Source of the DNA: an uncultured Chitinophagaceae bacterium
Lineage (GTDB): Bacteria > Bacteroidota > Bacteroidia > Chitinophagales > Chitinophagaceae
Length of the DNA: 57,488 nucleotides
Reading direction: 5' to 3'
Assembly (NCBI GenBank): GCA_903830285.1
Contig: CAIKTE010000102.1
Location: 1-57,488, forward strand
This document shows positions 1 through 57,488 of the stretch, in pieces. The notes under the pieces were generated by a model that had not been told where the DNA came from, made no database searches, and worked only from the letters and a program-made list of their open reading frames with translations. Both the position numbers and the translations under genes were made by a program. The stretch's first letter is position 1. Each line of letters begins with the position of its first letter.

Positions 1-400
1 AGCTCACTTAACTAACAAACCTTTATTAAAACAATGGAAAAAGAAAAATTACTGTAAAGCTAAATCGCTACTATTGTGATACGCTGTAAAGTAATATTAG
101 TATCATCCTTCCCCTGTGTAAAGTTTTTTCAGTATAAGACAGGCTTTGTCAATTTGGCGCTTAAGCCTAGTATAAGCCTTATATAAGCCTAATAAAAGCC
201 TAGTATAATTCTTATATATCTCAGGGTGTTTTGTGCCTTGAGAGAGATTTTTTTGTCAATTTGTCTTGTTAGCGGGGCATCTTTCCGGGGGGATTTGCAG
301 CGAGTAATTATTTATTTTTCCAGAGTAAGACAATCAGATCCAACTCATTATTTATATAAGAGAACAGGAAAACAGATTACATTAATAGTATTTAGCCCAC
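1..400. other. Intergenic region downstream of uxuA
   Basis: This 400-bp AT-rich stretch follows the uxuA stop codon, and I find no credible gene in it. It contains two structures. The first is an inverted repeat, TGATAC (77-82) and GTATCA (100-105), flanking the short palindrome TAATATTA at 92-99. The second is an 11-bp tandem repeat at 163-217, listed separately. The region could hold the end of the sulfatase-uxuA transcript or the control region of a gene beyond the left edge. No strong GC-rich hairpin followed by a T-run is visible, so I do not call a terminator. Confidence 0.6.
163..217. repeat. 11-bp tandem repeat, four full units plus one degenerate unit
   Basis: Five consecutive 11-bp units lie head to tail without spacers: AAGCCTAGTAT (163-173), AAGCCTTATAT (174-184), AAGCCTAATAA (185-195), AAGCCTAGTAT (196-206) and the degenerate AATTCTTATAT (207-217). 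Units 1 and 4 are identical. The core AAGCCT is invariant in the first four units, and variation is confined to the AT-rich second half. An inverted copy of the core (AGGCTT, 141-146) lies just upstream. The period is about one helical turn, so all cores face the same side of the DNA, as expected for a cooperative protein-binding array. A binding role is inference; simple slippage-generated repeats would look similar. Confidence 0.85.
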
Positions 401-1564
401 TTATATTGGAGAACTGCACGCTATTCCCATTTCCAGCCCGCGTAATTCTGCGAGGCCTCTTAATCGTCCAATGCCCGAATATCCCGGATTTGTTTTCTTA
501 TTCAGATCATCGAGCATTTGATGACCATGATCGGGCCTCATTGGAATATTGGTTTTTCTTTTATTCATTACAGCAATCACTTGTTTCACCACTTCATACA
601 TATTTACATCACCTTCCAAATGATTGTCTTCATAAAAATCACCCAATTCATTTCTTTTGGTACTTCGTAAATGCAGGAAATTAATTCTGTCACCAAACTG
701 TTTCAGCATTGCGGGCAGATCGTTATCAGGCCTTACACCAAATGAACCCGTACAAAAACAAAGGCCATTCGAATCATTGGGAACTGCATCAAACAATTTT
801 TCAATATCTGCAGCAGTACTTACTACTCTTGGTAAACCTAAGATCGGATAAGGAGGATCATCAGGATGTATCACCAGTTTAATTCCAACAGAATCTGCAA
901 CAGGACAAATGGCTTTTAAGAAATAAATTAAATGAGAACGAAGTTTGTTCGCATCAATACCCGCGTAAGTATCGAGTGCCTGCTGAAACTGATCGAGTGT
1001 GAAACTTTCTTCACTGCCCGGTAATCCTGCAATGATATTTCTTTGCAATTGATTTTTTTCAGCATCAGTCATACTATCAAAACGATGTTTTGCTCTTTGC
1101 AACTCATCACCTGAATATTCATTTGCTGCATCTTTTCTTTTCAGCATAAACAATTCAAAAGCAATGAAAGCGGCTTTTTCAAAACGCAGGGCTTTTGAAC
1201 CATCTGCAACAGTATATGCAAGATCAGTTCTTGTCCAGTCCAATACCGGCATAAAATTATACGTAATGATCTTCACCTTGCATGCAGCCAGATTCAACAA
1301 AGACTGTTTATAATTTTCTATGAATTGTAAATAATTCCCGGTTTGTGTTTTTATAGCTTCATGCACCGGAACGCTTTCCACTACATTCCATTCAAGGCCT
1401 GCATCTTTAATGATCTTTTTTCTATTCTGTATTTCTTCTATCGTCCACACTTCTCCATTCCGTATATGATGCAATGCAGTTACAACACCTGAACAACCTG
1501 CTTGTAATATATCACTGAGACTAACAGGGTCATTTGGCCCATACCAGCGCATCGTTTGTTGCAT
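401..1564 (-). CDS. uxuA: Mannonate dehydratase
   Basis: Converts D-mannonate to 2-keto-3-deoxy-D-gluconate, the entry of glucuronate carbon into central metabolism, in the cytoplasm; it has no signal peptide. The protein is about 387 aa, typical for UxuA. The N-terminal [11 protein letters not shown] motif, the HPDDPP segment and the C-terminal RPDHGHQM metal-site motif are characteristic of the family. I place the start at 1564 because its [12 protein letters not shown] aligns with the usual UxuA N-terminus; an in-frame ATG at 1579 would add five residues. It lies 83 bp downstream of the sulfatase gene and is probably co-transcribed with it. It is the only clearly cytoplasmic enzyme in the window, which suggests that the glycan degraded outside the cytoplasm yields glucuronic acid. 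Confidence 0.95.
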
Positions 1565-1647
1565 TTTAAATCTTTCCATTTACATAAATCTTAAAAGCGC
1601 TTTAATAAATATGAATACAATTGTTATGCTGCATTTGCCTTTCCTGC

Positions 1648-3219
1648 TTAGAGTTTGAATTGCCCCTTCTCCGCTTTTTTGATCTTTTCCAATAATTCAG
1701 TCAGTTCTTTTACTTTCTCGGGATATTGATCGTATAAATTGTGGTCTTCATGGATGTCGTTCTCTAAATTGTATAATTGTCCGATCGGTTCACCTGCTTT
1801 TGGTGTCACTTCTGAAGGAACTGTAAATCCACCCGAACCTAATTTTGTTATTAATTTCCAGCCACCTTTTCTGATATCGAATGTTCCTTTTGATGAAATG
1901 TTGACGATCGCGGGCTGGTCATCAATAGTGGTAGATTTTCCTGTAAGTATTTTAAATATTGAATAGCTATCCTCTGTTTCAAAAACAGCAGAATGATTTC
2001 CTGTAAGTTCAGCACAAGTGGCCATCAAGTTTGCTAAAGTGGTTGTTGCATTACTTACAGTACCTGCTTTGATCTTTCCCGGATAGCGAAAAATTAGCGG
2101 AACACGATGCCCGCCTTCAAATGCATCACCTTTCATTCCTCTGAATTCACCGGCTGCTTTGTGATCATACATCTTTACATAATTCTCACGCCAGTATGGG
2201 CCATTATCACTTGCAAAAACAACTATTGTATTTTTAGAAAGCCCCAGACTATCCAATGTTCTCAATACTTTACCTACAGCAGCATCTACTTCTAACACAT
2301 AATCTCCGTATTCTCCAACCTTAGAAGTACCGGCATACCCTTTTGTTGCCACCCATGGTGTATGCGGGGCAGGCATTGCGAAATACAAAAAGAATGGGTT
2401 TGCCGTTTTTGATCGTTTAATAATATAATCATTCGCTTTTCTGGTAAAATAAGGAAGCACATCATAGAAATCGAAGGAAGGTGTCATCAATCCTTCTCTC
2501 CAGAAAGGACCTGTATAATCAGTTCCCGGTTTATTGCCTTTTGTATAACCTGTTGGTAATTCCGTTAGCTTGTCATTCTCCAGATAACAATATGGAGGCA
2601 TGTCTAAGGAAGCAGGAAGAATAAAAGAATAATCAAACCCTTCTGTTCTCGGGCCATGTGTTGGTGCTTTTGTAAAATCGATCTGTGCCGGATCCATCTC
2701 ATTCAAAATCCCGTAGAGATTATATTTATTATAAGCAGCACTTAATGAATCCTTATATGCATCTTTTAATACCCAATCCAAACCCAGATGCCATTTACCA
2801 ACAACAGCTGTATTATAAGCGCTTGTTTTTAATAAGGAAGCAACTGTTGGCATTCCCTCGTCTATTAATGTTCTGCTATAGCCACGCAAAACACCAACCT
2901 GTAATCTACTGCGCCAAGGATATCTTCCGGTAAGTATGGAATAACGTGAAGGGGTACAAACTGAGGAAGTAGTATGTGCATCGGTAAAACGCATTCCTTC
3001 TTGTGCCAGCCGATCGATATTGGGTGTATTTATTTTGCTTTGCGGATTATTTACTGAAACGTCCCCATAGCCAAGGTCATCAGCAAGGATATAAACAATA
3101 TTGGGCAAAGATCTTTTCTGTTGAGACAATAAAAGATTTGGAATAACAAGAAAAAACAGGCAGACAATTATCAATGAAATTTTGAAAGATCTTGTTCTTG
3201 AATTCTTTTGTAAACTCAT
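1648..3219 (-). CDS. Exported arylsulfatase-type sulfatase (S1 family)
   Basis: Hydrolyses sulfate esters, here probably on a sugar. The 523-aa protein has an N-terminal hydrophobic segment at about residues 12-32 and is probably periplasmic or surface-exposed. The sulfatase signature CTPSR with downstream TGR is present; Cys88 is the residue oxidised to formylglycine by a maturase. Other conserved features are the metal-binding ADDLGYGD at about 46-53, VVGKWHLG and ASDNGPYW. It is transcribed away from the propeller glycosidase gene at 3428 and precedes uxuA in the same direction. Substrate specificity cannot be read from the motif. Its presence suggests that the target glycan is sulfated, or that the locus processes a mixture including sulfated glycans. 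No formylglycine-generating enzyme is encoded in the window. Confidence 0.95.
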   Translation of the reverse strand: MSLQKNSRTRSFKISLIIVCLFFLVIPNLLLSQQKRSLPNIVYILADDLGYGDVSVNNPQSKINTPNIDRLAQEGMRFTDAHTTSSVCTPSRYSILTGRYPWRSRLQVGVLRGYSRTLIDEGMPTVASLLKTSAYNTAVVGKWHLGLDWVLKDAYKDSLSAAYNKYNLYGILNEMDPAQIDFTKAPTHGPRTEGFDYSFILPASLDMPPYCYLENDKLTELPTGYTKGNKPGTDYTGPFWREGLMTPSFDFYDVLPYFTRKANDYIIKRSKTANPFFLYFAMPAPHTPWVATKGYAGTSKVGEYGDYVLEVDAAVGKVLRTLDSLGLSKNTIVVFASDNGPYWRENYVKMYDHKAAGEFRGMKGDAFEGGHRVPLIFRYPGKIKAGTVSNATTTLANLMATCAELTGNHSAVFETEDSYSIFKILTGKSTTIDDQPAIVNISSKGTFDIRKGGWKLITKLGSGGFTVPSEVTPKAGEPIGQLYNLENDIHEDHNLYDQYPEKVKELTELLEKIKKAEKGQFKL

Positions 3220-3427
3220 GGTTAAGCAATTTGGAAGTACCCGATTTAGAAATAATTGTTAGGAATAAAAAATAATAATAAACACAGTTAACTAAGGTAG
3301 TTTTATTTAACTGAGTGATACAATTCCTGCGCTAAATATATTTACGAAATCGAAATAGTTCTTTATCCATGTTACAATTATCTTTATTAGGAATTTTGCC
3401 GTCTGTCAGCATATCCTGTAATATTGA
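3220..3427. promoter_or_regulatory. Divergent promoter region with operator-like sites
   Basis: These 208 bp separate the start codons of the divergent sulfatase gene and propeller glycosidase gene, so both promoters should lie here. I do not find an unambiguous Bacteroidota promoter (TTTG plus TAnnTTTG) on either strand; GAATTTTG at about 3391-3398 has one mismatch to the -7 element on the plus strand. Two candidate protein-binding sites are visible: an inverted repeat with arms CAGTTAA (3285-3291) and TTAACTG (3307-3313), and TTTACGAAATCGAAAT (3341-3356). The second contains ACGAAATCG, a 9-mer also present in the operator cluster at 19.26 kb. Confidence 0.5.
3285..3313. repeat. Inverted repeat CAGTTAA-N15-TTAACTG
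   Basis: Two perfectly complementary 7-bp arms are separated by 15 bp within the divergent promoter region. Two further complementary pairs can form beyond one mismatch. The arms could be half-sites for a dimeric regulator or a weak RNA hairpin; the AT-rich arms make a protein site more plausible than a terminator. Confidence 0.5.
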
Positions 3428-4429
3428 ATGAAACCAGCACTGATGAAAAAAGTCGTTTGTAGAATTATTCTATTATTTTTTTTATTTCACACAAGCTCTA
3501 TTTTAAACGGGCAATCTGTTGACATTCAAAAATTAAATTCTCCGATATTATTCAAAGGAGATTCTGTAACTGCTTATCGTGATCCTTTAGCTTTATATGA
3601 AAAGGGGATCATTTACCTCTATTTTACTTTAACCGAAATTGAACCAGATGGCAAAATCTATATGTACACTGCTTTCAGCAAAAGCAAAGATCTGATCCAT
3701 TGGTCGCCGGTTAAAAAAATAACAGCTAAGGATCAGTCTTTGAATTATTCAAGTCCAGGTAGTATCATTCGTTATCATAATGAATGGGTCATGTGTCTGC
3801 AAACCTATCCTCGCAGAAATTATACGGTTGAGCAAATGCCCAAATACGGTGATGAGAATTCAAGGTTATTTTTGATGCATAGTACTGACTTGGAAAAATG
3901 GTCGGCCCCTGAAATAGTGAAAGTAAAAGGCGATAGTGTGGATGATAAAAACATGGGCCGCATGATCGATCCATTCCTGTTGCAAGATCAGTATATAAAA
4001 AATAAATGGTGGATGTTCTACAAACAAAATGGTGCCAGCAGGTCTTATTCTTATGACCTGAAACATTGGAACTATAGCGGCCATGTCGCTGCAGGAGAAA
4101 ATGTTTGTATCATTTTCAGGAAGGATGCATATATCATGTTTCATTCTCCACAAAACGGTATTGGTATAAAAACATCCAAAGACCTGATAGAATGGAAAGA
4201 TGAAGATCAGGTTCTAACACTCGGACAAAAAGACTGGGATTGGGCTAAAGGAAGAATAACTGCCGGCTATGTTTTAGCTATTGAGAAAAATGAAAAGAAT
4301 GGATTCCGTTATCTTTTATTTTTTCATGGCTCAGGCCCAAAGAAAGAAACAGAAGGCGATTTCGATAAAAATGCTTCTATTGGTTTGGCATGGAGCAAAG
4401 ATCTGGAATCCTGGGAATGGCTAAAATAA
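3428..4429 (+). CDS. Exported five-bladed beta-propeller glycosidase (GH43/GH32/GH117-like)
   Basis: A 333-aa protein with a signal peptide over the first ~28 residues (cleavage after LNGQ likely). It has repeated propeller-blade signatures in which short Trp/Asp segments recur: STDLEKWSAPE, SYDLKHWNYSG, SKDLIEWKDE and SKDLESWEW. RDPLALYEKG near residue 53 and RMIDPFLL near 178 contain candidate catalytic and pKa-modulating aspartates of the clan GH-F/J type; the catalytic Glu is not certain. It is shorter than most GH43 proteins and lacks a C-terminal beta-sandwich. It probably removes a terminal sugar such as arabinose or anhydro-galactose. A second ATG at 3443 is an alternative start. It lies 94 bp upstream of the GH105 gene on the same strand, so the two likely form a small operon. 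Confidence 0.7.
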   Translation: MKPALMKKVVCRIILLFFLFHTSSILNGQSVDIQKLNSPILFKGDSVTAYRDPLALYEKGIIYLYFTLTEIEPDGKIYMYTAFSKSKDLIHWSPVKKITAKDQSLNYSSPGSIIRYHNEWVMCLQTYPRRNYTVEQMPKYGDENSRLFLMHSTDLEKWSAPEIVKVKGDSVDDKNMGRMIDPFLLQDQYIKNKWWMFYKQNGASRSYSYDLKHWNYSGHVAAGENVCIIFRKDAYIMFHSPQNGIGIKTSKDLIEWKDEDQVLTLGQKDWDWAKGRITAGYVLAIEKNEKNGFRYLLFFHGSGPKKETEGDFDKNASIGLAWSKDLESWEWLK

Positions 4430-4523
4430 CAGCATACTAGATTAGCATCCCTATTAAAAACTGCTTTATCTTACTTGAGCTAAAAAATATAAGTACTCAG
4501 TTATTATACAAAATTGGTTTTAC

Positions 4524-5696
4524 ATGGCAACTCATCTTTTTGAATTGAAACGAGAAAGCAAAACCTTATTACTCCTTTTTTTGTTTCTCTTGCTTGCGAA
4601 AAACGGATCAGCACAACACAATAAATACTTCAAGGATTTTTCAGCAGAAAGTTCCCCGCAAACAATAGGAAAGAATATCTCTGAACATTTTTTACAAACA
4701 CCGCATACATTTTTCGGAATTGTAATAAAGGGATCCAATCCAACATTCATTACTTATCCTGATGCCTGTGCCTGGTATGGTGCTTTTACTTTCGCTAAAG
4801 TTTCGAACGATATAGAACTGAAAAATAAATTATTGAAAAGAACAGAATTATTATTGAATGAAGAAGCAAAACTGGTGCCCAAACCCAATCATGTAGATAA
4901 CAGTGTATTCGGTATCGTTCCCTTAGAAGCCTATTTACAAAGCGGCGATAACCGTTTTTTAGTTTTGGGCAGATCTATTGCGGACGAGCAATTCAAGAAA
5001 TTATCGTCGACAGAATCAGCAGCGCTAAAGCCTGATGTAAAAGAATGGTACGAATCGGGATTAAGCTGGCAGACGCGTTTCTGGATCGACGATATGTTCA
5101 TGATCACATCGCTTCAATCGCAGGCATATCTTGCTACCCATGATAAAAAATATATCGATCAAACTGCAAAAGAAATGGTTGCTTACTTGGATAAACTGCA
5201 AAACGAAAATGGTTTGTTTTATCATGCACCCGATGCCCCATTTTATTGGGGAAGAGGTAATGGATGGATGGCAGCAGGAATGGCAGAATTATTGTCTGTT
5301 CTTCCAAAAGATAACAGCAACAGAAAAAGGATCATGCAGGGTTATTTAAAAATGATGAAAAGCCTGTTGCAATATCAGGATGCCAACGGGATGTGGCATC
5401 AATTAATAGACGATGCCAATGCATGGCCCGAAACCTCTGCAACGGGCATGTTTAGCTTTGCATTTATTACAGGGGTAAAAAACGGCTGGCTGAAAGAAAA
5501 GGTTTATGGCCCTGCTGCACGCAAAGCCTGGTTAGCATTGATCCAATATATTGATGAGAAGAATGACCTGAAAGAAGTTTGCGAAGGCACCAATAAAATG
5601 AACAACCATCAATATTATTTGGACAGAAAGCGAAACACAGGCGACCTGCACGGACAAGCGCCTTTGCTCTGGTGTGCCACTGCTTTATTGAAATAA
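4524..5696 (+). CDS. Exported unsaturated glucuronyl/galacturonyl hydrolase (GH105)
   Basis: Hydrolyses the 4,5-unsaturated uronic acid left at the non-reducing end by a polysaccharide lyase. The 390-aa protein begins with a signal peptide (Leu-rich segment at about 14-25, cleavage near GSA-Q at 29-31) followed by an (alpha/alpha)6 barrel. Family hallmarks are FWIDDMFM at about 187-194, containing the catalytic Asp, and WGRGNGW at about 242-248. It follows the propeller glycosidase gene on the plus strand. Its TAA stop (5694-5696) directly abuts the TTA that is the reverse complement of the neighbouring minus-strand stop (5697-5699), leaving no room for a terminator. It is clearly different from the GH105 protein at 18003-19148, suggesting two distinct unsaturated-uronate linkages. 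Confidence 0.9.
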   Translation: MATHLFELKRESKTLLLLFLFLLLAKNGSAQHNKYFKDFSAESSPQTIGKNISEHFLQTPHTFFGIVIKGSNPTFITYPDACAWYGAFTFAKVSNDIELKNKLLKRTELLLNEEAKLVPKPNHVDNSVFGIVPLEAYLQSGDNRFLVLGRSIADEQFKKLSSTESAALKPDVKEWYESGLSWQTRFWIDDMFMITSLQSQAYLATHDKKYIDQTAKEMVAYLDKLQNENGLFYHAPDAPFYWGRGNGWMAAGMAELLSVLPKDNSNRKRIMQGYLKMMKSLLQYQDANGMWHQLIDDANAWPETSATGMFSFAFITGVKNGWLKEKVYGPAARKAWLALIQYIDEKNDLKEVCEGTNKMNNHQYYLDRKRNTGDLHGQAPLLWCATALLK

Positions 5697-8450
5697 TTAT
5701 TTATTTGCCTTCTTAACGATCTTTAGTTCTGTTTCTTTATTGGTTGCAGGTAAATACAATTCTATAAATCCTGCATGATAGGATCTTGTTTTAATTTTTT
5801 TACCGTTACAAAAAGCTTCATAACGGTATGCCGGGTTTAAACAAACCAACATACATCTTTCATGTGTGGACGTTTCATCAAAACGAAGTGTTGCTTCGAA
5901 TGAGGAAAAGTTTTCGCCGAATTGTTTTTTATCGATCCACACTTCAAAACCAGTTGTAACCGTTCCTTCTTTAAAATAAGATGCGAACCAGTTCAATACA
6001 GGAGATGATAATCCTGAGAACTGTGCCCATCCTGCACCGCGACCTGAACTGCTGATGAAATGTTCATAAGTGCTATAGGTAAGTGCTGTTTCGCGTTTCC
6101 ATAATTCAAGTGCAGTATGTGCAATTTTATAAGCCTTCTCTCCTTCTCCCATATCTAACATGGCTTTCCACATGAACCATTGATGTGGCATCCATACTGT
6201 TCCATTCCAGTAACCATCCTGACGAAAATAAGATGCAGATTGATCTACCGCAGTAATACCAAAATCTGTCCACAAATGTTTTGCTGAGAACAGATTATTC
6301 ATCATTTTATTTTGTTGTGCTTTGTTAGCGATGCCCGAGATCAAAGGAGATACACCATCTAATCCCATATTATAATTGCTGCTGTCTGCAGGATAGCGGA
6401 ATATTTTTTGCGCATTCCCTTTTGCATCATGCATTACATAACTATAATAGCCTGTTGATTCATCCCAGGCATATTTTTGCAAGGCAGAATCCATTTGCGC
6501 AATTTGCAGGTCATATTGCTGCACATCATTTGTAAATCCAAGTTTGATGGCGGTCATCCGCATGATCTTCGCAGCACGAATACATTGTGCAGTTGTGATA
6601 ACCGGTGTTATGCTGCGCCGATTAACCTGATTCTCATTCAGATATTTTTGAGGAGGATAATCATCCCATCCACCTGAATTATAAAAATAATCCCATGGCT
6701 TTAATAATCCGGATGGCATCTTCATGGTTGATGTTGCAGTGATGCCTGTCATGAATTGATAATACTGTTTTAGTCGTGGATACATGTATGCAAGCAGTTC
6801 TTTGGATTGTGTTCTGTTCCATAGATCATAAAATGCAGAGAACTGAACAGGTACCGGAGAACCATGATGAATGAATGCGGATTGATTGCCAACATTAGTT
6901 GTATAAGCATTGATGGCTTCAAAACTTTTTTGCTTGTCTATTTCCTGCAAACCCAATGCAATAAAGCCAACATCCCATGTGTACAAACTGTTCCACCATT
7001 TTCCCGGTGTAAAATGCCGGATATTCTCTCTTTGTGTATAGATCGGATACACAACATTCGACAATAAAGCAGCCTGCAATAATTGGTTGCCTAATATATA
7101 GGGTTTACCTGCGGGCAACAAGCTTTGATCACTTATGTCTTTTGGTATTTTTGCTGTTAAGGATCCTACATTAAAACCACGCGACTGTTCTTCAACATAT
7201 GCTTTCGTACCTGTAGAAAGCAGTATATATAATTTTCGATTTGCATGAGGTTTTATTTCAACAGGGCGAAAAAATATATCTGTAAAATGCCCCTTCTCAT
7301 TTCCTACAAAAGTCTTCTTTACATTATTGTTAGAAGCAAGTTTGAAAAAAACATCGAGCTCATCATTCATTACTTCTCTCACATCATCAAAATTGTAATC
7401 CCATGCCATTCCATAATAAGTGTTGATGTCTTTATATTTTAAGAGCAATCCTTTAGAATTGCCATCCCTGCTTATAGATGGATTGAATTTTTTTGCCTGT
7501 ACTATCATCTCAGGAGCAGTTGCATTGGTCAATGGCGAGATGAAGAATGCATCCAATGCAATTTCCGTTTGGGCAATGGAGCGCATTGCAAGTTTGTTTT
7601 CCTGATTGAATTTGCAAGACAATTGCTTCATTTCAAAATTCCCTGTTCCTGTAAACTCAATAATTTCGTCAGCAATACCCGACAATTGAAAACGGGCAAT
7701 AGCGCCTTTTTGCAGTTTATACCGAATAAATATTTTTCCATTCCCTTCTTGCGGAATATTTTTGATCAGATAAACAACCTCATCATTTATATCTTTTCCA
7801 AACTTCCCGGCAAGTAAACTTCCATTCAATGCAGAATCATTTCTTACTTCATTTCGCTTTTGTCCGTTGTAAACCAAAAAATATTGGGGCGATCTGCTGA
7901 CCAAGTTCAATTCGCTGTAATCCACAGCAGACAAGTATTTCATTGATGCAGGATAAATGGCTTTGACAACAGGATAGGATGCGGGATAGTCAATATATGC
8001 CATCGAATTCAAAGTGAGGTTTTGAATAACATCGGTATTATTGACACAATTCATTTCTACCAATACTCGAGACGAATCCAATGTATGATAAGTAATATCG
8101 GTATAGACCTGATCTTTCCATTCCAACTCATAACGGTATGTAATGGCTTTCATATCAGCAGAAACCTTCCATGGCGTATAGCCAGATTCAAACAATACAT
8201 TGGGCACAATTACTTTATTTCTGTAATAACCAGGGCAAACTGTAAAGTCAAAACGCATTCCGTCTTCCATATCAGCAATATGTGAGATCCCGGCATATTT
8301 TTTTGAATATGGTCCCCAGGGAGAAAGACGGATATCATGATTCATACTGTCCTTTGCAGGATCGATCATTAAGGTTTGCTGCGCATCAATTTTATTAATG
8401 CAGGTTAGAAATGCGGTAAAGAAAAATAGTTGGTTCAGTATCTTTTTCAT
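5697..8450 (-). CDS. Exported (alpha/alpha)6 glycosidase, GH63/MGH1-like
   Basis: A 917-aa exported protein (signal peptide residues 1-23, ending DAQ). The N-terminal half (about 24-440) is beta-rich and resembles the supersandwich domain of clan GH-G/GH-L enzymes; the C-terminal half is an (alpha/alpha)6 toroid. Recognisable toroid motifs are WWNSLYTWDVGF, YWNGTVWMPHQW and STYEHF, which match trehalase/GH63/mannosylglycerate-hydrolase-like proteins. A small C-terminal beta domain follows. I infer an exo-alpha-glycosidase, perhaps acting on alpha-glucose or alpha-mannose, but not the exact CAZy family. It is the last gene of the seven-gene minus-strand operon. The gap to the GH92 gene upstream is 61 bp. 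Confidence 0.7.
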   Translation of the reverse strand: MKKILNQLFFFTAFLTCINKIDAQQTLMIDPAKDSMNHDIRLSPWGPYSKKYAGISHIADMEDGMRFDFTVCPGYYRNKVIVPNVLFESGYTPWKVSADMKAITYRYELEWKDQVYTDITYHTLDSSRVLVEMNCVNNTDVIQNLTLNSMAYIDYPASYPVVKAIYPASMKYLSAVDYSELNLVSRSPQYFLVYNGQKRNEVRNDSALNGSLLAGKFGKDINDEVVYLIKNIPQEGNGKIFIRYKLQKGAIARFQLSGIADEIIEFTGTGNFEMKQLSCKFNQENKLAMRSIAQTEIALDAFFISPLTNATAPEMIVQAKKFNPSISRDGNSKGLLLKYKDINTYYGMAWDYNFDDVREVMNDELDVFFKLASNNNVKKTFVGNEKGHFTDIFFRPVEIKPHANRKLYILLSTGTKAYVEEQSRGFNVGSLTAKIPKDISDQSLLPAGKPYILGNQLLQAALLSNVVYPIYTQRENIRHFTPGKWWNSLYTWDVGFIALGLQEIDKQKSFEAINAYTTNVGNQSAFIHHGSPVPVQFSAFYDLWNRTQSKELLAYMYPRLKQYYQFMTGITATSTMKMPSGLLKPWDYFYNSGGWDDYPPQKYLNENQVNRRSITPVITTAQCIRAAKIMRMTAIKLGFTNDVQQYDLQIAQMDSALQKYAWDESTGYYSYVMHDAKGNAQKIFRYPADSSNYNMGLDGVSPLISGIANKAQQNKMMNNLFSAKHLWTDFGITAVDQSASYFRQDGYWNGTVWMPHQWFMWKAMLDMGEGEKAYKIAHTALELWKRETALTYSTYEHFISSSGRGAGWAQFSGLSSPVLNWFASYFKEGTVTTGFEVWIDKKQFGENFSSFEATLRFDETSTHERCMLVCLNPAYRYEAFCNGKKIKTRSYHAGFIELYLPATNKETELKIVKKANK

Positions 8451-8511
8451 AAAAGTAATTGTGCAAACAAGTTTTAAATTTCAATCATTCAACAGCAAAA
8501 TGGGATCTCCA

Positions 8512-10845
8512 TTATTTTTTAAGTAAAGGATTCTCTTTATCGGTTGAAAAAGAATAAGGGAAAGCAGATTCATTTGTTCCTCTTGATTTTTCAGGTTTAT
8601 CTCCCATTGTAAAATTCAGCACGGCTCCTTTTTGCAAAGTTTCATGACTCAACCAGTTTTTTAAATAGGGTTGATCGTTCATCATCAATTTCTGAACATA
8701 TACATTGTTCTCATTGTTTGCAGGGGCATTAATGACTATTTTTTTCCCATTCTCTAATGAGATAGTTGCTTTTTGAAATAAAGGAGCACCCATCACATAT
8801 TGCCCACTCACGGGATTAACTGGATAGAATCCCAATGCAGAAAATAAATACCAGGCAGATGTTTGGCCATTGTCTTCATCACCGCAGTAACCGTCGGGTG
8901 TGGGTTTATACATTTTATTCATGGTCTCTCTTGCCCAGTATTGGGTCTTCCATGGTTCACCTGCATAATTGTACAAATAGATCATGTGTTGAACAGGTTG
9001 GTTGCCATGCGCATATTGCCCCATTCCCGCTACCTGCATTTCACGTATCTCATGGATCACCTGATGGTAAGCAGATTCATCAAAAATGGGTGGCATTACA
9101 AAAACAGAATCCAGCATTTTCGTAAATTCTTTCTTCCCTCCCATCAGATCGATCAATCCCTGAATATCATGAAACACACACCAGGTATAATGCCAACTGT
9201 TTCCTTCAGTAAAAGCACCTCCCCATTTAAATGGATTAAAATCTTTTTCAAAACTTCCGTCTTTGAACCTACCACGCATCAATTTCCTTTCAGGATCAAA
9301 AAGATTCTTGTAATTCATGCTTCGCTTCGCATAAAATTCCAATTCTTCTTTCGGCCGGTTCAATGTTTTAGCTAATTTATAAGTGGCATAATCGTCATAC
9401 GCATATTCTAAAGTACATGCCGCAGATTCCTTTGTATTGCCATCTATCGGAACATACCCGAGTTCATTATAAAATTTAATACCTGCGCGTCCCACAGCTC
9501 TGATAGGGCCTTCATTATTCGCGCCTTTTACAACAGCTTCATATAATGTGTTGATATCATAACCGCGAAGTCCTTTCACATAAGCTTCCGACACAACAGA
9601 AGCAGAATTATTTCCGATCATTGTATTGGCATAACCGGGACTTGACCACTCAGGCAGCCAACCACCTTCTTTATAATCATTGATCAAGCCTTCCTGCATT
9701 TCTTTGACGATAGATGGATAGGCCAAATTGAGGAATGGATATAATGCCCGGAAAGTATCCCAGAAACCTGTGCCACCAAACATATAACCGGGTAATATTT
9801 TTTTATTGTACTGACTGAAATGAACGATCTGATCATTCGCATCAATCTCATACAATTTATTCGGGAAGAATAAAGCACGGTATAAACAAGAATAAAATGT
9901 TCGAAGCTGATCGGTGGTGCCACCTTCTACTTTAATTCTGCTCAATGTTTTATTCCAGACAGTTTTTGCTTTTTGTTTGGTGGCTTCAAAATCATCATTG
10001 GCCAGTTCTCTTTTTAAATTGATATCCGCCTGTTCGATGCTGATAAAAGAAGATGCCACTTTTAAATGAACCTGCTCTCCTCTTATTGTACTGAAGCCGA
10101 TGATGGCTCCTGCATGAAAGGCAGTCATTTCCAATGAATCCTTTACCAGTTTATTTTCATGCCAGGTGTAATTGATCGAAAACGGTTTATCAATATAAAT
10201 GACAAAATAATTTTTTAATCCGGCAATGGCAGATCTTGTTGCTTTGGTTGAATAACCGATGATCTTATGTTCGTTAGGCAAGATCTTTATGTAAGAACCA
10301 TTTGTATAGGCATCGATCACAATAAAAGAACTGTCTGATCTTGGATAAGTAAACCTGAACTGGGCAGCTCTTTCTGTTGGTGTGATCTCTGCAGTCAGAT
10401 CATGATCAGCCAGATACACGCTATAATAATATGGTTTAGCGATCTCTGCTTTGTGCGAATACCAGCTTGCCCTGTCTTCTTCTTCAAATTTTAATTTACC
10501 CGTAACAGGCATAATGGAAAATTGTCCATAATCATTCATCCAAGGTGATGGCTGATGTGTTTGTTTGAATCCTCTTATTTTATATTGTGTGCCTTTTGGA
10601 TCGGTGACAGAGACTTCCGGTGTGTAAGTATATTGCCAGCCATTGCCCAATACGCCTGTTTGTGGTGTCCAGAAATTCATTCCCCAGGGCAATGCGATCG
10701 CGGGATATGTATTTCCGTTGGAAAAGTCTCTTTTGGAATCAGTACCCATTAAAGGATTCACCAGGTCTTCCGGCTGAAACTTTGTTTGCGCATTCACCAT
10801 TAAACTTGCGCATATACCAATCGAGAATGCTATTTTTTTGATCAC
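8512..10845 (-). CDS. Exported alpha-mannosidase (GH92)
   Basis: Calcium-dependent inverting exo-alpha-mannosidase family. The 777-aa protein has a signal peptide (about 1-19, VNAQ), an N-terminal beta-sandwich opening with LVNPLMGTD, and an (alpha/alpha)6 domain. EGNSWHYTW contains the expected acid Glu and GDEDNGQTSAWY the base aspartates; GGTGFWDTFRALYPF is another GH92 hallmark. The +1 subsite segment reads GNQP, whereas the other two GH92 proteins in this window read NEP, so a different linkage preference is likely. The start codon is GTG; no in-frame ATG lies closer to the signal peptide. It sits 9 bp downstream of the GH78 gene. Confidence 0.95.
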   Translation of the reverse strand: MIKKIAFSIGICASLMVNAQTKFQPEDLVNPLMGTDSKRDFSNGNTYPAIALPWGMNFWTPQTGVLGNGWQYTYTPEVSVTDPKGTQYKIRGFKQTHQPSPWMNDYGQFSIMPVTGKLKFEEEDRASWYSHKAEIAKPYYYSVYLADHDLTAEITPTERAAQFRFTYPRSDSSFIVIDAYTNGSYIKILPNEHKIIGYSTKATRSAIAGLKNYFVIYIDKPFSINYTWHENKLVKDSLEMTAFHAGAIIGFSTIRGEQVHLKVASSFISIEQADINLKRELANDDFEATKQKAKTVWNKTLSRIKVEGGTTDQLRTFYSCLYRALFFPNKLYEIDANDQIVHFSQYNKKILPGYMFGGTGFWDTFRALYPFLNLAYPSIVKEMQEGLINDYKEGGWLPEWSSPGYANTMIGNNSASVVSEAYVKGLRGYDINTLYEAVVKGANNEGPIRAVGRAGIKFYNELGYVPIDGNTKESAACTLEYAYDDYATYKLAKTLNRPKEELEFYAKRSMNYKNLFDPERKLMRGRFKDGSFEKDFNPFKWGGAFTEGNSWHYTWCVFHDIQGLIDLMGGKKEFTKMLDSVFVMPPIFDESAYHQVIHEIREMQVAGMGQYAHGNQPVQHMIYLYNYAGEPWKTQYWARETMNKMYKPTPDGYCGDEDNGQTSAWYLFSALGFYPVNPVSGQYVMGAPLFQKATISLENGKKIVINAPANNENNVYVQKLMMNDQPYLKNWLSHETLQKGAVLNFTMGDKPEKSRGTNESAFPYSFSTDKENPLLKK

Positions 10846-10854
10846 AGTAATTTT

Positions 10855-13131
10855 TTATTTCAAGATGAATAAATGGCTACCTGAGTTAATATTTTTTATT
10901 TCAAAGAAACCGTCTCTACCCGCTTGAACAGAGATCTGATTCCCGTCCATAAACAAATTTTTAAAATGTGCGTCGCTCTTTAAAGAAACATTTGCCACAA
11001 CAGCACCCGGAATAATGACAGCTGTTTCTTTATGCGTCTTATTGCTTTTATAAGATACGGATACTTTTCCTTTTAACAAGGTGGTAGATAATGTTGCGAA
11101 TGAAAGATCACCCATCTGCGGTTTGATCTGGATCGTATCAGCACCGGGAGAAAGAGGTGTTACGCCCATTAGTTTCCTGACAATAATATTTGCAGGCGCA
11201 GTGCCCCATGCATGATTCAGATCCAGATTGGGTTTGTATAATTTGTCCCATGCTTCCATGGTGATGGTCGAGCCGGTTCTGATCATATTATACCAAGATC
11301 TTTGGGCAGTGGAACTTAAGAGATCGATCGCATAGCCATCTTCCTGATTATCAAATAAGGCTTCCAATAAAAATTGTGCGCCGTACACACTGCAGGCCAT
11401 TTTCCGGCTTTTAATGAATGAAACAGTATTCGCCAGATCAGTTTTAGGTATCAATCCAAAAGCCAGTGCAAACATATTTGCATGGAGAGAAGTATGATTG
11501 GTAGTATCTCCATCTTTTATCAAACCCGTTCTTTCATCTCTGAAGATCTGTTGAAATGATCGATAGATTTTTTTTGCTTGAGCATCATACAATTTTGCGT
11601 CATTGGCTTTATTCAACAGAGTTGCCATCTTTTGCATCAAGATCAGATCATGATAATAATAGGCATTGATCACTGCATTGTAGTTTGAAAAAACAAATCC
11701 GTCTGTTTCTCCTCCATACTCTTTTTCCTTACCGATATAATCGCCTCTCTGCGGCCAATCAACATTGTCTTTTAATCCATGCTTGCCGTCAAAGTCTTTC
11801 AGGATATGGATGGATCGCAAAAACTCAGGAGTTTGTTTATTTGTTTTTGTGCTGATCAATCCATTCTCTCCAGCTAGATCCGTCAATATTTTTTTCTGCA
11901 GTTCTGTATAATATTTTTTGATGAAAGAAAGGTCGCCTGTGTAGAGATAATCATTCCATAGCAGCATGATATTCTGCAAACTCCATTCAGTTGGCCAGGT
12001 AGGATGAAAGATCACGTATTCGATAGAACGTCTTGCCATGCTGTATTCCGCATCAACTGCATAATGAGATAATTGATTGATGAGTGCGTCTGCTTCATAT
12101 GGCAGCCTTTCTCTGTCACCATCCACATAATAACCCGTGAAACTTGTTGCTTTAACAGAATACTTACATAGATCCCAAACCTGATTCAACACAGTGTCAC
12201 TTGAATTAAAATAAGATGCATTCTCATCAAACTGATAATGGATCAGTTTCCGTTTCACGGATCCTTTGTTTATCGCGCCATGAAAATTTTCAATAGTCAC
12301 ATATCGGAAAGGAAATACTTCTCCTATATCATCCGGCATCAGGATCGGGTATCTTTTATTTCGCTTTTCATTGACGGGCCATTTTATTGTATAATCATGT
12401 GACCCTTTGCTCAGAAACAAACTTTGTTTGATGTAACGAATGCTTCCATTGCTTTTTAAAATATTCGAAGGACTTTCGAGTGCTTCACCAGCTTCGATCC
12501 AAATGGAATCATTTCTGTCGCTCTCTACATGCAATTGTAATTGCGCAAATCCATCTTTGCCAAAGTCAAGAAAATAAATGCCATGGTTCTTTTTAAGGAT
12601 GGAAACCGGAGATTGTATTTCTGCTGCTAAAGGATGATGCGATATATCATTCACCGAATCCTTTTCCTGATAAACAAAGGAATTGACGGAAGAAAAAGAT
12701 GATGCCTGGTTTTGATCATTCCAAACCTGCACTTTCCAATAATAAATTTTTCCTGATCGTAATGGCTGACCTGCATAAACTGCTTCACATTTATCCGACA
12801 CTGATCTCTTTGTATCCCAAACATCCGGTTCATTCTTTTTCAATACCGAAACAGATGATGCCATCAAGATCCGAAATCCGGTAACTCTTTTAATTGAAGT
12901 ATCCACCTGCCAGTGAAATAAAGGTTGCTCATTATAAATGACCGGAAACTGATACTTATTTTTTTCTGTTATGCTTTCGCTTAATGATTTATTTACCGGA
13001 AGCCCATTTTTACTGAGTTTGTCAGCAGGCAACAAAAGATCGCAGCGTAAATGATCGGGTGCGGGTACTATCTGGCATATGCCAACGCAAAAAGCAAAAC
13101 TTAAAACAACTGTTGTCAGTATTCTCTTCAT
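10855..13131 (-). CDS. Exported alpha-L-rhamnosidase (GH78)
   Basis: Removes terminal alpha-L-rhamnose. The 758-aa protein has a signal peptide (about 1-20), Ig-like and beta-sandwich modules up to about residue 300, an (alpha/alpha)6 barrel, and a C-terminal beta domain of about 90 residues. The GH78 core motif DGDRERLPYEAD lies at residues 337-348, with Glu341 the candidate general acid; TMEAWD and LNHAWGTAP follow downstream. It is in the GH105-led minus-strand operon with gaps of 9 bp on each side. A single rhamnosidase beside GH105 and GH110-like enzymes is consistent with trimming side chains of an acidic, rhamnose-containing glycan. Confidence 0.93.
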   Translation of the reverse strand: MKRILTTVVLSFAFCVGICQIVPAPDHLRCDLLLPADKLSKNGLPVNKSLSESITEKNKYQFPVIYNEQPLFHWQVDTSIKRVTGFRILMASSVSVLKKNEPDVWDTKRSVSDKCEAVYAGQPLRSGKIYYWKVQVWNDQNQASSFSSVNSFVYQEKDSVNDISHHPLAAEIQSPVSILKKNHGIYFLDFGKDGFAQLQLHVESDRNDSIWIEAGEALESPSNILKSNGSIRYIKQSLFLSKGSHDYTIKWPVNEKRNKRYPILMPDDIGEVFPFRYVTIENFHGAINKGSVKRKLIHYQFDENASYFNSSDTVLNQVWDLCKYSVKATSFTGYYVDGDRERLPYEADALINQLSHYAVDAEYSMARRSIEYVIFHPTWPTEWSLQNIMLLWNDYLYTGDLSFIKKYYTELQKKILTDLAGENGLISTKTNKQTPEFLRSIHILKDFDGKHGLKDNVDWPQRGDYIGKEKEYGGETDGFVFSNYNAVINAYYYHDLILMQKMATLLNKANDAKLYDAQAKKIYRSFQQIFRDERTGLIKDGDTTNHTSLHANMFALAFGLIPKTDLANTVSFIKSRKMACSVYGAQFLLEALFDNQEDGYAIDLLSSTAQRSWYNMIRTGSTITMEAWDKLYKPNLDLNHAWGTAPANIIVRKLMGVTPLSPGADTIQIKPQMGDLSFATLSTTLLKGKVSVSYKSNKTHKETAVIIPGAVVANVSLKSDAHFKNLFMDGNQISVQAGRDGFFEIKNINSGSHLFILK

Positions 13132-13140
13132 AAAAGATCA

Positions 13141-14862
13141 TCATTTAATCTCTGCCGCTTTAAAATCTTTGACAGCATTATTTGAATACAGATTTACTTT
13201 ATTTGAGTATCTGATATAAATGGGCAATTTGCATCCGGTAATATCATTATAACGAATTACAAGATCTTCTGCACCGGAAACACTGATTCCCCTTTCTGCA
13301 TTTTCGCCTTCAATGATATTGCCTTCGATCAAAATATTTTTATGTAACCCTGCCATATTTTTATTGGGCGCATCAATGTTTACTGCAATGCCGGAAGCAC
13401 CGTCTTTTGTTCCGCTACCTCTTCCACAACGAATAATATGATTATAGCGGATGATGATGTTTTCAGAGGTCAACCCCTCCTGCCAATACCCCTCTGTTCC
13501 CACATGAATGCCGGTTCCGGTTGATTCTTTAATGATACAATGTTCAATCAATACATTGCGGCTTTTGATCAATAGACCTCTTGCCAAATTCGTTTCAATG
13601 GTACATCCTTTAATTTCTACTTTGGGTAATTTTGAGCTATTGATCAGATAATAATTCTCTATGTCAACTGGCAATGTTTCGTTCAGTACAACCTGAGACC
13701 TCAATTCTTTAAAGTCATTTATTCTCGATTGCACAACTAATTTTTTAACAGTTGCCAGAGTAGCTTTTTGTACCAATTCTACTGTATCACCGGGATCGGG
13801 ATAATCCAGCACCTGCGCATGTGTAAAAGTATTTGCTTTCACAACCAAGTCATATCCGCTTCCAGTCTTAGGTGTTTGGATCGTGTAATAATAGTTGTGA
13901 ATATTAGTACCATCATCACCCTGTCCCCGAAATTCGCAGTTCTGAAAATGCAACCATCCGCTGCAGGTTGTAAAATGTGTGGCATCAGTATTCGTTGACA
14001 TTACAGAATTACGATTAGGTACAATCCTTACGGCATTCAAGGTTATATTTTTTGAGCGATGACCAACAATACCCATTCCGGGTTGAGCATGAATGGTTAC
14101 ATCTTCCAATTCTATATTTTCTGCTTCATGAATTAAGATAGCCGGACGAAAATGAAAACTATGGGGTATGATCAGTAAATTATCTTTCCAATCCTTTTCA
14201 GTTTTTGAATAGATCCTTAATTTTTGTGGTGCGATCAATGCAACTTTATCGGGTGTACCATGGGCTTTGGGAAACATCCTGCCGGCTTTCAGATCCCAAA
14301 TGATCATTCTTGGAATGGGAATGTTTGCTGTTATTGGATAGCTACTGTCGAACAACACATCAAAATGATCGTTCTGCACATCCGTTATTTTTCCAATACT
14401 GTGCGGCTTTCTTTTATAGTCGATCGTTAATCCTTTTACAACAATGTTTTTGCAATAGTTGATCGATAAGGGTTCCATCCAGCCATCACATAATAAAGTA
14501 GCACCATTCGCTTCAACAATTATGTTTTCCAGACCATTAAAATCCAGTCCCTTGCTGTAAGGATAATACGGCGTAAAGATCGTTTTCTCCGGATCATTGC
14601 CCATTTTACCGCTCATTACTTCATTCATCAAAACAACTGCCTGTTCGTCTCTGAAATCATAGATACCGCTTGGAAAATAAATGCTGGTGCCGGGATTATT
14701 TTTCGCGTATGCAAAAACTTTTCTCAATGCATCCGCATCATTTTTACCATCATCAGGAATCGCTCCGAATTCTGCTACAGAGATCCTTTTAGTTTTTTGA
14801 AACGATGATAAAAAAGCTAATGGGATCAGTATCAATAAAATGATATTCGTTCTTTTTTTCAT
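13141..14862 (-). CDS. Exported parallel beta-helix glycosidase, GH110-like alpha-galactosidase
   Basis: A 573-aa right-handed beta-helix protein with an N-terminal hydrophobic segment (about 8-20). VAEFGAIPDDGKNDADALR is the usual entry motif of such helices. The active-site segments DATHF (Asp293) and GQGDDGTNIH (Asp316 and Asp317) resemble those of GH110 alpha-1,3-galactosidases; the 23/24-residue spacing between these aspartates agrees with that which I recall for characterised GH110 enzymes. GH110 acts on terminal alpha-1,3-galactose by inversion. Here the likely role is side-chain galactose removal, complementing the two GH27 enzymes. It lies 3 bp downstream of the oxidoreductase gene. 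A related unclassified beta-helix family remains possible. Confidence 0.7.
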   Translation of the reverse strand: MKKRTNIILLILIPLAFLSSFQKTKRISVAEFGAIPDDGKNDADALRKVFAYAKNNPGTSIYFPSGIYDFRDEQAVVLMNEVMSGKMGNDPEKTIFTPYYPYSKGLDFNGLENIIVEANGATLLCDGWMEPLSINYCKNIVVKGLTIDYKRKPHSIGKITDVQNDHFDVLFDSSYPITANIPIPRMIIWDLKAGRMFPKAHGTPDKVALIAPQKLRIYSKTEKDWKDNLLIIPHSFHFRPAILIHEAENIELEDVTIHAQPGMGIVGHRSKNITLNAVRIVPNRNSVMSTNTDATHFTTCSGWLHFQNCEFRGQGDDGTNIHNYYYTIQTPKTGSGYDLVVKANTFTHAQVLDYPDPGDTVELVQKATLATVKKLVVQSRINDFKELRSQVVLNETLPVDIENYYLINSSKLPKVEIKGCTIETNLARGLLIKSRNVLIEHCIIKESTGTGIHVGTEGYWQEGLTSENIIIRYNHIIRCGRGSGTKDGASGIAVNIDAPNKNMAGLHKNILIEGNIIEGENAERGISVSGAEDLVIRYNDITGCKLPIYIRYSNKVNLYSNNAVKDFKAAEIK

Positions 14863-14865
14863 TCA

Positions 14866-16191
14866 CTATATTTTCGGGAAAACGAAACCGTTATGATAGG
14901 TCGGTTTTATTAAGGCATTTGCCTTTTCACTGTTGAATTTATTTTTTGTTGCATCCCAGTATATTTTTTCACCCGTGCGGTATGCCAGATTTCCCATATG
15001 AGCATTAATGGCAACTTTTGCAGCTGTCTGGATCGGGCAAGCCAGTTGATCCAGTTTTCCGCTTTTTAATACTTCAATAAAGTTTTGTGCGTGCAGGTCC
15101 ATCCCTACATCACTCAATTTGTTTAACGGCACGGCTTCTATTCTGGGTTTATCCTTATCCTTTTCCGGTATCACTTCCCAACCACCCCTGTTCACAACCA
15201 AGGTCGCATTCGTTCCTATAAATGCAATACCATGACTTCTTCCGTATTGTCCGTTACTGATCCCGATATAATGATCCCATGTATTGGTAAAACTTCCGAA
15301 ATCGTATACCACACTTTGATAGTCGGGAGTTTCTCTGGCGTCATTCGGGAACAAACGTTTTCCGCCCACTGCCGAAACAGAACTGGGCTCGTTCACATTC
15401 ATTGCCCATAAAACAATATCAATTAAATGCACGCCCCAATCGGTCATCAATCCTCCTGCATAATCCCAGAACCATCTGAATTCATAATGAAATCTGTTGA
15501 CATTGAATGGACGATTTTTTGCCGGTCCCAGCCACCTATTATAATCAACTCCCGCAGGCACAGGCGCATCAGGCATTACCGGTAAAATACCGCTGCTATT
15601 GTGCATCCATGTTTTGGTATTGATGATCGTTCCTAATTTTCCTGATTGCACATAAGCCACTGCATCTTTAAAATGTTTTTCACTTCTTTGCCATTGATTC
15701 ACCTGAACAGCTTTGCCTGATCTTTCTGCTGCTTTCAGCATCACCTGCACTTCTGCAATTGAATTACCCAAAGGTTTCTCGCAATACACATGCTTACCCG
15801 CAGAAAGTGCATCGGTCAATTGCAGGCAATGCCAATGATCGGGTGTTGCAATGATCACCGCATCAATATCTTTATTCTCCAGCATCTTTCTGTAATCGTT
15901 ATAAATGACAGGATTCGCTATATTTAATTTGCTCAGGTCATTTTTTCTTTTTGTCAACTCATTATCATCAATATCACAAATGCCTATGAGATTTACCTCA
16001 CTCATTTTTAATAATGATTTAAGATCACTAAAGCCCTGTCCCCTAACACCGATCAATCCGATATTTATCTTATCATTTGGTGAAACCTTTTTACGAATGG
16101 AGGCTAATAATTCTAAGGGAAACATTTCCAGTAAACTCAATCCTGCGATGGTTGTGCCGGTGTTTCTAATAAAGTTTCTGCGTGAATTCAT
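14866..16191 (-). CDS. Exported Gfo/Idh/MocA-family oxidoreductase (GH109-like)
   Basis: A 441-aa NAD(P)-binding protein with a twin-arginine-type signal (SRRNFIRN at residues 3-10, hydrophobic stretch to about 30). The Rossmann motif GLIGVRGQG lies at about 45-53, and CEKP at 137-140 carries the conserved Lys of the family. FRWFWDYAGGLMTDWGVHLID matches exported family members, some of which are GH109 glycosidases using a transient NAD oxidation. Tat export would deliver a folded protein with bound cofactor. In a glycosidase operon it may cleave or epimerise a sugar by an oxidation-reduction route; whether it is a net oxidoreductase or a GH109-type hydrolase is undecided. Confidence 0.85.
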   Translation of the reverse strand: MNSRRNFIRNTGTTIAGLSLLEMFPLELLASIRKKVSPNDKINIGLIGVRGQGFSDLKSLLKMSEVNLIGICDIDDNELTKRKNDLSKLNIANPVIYNDYRKMLENKDIDAVIIATPDHWHCLQLTDALSAGKHVYCEKPLGNSIAEVQVMLKAAERSGKAVQVNQWQRSEKHFKDAVAYVQSGKLGTIINTKTWMHNSSGILPVMPDAPVPAGVDYNRWLGPAKNRPFNVNRFHYEFRWFWDYAGGLMTDWGVHLIDIVLWAMNVNEPSSVSAVGGKRLFPNDARETPDYQSVVYDFGSFTNTWDHYIGISNGQYGRSHGIAFIGTNATLVVNRGGWEVIPEKDKDKPRIEAVPLNKLSDVGMDLHAQNFIEVLKSGKLDQLACPIQTAAKVAINAHMGNLAYRTGEKIYWDATKNKFNSEKANALIKPTYHNGFVFPKI

Positions 16192-16248
16192 AAAGGCAAG
16201 TTTTAATTAGTGAATGGAATCATTAAAAAAATGTCATGCTAGATCTGA

Positions 16249-17955
16249 TCAGGAAAAATGCATACTATGTTTGAATGGTGTGAATCCTGTTACATAAACA
16301 GTTGGGTTATCTATATGCGGCAATGCTCCTCTTAATTGGAACCATGTGTGTAAACCTAAGCCCGGACCGAAATGAAGCTGATCGTTTCCAACAGTGTATA
16401 TTCCTTCCTGCTCTTTAAACGCAAAAATATCAGGCTTGTCTTGTTGTAGCACGCCCTGAAATGTTCCACCTCTTCTGAAGATCAGTTCTACAACGATCGG
16501 TACACGATCAGTTCCTTTGATGTCGAAATCTACCTGCATCCCTTTTCCTGTTTCAGAAATGATAACTGTATATTCTATATTCTGAATATTTGATTTTTCT
16601 CTTAATGTTCTTGGCATTTTAGCCAAATCTCCATCCGGCGATATTTTGTCTGCCGGCATTGGTTGATAATATGGCCCATCCAATTTGTTTCGCATGATCC
16701 ATTTGCCATTTTCTTCTTTTATTTCAGCTGATTGAAATTGACCTTTTCCAAAAAAAGATCCCGCAACCCTGATACCCTGCAAAACTGCATTGCCTTTATG
16801 AAAGGTCATGAAACCGGCGTTATTGGTCAGCAAAGTTGTGTCCCAGTTACCTCTTCTGATGCGTACCACTCCTGAATAAGGAAATGTTTTTACATAGCTG
16901 GTTGGTATTTCTTTGCTTGCGGGTAATTCTTTCCATAAGCCCGGATCGGATAAGAAATAACTCATTGAACCCAATAGCGATCTGAAATTATTTTTCTCGA
17001 TCATTCGGCACATTTCTGCCATCTCTCCGTTATTGTCTTTTAGGGCCAGAAAACGACAGGCATAATAATAAGGATCCATTCTGTCGATCTGTCCTTTGTC
17101 TTGTCTGTTAGAAGCTTCCGTAACTACTTCACCATTCGGATGCAAATAGTAGCGCATCATCATGATATTTTTTCTTACCGCATCTAAGATCTCAGGCCTG
17201 TTCATTCCTTTCGAAACTGTTATCAAAACCCGATCTACTACTGCAGAATAACCACCGGTACTTTTTTCAGTGTATTGCCCGTCAGGATCCAGATCAATAT
17301 GTTCATTCAACCATTGATTCACCCTGTCGGTATATTTTTTATCAGGAAATTGTTCATTCACTCTTACCAATGCAGCGCTAACAACCCAACGATGATTAGG
17401 CGTATGAATGCCGCCTGTTGCCAGTGCATTTCCTGCACGTTTCAAAAACTGTTCAAATAAAACCAATATTTTTTCCTGACCCGGTGTATTTGAATTTTTA
17501 AGGATCGCATATAAAGGAGCCATCACTTTTACAATAAAAGCCGTATCCGGAGTTGAATGAAAATTACTATCAACCAGATCAATGGTACCATCTTCGTGTT
17601 GCAGTTTTAATATTCCTTTAAATGCATCTTCCAGTTCTTTCAACAAAGTAGCGGAACGATAGTAGATCGATTCAGGTGTACCGATCGCGATACAAGCCTG
17701 ATCAATAAAACCGGCGGTGCTATGCGGTGTAGGAATATTAAATCCGTTTACATAAGCACCATAAAAATGGTCATTGGGATCTGTGATCTTTTTTGCTGCA
17801 GGTATCTTAATACCCTCGTCATTCATTTTGATGAGATCCAGTAACCATTTTGGTTTAACGGGCGTTTCATTATTATTCAATATGGAAGCAAAACCTAAAA
17901 AGGGTAATATGGTCAATGAAGCAGCACCTACGCTGACAAATTTTCTTCTATCCAT
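16249..17955 (-). CDS. Exported (alpha/alpha)-toroid protein, GH154-like
   Basis: A 568-aa protein with a Tat-like N-terminus (DRRKF, then a hydrophobic stretch to about residue 25). The toroid domain carries HTPNHRWVVSAAL (Asn167-His168) and, 43 residues later, YTEKSTGGY (Glu210, Tyr216). A beta-sandwich occupies roughly residues 370-568. The layout recalls heparinase-type lyases and GH154 beta-glucuronidases. I lean to GH154-like because of context (UxuA and GH105 indicate uronic acids), but I cannot confirm the family by eye. It lies 47 bp after the GH105 gene and 57 bp before the oxidoreductase gene. Confidence 0.5.
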   Translation of the reverse strand: MDRRKFVSVGAASLTILPFLGFASILNNNETPVKPKWLLDLIKMNDEGIKIPAAKKITDPNDHFYGAYVNGFNIPTPHSTAGFIDQACIAIGTPESIYYRSATLLKELEDAFKGILKLQHEDGTIDLVDSNFHSTPDTAFIVKVMAPLYAILKNSNTPGQEKILVLFEQFLKRAGNALATGGIHTPNHRWVVSAALVRVNEQFPDKKYTDRVNQWLNEHIDLDPDGQYTEKSTGGYSAVVDRVLITVSKGMNRPEILDAVRKNIMMMRYYLHPNGEVVTEASNRQDKGQIDRMDPYYYACRFLALKDNNGEMAEMCRMIEKNNFRSLLGSMSYFLSDPGLWKELPASKEIPTSYVKTFPYSGVVRIRRGNWDTTLLTNNAGFMTFHKGNAVLQGIRVAGSFFGKGQFQSAEIKEENGKWIMRNKLDGPYYQPMPADKISPDGDLAKMPRTLREKSNIQNIEYTVIISETGKGMQVDFDIKGTDRVPIVVELIFRRGGTFQGVLQQDKPDIFAFKEQEGIYTVGNDQLHFGPGLGLHTWFQLRGALPHIDNPTVYVTGFTPFKHSMHFS

Positions 17956-18002
17956 TTCAATGATTGTATTTTATTAAAATAATATTTTTACAAATTCAGC
18001 GC

Positions 18003-19148
18003 TTATTTTCTTAAGCCTTTGTATTGTTCATACGCCAATCCAAACATGATGAAAGAGCCATAACCAAATCCTGTTCCCTCTGTAATTTTTCGTGTGAGAT
18101 AATATTGTTTGTCACCGATACAGGTACCGCCGCAAATTCCGGAAGGGATCAAATAAGCACCGTCTGTTCTTTTCAGGTTGGATGTTTGTAATCCTTTATA
18201 TGCTTTATCTACAACAGGGGAATATTTTTTAGGATCCAATATTTTTAATTTCAATCCAACAGCGATGGTGTATGAGAACATTGCAGTGCTGGAACCTTCC
18301 TCCCAGTTCTGTGGATCCTCAGGAATTGCAACCAATTGATACCAGTGACCGGTCTCTTTATTTTGCAATGGCAGGATTGTTTCTACATAATGTTTATATG
18401 CTTTCTCCAATATTTTCCAATTGGCTGATCTTCTCGGAATAGTTGATAATGCATCGGCCAATGCCATACCGATCCATCCGTTACCCCTTGCCCAGATCTG
18501 GCTGCTTTTTCGGGTAATCTTATCAGCCCAACCAAATACACTGCAACCATCATTGTAATCAGTATTGTCTGCATCCCATCCATGCACCCATAATCCGGAT
18601 CTTTCATCAGTCAGTTTTTCATTATGAGCCTGATATTGTGCAACAAAATCTGCGATATATTTTTCATCTCCTGTTAAACGATACATTTCGAGCAGGAACA
18701 TGCTGATCATATAGATCGTATCATCCCAAAGTTCCACTGTCTCTGCACGATGCGATACACCGCCATTAGCAGCCCTTGGTATCTTTAAAAATTCCGCATA
18801 GATGCTATTGCATTTATCAAGGTATTTTTTATCGCCTGTTATCCTTGCTAAAAATGCCATGCCATGTGCAGATGCAATGGCATTCGGATGTTTACCATTG
18901 GCAACAGCATAAGTTGTATCCATTGCTTTTTGAATATAATCGAGGTATATCTTTTTTTCTTCAGCAGGTTTGCTGTTGTACAAATGAATAAGAGAATTCA
19001 AAAAAGTTGCCTGTCCCCAATCCCATTTATATTTTGCTGCAGGCATGAAAACTTCACGACCATGTCGGTCTACAGAATCCACCCAGGTTTGAGCCATAAC
19101 AGAAAAGGAAATGAAACTTGCGATGGTAAATACGAAAAATGATTTCAT
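18003..19148 (-). CDS. Exported unsaturated uronyl hydrolase (GH105, YteR-like)
   Basis: A 381-aa (alpha/alpha)6 enzyme with a signal peptide (residues 1-20, VMAQ). It hydrolyses 4,5-unsaturated uronic acids from lyase products. ELWDDTIYM at 139-147 contains the candidate catalytic aspartates 142/143, and WARGNGW at 219-225 is the second hallmark. The C-terminus has SGICGGTCIGD and YYLTRK, as in rhamnogalacturonyl hydrolases. It is the first gene of the seven-gene operon and is preceded by the operator cluster at 19164-19273, so it is probably strongly regulated. Rhamnogalacturonyl hydrolase is the likely specificity; an unsaturated glucuronyl hydrolase is the alternative. Confidence 0.9.
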   Translation of the reverse strand: MKSFFVFTIASFISFSVMAQTWVDSVDRHGREVFMPAAKYKWDWGQATFLNSLIHLYNSKPAEEKKIYLDYIQKAMDTTYAVANGKHPNAIASAHGMAFLARITGDKKYLDKCNSIYAEFLKIPRAANGGVSHRAETVELWDDTIYMISMFLLEMYRLTGDEKYIADFVAQYQAHNEKLTDERSGLWVHGWDADNTDYNDGCSVFGWADKITRKSSQIWARGNGWIGMALADALSTIPRRSANWKILEKAYKHYVETILPLQNKETGHWYQLVAIPEDPQNWEEGSSTAMFSYTIAVGLKLKILDPKKYSPVVDKAYKGLQTSNLKRTDGAYLIPSGICGGTCIGDKQYYLTRKITEGTGFGYGSFIMFGLAYEQYKGLRK

Positions 19149-19163
19149 AGCAAAAGTTTTGAA

Positions 19164-19180
19164 TTCTTTCAGTGAAAGAA
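19164..19180. promoter_or_regulatory. 17-bp palindrome next to the GH105 start codon
   Basis: TTCTTTCAGTGAAAGAA is a perfect 8+8 inverted repeat around one central base, 15 bp upstream of the GH105 ATG. It could be an operator or a hairpin in the mRNA leader. Confidence 0.65.
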
Positions 19181-19191
19181 ACGGTATCGTT
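19180..19191. promoter_or_regulatory. AACG-N4-CGTT palindrome, LacI-type operator candidate
   Basis: AACGGTATCGTT has complementary AACG/CGTT ends, as in many LacI/PurR-family operators. It shares one base with the 17-bp palindrome at 19164-19180. Confidence 0.45.
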
Positions 19192-19211
19192 AGGTATTAA
19201 AAGTATAACTT

Positions 19212-19221
19212 AAATCGTTTT
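19212..19221. promoter_or_regulatory. AAATCGTTTT site, proximal copy
   Basis: This 10-mer (AAAACGATTT on the other strand) is repeated exactly at 19260-19269, with starts 48 bp apart. It lies just upstream of the putative TACTTTTA promoter element on the minus strand, where a repressor would be effective. Confidence 0.45.
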
Positions 19222-19255
19222 AGGGATCTTTCCTCTACCGAATTAAGGCCCTTTC

Positions 19256-19273
19256 TACGAAATCGTTTTCGTA
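19256..19273. promoter_or_regulatory. 18-bp palindrome, LacI-type operator candidate, distal copy
   Basis: TACGAAATCGTTTTCGTA has 7-bp complementary arms (TACGAAA/TTTCGTA) around TCGT and contains the repeated AAATCGTTTT. Its 9-mer ACGAAATCG recurs at 3344-3352 in the divergent promoter region. Confidence 0.6.
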
Positions 19274-19305
19274 ATCTCATGACCATTCAATCATGGCCGG
19301 ATGTC

Positions 19306-22300
19306 TTATTTAATTTTTGTAGAAACGAATTCTACATTTTCTTTTTGGTAGAGTACAATTTTTACTGGGCCAAGCATTCCGGAGATCAATTTTTCTTTTT
19401 CTCTTTCAATACTACCGAAATTCCACCAACGTGCATCTTTATTATCAATGTTTGCATCCATCATATTCCAGCTTGCAGCATTGATCATCAGATTTGCAGC
19501 GACAATTGATATTTTATTTTTTCCGGGATGAATGAATTGGGTAATATCAGCGCGAAACGGCGACCATGAACGATAACAAACCAACTGATCGTTGATCCAT
19601 ATTTCTGCAAAATGATTTACCTGCCCCAGATCAAGGACCATCTTTGTATCGGAAGAAAAATATTTCTGATCAATTGTGATATTGTGCGTGTACAATGCTT
19701 TTCCTGAATACCAGCTCAAACCCATATCAGTCCAAGATCTCAAAGGAACAGATGCCTTGCCGCAAATTATTTTTACAGGCTTTTGAAGTCCGTCGTCCAT
19801 ATTACTGATCCTGACATGTATAGAAAGCATGTTCGAATCTTTCCGCAATAATTTTCTGATATCAGCCATTGAATGATCGAAATGCAGTAAAGTTCCGTTG
19901 ATAAAAATCTCGCTCTTTCCTTTGATGTCCGGTTCGATGATGTATTCACAGCCCGGCGGTAATACTTGCTGATAAGATATTGAAATAGGAAATTGAATTG
20001 CTTGATCTCTGCGTGGAATATTTCCCCAACTGCCCAATGGAGGTGATGCATATTCTAAAGCCGGTAACCAGATCACCTGATCTTTTGAAGCTTTCCAGGA
20101 ATGATCTGTTTTGAATCTAACTACAGTGCCATTTTTCAATTCACAAAAGCCTTCTGACAATAAGCCCTTTGTGTTTGTTGTTTTAATTAAAATGGAATTA
20201 ACACCATTCACCAAAAAATCTTTGATGGAATAATGTTCCACTGTTTTCCAGGCAGCATCTTTACCAACTGATCTTCCATTGATGAATAATTCATAACTAT
20301 CATCAGCTGTAATATCCAATGTCGCCAGTTTCAGATCGCCAGTAATTGTAAATTCTTTTTTGAAATAAACAGTTCCCCCACCCGGTTCAGATAAGTGCAT
20401 ACTGTTATCATAAAAACTGATCCATGATGCATCCCAATCACTCAGGTATCGGCTACAAGCTTTTTGTTTACTGAATTGATCTTCTACTTTTATTTGCTTC
20501 CAATCCTCCTTATTCATTGCGGATTTGAACTGCATGACAGGAATTTCAATGGTATCTGTATTCACAGCTGCAGTCCACTTATCGTTCAATGCTTTTGAAC
20601 AGATCTGGAAATCCCAATTGTCTTCTACCGGAAGATCCTTGAAAGGATCTTTAGTTTCCCATTTCTGTTCTATGCTATTTTCTCCTTTCAGTATCTCCGC
20701 AAAATGATGTTGGCCTGATGACCAGCCGCTGATCGTATACCCATCTTTTTTTTGCAGCAACTCTGCATCTTCCAGGTCTGTTGCTTTCACTAAAATATCT
20801 TTCCGAATAATTTCTTTCGGTTCAAGCACCACAAAATAACTTTCCCATGGCTTAAATGCTAATTGCAATTCTAAATGATCATTGCTGATGCGATAATTGT
20901 TGATCTCGGTGATCGCTCCTGTTTCAGGATCCCATCGATAAGGCATACCGGTGTTTTTAAAATTGATCATGAAATTGCCGGCAGCTTTACGGCTATTGAC
21001 AAAATAAAAGACTTCCCTGTTGCCCAGTTTGCGATGTTGGTATTGCAACCATTCATCATCGGCCCCTTCTACTTTTATGTCTGATTCGATCTCGTTATGA
21101 ATGATCTTCGGTAATTCGCCCAAATATCTTGTAAAGATCCCTTTCCCGCCTGCGCTGTTTGTTTTGATGATCGCTTTATTATTTTGATCCTTATCCCAAT
21201 TGCGATATTGTTCTTGTGCAATTTCTCTTGGTTCAAATCCAAATAACTGCATCATGGACTGAACAATGAAAGGATCAACAGTTGTCCCTTTCTCTGATGC
21301 GGAAGGTAATTCATTCAATGCAATAAGAATCCCGCCTTTTGCAATAAAGGAATTGATGTTCGTCATCACCGATGTTTGCAAAGCTTTTAAAGAAGGAAGA
21401 ATTAAAATTTTATACTGCTCATCACCAATTTTCAATCCATTGCTGTCGGCCTGTGCTTTCGATAAAGAATAAGGATCGATCACATCATAGTCGATATGAT
21501 GATCCAATAATTCACGCTGTACTTCTCTGTAATATTTATCATCCACCTGTCCGTTATATCCACTCAACCATGCTTGCGTAAGCGGATAAGCAATGGCAAC
21601 ATTACATACATGTTTGCCCTGTGCAGTCATATACGAGATTCGTTGTGCATAAGCAGCAAGCGGCTTGAAATATTTCCAATATGGATTTTGATAAAACCAG
21701 CTGGGAGCCCAATCTGCCTGATTTTCGGGCCTGTCCATTGAATAATGGAAGAGATGCGGTACAAAAGCATTTACACCATATACGCCCAACATGGAAAATC
21801 CATATCGATAATCTTCTAACGCAATACCATAACCCCCACTACCCATGGCTTCTGCAGCAACTCTGTTCTTTCCGTATAAATGACCAATTGAACTGATCTG
21901 TTTGGGATCATAAAAATCGATCACTCTCGGAAAGCCATAACGGAAATCTTCATTATCGGTACAAGGCCTTTGCAGCTGACCTTCGGTAAAAAAATAATCT
22001 GATTGCCTGATATAATTCACCAATTCTTCCGTAGTGTGTCCTGTTACCCAGATACGGTGCTTATCGGCCCAGTCTGCATATTGTTTGAACCATGCATTAC
22101 CGTACAGTATCCGCACAACATCAAAAAAATCAAATCGCTTAGCTGCTGAAATTTTAGGATCATCCAAAATAATGACCGGCAGATATGGTTTGATATCATA
22201 GCCTTTTATTTTTTTGAACTGGTCAATAAAATCATCGGACCAAAAAATATTGCTTTTTCTTTCTGATGAATTCGCGTAGATCTCATCAAAGAAAACACCG

Positions 22301-23088
22301 GGGATGGTATTGCCGAAATATGGACCTAATCTTTTGTAATATTCGTCGTGCGTAATATGCAGGAAATCTGCAACAGTTGATGAGTCCATATAATTGATCT
22401 GACCACGGGGATCTTTGATCATCGTAAAAACAATGATTGCCCATTTACCTGCCGGCACTTTCCACTCTTTTCCAATTAAGTTAGTGATATCAATTTGTGT
22501 CGAAAAATCATAGATCCCACGATCAGATATTTTGCCCGCAAATACAGCCATTGCATTGTTTGCAAAATTGATCTGCATGTTCTGCGGACCAAGAGTTTGA
22601 AAATCGCTATACTTTAAGATCTTTTTGATATTCCTTTCTGGATTTAACTGAACAGTTCTTCCACCTGCACTGCCGCTTGGCCATTTGTCTTCATCATATA
22701 AACAAGTCAGAAAATCATTTTGATGCGCGTGTTTCACGGCAGATTCAATAGCCGTCCACCATCCGTCAGAGAAATAAGGTGTTTCACTTTGATCCAGACC
22801 TTCTCTTGCATGCATGAATGCGCCATACACGCCTTTATCCAGCATCTGATCTATTTGCCAGTTCATTTTATTGCTGTCGAGAGTATTATTCAAAGACCAA
22901 AATGGAAGTATGCTGTATTCACGCGGAGGATCCTTAAAATAAATTGGAAGGCTATCTTCATCAACAAACACATGTAGTGAATGTTTCTGATCAACAGAGA
23001 ATGCGCTGCTTATAATACTTATACATGTGATCGCAATGAATGCGCAAATAAAATAAATATGAGTAATCTTAATTTTTTGAACTTGCAT
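19306..23088 (-). CDS. Exported alpha-L-rhamnosidase-type enzyme (GH106)
   Basis: A 1260-aa multidomain protein with an N-terminal hydrophobic export signal (about 10-30). The GH106 entry motif PPREYSILPFWSLN is at about 54-67; the TIM barrel includes LYDEDKWPSG and GVFFDEIY, followed by a glutamine-amidotransferase-like module (ILILPSLKAL, then FIAKGGILIALNE). Two or more C-terminal beta-sandwich modules of the GH2/carbohydrate-binding type carry YELFINGRSVGKDA and AEIWINDQLV. Characterised GH106 members are alpha-L-rhamnosidases acting on rhamnogalacturonan-type glycans. It is the last gene of the long minus-strand operon, 11 bp after the GH95-like gene. Confidence 0.88.
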   Translation of the reverse strand: MQVQKIKITHIYFICAFIAITCISIISSAFSVDQKHSLHVFVDEDSLPIYFKDPPREYSILPFWSLNNTLDSNKMNWQIDQMLDKGVYGAFMHAREGLDQSETPYFSDGWWTAIESAVKHAHQNDFLTCLYDEDKWPSGSAGGRTVQLNPERNIKKILKYSDFQTLGPQNMQINFANNAMAVFAGKISDRGIYDFSTQIDITNLIGKEWKVPAGKWAIIVFTMIKDPRGQINYMDSSTVADFLHITHDEYYKRLGPYFGNTIPGVFFDEIYANSSERKSNIFWSDDFIDQFKKIKGYDIKPYLPVIILDDPKISAAKRFDFFDVVRILYGNAWFKQYADWADKHRIWVTGHTTEELVNYIRQSDYFFTEGQLQRPCTDNEDFRYGFPRVIDFYDPKQISSIGHLYGKNRVAAEAMGSGGYGIALEDYRYGFSMLGVYGVNAFVPHLFHYSMDRPENQADWAPSWFYQNPYWKYFKPLAAYAQRISYMTAQGKHVCNVAIAYPLTQAWLSGYNGQVDDKYYREVQRELLDHHIDYDVIDPYSLSKAQADSNGLKIGDEQYKILILPSLKALQTSVMTNINSFIAKGGILIALNELPSASEKGTTVDPFIVQSMMQLFGFEPREIAQEQYRNWDKDQNNKAIIKTNSAGGKGIFTRYLGELPKIIHNEIESDIKVEGADDEWLQYQHRKLGNREVFYFVNSRKAAGNFMINFKNTGMPYRWDPETGAITEINNYRISNDHLELQLAFKPWESYFVVLEPKEIIRKDILVKATDLEDAELLQKKDGYTISGWSSGQHHFAEILKGENSIEQKWETKDPFKDLPVEDNWDFQICSKALNDKWTAAVNTDTIEIPVMQFKSAMNKEDWKQIKVEDQFSKQKACSRYLSDWDASWISFYDNSMHLSEPGGGTVYFKKEFTITGDLKLATLDITADDSYELFINGRSVGKDAAWKTVEHYSIKDFLVNGVNSILIKTTNTKGLLSEGFCELKNGTVVRFKTDHSWKASKDQVIWLPALEYASPPLGSWGNIPRRDQAIQFPISISYQQVLPPGCEYIIEPDIKGKSEIFINGTLLHFDHSMADIRKLLRKDSNMLSIHVRISNMDDGLQKPVKIICGKASVPLRSWTDMGLSWYSGKALYTHNITIDQKYFSSDTKMVLDLGQVNHFAEIWINDQLVCYRSWSPFRADITQFIHPGKNKISIVAANLMINAASWNMMDANIDNKDARWWNFGSIEREKEKLISGMLGPVKIVLYQKENVEFVSTKIK

Positions 23089-23099
23089 AAACTATACAA

Positions 23100-25433
23100 T
23101 TATTTTGTTCTTACTCCCCAGCTGTTTATTTCATTTTGTTTTTTCGGCAAAGCAGCAATACTAAATGATGCAGGTTTTTCTCCTGTATACAATATCACTG
23201 TTTCCCCTTTTTTCAAACTTAATTTGATTCGATCGCCGGTCTTCTGCATGCTTGCAGTTTTCGATCCTATCAATTTAACATCATCCGGCAGGTCAGATTG
23301 AATGATGCAAGGTTCGCCCGCTAAACTTTTTATTTGAATGAATTTTGTTCTACCATTTTTTCGAACTGCACTTACTAAAAATGCAGCTTGTGTTCTTAAA
23401 TTATCAAAGGAGGTTTCTTTCCATGATGAAGGCATGGCCGGAAAAATCCTGATCACGCCCCCCCAATCCTGCATCAGCATATCCAATATGCAACGCGAAG
23501 CAGAAATGGGAGATTCGAAAGTGGGGTTTTCTCTTTCACTGTAAAAAGTATTTTGTGTTAAGGTTGGGATCCTGGCAGGTGCAGGAGGAACACCAAACCT
23601 TGGCAATAATTCCAATGATCTGTTCAGCCATTTTAGGGAACTGTCACCTTCGCCTAATGCGGCCCACAAAGAAGATGCACCGGAAAATTTATAGATACAG
23701 TTATCCCCATCCAGGTCAGTATAATGCTGAATGGATCTTTTCATGAGCGGAATCTTTTCAGGATCATTTTCAATATTCATTTCATATAAAGGGAAGATCG
23801 AGAAGAGGTAACTGTAATGACGGTGCGGTTTTGCAAAGGGCATATCTTTTCCGATCATAATACCATTCTCATTCACATTATACTCAGCCATTTTTGACAA
23901 CCGGTCTTTCCATACCGGTAATAAACTGTCATTGATATTTAAACGCTCAGCAGATAGGATCAAAGTTTTAAAACCCCATTTCGCCAAAGCAATATTCAAA
24001 CTTGTTTCTTTAGCACTTCCGTATTCATCAGAGTAAGTATACGGGATATGGTATAATCCATCATCGCCTTTATACAAAATGCGGACATATACATTGAATG
24101 CTCTGCGCATTAACGGATAGATACTATCTCTGAGCCTTCTATCATCCATGCTTCTTTGATTGTGCAGGTAGTACATTTGCATCAACCATGGCAGCACTAT
24201 AATATTTAACTCCTTAGTATTGTCTTTATCTTCTGATAAAAACAATGGGTTATACAGATCATCGTACCCAACAGGATTTCTGATACCTGCACAATCGTTT
24301 TGAAATTCCTTCGGAACATTTTCGATCAACTGATCTTTATGCCTTTCCAGTAACTGATATAAATTATCTTCCAGATCAGCATGATTGGTAGTACCCAAAG
24401 TATAGTATGTTAATTGCACATTCAGGTTCATCCACAGCAAAGGCCAGGAAGTTGGTTTGAACCATGGGCCCAATAGGTCGATCACAGGCCTGCCGGGATG
24501 CGTAGCGCTTGCTAATTTGTATAATTGTATCCAATAAAAACTTTCTAATCTTGCATCAGGGATAGAAACAAAACTTGCAGGATAATAAGCATGCCACCAA
24601 TCGCGATGCGTTTTTTCCATTTCCGCTACCGATCTTTTTTGTGCAGCTTTAATTGTTGCAATAGCATCCATTGCTGAACCCGTTCCCGGCTTTCTATATT
24701 TGCCCCATCGATTGGCAACAGTTAGAAAAATCGTTTTTGAGCCATCATTATTTGCTTGATCGGTCCATGCAGTGGCATAATCATCTCCCATTAATAATGG
24801 CTGAGTGATCGTTTCAATTCCATTTATTTTTTCTACACTAAACGGAGGATTCTGCTGATAAACCACATTTGTTTCTAACCCCATTGCATGTTTAGCAATA
24901 TATCTGGCACTTTGTGCGGATTGCGGGCGAAAAAATGTTTTTACTTTTTTTTCAGCACCTGTAGTATGAATATTCAATATGATCAGTTCTTCTGCTGATG
25001 GAACAAAACAACGAAATGATATTGTTCCTTCTGTAGTGACCAAGTCGGCTCTTATTTCCGCATTCCAGAGATCATTGCGGATATTTATTTTTTTTATTTG
25101 CCCGATGGGGGTTAATAAAAGCTGACCAATGGGCAATCTTGAAGTTTCATAAGCACTGGGCAATTTTGTACGATGATCGTACACATCAGTTCTTCCTATT
25201 TCAAATCGTAAAGTATTGGGCAAACTGTCGTCCTTAAAAAGTATCGCACCCAATAAACCATTACCCACAAATGCAGCAGCAAAATAATCCTGCGGCATTG
25301 TATCCCAGATCAGATCCTGCTTTGCCAAATAATTCTCCCAGTCCACATTCAGTTTCAGCATGGGCTTTTGTGCCGGCAATATTTCACAAAAGGCTAAAGA
25401 GAGCACTATTGTTATGGTAAAACATTTTTTCAT
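23100..25433 (-). CDS. Exported divergent GH95-like protein
   Basis: A 777-aa protein starting at ATG 25433, which gives a normal signal peptide (MKKCFTITIVLSLAFC, cleavage near LPAQ). An upstream in-frame ATG (25445) and GTG (25454, overlapping the previous stop by 4 bp) are alternatives. N-terminal beta-sandwich plus (alpha/alpha)6 layout matches GH95: VGNGLLGAILF is equivalent to the GNGLLGGMVF of its neighbour, and MNLNVQLTYY corresponds to the TNINLQMNYW segment, keeping the Asn-x-Asn pair that activates water. The family's DGNFGG Asp motif is not recognisable, and the acid may be the Glu in SDEYG. Substrate is unknown; alpha-L-fucose, alpha-L-galactose or another sugar are all possible. 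Confidence 0.7.
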   Translation of the reverse strand: MKKCFTITIVLSLAFCEILPAQKPMLKLNVDWENYLAKQDLIWDTMPQDYFAAAFVGNGLLGAILFKDDSLPNTLRFEIGRTDVYDHRTKLPSAYETSRLPIGQLLLTPIGQIKKINIRNDLWNAEIRADLVTTEGTISFRCFVPSAEELIILNIHTTGAEKKVKTFFRPQSAQSARYIAKHAMGLETNVVYQQNPPFSVEKINGIETITQPLLMGDDYATAWTDQANNDGSKTIFLTVANRWGKYRKPGTGSAMDAIATIKAAQKRSVAEMEKTHRDWWHAYYPASFVSIPDARLESFYWIQLYKLASATHPGRPVIDLLGPWFKPTSWPLLWMNLNVQLTYYTLGTTNHADLEDNLYQLLERHKDQLIENVPKEFQNDCAGIRNPVGYDDLYNPLFLSEDKDNTKELNIIVLPWLMQMYYLHNQRSMDDRRLRDSIYPLMRRAFNVYVRILYKGDDGLYHIPYTYSDEYGSAKETSLNIALAKWGFKTLILSAERLNINDSLLPVWKDRLSKMAEYNVNENGIMIGKDMPFAKPHRHYSYLFSIFPLYEMNIENDPEKIPLMKRSIQHYTDLDGDNCIYKFSGASSLWAALGEGDSSLKWLNRSLELLPRFGVPPAPARIPTLTQNTFYSERENPTFESPISASRCILDMLMQDWGGVIRIFPAMPSSWKETSFDNLRTQAAFLVSAVRKNGRTKFIQIKSLAGEPCIIQSDLPDDVKLIGSKTASMQKTGDRIKLSLKKGETVILYTGEKPASFSIAALPKKQNEINSWGVRTK

Positions 25434-25450
25434 GCACAATATCATTTTAT

Positions 25451-27856
25451 TCACAGCAATAGTGATCCATTCAATGCAATGGCTTCACCGGCATTTAATT
25501 TTATTCTTTTTGTGATCGCATTATAATGAACTGTATAAACGCCGCCCTTATCTGAACGAATTAAAGCCTTTATCAATTTACCCTCTTTCCAATCCATATT
25601 CACCGTGCATGCTCCTCTTGCACGCAAACCATGCATGCTGCCCTCTGACCATTGTTTAGGGAGCGCCGGCAATAATTGTATCTCATCATTCTGAGATTGC
25701 AAGAGCATTTCTGCTATGGCAGCAGTGCCGCCAAAATTTCCGTCGATCTGAAATGGAGGATGCGTATCAAATAAATTATTCAATGTACTTTTTCTTAAAA
25801 GATCATTGAGATTATCAACTGCCTTTTCCCCGTCCAATAATCTTGCATATAAACTAATGATCCAGGCTTTACTCCATCCCGTATGCCCGCCACCATTCGC
25901 TAATCTACGTTCCAATGTTTTTGCAGCTGCTTTAAAAAACAGGGTGTCTTTGGGGCTGATCAAATTCAATGGATATAATCCCAGTAAGTGTGACATATGA
26001 CGATGACCGGGATCTACTTCTTCATAATCATTGATCCATTCCTGTATCGTTCCGTTTGCTGCGATCCTCAATGGCGGTAATTGTTTCTGCGTTGCTTGTA
26101 CCTTTTTTATTAATGCAGCATCTGCATGCAGTATCGTAGCAGCATGAATAAAATTATTGAACAAAGCATTGATGATATGAATATCTACTGTAGGCGCATA
26201 AGTGATCTGCGATTTTTCTTTTTTATTTGTATTGGGAACAAAAAAAGAATTCTCCGGTGAATGTGAAGGACTGGTGACCAAATAACCTTCCGGTGATCGC
26301 ACTAAAAAGTCCAATACAAATTCAATAGAACCTTTTATCATCGGATAGGCAGTTCTCTTCAAAAAATCTGTATCTCTTGTAAATTCAAAATGATCATATA
26401 CCGGGAAAGTCATCCAAGGTCCATCCATGCAAGTCATTCCCCAAACCCCATCTAATACTCCAGTCCTTCCAAACGGATCGGTCAAATGATGTAATGTCCA
26501 ACCATTTGCATGATACATTTCTTTTGCAGTTACCTTACCAGGTACAGTTAGTTTATCAACAAAATGAGATAATACAACAGCTGTTTCAGAAAGATTTCCT
26601 GTTTCAGCCGGCCAGTAATTCATTTGCAAATTGATATTGGTATGAAAATCTGCATTCCATGGTGCATCATAGAGATCATTCCAGATACCTTGCAGATTTG
26701 CCGGCAAGCGTCCGGGCTTTCTGGAAGAACCCATTAATAAATAACGGCCATATTGATAATATAAACGGATCAACCCATTATCAGTATTTCCGGCTTTCAG
26801 TCGTATTAATCGTTCATCAGTTGCCAAGTTGCTCAATGCATCTTTTCCTAAAGAGAAATCAACCCTGTCGAAATAAGAACGGTGTTCTTTTTCATGCATT
26901 TGTTTTAACTGAACAGCATTATATTTTGAGGCTTTTGTAAAAATACTTTTGCAGATCATGAATGGATCGATCAAACTATCCATATCTAACTTTTCAATAT
27001 TATAATCAGTAGCTCCTGTTAAAACAACGATGATCTGTTTTGCTGATGAAAAATGATAACCAGCCGAAGTATCAGTAACAAAAGATCTAGCATTGCCATC
27101 AGCAGATAAGATCTTCATAGCAGCTGCATATCGCATGTGTTTTCCGCCCGGACCTTTATTTGGAGAATCTGCATCAATGATCTGCCCTTTATAATAGACC
27201 AATCCGTCTGTTACGCTATATTGATTCGCAGTTGAAGGAACAGTTTCCAATATTTTTTTTCTTTTATCCTTTACTTCATTGGCAGAATCGAATTCTCGCG
27301 ATAGAATAAAATCACAATCAAGATCTTTATCGGCTATAATTTTTATCAGCATAAGATCCTGCGGCGCTGATACAAAAACCTCTTCAACTATTTTATTTCC
27401 ATTAATGGTATATTCTGTTTTGGCTATACCTGTATGCAGGTCCAGTGATCTTTTAAAAGCTATTGGTGCTGCCTTCCAGTCATAATGAATGAACAGATCA
27501 CCCAATGGCTGATAAGAACGGATATTAGGTGGTGTTCCTACTAAATATTTATTGGCCAGATCCAGTGCATTTTTATACTCGCCTTTAAATACAGCCTGTT
27601 GCAGTTCTCCTAAATGTGCACTTGCCTGAGGATTATTATTATTGATCTTGGATCCTGCCCAAACACTTTCTTCATTTAATTGAATGTGTTCATTTTTATA
27701 ATCACCAAAGACCATTCCGCCCAAAAGTCCATTGCCTACAGGCAAAGCTTCTGTCCAAGTTGAAGCCGGTTGCTTATACCATAATTGCAAATCATCAGTT
27801 TGTGCATGAATCACAGCAGGTAATAAAAAAATGAAGCAGATCAATATTTTTTTCAT
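25451..27856 (-). CDS. Exported alpha-L-fucosidase/alpha-L-galactosidase (GH95)
   Basis: An 801-aa inverting exo-glycosidase with a signal peptide (1-19, IHAQ). Canonical GH95 features are present: LWYKQPASTWTEALPVGNG near the N-terminus, TNINLQMNYWPAE with Asn407 and Asn409 to activate water, SHSPEN with Glu535 as candidate acid, and FQIDGNFGG with the conserved Asp. GH95 enzymes release alpha-1,2-fucose or alpha-L-galactose, the latter found in rhamnogalacturonan II and some gums. It is immediately upstream of the divergent GH95-like gene, suggesting an ancient duplication followed by functional change. It lies 10 bp after a GH92 gene. Confidence 0.93.
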   Translation of the reverse strand: MKKILICFIFLLPAVIHAQTDDLQLWYKQPASTWTEALPVGNGLLGGMVFGDYKNEHIQLNEESVWAGSKINNNNPQASAHLGELQQAVFKGEYKNALDLANKYLVGTPPNIRSYQPLGDLFIHYDWKAAPIAFKRSLDLHTGIAKTEYTINGNKIVEEVFVSAPQDLMLIKIIADKDLDCDFILSREFDSANEVKDKRKKILETVPSTANQYSVTDGLVYYKGQIIDADSPNKGPGGKHMRYAAAMKILSADGNARSFVTDTSAGYHFSSAKQIIVVLTGATDYNIEKLDMDSLIDPFMICKSIFTKASKYNAVQLKQMHEKEHRSYFDRVDFSLGKDALSNLATDERLIRLKAGNTDNGLIRLYYQYGRYLLMGSSRKPGRLPANLQGIWNDLYDAPWNADFHTNINLQMNYWPAETGNLSETAVVLSHFVDKLTVPGKVTAKEMYHANGWTLHHLTDPFGRTGVLDGVWGMTCMDGPWMTFPVYDHFEFTRDTDFLKRTAYPMIKGSIEFVLDFLVRSPEGYLVTSPSHSPENSFFVPNTNKKEKSQITYAPTVDIHIINALFNNFIHAATILHADAALIKKVQATQKQLPPLRIAANGTIQEWINDYEEVDPGHRHMSHLLGLYPLNLISPKDTLFFKAAAKTLERRLANGGGHTGWSKAWIISLYARLLDGEKAVDNLNDLLRKSTLNNLFDTHPPFQIDGNFGGTAAIAEMLLQSQNDEIQLLPALPKQWSEGSMHGLRARGACTVNMDWKEGKLIKALIRSDKGGVYTVHYNAITKRIKLNAGEAIALNGSLLL

Positions 27857-27866
27857 GGCGATCTTT

Positions 27867-30092
27867 TTATTTTATGGATTCTGCCGAAAGATTAGTGTCT
27901 GGCATTTTAGTCCCCCAATCATAATTGGGCTTGCTTCCCATTTGCAACAGGAGTTTTGCGCCATTCTTGATATCATCATGATAGAACCATGTCTGGTTCC
28001 AGTTTTTTCCATTCAATGTTGCTGACTGAATATATTTATTTTCTGAAGAATTATTTTTTGCTTCGATCTCAAAGATCTTTCCATTGTCTAATTGGATCTT
28101 AACATCAGAGAACATAGGGCTGCCAATGCTGTATGCAGCAATGCCGGGTGTTACAGGATAAAAACCCATATAAGAAAAAACAACAAATGCGCTCATCCCT
28201 CCACCATCTTCATCACCCGGCATACCCATCAGATCATTGCGAAACCATTCTTTGAATAATGACCTGATTCGTTTCTGTGTTTTCCAGGGTTCTCCTGCAT
28301 AATTATACAAATAAGGAATGTGCATAGCAGGTTCATTAGCCATAGTGAACTGCCCAACATTCCCTGTTTGATCGGGAAACATTCTATAAAAAGTGCTTTT
28401 GCCTTTTCCCAATGGTTCAGCAAACATGCTGTCCAAGGCTTTACAGAAAGCCTTGTTGCCTCCGATCAATTGAATGAGATCCGCTATATTATGTTGCACA
28501 TCCCAACGATAGGTCCAGCCATTATTTTCTCCATAGTATGCAGACCTTCCACCAGAAAAACGATAATCAAATGGTTCAATGAATTTTCCATCTTTATCTT
28601 TCGGATGAAAAAAATTCGTTTTTGTATTGAAGAGTTTTCGATAGTTATAAGACCTGTTCAAATAGAATTCATAAGAATTTTGATCACCCAGATCTTTTGC
28701 CAGTTGCGACAAACACCATTGATCGTAAGAAGTTCCCAATGTTACGGCAACTGTTTGTCTTTGCTCTCTTGCATTCACTTCCGGAACCGTTTCTTTCTCC
28801 TCTTCATGCAAGGCAGGTATATAACCGCTGTCTTTATAGAATTGATCTAACCAACCTGCAGGTTTATCAGACCATGGGGCCAATGATTTTTCTTCGATCC
28901 CTTTTTTGCAAGCAAGAAAAGCAGTTTTCAGATCAAAATCTTTTATCCCTTTTGCATAAGCATCTGCAACAATTGCAACGCCATGATTAGAATTCATCCT
29001 TCTGGAATCTCCTGTTATTTCAGGGAAAGTTGGCATCCATAAATGATCCATCTGTTCTGCCATTGTGATATAAGACCTTACAATATTCAATTCTTTTTTA
29101 GGATCCAGTAATATTCTCAAAGGATGTGCAGCACGGTAAGTATCCCAGATCCAGTCATCGGTGTAAAAAGGTTTTCCTTGATCCTCATGCACTTTAGCAT
29201 CCGATGCACTGAAATATTTTCCATCTTCACTGATACAAACACATCTTTCCAGATAGCGATAAAGTGATGTATAGAAAATGGTCTTGTTATTTTCATTGGC
29301 ATCTGCCACTGTTATTTTGCCCAATGCTTCGTTCCATATTTTTCGGCCCGCATTGGCGACTGCGTCTAGATCATAATTCTTGATCTCTCTTTTCAGATTT
29401 TGTTTTGCCTGTTCTTCACTGATGAATGAAATACCATATCGGATCAAGATCTTTTGTGCTTTATCGCCAAAATAAATTTTTACATAATTATTTTCTTTGG
29501 TTGATCTTTTGGCGGACTGAGCAAATTCTGCATACAGGTATACTTTTGTCTTATTATTTAACAACTGATACCCTTTGATACTGTTTTGATATGCTTCAAC
29601 ATTCCCATTCTTTGTGCTGAATATCAGATAAGAAGATTTATTTTTTGTGAACTCAATTTCATAGATCGCAGATTGATGTGAAGCTGCAAAACGTACATTG
29701 ATCTCCTGTTCATCCAATAATACCGAATATGAATAAGGCTTAATGATCTCATGATCATACGAAAACGAAATGACAGGTTTCATATCCGCTTCCTCTCCCT
29801 GAAAGGGACTTAAATTAAAAGCAGAAGAACCACGATGGCTGGTAACGACTATCGGCAACCCTTTGATCACATCACCGGTATAATCATCCCTTTCGGGATA
29901 AACACGCAGCAAACTATTGGGAAGATGAATAGTAGGATAAGTTGGCACCAATAACTGACTGATATTACCCATATAAGGATTTACATAATCTACGGGCTGC
30001 TTTTGCTGCTGTTTGTTTTGTGTAATGCCGGTATTAAATACCAGAGCGGCACAAAACAAAGAAATCCATATTCTACAAAAAGATCTTCTCAT
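27867..30092 (-). CDS. Exported GH92-family protein, divergent N-terminus
   Basis: A 741-aa protein with a signal peptide (about 1-24). Its N-terminal VDYVNPYMGNISQLLVPT departs from the usual VDPFIGT...GHTFPG pattern, marking a distinct GH92 subfamily. The catalytic half is intact: GENNGWTYRW (acid Glu), MANEPAMHIPYLYNYAGEPW (+1 subsite) and MPGDEDGGGMSAF (base aspartates). It is probably an exo-alpha-mannosidase, although the changed N-terminal domain contributes to the active site in GH92, so another sugar is possible. It is encoded 6 bp after the other GH92 gene of the long operon. Confidence 0.88.
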   Translation of the reverse strand: MRRSFCRIWISLFCAALVFNTGITQNKQQQKQPVDYVNPYMGNISQLLVPTYPTIHLPNSLLRVYPERDDYTGDVIKGLPIVVTSHRGSSAFNLSPFQGEEADMKPVISFSYDHEIIKPYSYSVLLDEQEINVRFAASHQSAIYEIEFTKNKSSYLIFSTKNGNVEAYQNSIKGYQLLNNKTKVYLYAEFAQSAKRSTKENNYVKIYFGDKAQKILIRYGISFISEEQAKQNLKREIKNYDLDAVANAGRKIWNEALGKITVADANENNKTIFYTSLYRYLERCVCISEDGKYFSASDAKVHEDQGKPFYTDDWIWDTYRAAHPLRILLDPKKELNIVRSYITMAEQMDHLWMPTFPEITGDSRRMNSNHGVAIVADAYAKGIKDFDLKTAFLACKKGIEEKSLAPWSDKPAGWLDQFYKDSGYIPALHEEEKETVPEVNAREQRQTVAVTLGTSYDQWCLSQLAKDLGDQNSYEFYLNRSYNYRKLFNTKTNFFHPKDKDGKFIEPFDYRFSGGRSAYYGENNGWTYRWDVQHNIADLIQLIGGNKAFCKALDSMFAEPLGKGKSTFYRMFPDQTGNVGQFTMANEPAMHIPYLYNYAGEPWKTQKRIRSLFKEWFRNDLMGMPGDEDGGGMSAFVVFSYMGFYPVTPGIAAYSIGSPMFSDVKIQLDNGKIFEIEAKNNSSENKYIQSATLNGKNWNQTWFYHDDIKNGAKLLLQMGSKPNYDWGTKMPDTNLSAESIK

Positions 30093-30098
30093 GGCTAT

Positions 30099-32348
30099 CT
30101 ATTTATCATCTGACATTGAAGGTGGCAATTCACCATTATTACTCCATCCTGAAGGCTGATTTCCCATAACAAAAGAGAGCGTTCCTCCTTTCATGATATC
30201 AGTATGCCTGAACCAATTTTTTGTCAGAAGTAGTCCATTTAGAAAGACAGATTGTATATATATATTTTCCGGACCTGCATCTTTTGCAGTTATGCGCAAT
30301 AAATGACCATTTTGCAAATGGATGTTTACTTCTTTAAATATTGGGCTGCCGATGAGATACACATCCTGTCCGGTATTCGGATAAAATCCTAAAGCCTGAA
30401 AAGCAAACCATGATGACATCGCACCTGAATCATCATTACCCGGAAGGCCTGCCTGACTTGTATTATAAAACCTGCTCAGAATTTTGCGAACTATGGCAGC
30501 CGTCTTATCCTGTTTATTGATATAGTTGTACAGATCGGGTGTTAAAAATCCGGGTTCATTATTTACCTGAAACAAACCAAGAGAAACGGATTTATCATGC
30601 ATATCATGTGTAAAAAAAGTATCCAGTCTGTTTTCAAAAGATTTATATCCCCCACATTTCAGCACTAATTTTTTTACATCCTGGGGCACATAAAAAGAAA
30701 GTTCCCATGAATTTGATTCATAAAAAAAGCTGGACCATGATCCTGATTTCAAAGTGGTGAACTTATTTGCATTTTCCCATGTTTTATCTTTAAACCTTGG
30801 CCAGATGAAACCTTTGGCACCAAAGCTTTCAACATCCGGATTCCATAAATTTTCCCAGTTAGATGCCCGTTCCCGATATTTTTTATACAATTCCTCTTTG
30901 CCTAATCCCTTTGCCATCACAGCGATCGCATAATCATTATTGGCATATTCTAATGTTCTGCTTCCGGCCCTTTCGTAGTTTGTGGAAACAAATCCTACTG
31001 TGTTATAATCAGGGAGACCACCTCTGCCTTCCTTGCGCTCATCTCCGCCCGGTGATATCTCTGCATTTTTGATCATTGCTTCAAATGCTTTTTGATAATC
31101 GATCCCGTCCAGTTTTTTTACAAATGCATCTGCGATCAGCATATCACCATCCGTTCCACCCTGTACACGACCATTATCATTTCCGGACCGGGCATCAGGC
31201 ATATAACCTTCATATTTATAAATATCGATCAGAGAACGAAGAATATCTTTATTCAAGCTCGGCTTTAGTAAAGTATACAAAGGAAATGTTGCACGAAAAG
31301 TGTCCCATATCGCATAATAATCATCATAATAAGGTTCTGAAGAAAACCATTTCGGATTCTCTCCGGTTCGATCACTGGGCTGCAGAAAAGAATGATACAA
31401 TGCAGTATAAAAGATCTTTTTATTGTCTTCGTTACTGTCATTTATTTCCACCGCTCCCAGTATCGCATTCCATTTTGTTTCTGCTTCCTGTTTTGCTGCA
31501 TCCATACTCCAGGAATTGAGTTCTTTACTATTTTCTTTTGCTTTAGCAGAGCTGAGAAATGAAATACCCACTTTCATTTTAATGATCTGTCCTTCCCTGG
31601 TTTGAAAATCAAAATAGGCCCCTGTGGGATTACCATCATCAAATGATCCTTTAATTCCGGGCATCATTTTTCCCGATTTCCATATTCCCATTTCTTTAGC
31701 TGGTGTATCAAACTTTGCATAAAAATATACGGTATAGGCAGCTCCGATATTCCATCCTCCGCGAACTCGCGAATAACCCTGTATCTCTGTATTTGAAAGT
31801 ATCTGTACTTCAGAACCCACCAGCTGCTGAGTTTCTGCATTTTGATGGGGTTTTAATAAAAAACTACCTGCATCAATTAAGATATGTGACGCTTTGCTTT
31901 TCGGAAAAGTATATTCATGTAATCCCGCACTATGTGATGAGCTCAATCGAACAGCAACATGGTATTTATCGAGGGTTACGGAATATAAGCCAACAGATGC
32001 TTTTTCGTTTGATCTTGGAGAGGAATAATCTTTGAGATCAATATTACCCACCACCGGCATGACCAGGATATTCCCATACTTTGGCCCACCGCCGGTTCCA
32101 CTTACATGCACATGGCTAAACCCAACAATATTTGTTTTAGATTCCCAACCTGCATTCGTAAATTTATTACCGCAATCAGGTCCCAACTTAACCAGACTAC
32201 ATGGAACTGATGAGCCGGGGAAAATATGTCCCCCACCTTCTGTTCCAATAAAAGGGTCAACATAATTAGCATAGTTCTTATTACTTTGTTGTGAAAAACA
32301 AATGGCAGGCAACAGCAATAAGTAGTATAATATTTGTTTCATCATCAT
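30099..32348 (-). CDS. Exported alpha-mannosidase (GH92)
   Basis: A 749-aa protein with a short signal peptide (about 1-19, CFSQ) and the standard GH92 opening YVDPFIGTEGGGHIFPGSS. Downstream motifs are IWDTFRATFPLYTL, ESNSWELSFYVPQD (acid Glu), VNNEPGFLTPDLYNY and LPGNDDSGAMSSW (base aspartates). The usual YAGEPWKTQ after the NEP motif is replaced by INKQDKTAA, which suggests a different +1 subsite. Three consecutive Met codons start the gene; any could be used. It is 90 bp downstream of the GH43 gene, the largest internal gap of the long operon. Confidence 0.93.
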   Translation of the reverse strand: MMMKQILYYLLLLPAICFSQQSNKNYANYVDPFIGTEGGGHIFPGSSVPCSLVKLGPDCGNKFTNAGWESKTNIVGFSHVHVSGTGGGPKYGNILVMPVVGNIDLKDYSSPRSNEKASVGLYSVTLDKYHVAVRLSSSHSAGLHEYTFPKSKASHILIDAGSFLLKPHQNAETQQLVGSEVQILSNTEIQGYSRVRGGWNIGAAYTVYFYAKFDTPAKEMGIWKSGKMMPGIKGSFDDGNPTGAYFDFQTREGQIIKMKVGISFLSSAKAKENSKELNSWSMDAAKQEAETKWNAILGAVEINDSNEDNKKIFYTALYHSFLQPSDRTGENPKWFSSEPYYDDYYAIWDTFRATFPLYTLLKPSLNKDILRSLIDIYKYEGYMPDARSGNDNGRVQGGTDGDMLIADAFVKKLDGIDYQKAFEAMIKNAEISPGGDERKEGRGGLPDYNTVGFVSTNYERAGSRTLEYANNDYAIAVMAKGLGKEELYKKYRERASNWENLWNPDVESFGAKGFIWPRFKDKTWENANKFTTLKSGSWSSFFYESNSWELSFYVPQDVKKLVLKCGGYKSFENRLDTFFTHDMHDKSVSLGLFQVNNEPGFLTPDLYNYINKQDKTAAIVRKILSRFYNTSQAGLPGNDDSGAMSSWFAFQALGFYPNTGQDVYLIGSPIFKEVNIHLQNGHLLRITAKDAGPENIYIQSVFLNGLLLTKNWFRHTDIMKGGTLSFVMGNQPSGWSNNGELPPSMSDDK

Positions 32349-32438
32349 TTGATTTATTTATTCTATTAAGGTTTTTTATTTTTCTCTTTCTTCAACAATC
32401 ATTCTTTTCATTCTTATAAACTATAATCGTTCATTATT
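32349..32438 (-). promoter_or_regulatory. Largest gap in the long operon; possible internal promoter
   Basis: The 90-bp gap between the GH43 stop and the GH92 start is purine-rich on the transcribed (minus) strand. On that strand a TTTG is followed after 18 bp by TAGTTTAT, a partial match to the Bacteroidota -33/-7 promoter, and a short inverted repeat ATAAT-N5-ATTAT (32423-32437) lies in the same place. This may be an internal promoter or an mRNA processing site. Confidence 0.25.
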
Positions 32439-34004
32439 TTACAAAGGTTTCATTTCAAACCAATCAAAATCTGCGGGGGTTCTGCTATTCATGTTATTAC
32501 CTGCCGCAAACATGCCGATATGCAATCCTAAGAAACCGCCAAATGTTTCAGGTGACAGAAATTTTGTATCTACTTCTCCCATCATTTTATTTTCAGCTCC
32601 CTGCGAAAATGAAAAAACATAGCTTGCTTTATTCGCTTCTACTTTTAACTGCACATTTCCTTTAGAGAGCATCACCTTTTTTTCTTCATGCATGATCTTT
32701 CCCAATACATATCGCAATACCAGTTCACGATCGTTTCCTTTTTTTCTGATGAAAAGATCATAATGCGCACCTTGCGAATAAAACACCGTCAGGCCTGCTT
32801 CTTCGTTTTCATTTACAGGATCAAAATCAAGACTTGTTGAAGCTGCGCAATCAAAATATTTTTGTGTTTGAAGGATCATTTGCGGAGATCTTGAAGTATC
32901 CAGATTTCCTTTTTCGCCATATAAACGAAGGAATCCTTTTCTTTCAGTCAGGGACCATGAACCCGGAACAGGATTACAATAAAAGTTCCAGATGGGATTC
33001 AATTTTTCATTGTTAAAATCATCTTTCGAAGCAGGCACTGCAAAAGGATATAAAGGCAAGGTCTTTGTGTGATTCTCTAACATGGCAGTTCCTTCAAATG
33101 GTATCATCGGCCAAGCGGCATCACTCCAGTTCATCGGTGTTAAGCAAGTTTCGCGATCTAAATGATGATGTCCCTTAAAAGGGCGGAATGCTAAAAAAAC
33201 CATCCACCAGGTTCCGTCTGATGCCTGGATGATATCGCCATGACCGGCTCCCTGTAAGGGATTTGACTGGCTGCTGAATTTATTTTGTGTAAGTATCGGA
33301 TTCCCTGAATAAGATTCAAAAGGGCCCCATGGCGAACTGCTGCGGGCGATAGTGATCTTATGTCCGTAATCAGTTCCACCTTCAGCGATCATCAAATAAT
33401 AAAATTCTTTGTATTTATAAAGGTGCGGTCCTTCCGGATCGCGGCCACCTGTTCCTCTCCAGATAATTTTTTTATCTGAAATGATTTTACCGGTATTGAT
33501 ATTTATCTCTGATTGTAGGATAGCGCCTGAAATGCAGCTGGTAAAATAAGTCTTGCCATTCTCAAAATAAAGTGATGGATCAGCGCCATCCTGATCTAGC
33601 CAAACCGGATCAGACCAAGGACCGGCGGGATTGGTTGCTTTTACAAAAAAATTGCCCCCGTTTCGGCGATTGGTTGTAACAACATAAAAAGTATCTCTGT
33701 AAAAACGGATAGTAGCGGCAAAGATCCCTCCCCCTTTTGTTAGATCAAGCTGAGATATTCTGTCCAGAACATGTCCGATCAATTCCCAGTTGATCAGATC
33801 TTTGCTGTGATAAATAGGCACACCGGGAAACCATAGAAATGAACTGTTCACCAAATAATAATCATCTCCTGCTTTGCAAATACTCGGGTCGGCACTCATT
33901 CCTGAAATAACAGGATTAGTGTAAAAGCCTGTTGTTGTTTGCGGCTTTTGTGCCTGTACAAACAATACCATGATCAATAAGCAAGAAGTAATTATATATT
34001 TCAT
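32439..34004 (-). CDS. Exported GH43 beta-xylosidase/alpha-L-arabinofuranosidase
   Basis: A 521-aa protein whose ATG is at 34004; a TTG two codons upstream is less likely. Signal peptide residues 1-18 (VQAQ). The five-bladed propeller carries the GH43 triad: SADPSI (Asp39, base), GADPSL (Asp142, pKa modulator) and RDPEGPH (Glu191, acid). A C-terminal concanavalin-A-like beta-sandwich of about 190 residues (DDFNNEKLNPIW to DFDWFEM) is typical of GH43 enzymes acting on arabinose or xylose side chains. It follows the GH27 gene by 6 bp. Confidence 0.93.
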   Translation of the reverse strand: MKYIITSCLLIMVLFVQAQKPQTTTGFYTNPVISGMSADPSICKAGDDYYLVNSSFLWFPGVPIYHSKDLINWELIGHVLDRISQLDLTKGGGIFAATIRFYRDTFYVVTTNRRNGGNFFVKATNPAGPWSDPVWLDQDGADPSLYFENGKTYFTSCISGAILQSEININTGKIISDKKIIWRGTGGRDPEGPHLYKYKEFYYLMIAEGGTDYGHKITIARSSSPWGPFESYSGNPILTQNKFSSQSNPLQGAGHGDIIQASDGTWWMVFLAFRPFKGHHHLDRETCLTPMNWSDAAWPMIPFEGTAMLENHTKTLPLYPFAVPASKDDFNNEKLNPIWNFYCNPVPGSWSLTERKGFLRLYGEKGNLDTSRSPQMILQTQKYFDCAASTSLDFDPVNENEEAGLTVFYSQGAHYDLFIRKKGNDRELVLRYVLGKIMHEEKKVMLSKGNVQLKVEANKASYVFSFSQGAENKMMGEVDTKFLSPETFGGFLGLHIGMFAAGNNMNSRTPADFDWFEMKPL

Positions 34005-34010
34005 TGCCAA

Positions 34011-36026
34011 TTATTTTTTAGAAGATATCCTTAATAACATCACACCATGATGTCGAACAGAAGTTTTGAATGTATGATCGAACACCCCTTCCTCTTTTTG
34101 TCGCCATACATCTCTTATGGTGAATTTACCATTCAATCCAAGTTTCGAAAGATCAAGTGTATACTCTTTAGGTGATTCATTTCCCCAACGGAAATAAGAT
34201 TCGGGGGTTTTTCCATATCCGTCAATATTGAATAACCCTACAGCATAAGAACCATCTTCCAATGGCCTTGACCAAATCTCAATTCCATTATCTTCTGCAA
34301 TAAATCTCGCAGCTTTTGCCAATGGATCCTGATCAATAGCGATCACTTCATCATTAGACAATAAATTTATTGTGAATGCATCCATTTGTTCGATAGGGCA
34401 ACCGATCAATAATGGTGCTGCAAGCAAACTGTAAATACTTACATGTGTATATTGTTCATCGGGAGTTAAACGAGTTGGATGCAATACAGGCCCAATAGAT
34501 ACATCTCCCAGGATCATCATATCAGGATCTGCCCAATGACCTTGACCGGTATAAGGCGACCATTTATCCAAAGTGAATGTGTTGAGGTAAAGACTCGTCC
34601 AGCTGTCTTTAATATCCGGCCCTGTTCGATACATATTTGATAAGCGTGCCCAATCATTTACTTTTTCAAAGGGGGCATTATTTGATAAACTGAAAACAAT
34701 ATCTCTTCCTGATCTTTTTAAAGCATCAGACATCCTTTCTGTAGAAACAACATCGATGCGCCAATCATACTTTAAAAAATCAACACCCCATTCGGCCATC
34801 TGTTTTGCGTCGTTCGATTCAAAACGATACTTGCCGGGACCATGAAAAGATGAACGATTCAATTTGATGATATCATGTGTTTCACCTCCAGTAGGATAAG
34901 CAGAAGATCCGCCAAGATATCCGCCATAGCTGGCAATATAAGGTGTTGAATAAATTCCTGCCTTCAACCCTAAAGAATGGATATAATCCATCATTCCTTT
35001 GATATCAGGGAATTTTTCGTTTGGCTGAAGGGCAGTATCAGGGCCTGTTCTGATCCCCTGCCAGGCATCATCAATATTGATATAAGTCCAGCCGTGATCT
35101 CTTAATCCTGTTTTAACCATCGCATCAGCGGAAGCGATCACTTTTGCTCTATCGATCTTTGCTTCCCATGCATTCCATCCATTCCATCCGATAGGAGGTG
35201 TTAATGCAATGCTGTCTCCTATTTTAATTACTAATTGTTGTTTTGCTTCTCTGATCTTATTTTTTGCTTTCAGTGTAACTGTATAGGTTCCTTTTTCTTT
35301 GATGGTTCCGGAAATGATCCCGGTTTGTTCAGATACAAATAGTCCTTTAGGCAGATGCGCTGCAGAAAATTGCATCGGTCTTTCACCCGTTGCTGCAATT
35401 GTGTATAAGAATGGATTACCGGGACTTGCACCAAACAATTTTGCAGAATTTATTCTAGGCAATTTATTGGGTGAGGGTGTAATAATATATTTAGCATCGG
35501 GGTTTGAAACATGCTCGGGCATGGTGTTTCCGATCATTTCAATTTTTGCGTCCGCCCAGTCTGCATAAGTACGTTTATTGTTGATACCTCCTACTTTGTC
35601 TTTGATCAGTAAACCTAGTTGCTGAATGCCTGTAAGATCAATGTCTATTTTTATCGGCGCATCGCCGATCTTCATTTCAGGACTTTGGAAAAGTAATTTC
35701 CGGTCACCCACCACATAAAAAGTAACTGGAATTTCTTTGTTTCCTTTATCATCAGCACCTACAAAAGCTGAAAAATGTTTTGCATTATTATTGAGATAAA
35801 AAGGGATCACACAAATGGATTGCGCGCCCAAGCCTCTGAAATAATTCATACCGTTGATCCGCAAAGTATCTCCCGCATAATTGTGTTTTACATTAACGGG
35901 ACGAAGTCCTTCCGAAAAAGTAACGATCGGCAGATCGTCTAACCATACGGTATGCGTTTCTTGGGCAACAGCATTTACAGTGATCATACAAATCAATACC
36001 ATCAATAACGCAAAAACTTTTTTCAT
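34011..36026 (-). CDS. Exported alpha-galactosidase (GH27) with NPCBM module, copy A
   Basis: A 671-aa retaining alpha-galactosidase-family protein. Signal peptide 1-21 (VAQ), an N-terminal NPCBM-type carbohydrate-binding module (about 25-165), an Ig-like segment (about 195-270), then the GH27 barrel beginning TPPIGWNGWN. The nucleophile is Asp421 in LKYDW and the acid/base is Asp471 in YRTGPDIKDSW. A C-terminal beta domain follows. It removes alpha-galactose, or possibly beta-L-arabinopyranose, which some GH27 enzymes accept. It is a tandem paralogue of the next gene upstream, with the same domain order. Confidence 0.93.
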   Translation of the reverse strand: MKKVFALLMVLICMITVNAVAQETHTVWLDDLPIVTFSEGLRPVNVKHNYAGDTLRINGMNYFRGLGAQSICVIPFYLNNNAKHFSAFVGADDKGNKEIPVTFYVVGDRKLLFQSPEMKIGDAPIKIDIDLTGIQQLGLLIKDKVGGINNKRTYADWADAKIEMIGNTMPEHVSNPDAKYIITPSPNKLPRINSAKLFGASPGNPFLYTIAATGERPMQFSAAHLPKGLFVSEQTGIISGTIKEKGTYTVTLKAKNKIREAKQQLVIKIGDSIALTPPIGWNGWNAWEAKIDRAKVIASADAMVKTGLRDHGWTYINIDDAWQGIRTGPDTALQPNEKFPDIKGMMDYIHSLGLKAGIYSTPYIASYGGYLGGSSAYPTGGETHDIIKLNRSSFHGPGKYRFESNDAKQMAEWGVDFLKYDWRIDVVSTERMSDALKRSGRDIVFSLSNNAPFEKVNDWARLSNMYRTGPDIKDSWTSLYLNTFTLDKWSPYTGQGHWADPDMMILGDVSIGPVLHPTRLTPDEQYTHVSIYSLLAAPLLIGCPIEQMDAFTINLLSNDEVIAIDQDPLAKAARFIAEDNGIEIWSRPLEDGSYAVGLFNIDGYGKTPESYFRWGNESPKEYTLDLSKLGLNGKFTIRDVWRQKEEGVFDHTFKTSVRHHGVMLLRISSKK

Positions 36027-36056
36027 TTCAATATTTTAAAATTGTTATTGGCAGTT

Positions 36057-38060
36057 TTATTTTATTGGATACATCCTTAACATCACAACGCCATGATGAC
36101 GGATATTTGTTACAAATGAATCTGTGAATATGCCCAAATCTTTTTGCCTCCAGGCATCTCTTAATTTCCACTTATTTTTCAAACCCAGTTTTGCAAAATC
36201 AAAAACATATTCTTTCGGTTTTTCATCACCCCAGCGAAAAAATGATTGAGGTGTTTTCTGATAATCATCAATATTGAAAAGGCCAACAGCATAGGAACCG
36301 TCTTCCAATTGTTTCAGCCAGGTTTGAACACCATTTTCATCAGACACTAATCTGCCCGATCTGCCCAAAGGATCCTGATCAATATCAATCACTTCATCAT
36401 TCGTTAATAGATTCAATGTAAAATCGTCCAGTTGTTCGATCGGACAGCCGATCAATAAAGGCGCTGCCAATAAACTAAATAAAGAAACATGGCTGTACTG
36501 TTCATCAGCCGTTAAACGGGTAGGATGTAATTTGGTTCCTGTTGTTACATTGCCCAGGATCATCATATCGGGATCATTCCAATGTCCCGGTCCACCAAAT
36601 GGCCCCCATTTGTCTAAAGTAAAAGCTGAAACATATAGACTCAACCAGCTATCCCTGATATCAGGGCCTGTACGGTATAGATTGGAAACCCTTACCCAAT
36701 CTTTCACCAAAGCAAATGGTGCAGAATTTGACAAACTATATACAATATCTCTTCCTGATCTTTTTAGGGCTTCAGACATCAGTTCAGCAGATCTCAAATC
36801 TATTCTCCAATCATATTTCAAATAATCAACACCCCATGATGCCAACTGCAAAGCATCTTCCTTTTCGAAACGATATTTTCCAACATACCTAAATGCTCTT
36901 TTATTATTTTTTATACTGTCGGGATATTCTCCTTTTTCAAAATTGGATGAACCGCCGGGATAACCTGCATAGCTTGATATCCATGGTGTAGAATATACTC
37001 CCAGCTTTAATCCTTTTGCATGGATCTGATCGATCATTCCTTTAAAATCAGGGAATTTTTCATTCGCCTGTAAAGCATTGAATGCCCCGCCTCTTGCGCC
37101 CTGCCAGGCATCATCAATATTAATATAGGTCCATCCGTGTTTTTGCAATCCTTTATCCAGCATTGCATTTGCAGATGCAATTACTTTTTCTTTATCAATT
37201 TCTCTTGCCCATGAATTCCATCCATTCCATCCGATGGGTGGAGTTAATGAAATGGTATCACCAATTTTTATTTTCAATTCCTGAGCTGTTTCTCCAAATT
37301 TATTTTTGACGGCAAGTGTTGCTTTATAAGTTCCGCGTTCTGAAACTTTTCCTGTTATGATCCCTGTTTTAGCCTCGATCATAAGTCCCTTTGGTAAATT
37401 CTTAGCCGAGAAAACCAATGGGTCTTCCCCTGTTGCATCAATGGTATAGAGAAATGGGTTGCCGGGTGTTGCTCCAAATATTTTTGCAGAATTGATCCTC
37501 GGTTTCTTAGAAACAGGCGGTGTTAAAATATATTTCTCATCATCATTGGGAATATTTTTTGGAAGCGACCCTTCCAGCATTGAAATTTTGACATCAGCCC
37601 AATCTGCATAAGACCGGGACATTTCTTCTTTTTGTGTGACCAATAATCCCAGCCTTTTAATTCCGGTAAGATCAACATTTGTTTTTTTAGGCGCATCTCC
37701 CGATCTCATTTCTCCGCTTTCAAATAAGATCTTCCTGTCGCCAATTACATAAAAACTGCAAACCATATTTTTATTGGCTTTATCATCAGCGCCAACAATT
37801 GCAGAAAATGAAACAGCCTTACCCTCTAATAAAAAACTAAGGACACTGGTTGACTGTACACCAATTCCATTTTTAAAGTAATTGCCCCTGATCTTCATCG
37901 AATCTCCTCCGGCACTTGTTTTAACGGACAATGAAGGAATACCTTCAGAAAAAGTTTGAATATTCAATTCATCTAAAAAGACAGGGCCGTTAGTTTGTGC
38001 ATTTGCTTTTGAAAATAAAAAAGCAATTACCATCATTAATTTGATTCCTTTATTCATCAT
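36057..38060 (-). CDS. Exported alpha-galactosidase (GH27) with NPCBM module, copy B
   Basis: A 667-aa paralogue of the neighbouring GH27 protein with the same NPCBM, Ig-like and GH27 barrel order, and a signal peptide ending NAQ. Nucleophile Asp417 in LKYDW and acid/base Asp467 in YRTGPDIRDSW are both intact, so both copies should be active. The loop after GGSS differs (EKGEYPDSIKNN here, TGGETHDIIKLN in copy A); this region borders the active site and may change specificity. It lies 6 bp downstream of the GH2 gene. Confidence 0.93.
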   Translation of the reverse strand: MMNKGIKLMMVIAFLFSKANAQTNGPVFLDELNIQTFSEGIPSLSVKTSAGGDSMKIRGNYFKNGIGVQSTSVLSFLLEGKAVSFSAIVGADDKANKNMVCSFYVIGDRKILFESGEMRSGDAPKKTNVDLTGIKRLGLLVTQKEEMSRSYADWADVKISMLEGSLPKNIPNDDEKYILTPPVSKKPRINSAKIFGATPGNPFLYTIDATGEDPLVFSAKNLPKGLMIEAKTGIITGKVSERGTYKATLAVKNKFGETAQELKIKIGDTISLTPPIGWNGWNSWAREIDKEKVIASANAMLDKGLQKHGWTYINIDDAWQGARGGAFNALQANEKFPDFKGMIDQIHAKGLKLGVYSTPWISSYAGYPGGSSNFEKGEYPDSIKNNKRAFRYVGKYRFEKEDALQLASWGVDYLKYDWRIDLRSAELMSEALKRSGRDIVYSLSNSAPFALVKDWVRVSNLYRTGPDIRDSWLSLYVSAFTLDKWGPFGGPGHWNDPDMMILGNVTTGTKLHPTRLTADEQYSHVSLFSLLAAPLLIGCPIEQLDDFTLNLLTNDEVIDIDQDPLGRSGRLVSDENGVQTWLKQLEDGSYAVGLFNIDDYQKTPQSFFRWGDEKPKEYVFDFAKLGLKNKWKLRDAWRQKDLGIFTDSFVTNIRHHGVVMLRMYPIK

Positions 38061-38066
38061 ATGTTT

Positions 38067-41045
38067 TTAATTTCCTTTAATTGAATAATTGATCATGTTG
38101 TCCAATATTTTTTTTGCTACTACAGAAGGTTTTTGTTTAGAAAGAATTGCCGCGGAAAGGTCAAGGGTATTAAAGATCATTTTCCCTTGTCCTACCGGAA
38201 TAATACTCAAAGCCGAGTACATTTCATTTTTATGGTCAGTATAACATCCTACAACACAGCTATCACCCTTTAATCTCAATCCTGATCTTTCTTTATCATA
38301 AGCAGCCAGACATTGGTATTCCCAGTTAAATGCCGTGTTCACGGGCAGTCCATTAAACAATGGGTGTTCCCGAACAAAAAAGTTTCCGCCCATCCAGTTC
38401 ACTCCTAAGTTTTGTGATCCGGTATATTCTGTAATTTCCCGTGAAGCAAATTGTTCGCACCAAAATGCTGCATTCTTTAACACAATGATCGTATTTCCGC
38501 TCGTTACCCAATTGACCAATGTTTCTAATTTACTTCGATCGCTCATTTTACCAATAGGTTGCATTTGTGCACCCAATAAAAGAACACCGTTTGATGGCAT
38601 TTCATTCTTCACTTCATCAAATGCAATATTTGCTTCCTTCAATACCTGTTGTATTTTTCCTGAACTGTCGAGTACATGAACATTTGCGTGAACTGCAGAA
38701 CGTTCCACTGCAAAAACCCTATCAGTTCCTTCTGCAATTGTCTTTTTATCTTTTTTTAAATAAGCATGAATATCTGTATAGCCCTTTTCATCCATTTTGA
38801 ATGACACATTATCTTTCAAAAACTGACCAAAAACCAATCCTCCTTTTACCCTAACATCAAAACCCTGTGTGATCAAATTCCCTTTTGCATTTCTGGCAAC
38901 AATTTCAAGTTGATAATTACCTTGCAGATCTTTTTCATTCACAATGAAAAAGTCGGCCATTATTTCATCGCCTTTCTCCACTACTTTATTTTTTAATTTA
39001 ACCGCTATATATAGTGGTTGCTGATAGTGTGCGATGATGGCTGGATCGCCTTTAAAATTTCTGTACACATCTACAATGCCGGAATGATCTTCGAGCTTCG
39101 TGCTTTCCCAACCATTGGTAACATATCCGTCGATCGTGTTGCTGATCCTGATATTCTCGATCATTCGACCCTGCAAATAATATGAGACTGCGCCAAAGCT
39201 CAGACAAAGTTCATCTACATTTTTAAATGCTTTTTTGAATCCTTTCTCTGCAAGGAACTTATCAAAGGCATTATACTGGTCGATCATTTGCTGGCCATCC
39301 CAGCCATAATTTTTAGTTTTTAGAATTTCATCCCGTATCAATTGTAAACGTGGAAGTGTACCCGTTGCCCCTTCTTCGCCATAAAAAATTATTTCTTTGG
39401 GATCATGCAGCAATCGCTCATATTTTTCCGGCGATTGATAGAAAATATCTTTATAAACACCCGGCCCCGGCGCATTATGATTATCCCACCAACCAATTTG
39501 ATAGAGGGCTGTATCATAAGGAAGCATGTGCATTTTTCGGATCGTTCCTTTAAAATAAAGGGCAGAAGTATCGGGAACATTATTAGAAGAGAAAGTGATA
39601 TTCCTTGTATCATCTACCCTGTGAGCATCGCGGATATCTGTTATTTCATTTGCTTTAGGATCACGTCCTGCTTCATTGATCATATTATATATGATGAGAG
39701 AAGGGTGGCTTCTATCACGTTTGATCATTTGCAACAATTTTTCTCGCTTCCATTTTTTAATGAAATAAGAATCTTCATTATATGCATTCCTGTAACCCCC
39801 GGGCTCTTCATAATACAATAAGCCAAGTTCATCTGCCAGGTCCAGTATTTTTGTCTGCCCGATGGCACGATGAAAATTAAGCATGTTCAAGCCTAAGTTT
39901 TTAGCAGCCATTATTTGTTTTCTTGCCATTTCATCAGTTGGAAAAATTCCATTCACTGGCCAATGTCCCCAAGAGATGGCAGACCGTAGCACAATACGTT
40001 TATCATTCAGAAAAAACATTTTATCACCATCAATTTCCTTTACTTCAAACCAACGAAAACCAAAACGTTTTGTTTGTACATCTATAGAACCATCTTTACC
40101 ATGCCATAGTGTTGTCAAAACATAAAGATTGGGACTTTCGGGTGACCAAAGTTTTGCTGAGGGCAATGCTATTTTCTGCTTCAGCACAGTTTCATTCCCT
40201 TTGGCCATTATTTCATTCTTTTTGGTAAACATCTCGGCTTTTTTACCAAATTCAGTAAGAGAGAATGTAATGTTGCCTTCTGCTTTCCCCAGTTTGTTCT
40301 TTAGAGTTATCTCAATATCTACCACATTTTTCTCGGCTGTATTTTTTATAAAAACATCATCGATCGAAGTTTGATCTTTTGCGTTCAATAATACTTTTCC
40401 TGTTATGCCGCCAAAACCGTGACTGGGCAATGTTTCATAATTACCCCATTTAAAGGAACTATAATCCTGCCAGGCAAAATTTCCGTTGGGATCAGTGATC
40501 CTAACAGCTAATTTATTTTTAGTCCCTGCTTTAATGAATGCTGTAATATCAACTGTAAAAGGAATGCCGTCGATCAGATTATATCCTGCAAGCTGATCGT
40601 TCACATAGACCTCTGTTCGCATACGGGCGCTTTCAAAATCGAGTGAAATATTTTTAGATCTCCATTCTGCAGGGATCTCAATAGAAGTGGTGAACCAGGA
40701 TACTCCTGTATAATTTCCGCTGACTCCAAAACCATTTCCGTTAGCATCCCAAAAATATTGTTCGACTGTTGCAGGGAGTTTGGTCTTTACTGCAGCAGGT
40801 TGATCATATACATGTGCCCATCCGCAACCGGGACTATTCGTAGGAATGTTGGCAAGTATGATCGGCGGAAGAAATAAAGAATCGTTCTGCCAGTTCGCTT
40901 TTTTATCTAACCATATCTTCCATGTTTGATTTGAAATATCCCTGCTGTTTTGAGCGATCAAGCCAATGCAATTGAACAATAAAATACTTGCTATCAAATA
41001 TTTTATTGCAATTTTATTTTTTAGCAAAAGGGATGTTCTTTTCAT
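38067..41045 (-). CDS. Exported GH2 glycosidase with C-terminal amidotransferase-like module
   Basis: A 992-aa protein; the ATG at 41045 is preferred over a TTG three codons upstream. The domain order is N-terminal jelly roll (WFTTSIEIP to KLAVRITDP), Ig-like domain, TIM barrel, then an Ig-like segment and a glutamine-amidotransferase-like module (VLLLGAQMQPIG). The acid/base is Glu458 in YNMINEAG, and FYGEEGATG holds the nucleophile candidate. It is probably a beta-galactosidase or beta-glucuronidase; the motif does not decide. The C-terminal module recalls the trimerisation-type domains of other glycosidases. It starts 50 bp after the GH28 gene. Confidence 0.85.
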   Translation of the reverse strand: MKRTSLLLKNKIAIKYLIASILLFNCIGLIAQNSRDISNQTWKIWLDKKANWQNDSLFLPPIILANIPTNSPGCGWAHVYDQPAAVKTKLPATVEQYFWDANGNGFGVSGNYTGVSWFTTSIEIPAEWRSKNISLDFESARMRTEVYVNDQLAGYNLIDGIPFTVDITAFIKAGTKNKLAVRITDPNGNFAWQDYSSFKWGNYETLPSHGFGGITGKVLLNAKDQTSIDDVFIKNTAEKNVVDIEITLKNKLGKAEGNITFSLTEFGKKAEMFTKKNEIMAKGNETVLKQKIALPSAKLWSPESPNLYVLTTLWHGKDGSIDVQTKRFGFRWFEVKEIDGDKMFFLNDKRIVLRSAISWGHWPVNGIFPTDEMARKQIMAAKNLGLNMLNFHRAIGQTKILDLADELGLLYYEEPGGYRNAYNEDSYFIKKWKREKLLQMIKRDRSHPSLIIYNMINEAGRDPKANEITDIRDAHRVDDTRNITFSSNNVPDTSALYFKGTIRKMHMLPYDTALYQIGWWDNHNAPGPGVYKDIFYQSPEKYERLLHDPKEIIFYGEEGATGTLPRLQLIRDEILKTKNYGWDGQQMIDQYNAFDKFLAEKGFKKAFKNVDELCLSFGAVSYYLQGRMIENIRISNTIDGYVTNGWESTKLEDHSGIVDVYRNFKGDPAIIAHYQQPLYIAVKLKNKVVEKGDEIMADFFIVNEKDLQGNYQLEIVARNAKGNLITQGFDVRVKGGLVFGQFLKDNVSFKMDEKGYTDIHAYLKKDKKTIAEGTDRVFAVERSAVHANVHVLDSSGKIQQVLKEANIAFDEVKNEMPSNGVLLLGAQMQPIGKMSDRSKLETLVNWVTSGNTIIVLKNAAFWCEQFASREITEYTGSQNLGVNWMGGNFFVREHPLFNGLPVNTAFNWEYQCLAAYDKERSGLRLKGDSCVVGCYTDHKNEMYSALSIIPVGQGKMIFNTLDLSAAILSKQKPSVVAKKILDNMINYSIKGN

Positions 41046-41104
41046 TTCCTTCAATTAGATATAGTTCAACTATTTATCCGGTATTAAATTTCTATTTTCA
41101 GTTT

Positions 41105-42646
41105 TTAGTATAATGAAAGATGATCTATTTTTTCTTTATGCGTATCTTTTAATCCGGTTACATGGCTGCAATTAAAAACAGCCACCGAATCCAAAACAAA
41201 AACAGGCACACCAACCAATTTTTGTGCTTTGATGAAATTAAACTCAGCCTCTTTCACCTGGCTTAATATGAACGGAGGCCGAAAATCATCCTTTAAAAAA
41301 TTTACTGTCACATTATTCATCACAATATTTTTCACGTGTCTGATAAAGAATCCATAAGCAGGAATATTTCCGAATTTATTAGGGTCGGGATATCTTTTTT
41401 CAAACTCCGGAACTTTTATACCAGCCAGCTCTTTTGCGCCACCGCCTTTGTAATAGATGTGAATATTATTCATTTCCAGGTCTTCGATATCATGACCCGG
41501 TATTCCGCTGATGATCGAACCCGAACTGTCGTCCAAAGCATTATACACATTTACATTACTGATGCTGATCCTTCTGCAGACACCGATCTTCAAACTATCA
41601 GGTGCACGCATCCTTGCGCCAAGACGAATAAAAAAAGGAGAGTTTGTAACATCACGCATGGTGATATTGTTGATGGTCACGTCTTCCAGCAAAGCCCCAT
41701 CCACTGATTCTATTGCCAGTCCTCTGCAATTATCGAATACACAATTTGAAATGGCAATATTTTGAAAACCACTATTTGATTCTGTCCCCAATTTTATTCT
41801 GCCTGTAGAAGCCTTCCTGTAATCTTTTTTGTAGCTGCCATCCAGCATGGTTCCCTCCAGGAATCCGCTTACAATGCAGTTGCTGATGGTTACATCTTTG
41901 GTAGATCTTAAATAGCCAAGTGTAAAAGTGCTTTTCAAACAAATGCCATCATCACCCGGAGAATTGATCGTGCAATTTGAAATATGTACAAATTGACAAC
42001 AGTCAATATCCATTCCATCTCGGTTGGTGTCCATCTTCACATTATCGATCGTTAAATGATCAATACCTGTGGCAAGAATACCAAACCATCCGCCGTGCTT
42101 TATCGTAATATCGCGAATGATAACATTGCGGCATAATAATAATGCGATAGATTTATTTGCATAATTACTACCGCCCTTTTCTTCACCACCCAACATGCCT
42201 TTGCCCCAGATCATGCCGGCTCCGATGATGGATATGTCATGTAGATTTTCTCCCCAAATAAGGCTGTTGTGAAAACGGGTATGACCCAGATCCTGATACT
42301 GATCATTGATAGGTTTTTCTAAAGGATCATATTCAGTTGAATCTGCGCGGGAAGCGCCAATGATAGTTGCCCCCTGATCAATATATAGTGTGATATTGTT
42401 TTTGAGATGAATTGACCCGCTCAAATAATTGCCTGCAGGGAAATAAACCGTTCCGCCGCCTGCAGCAGAAGCAGCGTCGATAGTTAGGTTTATTTTTTTT
42501 GTATCTAATGTTAGACCATCCCCTTTTGCAGCAAAATCTTTTACATTAAAAAAGCCATTTGATGAAAAAGCTGCGGCATTTGTTTTCAATGAAAGAAACA
42601 TTGACAACAAAAAGAAAATCGGGTATGCTATTTTAGCTGCTTTCAT
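41105..42646 (-). CDS. Exported GH28 beta-helix glycosidase, copy A
   Basis: A 513-aa right-handed beta-helix protein with a signal peptide (about 1-25). The GH28 aspartates are present: TNRDGMD (Asp210) and SPGDDGICL (Asp232, Asp233); TGRIKLGTES (Arg283, Lys285) is the substrate carboxylate-binding motif. The usual GHG histidine motif is absent, the equivalent region reading SGFLEGTMLDG. GH28 cleaves alpha-galacturonosyl linkages in polygalacturonan or rhamnogalacturonan; the retained RIK motif supports a uronate substrate. It lies 4 bp after the unrecognised TIM-barrel gene. Confidence 0.85.
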   Translation of the reverse strand: MKAAKIAYPIFFLLSMFLSLKTNAAAFSSNGFFNVKDFAAKGDGLTLDTKKINLTIDAASAAGGGTVYFPAGNYLSGSIHLKNNITLYIDQGATIIGASRADSTEYDPLEKPINDQYQDLGHTRFHNSLIWGENLHDISIIGAGMIWGKGMLGGEEKGGSNYANKSIALLLCRNVIIRDITIKHGGWFGILATGIDHLTIDNVKMDTNRDGMDIDCCQFVHISNCTINSPGDDGICLKSTFTLGYLRSTKDVTISNCIVSGFLEGTMLDGSYKKDYRKASTGRIKLGTESNSGFQNIAISNCVFDNCRGLAIESVDGALLEDVTINNITMRDVTNSPFFIRLGARMRAPDSLKIGVCRRISISNVNVYNALDDSSGSIISGIPGHDIEDLEMNNIHIYYKGGGAKELAGIKVPEFEKRYPDPNKFGNIPAYGFFIRHVKNIVMNNVTVNFLKDDFRPPFILSQVKEAEFNFIKAQKLVGVPVFVLDSVAVFNCSHVTGLKDTHKEKIDHLSLY

Positions 42647-42650
42647 TTTT

Positions 42651-44816
42651 TTAATTAGCTGATATTTTTATTGATTTGGTTTTATCGGCAATGGTCACAT
42701 GCATCATCCCATTCTCAACGATCAAAAAAACGTCTGCTTCCTTATCCAGATGCAATATTTGTTTTCCGTTTTTTTGCAGTGATGAGAATGCAGTAGCCGC
42801 AAGCTTCTGAAGGTTACCATTCACATCAACTTTTATAGCTGCCAATCCTTTATAAGTTCCTGTAAAATGATTGCCATGATAAGTAAAAGAAAAAGTAGCG
42901 ATTGTATTATTTTTCAAAGATTCGATATTCGTAAATGTGTAAGAGCCGGCTTCATTTTCGACGCCATCTACCAGTTCATTTTTAGCAATGCCCAGTTTTG
43001 CAATATTGTCCAAAGAATAAGCAGTGGCTTTTGCCTTACTGAAAATGGTTTTCCAAACAGCACTGTTATCCTTGCCGTAAAAATCATGCGTAGCATTTCC
43101 TTCTGTCAAGAGTCTTCCCCCCTTATTCACATAGTCCTGAAAGAATTTAGTAGTAGCAGCTGTGGAGTATTCAGGATCCAGAAAAATAACTGCATCAAAA
43201 ACATATCCGTTCAAAACGGGTTTGCCCTGGGCATTCAGTTTTAGTCTGCCGTCATTGATCACATCTGTAGGAACTGCTGCATGCAAATAACCGTTCTGCC
43301 ACATTTCGATGGACTTCTTTTCCATTCCTAATTTATCATTGAGATCATACAAACCTCTCTGCGCATAATTGGGATACCAGTTATACATCGCTTCCATTCC
43401 ATACACGACCAATAATTTCACCTGTGGGAATGTGGGGTTATATCGATTCAATAATCTTGCTGCATTTTCAACCGGATTTATTTTTTCTAAAGCAGAAGCT
43501 GCATCAATGGAAACACCCCAACCCTGTACATCGTTGGCAGCATGATAGTGTGTACGAATTCCATAACGCAGATCGTACAAGGCTTTTGTCCAGATCCTTG
43601 TCAGGTCTTTTCCATAATACATATTGTACATGGCATTCTTTTTATTGGACATTCCAATACCCACCTGAACAGGAGTAGATGTTTCTTCATCAGTATGTCC
43701 GTAATCGCGTTTGATATTCCACCAGTTTACTCCGGTCTGCCACACTTCATCAAACTCAAGATTATTGTGGAATGTACTATGCAGACCAACAAAAGCATTT
43801 TTACCATACATTTCTTTTCCAAGATCATAGACTGCTGCTTCAACACCCAAGGTTGCAGTTCTTAACAACCGCATATATTCATTAATGGCTTTCATTCTTA
43901 CTGAAGGATTCCCCTGGGGTGCATAACGCATATCAAATAATACTTTATTCAGATCAAGTCCTGCTGTAGACCTCATTTTCTTGACCATTCCCAAAGAATA
44001 CAATCTTTCCCTGAAAACATCATGATTACTGATCAAAACAGGTTGCCTTGCGATGGTCATATTTTTGTATTCATCCAATCCAACGCCATCAAAAGGAATA
44101 TCACGGTATGCTTTGAACAGGTCAAGCATGATGGAATAAGCCTGATCTGAAAAATTACTGCAGGAATTATAATAATGCTGTGAGAGAATGAAAGCAGTGT
44201 AACCTTTTAGATCTTTTCCTGCATTGATAGATACCTGAACTGTACGAACATCCGCTGTTACAGTTGCTGAATTGGTGATCTCTTTCAAAGTTGCAGAATC
44301 ATAAAATCCTTCAGTTGTTTTTTTGAATGCATATATTTTAAGCAGATCGCTCTTAATGATACTGTTCGTATCTCTTGCGCCTTTTGCTCTCACGCTATAA
44401 TTAGCAGTGCCATTTTCATCCAACACAACTTCGCCATCCTGGATCAGTCGGTCGGTATTTTCAATCAATACACCGGCATTCTTTTTCCAGATCTGTAATC
44501 CGATCTGCAATCCTTTTTGATGCGCATAAGCCACTAATTTTTCAAAAATGGGATGCATGGTGGTGATCGAATCAAAATGGCAACCATTTCTTTCAGTCAG
44601 AAATATCAATGTATACTTGCTGTATTTTGCAAATGAATCGATCTTTCGTTTATACACTTCTTCAGGCATCATATTAGCGGCAAAGAACCAATACGCTACC
44701 TGCGGATGATTGACATTGTCGAACGAATTCACATAATCAAGTTTTATTTTCTGCGATGAAGCAATCAGATGAATCGTCATTATCAGCAAACATGTTAGCA
44801 GCAATTTTGTTTTCAT
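42651..44816 (-). CDS. Unrecognised exported TIM-barrel protein, distantly GH106-like
   Basis: I do not recognise a named family. The 721-aa protein has a signal peptide (1-21). An N-terminal barrel-like region begins with VAYWFFAANMMPEEVYKRK and continues to FDGVGLDEY (Asp248-Glu249). A glutamine-amidotransferase-like module (VIFLDPEYS, then YVNKGGRLLTEG) and a small beta domain follow. The order and several segments parallel the GH106 protein of this window: PFWSLN...QIDQML matches YWFFAA...KIDSFA, GVFFDEIY matches GVGLDEY, and FIAKGGILIALNE matches YVNKGGRLLTEG. It lacks the GH106 C-terminal sandwiches. It sits between the esterase and GH28 genes. Confidence 0.6.
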   Translation of the reverse strand: MKTKLLLTCLLIMTIHLIASSQKIKLDYVNSFDNVNHPQVAYWFFAANMMPEEVYKRKIDSFAKYSKYTLIFLTERNGCHFDSITTMHPIFEKLVAYAHQKGLQIGLQIWKKNAGVLIENTDRLIQDGEVVLDENGTANYSVRAKGARDTNSIIKSDLLKIYAFKKTTEGFYDSATLKEITNSATVTADVRTVQVSINAGKDLKGYTAFILSQHYYNSCSNFSDQAYSIMLDLFKAYRDIPFDGVGLDEYKNMTIARQPVLISNHDVFRERLYSLGMVKKMRSTAGLDLNKVLFDMRYAPQGNPSVRMKAINEYMRLLRTATLGVEAAVYDLGKEMYGKNAFVGLHSTFHNNLEFDEVWQTGVNWWNIKRDYGHTDEETSTPVQVGIGMSNKKNAMYNMYYGKDLTRIWTKALYDLRYGIRTHYHAANDVQGWGVSIDAASALEKINPVENAARLLNRYNPTFPQVKLLVVYGMEAMYNWYPNYAQRGLYDLNDKLGMEKKSIEMWQNGYLHAAVPTDVINDGRLKLNAQGKPVLNGYVFDAVIFLDPEYSTAATTKFFQDYVNKGGRLLTEGNATHDFYGKDNSAVWKTIFSKAKATAYSLDNIAKLGIAKNELVDGVENEAGSYTFTNIESLKNNTIATFSFTYHGNHFTGTYKGLAAIKVDVNGNLQKLAATAFSSLQKNGKQILHLDKEADVFLIVENGMMHVTIADKTKSIKISAN

Positions 44817-44845
44817 TTATTCAATTTTAATTTGAAATTTTATAC

Positions 44846-46375
44846 TTATTTATTTGCAACTTTTTCTGCGATCATTTTAAGAACCGCCTGATCACTCCAT
44901 TCAGCCGTATGCCCAGCCATTGGCGTAAAAGATATCTTTGCATCCGATCTTGGGTTTTCTGTTTTATCTAAAAATGTTTTCAAAAATCTTGTGGCTACAT
45001 TCGAGTACAAACCATCCATATCTCCTGTCCAGATCCAGATCTTTCCCTGCAGTTTTGGACCTAATATGCTCCAGTTCTTTTCCAGTACTTTTTTCAGATC
45101 ATATTTCTCCCATTGCTTTGCTATGGCGTGATCAATCAATCCTGTATAAGGATCGAACATCAATGATGGAAGGCCATCATTTCCTTTAGGTCCGAACACC
45201 GCATTGTATGCACCGAATTGACCGCCTGAGATCAAATAATTATTGGTCCTGCCTGCAAAATTTTCTGCTTCGATCCATTCTTTCATTGAATAAGTTGGCT
45301 CACCGTAGATCGTACGCTTTCCCGGCTGGAGATATCCAAAGCGATTATAAAAAATGCTGCTGTCTTTATAAATGTTGATCAATCCGTAATGTTCAAAATC
45401 AACCGGGTCGGGACTATAAGACCATGTGCCATCAAAAAAATCAGGATAGAAGATCTGTAAACCCAATGCAACCCATCCTCCGGTAGATCTTCCTGCCAGA
45501 AAGCGCATTTTAGAATCGCTTCTATAATGAACCTGTTTTTCAATTTCAGGGATCAATTCTTCTGTTAATGCTTTTCCGCATGGTCCGTTATTTTCCGAGT
45601 CAACCTGATAGGTATCTCCATAAGGCCCTTGGGAATCGAGAAATACATAGATCACCTGCGGTGCAATTCCGGAGAACCACCAATCGGCAAATGCTTTATT
45701 TTTTAACTGTCCGTTGATCGCGTCATATCTTCCATTCAAACCGGGAGCCCGATAACAAATAGGGAATGATCTTTCAGGATGATCATAATAAGAAGCCGGG
45801 AGTAAGATGGCAGCTTTCAATTTTCTCGTTCTACCAAAAAAAGCAGTCAGCAACTCGCTCTTAACAATCACTGTTTTCACAAATTTGTGATCAATGATCT
45901 CGAAGGGAGGAATGATCTTATTGATCGATATGCTGAGATTTGATCCGGGAGAAAGAATCACAGAATCAATATCGCTATATAAATTCCCGGGGATATTTTC
46001 CTGCGCATCATCTATATTTTGTTTATAGACCGCCTGATAATAATATTTATCTCCTGCATTGCCCTTCCATTTATTCAAGCCGATACTTTGATAATTTTTG
46101 TGCCGCTTGTCGATCACTAATTTATCAGTAGCTTCCCAATTATTCGTTGTAATACCAATGGTGATCTCTGAATGTGCTCTTGGTTCTTTGTCATTTAGTT
46201 TAGTGATATGAATGAACAACCTACCCCCTTTTACAAAAGATTGCTTCATTGCAGGAGAAACAGTAATACTTGCTTTTGAAAAAGGAAGTTCCTGTGCAGT
46301 TGCAGAAAATGTAAATGCAAGAAGCAGAAAACCAAAAAGAATATTTAGACTAAGATTTATTTTCATTGAAATCAT
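44846..46375 (-). CDS. Exported alpha/beta-hydrolase, putative carbohydrate esterase
   Basis: A 509-aa protein with a signal peptide (about 1-28, ATAQ), a beta-sandwich-like N-terminal region to about 175, and an esterase-D/CE1-type alpha/beta-hydrolase domain. The nucleophile elbow is GRSTGG with Ser297, and the C-terminal GHTAEW offers the catalytic His. It probably removes acetyl, methyl or aromatic esters that would block the glycosidases. The preceding ILLPASYYDHPERSFPICYRAPG is the usual entry to this fold. An ATG at 46366 is an alternative start. It lies 19 bp after the DUF4965 gene. Confidence 0.8.
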   Translation of the reverse strand: MISMKINLSLNILFGFLLLAFTFSATAQELPFSKASITVSPAMKQSFVKGGRLFIHITKLNDKEPRAHSEITIGITTNNWEATDKLVIDKRHKNYQSIGLNKWKGNAGDKYYYQAVYKQNIDDAQENIPGNLYSDIDSVILSPGSNLSISINKIIPPFEIIDHKFVKTVIVKSELLTAFFGRTRKLKAAILLPASYYDHPERSFPICYRAPGLNGRYDAINGQLKNKAFADWWFSGIAPQVIYVFLDSQGPYGDTYQVDSENNGPCGKALTEELIPEIEKQVHYRSDSKMRFLAGRSTGGWVALGLQIFYPDFFDGTWSYSPDPVDFEHYGLINIYKDSSIFYNRFGYLQPGKRTIYGEPTYSMKEWIEAENFAGRTNNYLISGGQFGAYNAVFGPKGNDGLPSLMFDPYTGLIDHAIAKQWEKYDLKKVLEKNWSILGPKLQGKIWIWTGDMDGLYSNVATRFLKTFLDKTENPRSDAKISFTPMAGHTAEWSDQAVLKMIAEKVANK

Positions 46376-46394
46376 TTTATGATCATTTAAAAAA

Positions 46395-48335
46395 TCACTG
46401 CATTTTCTTTTCGAGCATTTTAATAAAATAACCTCCCACTACTGAGCGTGCCTGAAATCCCACTTGTTTGGCATTTGCTGTTTCGTGCCAGTCTGAGAGC
46501 GGAACCCGATTTGTTTCATTCACAAACCTTACTAATGGCTTAACAAATGCTTCGAAATCGTTTTTGTTGTTTGCTAGAGTTGCTGTCCACATGATCCAAT
46601 CCGATTTCGTATAAGTTTTACGGGAATCCAACGGCAAACCAAAATCTTTTTGTTTGGTTAGGTAATAGGTTACTTCTTTCTGTGCTACCTCTTTAGGGAA
46701 TAGATCGAATTTTAAAATATGGTCCCACACCAAATTATATTTCTGACTCCAAGTATTTCCCTTATCAAACGTGAGTGCGTAATGATCGCCAACATCAGCC
46801 ATTGTTTGCCATTTAACAGACATATCTTTTGCAATCTGCAAATTCTCCTCTGCCTTATTTTTGTTCCCGAGCATCTCTGCCAGCTTTGCATAAGATGCAA
46901 TACCCATGATCGCCTTTATTGACAGGTTCGCATTACGTGCCAGATGCCCCGCAAAATCGTCTGTACACAATTGATTGGCAGGATCAAATCCGTCTTTCTT
47001 TAAGAATTCTACCCATTGTGTTAAGGTGCTCCAATGTTTTTTTGCAAAGTCTGCATTCTTGTCAACCATTGCAATCGCAGCTGTAAGAATGATCATATTA
47101 CCTGATTCTTCCACTGGCATATCATTTTTGTAGGTTTGACCATTGGCCAAAGGATATGTACCCATATCATGTGCAGCAAATGGCTTGTCCCATTTTCCAT
47201 TTTCAGAAAATTGAAAAATGAATTCCAGCATTCCTTTCATCAAAGTTGTGTTATATAAAAGGAATAGCGGTGCTGATGGATAGGTTACATCAACCGTTCC
47301 GATGGATCCGTTTGAAAAATTCTCCTTTGAAAAAAACAATAAAGTTCCATCCTGCGTAGCGACGATCTTATGAGCAGCAATGGCCTGTCGATATGCCAAC
47401 TGACATAACTGCGCATATTGCGTTCCACCCACAGTTGAAGCATCTGCATACATCTTCTTATCAAACTCATCACATTTCTTCATAAGCCTCGGATAATCGG
47501 CTTCAACGATCTCCAGCATTTTTTCTGCAGTCATCGAAGAATCTTTTCTCCACCATGGGCGAAGGTTCTTTCCATAATATTGAACAGAGAATAGATCGTC
47601 ATATGCCAGAATGAGGTGAAAATTTTTGCCTGTTTCTAATTTTGTTTCAAGGCTGTTGAAAGTTTTATCTGCCGACTGTATTCCTTTATGAATTGAAAAA
47701 GATGTTGTGCTGTTTTGCAACACAGGTACAGCCAGATAAGCATAGCCCCAGTCGATACGGAGATTGTCACCTTTCTTCCCTAATACATTTTGTTCAGTCG
47801 AGCCCGTATAAAATCCCTGTAAATGTTTTGATTCAAAATATTTAGTTTCTACCGTTTGATCGGGTGTGTTCACTGCCAATTCATTACCCACACTGAAACG
47901 AAGTTTGATCTCGTGCTTTTGATTGTCCAGACTTTTGGTTACAAAACTAATATATGATGCCGGGCGGGCAACTGTTTCAATTTCATCCAGCAATAAAGGA
48001 GAAGTGAACATCAATTTCAATTCTACTTTGCCACATATGAATTTGTAAGTTGTTTGGGTGGCCGTGATCTCATCAGAAATCTGAACAGCTTTCATTTCTT
48101 TATTGAGATCTGTTTCGCCCAGAAATTTATATGGTTTCCCATCCACCAAAAGCGCCCCTTCCAAAGGATGGTTTTTGCCGGTCCAATGTCTCGTTGACGA
48201 ATTGTTCAATTGATCCGAAAAAGACCATATACTGAAATACGGATCATGTGTGATCAATGGATATGCAGGAGGGCGAACGGTTTGAGCAAAACCAAACTCA
48301 AAACAGCATAGAAATAAAACAAGTATATTTTTCAT
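46395..48335 (-). CDS. Exported glutaminase-A-like protein (DUF4964/5127/4965/1793 layout)
   Basis: A 646-aa protein starting at ATG 48335 (a GTG two codons upstream is less likely), with a signal peptide ending GFAQ. The N-terminal PPAYPLITHDPYFSIWS and the toroid segments SGNMIILTAAIA, DDFAGHLARNANLS and KYNLVWDHIL are typical of the DUF4965-type family, named after a fungal glutaminase. In polysaccharide loci a glycan-related hydrolase is more plausible than a glutaminase. It lies between the toroid gene pair and the esterase gene. Confidence 0.8.
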   Translation of the reverse strand: MKNILVLFLCCFEFGFAQTVRPPAYPLITHDPYFSIWSFSDQLNNSSTRHWTGKNHPLEGALLVDGKPYKFLGETDLNKEMKAVQISDEITATQTTYKFICGKVELKLMFTSPLLLDEIETVARPASYISFVTKSLDNQKHEIKLRFSVGNELAVNTPDQTVETKYFESKHLQGFYTGSTEQNVLGKKGDNLRIDWGYAYLAVPVLQNSTTSFSIHKGIQSADKTFNSLETKLETGKNFHLILAYDDLFSVQYYGKNLRPWWRKDSSMTAEKMLEIVEADYPRLMKKCDEFDKKMYADASTVGGTQYAQLCQLAYRQAIAAHKIVATQDGTLLFFSKENFSNGSIGTVDVTYPSAPLFLLYNTTLMKGMLEFIFQFSENGKWDKPFAAHDMGTYPLANGQTYKNDMPVEESGNMIILTAAIAMVDKNADFAKKHWSTLTQWVEFLKKDGFDPANQLCTDDFAGHLARNANLSIKAIMGIASYAKLAEMLGNKNKAEENLQIAKDMSVKWQTMADVGDHYALTFDKGNTWSQKYNLVWDHILKFDLFPKEVAQKEVTYYLTKQKDFGLPLDSRKTYTKSDWIMWTATLANNKNDFEAFVKPLVRFVNETNRVPLSDWHETANAKQVGFQARSVVGGYFIKMLEKKMQ

Positions 48336-48347
48336 CTTCACTAATTT

Positions 48348-50012
48348 TTATTTAATTGATGTGGCTTTCATATCCCCTTCAATCAAAGCCCATTTCCAAA
48401 AATTTCTATCCGCAGGTTTATCATCAACCGATTCGATCACCCATTTGTCTTTTGAAACATTGACATCATAATTAATTTTGGATCCTCCTGGAAACTGAAA
48501 CTGCTTTTCTAATTTTTTTTGATCAGGGTTTGCTTCCAACAATTTTTTCGCAAATTGTTTTGGGTTGATATTTTCTGCTACAACCATGATCCCGATCTCA
48601 TCGACAGAATGAACAGCAACAAATACATGAGCAGGACATTGATATATTTTCCAACCATCATTTTCAGCAACAGGCTGATAACCTTCAGGAATAAATACGG
48701 GACCGGCAGCGCAAGCAAAATTTCGATAAACGCCTGTATTATTCCATTTCATAAAATCAGTACCCGGCCCTGCAACATGAAATGTTTGCGATACATTGAT
48801 GGCATTATCATTCAAGAAAAGTATCGTGGGACGAGCTACAATTTCTGTTACCGTACCCTGATTACTTCCGCCGGATGAGATCAAATAATTTTTCCCGGCA
48901 CTGTAAATTTCAGGGCATGTTTTTTCTCCATGTCCGATCTTCATAAAATAACCTTCACCCTTATTCTTTAATAATGCTACCACTTTATCAGCCGGTCTGT
49001 AAGGCATGCAGGAACCCATGATCGCATGGGCATCAGCACCATGTATATTGTGGTCGGGATTGCCCTCCGGTAAATAGCCCAACCATGCTTTCATAAAAAC
49101 AGAATGATAATCTGTCGTCAATTCCTGAAAGCCCACTTTATCATACCTTCTTCGCATCGGTGCAAAATGTTTGAGCTGATAACTGCCCAATGCATAGGTC
49201 CAGTTCATATAATCCAGCACATCACGTGCTTCAGTCCTTATTTTTTCGGAAGCAAAAGCTTCGAGATTCAATAACCCTGTTATTGTGTAGCCGCAGTATG
49301 GCAATGAATTGAATTCATACATTCCTGCCCCGGTCATCTGAATTAATAATGCAGATAATTTTTCTTCCATGCCGTTGGCAACGTTGTCATACATTGAATC
49401 TTTATTTCCATGTAATTGTTCCCATCTGTTTTTTAAATAACGGGATCCTTCAGTCATCAGCAAATGATTTTCAGTTTCATCCACTATATCCATTGTTTTA
49501 GGGGCTTTGTAACGAAACTTACTTCCTTCTTCAATCAATAAAACATCCAATAAATGTTTGGCAGTTTCGGGATAAAGTATATCCGGTTTATCCCCAAATA
49601 AATAAAGTATCGGTGTGAGGACAGCCAATGTAAAATCGTAATCACCATTTTTATTCATGGCCCATGATGACCCTGAAACACCCCATGGTATTGTTTTAAG
49701 AATGATCTTATTTACTTCATCAACATCTTTTTTCAATAATAATTTAGCAAGCCATATTCTCGGATTATTTACTTTGCCGCCATTAGGATCAAGGCTTTTA
49801 TTTGCCCAGTCCTGATAGATCGTATCGGCGAACATTGAATGTTTGTTCCATTGTATGTTTCTTTCATGCGGTACTTCTATATTCCCTTTCAACAATGCAG
49901 GCCGGTGACTTACAGATTGAGCAATTAAAGAAGTCAATCCTATCGCAGCAACAATCATGAAAATGATCACAATTGATGAAATTCCGATTTTAAAAAAAGT
50001 CTTTATTTTCAT
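48348..50012 (-). CDS. Unrecognised exported toroid protein, possible lyase
   Basis: A 554-aa protein starting at the ATG at 50012, one base after the preceding stop; a TTG at 50039 would overlap the upstream gene. A hydrophobic N-terminus (about 4-31) is followed by an (alpha/alpha) toroid and a beta-sandwich. The motif ETENHLLMTEGSRYL gives Asn182-His183, and YEFNSLPYCGY gives Tyr239, 56 residues later; heparinase-type lyases use an Asn/His and a Tyr at a similar distance. It shares the EFNS/Tyr/TGL segment with the adjacent gene. Lyase function is inferred, not shown. Confidence 0.5.
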   Translation of the reverse strand: MKIKTFFKIGISSIVIIFMIVAAIGLTSLIAQSVSHRPALLKGNIEVPHERNIQWNKHSMFADTIYQDWANKSLDPNGGKVNNPRIWLAKLLLKKDVDEVNKIILKTIPWGVSGSSWAMNKNGDYDFTLAVLTPILYLFGDKPDILYPETAKHLLDVLLIEEGSKFRYKAPKTMDIVDETENHLLMTEGSRYLKNRWEQLHGNKDSMYDNVANGMEEKLSALLIQMTGAGMYEFNSLPYCGYTITGLLNLEAFASEKIRTEARDVLDYMNWTYALGSYQLKHFAPMRRRYDKVGFQELTTDYHSVFMKAWLGYLPEGNPDHNIHGADAHAIMGSCMPYRPADKVVALLKNKGEGYFMKIGHGEKTCPEIYSAGKNYLISSGGSNQGTVTEIVARPTILFLNDNAINVSQTFHVAGPGTDFMKWNNTGVYRNFACAAGPVFIPEGYQPVAENDGWKIYQCPAHVFVAVHSVDEIGIMVVAENINPKQFAKKLLEANPDQKKLEKQFQFPGGSKINYDVNVSKDKWVIESVDDKPADRNFWKWALIEGDMKATSIK

Positions 50013-50013
50013 T

Positions 50014-51573
50014 TCAGTTGTATATAGGGTTAAGAACAATCAAAGGATCTTTAAGATCCCAATTATTTGGTATCTCGTAAACGATCTTGTACATAAAAGG
50101 ATAAAAGATCGAAGTTTCGATATTTGCTCTGACAGAATCTGCATTCAATGCAATAGCCATCATTCTGTGCAAATTTGTTTCAATACCGATATGCATGTGA
50201 TCGAATTCCCAGCTATTTTCTTTTAGATCTTCAACAGAACTGTTTTTTGAATACACAAGCAGTTCGAAATTTCTCGCTGCTATATCAGCCAGATAAATTT
50301 TCATTTGTTTTTCATCCACAATTACATTTGTTTTTCCTTCGCCCGGAATGTACATCCAGCCGATATCACCATCATCCGACCTCCAATGCATTGTTCCGTT
50401 TTTTAAAATGTGTGATACTTTTCTATTCCCCCATAATCCGCCCATCATCCATTCTTTCTGAATATAGGCTGTTATTTTTTTCAATCTGTCCCCTTCATAA
50501 TAATTAGATGTGATGCGTGAAAGAAATCTGGGTTGATCAAATCTTTTGAATTGTGCCAAAGCCTTTTCAGGCATGGAAATGCCCAGATCAAAAATGGGCA
50601 CAATAAAATTGGTCTCATTATGCGGCCCATTGCTTCCGGGTACCATAGCAATGGAAGAATCATCAACTGCCACTGTTATCCAAACGCCTGTGATAGCTGT
50701 ATATTTTTTCATGTCGATCCCATAGCTTCTCAAATAAGGCCCGCAAATATTTTGAAGATTGGCATTATAGAACTGAGACAGATCTAACCACAATTTTTTT
50801 TCTATCAGCTTTCCCATTTCCCTGAATTCTGGTGCCACCGCCATTTCTCGCCACAAAGCGAGTCCCGTAAAATCGACCCCATAATAAGTGGGAGAATTAT
50901 ATTCACATAGCGTATTATATTTCTGAAAATTTAAAAATATCTCTTTCGCTTTTTTAATCCCCGCTGCTTTAATTTCAGGAAGATTGAAATTAGATCCGAT
51001 ATAGTCCTGCATGAAAGAACTCATGATGGAAATATTATTATAATCAGGATTTACATTTCGGATAAAATCACCTCTTGCAGCATGAATTAAAGCTGTTTCC
51101 AATTCCTTCTTAAAATCTCCCGGCAGTATACTTTTATATTTATGATAGACTATGATCAAATCCGTGCCAATGAATTCACGCATATTTTGATCGTATTCTT
51201 TATCATTCACTGATCCCTTCCAGCAAGCATAATCTTTACTTTTCTCATCCAAATTCTGCAAACCGAATATCCATTTAATGATAGTAATTGCATTTTGAAT
51301 ATCCCCCTCTTGATTTCTGAAGAAAAGTGCTTCAGCCAATCTCATTTTATTTCTGGATCCGGCATGAGCATCCAGTATTGCTGTTACTGTTTTTCCTTTG
51401 GGAAATTCTTCAGTTATAAAATCATCGAATATTTTTTTTTGCAGCGGGCTGAGCGATTTATACTCAAATCTTTTTACATACAGTCCTGAATCATCACTAT
51501 CCTGCAGTAAGCCTTCTGCAAAAAGTGAGGATAGATTAAATATGGCCAGTAAGAAGAATAAATATTTTTTCAT
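50014..51573 (-). CDS. Unrecognised exported toroid protein, paralogue of the next gene
   Basis: I do not recognise a named family. The 519-aa protein has a signal peptide (1-19) and a mainly helical N-terminal two-thirds, then a beta-rich C-terminus. CEYNSPTYYGVDFTGL (Glu224, Tyr230) aligns without gaps with YEFNSLPYCGYTITGL in the following gene. The upstream DYNNISIM holds Asn179-Asn180 where that neighbour has Asn-His, so the catalytic histidine of a lyase may be missing or replaced. The two genes are separated by one base and are likely translated together. A substrate-binding or divergent lyase role is possible. Confidence 0.5.
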   Translation of the reverse strand: MKKYLFFLLAIFNLSSLFAEGLLQDSDDSGLYVKRFEYKSLSPLQKKIFDDFITEEFPKGKTVTAILDAHAGSRNKMRLAEALFFRNQEGDIQNAITIIKWIFGLQNLDEKSKDYACWKGSVNDKEYDQNMREFIGTDLIIVYHKYKSILPGDFKKELETALIHAARGDFIRNVNPDYNNISIMSSFMQDYIGSNFNLPEIKAAGIKKAKEIFLNFQKYNTLCEYNSPTYYGVDFTGLALWREMAVAPEFREMGKLIEKKLWLDLSQFYNANLQNICGPYLRSYGIDMKKYTAITGVWITVAVDDSSIAMVPGSNGPHNETNFIVPIFDLGISMPEKALAQFKRFDQPRFLSRITSNYYEGDRLKKITAYIQKEWMMGGLWGNRKVSHILKNGTMHWRSDDGDIGWMYIPGEGKTNVIVDEKQMKIYLADIAARNFELLVYSKNSSVEDLKENSWEFDHMHIGIETNLHRMMAIALNADSVRANIETSIFYPFMYKIVYEIPNNWDLKDPLIVLNPIYN

Positions 51574-51608
51574 GAAAGCCGATAAAACTTATTTGACAAA
51601 ATATATTA

Positions 51609-54176
51609 CTATAAAACAATCGTTCCTTTCAATCGAATATCATCAGATGATGCCCCAACCATGATGGTATATACTCCTTTCGGTGTTACAAATTTTGATT
51701 GGCTTTCATCCCAGTAACGAAGTTGTGACTTATCTATTTCCACTTCTATACCGGATGATCCTCCTTGTTTTATTTTGATCCTTTTAAATCCTTTTAATTG
51801 TTTGATCGGCATTGGGATATCTGCATCAGGCATTTTTACATATACCTGCGCCACTTCATCTCCGTCTTTTTTACCATCATTCCTTATATCAAAACCAACT
51901 TTTATTTTTTCATCCAAATTTGTTATACGTAGTTTATTATAAGTAAAATGGGTATAGCTTAGGCCATATCCGAATGGATACAGTGACTTTCCCTTAAAGT
52001 ATTGATAGGTGCGGCCTTTGGTAATATCGTAATCATCGATGGCAGGCAATTCATCAAGATCATTGTAAAAAGTAAGTGTTAATCTTCCGGCAGGATTATA
52101 ATCGCCAAACAAAATATCTGCAATGGCATTTCCTCCTTCCTGACCTGAATACCAGGAATCCAGTATCCCCGGAATATTATCCTTGATCCATCCAATTGCG
52201 AGAGAACCTCCCGAAACCATTACAACAACCGTTTTAGGATTTGCGGCATAGATCTTTTGGATAAAGACTTCCTGATCTTTTGATAAACGAATACTTTCTC
52301 CGTCTTGCCCTTCGCGTTCAAAAAGCTTATTAATTCCCAATACTGCAATTGTTATATCCGCTGCTTTTGCAGCGTTGATAGAGCCTTTAAACAAGTCGGT
52401 ATAGTTTCTTAATTCATTGGGTGCTTTCCAAAAAAGTTTTGCAGCAGCTTCTCTTTTGTAATTAAAATACTCCACTTTAATATCGTATTCTTTTCCTGCT
52501 TCGAGGTCAATATCAGTAAATTCAGACACGACAGATTTTCTTCTCCATGAATCGATCAATAATTTCCCATTCAGATACAATCGCGATCCGTCATGTGCTA
52601 AAAAACCAAGGCTGTATTTACCTGATACTGCAGGAACAAGTTTACCGACCCATCTCACAGATAAAGGGGCATTGGGAATAAATGCATCCGGTTTTTGATT
52701 CAAAGGTTCAAAATTGATATTCTCTTCCATCCTGATCTTAGCAGTTCCCTCCAAATTCATATTCGTAAAATATTCTGCTTTCAAACCGCCGGGAAAAGAG
52801 GATTTTGTGATCAACTCATATCCTTCCAACCCTGTTATTGCTTGCCAGGGAGCATATATGATCTTTACTTTATTACCCACTTTATTTTGGATGCCCTGTA
52901 ATATGGAAACGGGATCACCAAAAGGAATCCCACTATAATCACCGAATTCAGTTGTTGCAGCATCAATACCAACAACTGCAATAGTTTTTACTTTCTTTAT
53001 ATTGATGGGGAGTATATTATTCTGATTCTTTAAAAGCACTGTGCTTTCATGTGCAGCTTCCAAGGCTAAAGCTTTGTGCTCGGCAGAACCAACAACCGAA
53101 GGCAATATTTTATTATAGGGGTTAAAATCAGGGTTATCAAATAACCCCAACTGCATTCTTGCGCGCAAAACCCTGTACGCAGCAGAATCAATATCATTTA
53201 TTGAAACCATTCCCAATCTATACGCATTCAATAATGGTTGCGTATAAATATCATCACCACATTCCAGATCAAGGCCGGCTTTGATTGAAACCATTGCAGC
53301 AAGTTCTTTTGTTTTCACATATTTATGCCCGTCGATCAATTGATTGGGACCACCACAATCTGAAACGACATATCCTTTGAATCCCCATTCATCTCTTAAG
53401 AGTTTTGTCAACAGCCATGAGTTAGCCGTGGCAGGAATTCCATTTACTGCATTGTAAGAAGACATGATGGATGCAGCCTTCCCTTCTTTGATACAGGCTT
53501 CGAATGCCGGTAAATAATATTCACGCAGTAATCGCATGGAAACATTTGCATTATTGGAAAAGCGGTTGGCTTCTTTGTTATATACTGCAAAATGTTTTGG
53601 AGTAGACACTACTTTTAAATATCTAGGATCATTGCCCTGCAATCCTTTTACAAATTGAACACCTAAAACACTTGCCAGATAAGGATCCTCGCCATAGGTC
53701 TCGGGAGTTCTTCCCCAACGCGGATCACGAGCCATATTAATAGTCGGTGACCAGAAAGTGAGCAGATCATTGAAACGTAATGTTTGCTTTTTTCCCCATT
53801 CCAATTCATTCCAGCGGGCACGTGCTTCATCAGAAATAGCAGTGGCAATCTTATAATGCAATTCTGGATTCCACATACTTGCCAATGCTATGGCTTGCGG
53901 AAATACCGTAAATTTTCCCGGACGAACAATTCCATGCAATGCTTCATTACCGTGATAATATTTATCAATATTCAATCGCGGAATTCCGGGAGAACTTGCA
54001 ATTAACAAGCTGATCTTTTCTTCAACAGTCAATTGATTCATCAAGTCCATGATCCTTTCATGCTGCGGCGCATTCTCATCTCTGAATAATTGCTGCGCAT
54101 GGCTTATCACCGGATGGATAGTAAACAAAAACATCAACCCGACGAAAGTAAATCTCTCCAGAATTTTGCAGAACAT
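51609..54176 (-). CDS. Exported beta-glucosidase-type enzyme (GH3) with PA14 insertion
   Basis: An 855-aa protein with a signal peptide (about 1-27). GH3 TIM-barrel with KHFAVYN (His195) and VSDCGG (nucleophile Asp273), followed by the alpha/beta sandwich. A PA14 module (about 462-598, LKAEYFTNMNLEG, AHDGSRLYLNG) is inserted in that sandwich, and an Fn3-like domain closes the protein. PA14-containing GH3 enzymes include beta-glucosidases and beta-xylosidases; the insertion shapes the active-site entrance. The usual nucleophile motif ends SDW, so SDC is a small variation. It lies 15 bp after the second GH28 gene. Confidence 0.93.
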   Translation of the reverse strand: MFCKILERFTFVGLMFLFTIHPVISHAQQLFRDENAPQHERIMDLMNQLTVEEKISLLIASSPGIPRLNIDKYYHGNEALHGIVRPGKFTVFPQAIALASMWNPELHYKIATAISDEARARWNELEWGKKQTLRFNDLLTFWSPTINMARDPRWGRTPETYGEDPYLASVLGVQFVKGLQGNDPRYLKVVSTPKHFAVYNKEANRFSNNANVSMRLLREYYLPAFEACIKEGKAASIMSSYNAVNGIPATANSWLLTKLLRDEWGFKGYVVSDCGGPNQLIDGHKYVKTKELAAMVSIKAGLDLECGDDIYTQPLLNAYRLGMVSINDIDSAAYRVLRARMQLGLFDNPDFNPYNKILPSVVGSAEHKALALEAAHESTVLLKNQNNILPINIKKVKTIAVVGIDAATTEFGDYSGIPFGDPVSILQGIQNKVGNKVKIIYAPWQAITGLEGYELITKSSFPGGLKAEYFTNMNLEGTAKIRMEENINFEPLNQKPDAFIPNAPLSVRWVGKLVPAVSGKYSLGFLAHDGSRLYLNGKLLIDSWRRKSVVSEFTDIDLEAGKEYDIKVEYFNYKREAAAKLFWKAPNELRNYTDLFKGSINAAKAADITIAVLGINKLFEREGQDGESIRLSKDQEVFIQKIYAANPKTVVVMVSGGSLAIGWIKDNIPGILDSWYSGQEGGNAIADILFGDYNPAGRLTLTFYNDLDELPAIDDYDITKGRTYQYFKGKSLYPFGYGLSYTHFTYNKLRITNLDEKIKVGFDIRNDGKKDGDEVAQVYVKMPDADIPMPIKQLKGFKRIKIKQGGSSGIEVEIDKSQLRYWDESQSKFVTPKGVYTIMVGASSDDIRLKGTIVL

Positions 54177-54191
54177 TTTAAATTGTTGATA

Positions 54192-55793
54192 CTATTTATA
54201 ATTTGTTTTCAGAATAGCTTTCGATTCACTAACCGGTATCACTAAATTTTTGATCATTACTGAATTGGAATTATTTAATTGGATCATCGGCATTTCCCTG
54301 GCTGTTGGTATCGTTACATCGGATAATGAAATATTCTTAACATCATCCATTATAATTGCCGGACGAAAATCTTCTTCCAGATATTTTAACCGAACATTTT
54401 TAAACTGTATCCCTTCTGCATGACGAATATAAAAACCCCATGAAGGCAATTCACCGAACATAGAAAATTCAGGATAGCCAGTTACATTTTCAATAACTGA
54501 AGTGATCGAATCCAAAGGAATGTAAGCGATCTTTTTATCGGCCCTTCCACCATAAGAAATATCAATATTCTCCAAAACAACATCCTGCACAGGATATCCC
54601 GGAATGCCCACTATCGAGGAAGGAATTAAATTATAGGGAAGAAACGGATGTCCGTAAATATGAAAATTTCCCGGACGTCTCGGCATTTTGTCTTCACCAG
54701 GGCGAAGATGATCCGGTGGCCCTTCAATCGGATAACCCTGATCAGGTTTGTATAAAGGTATTTCCGCTTTTACATTGGCGATATATATTCCTTTACATGT
54801 TCCTACTTTTGCGTCTTTATTTCTATGACCTCGACGAATAAAGATCGCATTACCTGTATTTTTTGCAGTTATATTCCGAATATCAATATTTTCCATGAAG
54901 CCGCCATCAACAGATTCAATGGCAATGGCTGAACGATAGGTATCAAAAATAGTAAGGTTACGAACTTTAATGTTTCTGAATCCTCCTGTATTTGCCGTGC
55001 CGAACTTAAAGCCATTGGCACTGGAACGAATGGTACAACTATCTATAAAAATATTTTCGCAATAGGAATCCGGATTGGATGATTTTAAACAAATGCCATC
55101 ATCGGTTGAATTGATAAAACAATTTTTTATTGTCACATTTTTGGAATCTGTTACATCCAAACCGTCATTATTCCAGTATGCCGTACTTTGAACAGTAATT
55201 CCTGAAATATTTAATCCGTTACATTCTTTATAGTCCTGCACCCAGTTTGATGCATTTTTTAAAGTAACGTCGGATATTTTTATATTACTGCAGGAAACCA
55301 AATAAAGAACCAAAGCTCTACCTGCTTCCGGTCTTTTCAATAACCACAATGAATCATTCCTGTTTTCTTTAAGTTCTCCACTTCTTAATTTTTGAAAGAT
55401 ATCGAGCATTAACTCCTGTCCTTGCCCGTCAATGATACCTTCACCGCTGATTGAAATATTTTTTTGATTTTCTGCATAGATCAATGCAGCACGCTTTTTT
55501 GTTTTTGCATAATCGTATGTGTTATGCGAACCCAGTAAACAAGCTCCTAATTCCAAATGCAGATCCACGCCGGATTTCAATAATAAAGATCCAGTCATGA
55601 AATTTCCCGGAGGTATAATTACCCGGCCACCACCAGCAGCAGAAACCTGATCAATCAACTTTTGTATGATGGCATCATTATTTGTTCTGCCATCTGCTTT
55701 TGCACCATAATCAGTAATGCGCTGATCTTTCGATTGCCCATATCCATTTGCAAGAATGAATAATAGAAAAAAAGACAAGATTTTATTTTTCAT
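54192..55793 (-). CDS. Exported GH28-like beta-helix protein, copy B
   Basis: A 533-aa beta-helix protein with a signal peptide (1-20, GYGQ). Aspartates of the GH28 site remain: WNNDGLD (Asp210) and TDDGICL (Asp231, Asp232), in the same register as copy A. The RIK motif is replaced by GFKFGT (262-264), and the GHG histidine is missing, so the uronate-binding Arg is lost. It contains a long C-terminal insertion (about 375-450) with IYGHPFLPYN. It probably cleaves a different linkage than polygalacturonan. It lies 5 bp after the partial GH2 gene. Confidence 0.82.
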   Translation of the reverse strand: MKNKILSFFLLFILANGYGQSKDQRITDYGAKADGRTNNDAIIQKLIDQVSAAGGGRVIIPPGNFMTGSLLLKSGVDLHLELGACLLGSHNTYDYAKTKKRAALIYAENQKNISISGEGIIDGQGQELMLDIFQKLRSGELKENRNDSLWLLKRPEAGRALVLYLVSCSNIKISDVTLKNASNWVQDYKECNGLNISGITVQSTAYWNNDGLDVTDSKNVTIKNCFINSTDDGICLKSSNPDSYCENIFIDSCTIRSSANGFKFGTANTGGFRNIKVRNLTIFDTYRSAIAIESVDGGFMENIDIRNITAKNTGNAIFIRRGHRNKDAKVGTCKGIYIANVKAEIPLYKPDQGYPIEGPPDHLRPGEDKMPRRPGNFHIYGHPFLPYNLIPSSIVGIPGYPVQDVVLENIDISYGGRADKKIAYIPLDSITSVIENVTGYPEFSMFGELPSWGFYIRHAEGIQFKNVRLKYLEEDFRPAIIMDDVKNISLSDVTIPTAREMPMIQLNNSNSVMIKNLVIPVSESKAILKTNYK

Positions 55794-55798
55794 GGTTT

Positions 55799-57488
55799 CT
55801 ATTTATTAATAGGAATGATATTTTGTACAACATTGTAACCTTTTACTATGACCGAAGTTCCGGCCTGTTCTAAAAATCGGTTCGACGTTTCTATAGTTAC
55901 AGACTTAGATTCTCCGGGCAAAAGAGAAAAGAAATTATCAGTATAGAAAGAAGGGCGAATTGGCTTCTTTTCTTTATCGAGTAATTGGATCTGAGTGAAG
56001 AAGGCAATGATCTTTGAATCATTCTTCAATTTTAATTCAACAAAGCAGTTATCGCCTTTCTTTGTAACTGTTGAACTTGTTACCAAACTTGTTTTCTTCA
56101 TAGTTAAAAGTGGTTCAAATCCAGCAGTTGCCGGACCGGTTAATGTTTCTTTTCCTTCATATTTATCAGTGGAACGCCAGTAAAAGCTGTTGCTGATCTC
56201 TTTTCCTTTTTCATCAAACAAACGGAGTTTTATAAAATGAACAGGAGTGATAGATACACTGAAATCAATTTTTATCACATCATTCAATACCCCATCTTCC
56301 GGGATCTCATTTAAAGTTTTTGAATAAGAAGCAACTTTTTTACTGTTCAGATCATATACATCAGCAGTTACTTTATAATTGCTGAATGATCTGTTATATT
56401 CATTATAAACCGATACCGTATTTTTTAAATAATGAAATTGAGCATGTAAAGGTTCCAAAGCATTTTGTGTATGGTACAATGATGCAGTAGGTTCCAGTGA
56501 CCAATCCCACATTCTTCCGCAGACTTGTCTGGCAGGCGAATTATGATACCAGAATAATAAACCCGAACAATATTTATCGCCGAATCCATATTTGTTATAA
56601 TTCCAAACTTCCCAAATGGATTTTGAATTCATCGCACCCAGCAATTGCGCTTTTTGAGCAAACTCATCAATGGAATTTGACAGACCATATTTATTTACTA
56701 GGTCTTTGTATTTAGTGGTCATCTGATGAAATCCATCCCCATCCAGATAATCCCAAACAGGTTTGTTGATCGGCCAGAGATCTTTCTCGTCCATCATTTC
56801 TCTCAATACTTCAACTGTTGGCAATGTGGGCGCTCCGTATTCAGGATTAAACCCATCTACCCTGCTTCCTCGGTTGGAGGCCGTATTTTCATAATGCTGC
56901 ATCGGGTTTACCTGCTGATATGGGCTACCATCATGTACACCGTCTGTTTCGGACTGCATTTGATAAGGACGTGTTCCATCGAGCTTCGTCAATAATTCTT
57001 TAGTGCCCGATACTTCTGTGCTTTCATTTGAAGCCACATAAAAAGCGAGTGAAGGATGATTGCGGATCCTTTTGATAGTTGAAGTAAGATTATCAAAATA
57101 CAGATCTTTATCCTGTGGATGTTTTGTATCGCCTGTTAACCAGAATTCTTCCCAGATCAATAAACCCATTTCATCGCAGAGTTGGTAAAAATAATCTGAC
57201 TCAGCAATACCCCCTCCCCACAAACGCAATAAATTAACCCCAGATTGTTGTGTATATCGAAGCTCTGCATACATTCTTTCATCGGAGTTACGCAGCATGG
57301 CTTCCGGGATCCAGTTTGAACCACGAATGAAAATTTTCTTTCCATTCACATAAAAAATTTTAGAACTATCCGGTGTATTACGGTCGGCTTTAATTTCCCT
57401 TATACCAAAACGCGTACTGATCGAATCTCCCAATAGTTGTCCGTCAATGAACACTTTTAATTTCAACTCATACATTTCGGGATTGCCT
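55799..57488 (-). CDS. GH2 glycosidase, exo-beta-glucosaminidase/mannosidase-like (N-terminus outside window)
   Basis: Only the C-terminal part is present. The frame stays open to the right edge, reading GNPE before the Met at 57475; this GNPEMYEL is the end of the GH2 Ig-like domain, so that Met is internal. The TIM barrel has VASNESTEV with the acid/base Glu (about 151 of the visible part) and GFNPEYGAPTLP with the nucleophile Glu candidate. Two or more C-terminal Ig-like domains follow, as in exo-beta-D-glucosaminidases and beta-mannosidases. It is the first visible gene of the long minus-strand operon; the promoter lies outside the window. Confidence 0.88.
   Translation of the reverse strand, partial: GNPEMYELKLKVFIDGQLLGDSISTRFGIREIKADRNTPDSSKIFYVNGKKIFIRGSNWIPEAMLRNSDERMYAELRYTQQSGVNLLRLWGGGIAESDYFYQLCDEMGLLIWEEFWLTGDTKHPQDKDLYFDNLTSTIKRIRNHPSLAFYVASNESTEVSGTKELLTKLDGTRPYQMQSETDGVHDGSPYQQVNPMQHYENTASNRGSRVDGFNPEYGAPTLPTVEVLREMMDEKDLWPINKPVWDYLDGDGFHQMTTKYKDLVNKYGLSNSIDEFAQKAQLLGAMNSKSIWEVWNYNKYGFGDKYCSGLLFWYHNSPARQVCGRMWDWSLEPTASLYHTQNALEPLHAQFHYLKNTVSVYNEYNRSFSNYKVTADVYDLNSKKVASYSKTLNEIPEDGVLNDVIKIDFSVSITPVHFIKLRLFDEKGKEISNSFYWRSTDKYEGKETLTGPATAGFEPLLTMKKTSLVTSSTVTKKGDNCFVELKLKNDSKIIAFFTQIQLLDKEKKPIRPSFYTDNFFSLLPGESKSVTIETSNRFLEQAGTSVIVKGYNVVQNIIPINK

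What the first reader, a model, noticed from the sequence alone, without database searches (positions are those of the whole stretch)
48348..51573. Tandem pair of unrecognised toroid proteins sharing a catalytic-like motif
Two adjacent exported proteins share E-[FY]-N-S, Tyr, Gly and TGL in an ungapped ~23-residue segment (Glu233/Tyr239 and Glu224/Tyr230), preceded 45-51 residues earlier by Asn-His (first protein) or Asn-Asn (second). Heparinase-type lyases place their Asn/His and Tyr similarly. The operons contain two GH105 enzymes that need a lyase product, yet no recognised polysaccharide lyase is present. This pair is the best candidate for the missing lyase, or for a lyase plus an inactive partner.
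Basis: partly seen in the sequence, partly recalled or inferred. Interest (0 to 1): 0.68.

Follow-up and report, generated by a model that had tools for sequence, protein, structure and literature searches.

The report
Likely unrecognised uronic-acid lyase pair

Summary
The shared segment is real: A (48348-50012) and B (50014-51573) match at 8 of 15 residues. Pairwise this is not significant (E 0.49), but their family profiles match at 99% probability, E 4e-19. E233, Y239 and R288 (A numbering) are invariant in 21 of 21 aligned relatives.

Pfam, NCBIfam and PDB sequence searches gave only chance-level hits. AlphaFold models are poor (pLDDT 47.5, 38.9). B's six best Foldseek hits are all heparinase/alginate-type lyases (one below E 0.001); A's are noise.

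A third orphan, C (16249-17955), next to a GH105 gene, carries Asn-His, Glu-x-Ser-Tyr and Arg. It gives the clearest profile match to heparinases (E 6e-5) and lies within 10 kb of GH92 genes in 8 of 14 genomes, against 4 of 66 GH88/105 genes.

Activity is inferred, not shown.

The parts
48348..50012 (-). Protein A, 554 aa, exported, Asn-His type candidate lyase
   Evidence: T180-E181-N182-H183, E233, S236, Y239, R288 invariant in 14 of 14 A-type sequences
49272..49316 (-). A motif E233-FNSLPYCGYTITGL-L247 (Tyr239)
49464..49469 (-). A N182-H183, candidate carboxylate neutraliser and base
50014..51573 (-). Protein B, 519 aa, exported, Asn-Ile type candidate lyase
   Evidence: N180, E224, Y225, Y230, R282, Y284 invariant in 8 of 8 B-type sequences (one partial)
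50860..50904 (-). B motif E224-YNSPTYYGVDFTGL-L238 (Tyr230)
51034..51036 (-). B N180, aligned with A N182 and with the Asn of the heparinase Gly-Asn-His
16249..17955 (-). Protein C, 568 aa, twin-Arg-type leader, third orphan of the same kind; homologs sit next to B homologs in L005 and L006
   Evidence: profile match to heparinases
17392..17397 (-). C N187-H188, in register with heparinase Gly-Asn-His
   Evidence: 14 of 14
17248..17268 (-). C E230-KSTGGY236 segment; E and S in register with heparinase E-x-S-x-x-Y, Tyr at +6 here and +5 in half of the C family and in heparinases
   Evidence: E230 and S232 in 13 of 14
18003..19148 (-). GH105-type unsaturated uronyl hydrolase (PF07470) adjacent to C
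4524..5696 (+). second GH105-type enzyme (PF07470)
27867..32348 (-). two GH92 alpha-mannosidase-family genes
8512..10845 (-). third GH92 gene
51609..54176 (-). GH3 gene just upstream of B
401..1579 (-). UxuA, mannonate dehydratase (glucuronate catabolism)

Best explanation
[quoted passage not shown] They belong to two sequence families (A/B and C) without a Pfam or NCBIfam model, distantly related to heparinase-type polysaccharide lyases. Proposed mechanism: the conserved Asn (A N182, B N180, C N187) neutralises the carboxylate of a uronic acid in subsite +1; the Tyr after the conserved Glu (A Y239, B Y230, C Y236) protonates the leaving oxygen and, for D-glucuronate, may also abstract the C5 proton; the His after Asn in A and C can act as base or activator, whereas B, with Ile there, would rely on Tyr plus a residue of the beta domain; the invariant Arg (A R288, B R282, C R284) holds the substrate. 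The unsaturated uronic acid left at the new non-reducing end is then removed by the GH105 enzymes, and GH92 enzymes take off the alpha-mannose. B neighbours an Asn-His partner (A or C) in all four B-orthologue loci seen, so the two may cut different bonds in sequence. Shown: A-B homology, conservation, similarity in register to heparinases (clear for C, weak for B), gene context. Inferred: fold, lyase chemistry, substrate (a glucuronate/mannose gum or glucuronomannan), division of labour.
For: A-B profile match 99.1%, E 4e-19. E/Y/R invariant in 21 of 21. C (16 sequences) versus 14 heparinase-model proteins: Prob 64.7, E 6e-5, score 48 against a maximum of 19 in 15 shuffles; versus the 9-sequence PL12-like subset, E 1e-4 over 255 columns, with C Asn-His on heparinase Gly-Asn-His and Glu, Ser on Glu, Ser. 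All 14 C members have a Tyr 5 (7 of 14) or 6 (7 of 14) residues after that Glu/Gln; in the heparinase consensus it is at +5. B versus the 14: E 0.005, score 33 against shuffle maximum 20; in the printed PL12-like alignment B N180, E224, S227 and Y230 sit on heparinase Asn, Glu, Ser, Tyr. Foldseek of B: GAGase VII E 5e-4, then heparinase III, Atu3025, exoHep and Dp0100 (two entries), ranks 1-6. Spacing agrees with residue data for PL33, PL15 and PL21. Context: C next to GH105 in the window and in G150; C within 10 kb of GH92 in 8 of 14 genomes versus 4 of 66 GH88/105 genes; UxuA in the window; a B-type paralogue about 6 kb from UxaC, on the other strand, in the same genome. No recognised PL Pfam model in the window.
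Against: A-type profiles show no direct signal to heparinases (score 16.8; 25 of 60 shuffles reach it), and the merged A+B profile is at shuffle level too. B versus the PL12-like set alone is E 0.019, 0.032 and, with one Streptomyces relative added, 0.14. A's model is meaningless (pLDDT 38.9, no relevant hit); B's is poor (47.5), only one Foldseek hit passes E 0.001, and its VIA Z of 7-9 lies within the noise stated for such models, level with unrelated helical proteins. C also scores modestly against GH88 (32, E 0.005) and A+B against GH88 (27, E 0.02), so part of the signal may be generic toroid. The C-heparinase result was the best outside A/B pairs among 40 comparisons. C and the A/B profiles do not match each other. 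The window's own C has its Tyr one residue off the heparinase Tyr. No conserved beta-domain His/Tyr could be placed across B-type or A-type sequences. GH105 is within 10 kb of C in only 3 of 14 genomes.
Confidence: 0.62

Rival explanations
1. They are uronyl C5-epimerases rather than lyases: the same Asn/Tyr/His apparatus serves the human dermatan sulfate epimerase DS-epi1, which shares the fold.
For: PMC11848413 section 17 describes DS-epi1 as sharing structural and mechanistic features with these lyases; human DS-epi1 is in B's VIA list.
Against: Catabolic locus with GH105 enzymes, which act on lyase products, and GlcA catabolism genes; an epimerase would not supply GH105 substrate.
Confidence: 0.07
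2. They are toroid glycoside hydrolases or another non-lyase catalyst, and the Glu is the acid.
For: Glu is invariant in A/B-type; weak C-GH88 and A+B-GH88 profile scores; many (alpha/alpha)6 hydrolases exist, and GH105 and GH76 chains stand level with lyases in VIA.
Against: Asn and Tyr are equally invariant in B-type and A-type and, in B, fall on the lyase residues; the heparinase set carries Glu/Ser at the same place; heparinases outscore GH88 for C (48 versus 32).
Confidence: 0.14
3. A is an active lyase and B a degenerate, non-catalytic partner.
For: B has Ile where A and C have the His after Asn; B neighbours an Asn-His protein in the four B-orthologue loci seen.
Against: N180, E224, Y230 and R282 of B are invariant in 8 of 8 relatives, with T-N-V and E-F-N-S-P-S-Y kept in a Streptomyces relative; PL40 has Trp after the Asn and is active (PMC12915356); B, not A, resembles heparinases in profile and fold search.
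Confidence: 0.12
4. They are glycan-binding or scaffold proteins without catalysis.
For: No activity is shown; Pfam, NCBIfam and PDB sequence searches gave only chance-level hits.
Against: Invariant polar residues at the expected catalytic places, also in Streptomyces relatives of A, B and C and a Subdoligranulum relative of C.
Confidence: 0.05

Closest known systems
PL12/PF16889-type heparinases (heparinase III)
   Same: Asn-His then Glu-x-Ser-x-x-Tyr about 50 residues on, aligned with C and B; rank 2 Foldseek hit of B is heparinase III.
   Different: None of the 21 A/B-type or 14 C sequences hit PF16889 or any heparinase model at E 1; shorter; different locus type.
PL33 (BT4410) and the GAGases (PL35 by the abstract of PMC11262172)
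   Same: PL33: two-domain toroid plus beta, Asn-Tyr spacing 53; GAGase VII is B's top Foldseek hit; PL33 chains are in the VIA list.
   Different: No sequence match to their PDB chains; a beta-domain His equivalent to H444 is not securely placed.
PL40 (Uly1040, ulvan)
   Same: Asn245-Trp246, residue 301 (acidic), Tyr305, toroid plus beta (PMC12915356 passages); shows that the residue after Asn may vary.
   Different: About 850 aa; uses Asp358 and a His/Mn arrangement; here an Arg is invariant at a comparable distance after Tyr.
PL27 (Rha-GlcA lyase of arabinogalactan)
   Same: Plant-gum substrate and an (alpha/alpha)6 domain.
   Different: Reported domain order is beta-sandwich first, barrel second (PMC8377490 passages); here the N-terminal part is predicted helical and the C-terminal part strand (low confidence).
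Bacteroides intestinalis xanthan-oligosaccharide locus
   Same: GH88, GH92 and GH3 act in sequence and lysates have a lyase activity whose enzyme was not identified (review PMC10881899 passages); this window and G150 carry GH105, GH92 and GH3 together.
   Different: That locus was not examined here; whether it encodes A, B or C homologs is unknown.

Membership tests
Heparinase-type lyase superfamily (PL12/15/17/21/33/39 fold clan) | (alpha/alpha)n toroid followed by antiparallel beta domain | tested here: inconclusive
   B model pLDDT 47.5, pTM 0.37, mainly helices to residue 342, then mainly strands; A model 38.9; fold search suggestive for B only; C not folded
Heparinase-type lyase superfamily (PL12/15/17/21/33/39 fold clan) | catalytic Asn about 50-60 residues before a catalytic Tyr | tested here: met
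   A N182-Y239 (57), B N180-Y230 (50), C N187-Y236 (49); Asn and Tyr invariant in A-type 14 of 14 and B-type 8 of 8; C: Asn 14 of 14, Tyr at +5 or +6 of the Glu/Gln in 14 of 14. Presence and position only; catalysis not shown
Heparinase-type lyase superfamily (PL12/15/17/21/33/39 fold clan) | activating His and second Tyr in the beta domain | tested here: inconclusive
   B H388 and H396 are kept in 4 of 4 B orthologs but not across B-type; no secure family-wide candidate in A-type or C
Heparinase-type lyase superfamily (PL12/15/17/21/33/39 fold clan) | beta-elimination activity with 235-nm product | not testable with these tools
   needs protein and substrate
Pfam heparinase families (PF16889, PF07940) | score over the curated cut-off | tested here: not met
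   neither listed at E 1 among 21 A/B-type and 14 C members; the families listed are unrelated chance-level hits, best E 0.002
CAZy PL12/PL15/PL17/PL21/PL33/PL39 as sequence families | clear sequence similarity to a member with a solved structure | tested here: not met
   phmmer of A and B: 0 hits at E 10; profile searches found no lyase; the C profile's best hit was THR6, 8ga6 (E 3e-4, three weak pieces)
Other CAZy PL families or non-classified PL entries | membership in CAZy's own groups | not testable with these tools
   no CAZy/dbCAN library on hand
GH88/GH105 | PF07470 match | tested here: not met
   PF07470 not listed for A, B, C or relatives; profile scores 17 (B), 27 (A+B), 32 (C) against shuffle maxima 22-24

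The most novel reading that the evidence does not exclude
A/B and C found two new polysaccharide lyase families: an Asn-His and an Asn-Ile enzyme encoded as a coupled pair that together open a beta-GlcA/alpha-Man backbone (gum ghatti-type glucuronomannan, xanthan side chains). The C family would be the unassigned lyase in GH92/GH88 mannose-glucuronate loci, including the unidentified xanthan-oligosaccharide lyase activity of gut Bacteroides.
Probability: 0.15. Interest if true: 0.75.

Novelty: new variant of a known kind. Interest (0 to 1): 0.54.

Why it matters
If right, two families without Pfam or NCBIfam models, seen here in Bacteroidota MAGs and Streptomyces (C also in Subdoligranulum), become testable lyases. 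That would fill a visible gap in loci that carry GH105 and GH92 but no recognised lyase, and give tools for cutting glucuronate/mannose gums. The tandem Asn-His/Asn-Ile arrangement would also test how the toroid lyases handle the second base.

Tried and rejected
Pairwise BLASTP as proof of A-B kinship: rejected, E 0.49; replaced by family profiles. Fold search of A: no heparinase-type hit in the 50 rows shown, no hit at E 0.001; discarded because the model is pLDDT 38.9. VIA second look for B: PL5, PL8, PL12, PL15, PL17, PL33 and PL39 chains appear (some family numbers recalled), but so do designed repeats, epimerases, GH105 and GH76 at equal Z; treated as weak. Viral-contig scans for more homologs: 0 relatives. 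Direct A-type versus heparinase profile and the merged A+B profile: at shuffle level. PL17-like set: no convincing signal; PL8 set (two sequences only): C 31 (E 0.01) against shuffle maximum 23, otherwise nothing. Of the fetched reference loci, L073 and L082 were dropped because the mechanical ORF picked the wrong strand, and L058, L068 and L074-L077 were not used. PL27 considered from the literature: reported domain order differs. Paper searches for a described member listed none that I could recognise as A, B or C; that is not proof of absence, since most subscription papers and CAZy are not held. The uniform-placement null for GH92 and GH88 near C is too generous because CAZyme genes cluster; the GH88/105 comparison is the fairer control, and four of the eight GH92-positive genomes are one genus.
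Full report
What is there. The span holds two genes on the minus strand, B (50014-51573, 519 aa) and downstream of it A (48348-50012, 554 aa from the ATG), one base apart. They lie in a run of carbohydrate genes. In minus-strand order: GH2, GH28, GH3, B, A, a glutaminase-like protein, an esterase, a 721-aa orphan, GH28, GH2, two GH27, GH43, two GH92, GH95, a GH95-like protein, GH106, GH105, orphan C, an oxidoreductase, a beta-helix protein, GH78, a third GH92 and a GH63-like protein; then on the plus strand a second GH105 and a GH43-like gene, and again on the minus strand a sulfatase and UxuA (family names for GH27, GH78, GH105 and GH63-like are my reading of the Pfam hits). A and B have only chance-level Pfam hits, no NCBIfam hit and no PDB sequence relative.

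Is the shared motif more than chance? As a single pair, no: BLASTP E 0.49. As families, yes. Relatives were collected from 395 genomes of the phylum: the A query matched 2 of 395 and the B query 3 of 395, the window genome included in each; a B-type profile matched 11 of 395; named MAG loci L004-L006 (Ferruginibacter, Runella, Rudanella) came. The A-type (14 sequences) and B-type (8 sequences, one partial) profiles align at 99.1% probability, E 4e-19, over 154 columns covering the motif; the reversed control gives E 0.36. E233, Y239 and R288 are invariant in all 21 aligned sequences. A-type sequences also keep T-E-N-H 14 of 14; B-type keep the Asn 8 of 8, followed by Ile, Phe or, once, His. 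A Streptomyces relative of B keeps the Asn, E-F-N-S-P-S-Y and G-P-M-A-R-C-Y; one of A keeps E-N-H and E-F-S-A-R-P-Y.

A third protein. In L005 and L006 B is preceded by a different orphan, whose homolog in this window is C, 16249-17955. C was not in the finding. Its family (14 of 395 genomes; also three plasmid records of Subdoligranulum and Streptomyces) keeps G-G-x-H-T-x-N-H-R-W in 14 of 14, Glu and Ser of Glu-x-Ser in 13 of 14 each, and S-x-R-x-D about 50 residues on in 14 of 14. A Tyr stands 5 residues after the Glu in 7 of 14 and 6 after it (Gln in one) in the other 7, the window's C among the latter. In the four B-orthologue loci seen (window, L004, L005, L006) B is directly beside an Asn-His protein: A in two, C in two. 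G150 has a B-type gene and C with a GH95 and a GH105 between.

Relation to known lyases. Profile-profile comparison used proteins matching the heparinase model PF16889 in 70 genomes of the phylum: 14 of the 15 loci fetched, 9 grouped by me as PL12-like and 5 others. C (16 sequences) against these 14 gives Prob 64.7, E 6e-5, score 48 against at most 19 in 15 column shuffles; against the 9 alone, Prob 52, E 1e-4 over 255 columns. In the first run, one of 40 comparisons, the figures were Prob 26, E 7e-4; a trimmed rerun (Prob 33, E 5e-4, score 42) stood above all 60 shuffles (best 24) and all 20 decoy families (best 31, GH88/105). C Asn-His falls on heparinase Gly-Asn-His, and C Glu and Ser on heparinase Glu and Ser; the window C Tyr is one residue past the heparinase Tyr, while the +5 half of the C family has exactly the heparinase spacing. 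B is weaker: E 0.019 against the PL12-like set, 0.032 in the trimmed rerun with 0 of 60 shuffles reaching it, 0.14 with the Streptomyces relative added, and 0.005 against all 14; its Asn, Glu, Ser and Tyr fall on the heparinase ones. A alone gives nothing (25 of 60 shuffles reach it); it is linked only through B. Against this reading, C also scores 32 (E 0.005) and the merged A+B profile 27 against GH88, so some of the signal may be generic to toroids. C and A/B profiles do not match each other. No member reaches a heparinase Pfam model; NCBIfam gave unrelated hits with E 0.019 or worse. Profiles against PDB sequences gave a coat protein (E 0.24) for A/B and, for C, THR6 (8ga6, E 3e-4, repeated weak pieces) and weaker unrelated chains, none a lyase.

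Structure. Both AlphaFold jobs had shallow alignments (4 and 2 rows) and gave poor models: B pLDDT 47.5, A 38.9. B's Foldseek list starts with GAGase VII (E 5e-4, the only hit under 0.001), heparinase III, Atu3025, exoHep and Dp0100 twice, over 631-704 columns with TM-scores of 0.16-0.25. VIA-align shows the same kinds of chain at Z 7-8, level with unrelated helical proteins. A's list is noise.

Mechanism. In PL33, N238 is proposed to stabilise the enolate, Y291 is acid/base and H444 activates it. PL15 and PL21 use the equivalents of that Tyr as acid and H311/H202 as base for L-iduronate (PMC11848413 sections 11 and 17 read in full, other passages seen). PL40 uses Asn-Trp, Tyr and a beta-domain His (PMC12915356, passages). 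Distances from Asn or His to Tyr are 53-55 in the first three and 60 in PL40; here 57/56 (A), 50 (B) and 49/48 (C). I therefore propose Asn neutralisation, Tyr acid (or acid/base), His after Asn as extra base in A and C only, and Arg as a substrate contact. The beta-domain His/Tyr partner could not be placed; B H388 and H396 are conserved in 4 of 4 close orthologs.

Substrate. C lies within 10 kb of GH92 in 8 of 14 genomes (5 of 9 genera), against 4 of 66 GH88/105 genes in the same 14 genomes, two of those four being in this window (Fisher p 4e-5; four of the eight genomes are one genus). GH105 is within 10 kb of C in 3 of 14 (window, G150, G158). SusC/SusD-type genes lie near B or C in L004, L005 and nine other C loci. 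The window has UxuA, and the genome's second B-type gene lies about 6 kb from UxaC, glucuronate isomerase, on the other strand. Together these suggest D-glucuronate plus alpha-mannose, with Rha, Gal, Ara and GalA decorations: a plant gum or mucilage such as a glucuronomannan of the gum ghatti kind (that structure, and the sugar assigned to each GH family, are recalled). The enzyme trio GH88, GH92 and GH3 finishes xanthan oligosaccharides in Bacteroides intestinalis, where a lyase activity was seen but its enzyme not identified (review PMC10881899, passages). Whether that species has these families was not tested.

Verdict.

Noticed in passing
window 42651-44816 (-): 721-aa orphan without a Pfam match; two homologs stand side by side in G150 (L044 3735-5903 and 5903-8062), in a locus of similar content.
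   Followed up: partly
L014, L015, L016, L017, L020, L024, L025, L026: In other genomes A-type (T-E-N-H) proteins often come with a 311-336-aa protein just upstream; two of these were scanned (L014, L015) and hit Sortilin-Vps10/BNR Asp-box propeller models.
   Followed up: partly
L042 856-2268 and 8408-10324: The genome's second B-type protein lies about 6 kb from glucuronate isomerase UxaC, in a region also holding an arabinose isomerase and a sodium-solute symporter.
   Followed up: partly
L117 10502-12334: Downstream of a Streptomyces C homolog lies a 610-aa ORF without a Pfam match, with its own Asn-Asn and R-Y-S-E-x-H segments; possibly another toroid protein.
   Followed up: no
window 23100-25454 (-): Divergent GH95-like protein next to a regular GH95.
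   Followed up: no
window 46395-48341 (-): Glutaminase-A-like protein (DUF4964/DUF5127) inside a carbohydrate operon, directly downstream of A.
   Followed up: no
window 13141-14862 (-): Beta-helix protein with weak GH28 and PF12708 matches; could itself be a lyase.
   Followed up: no
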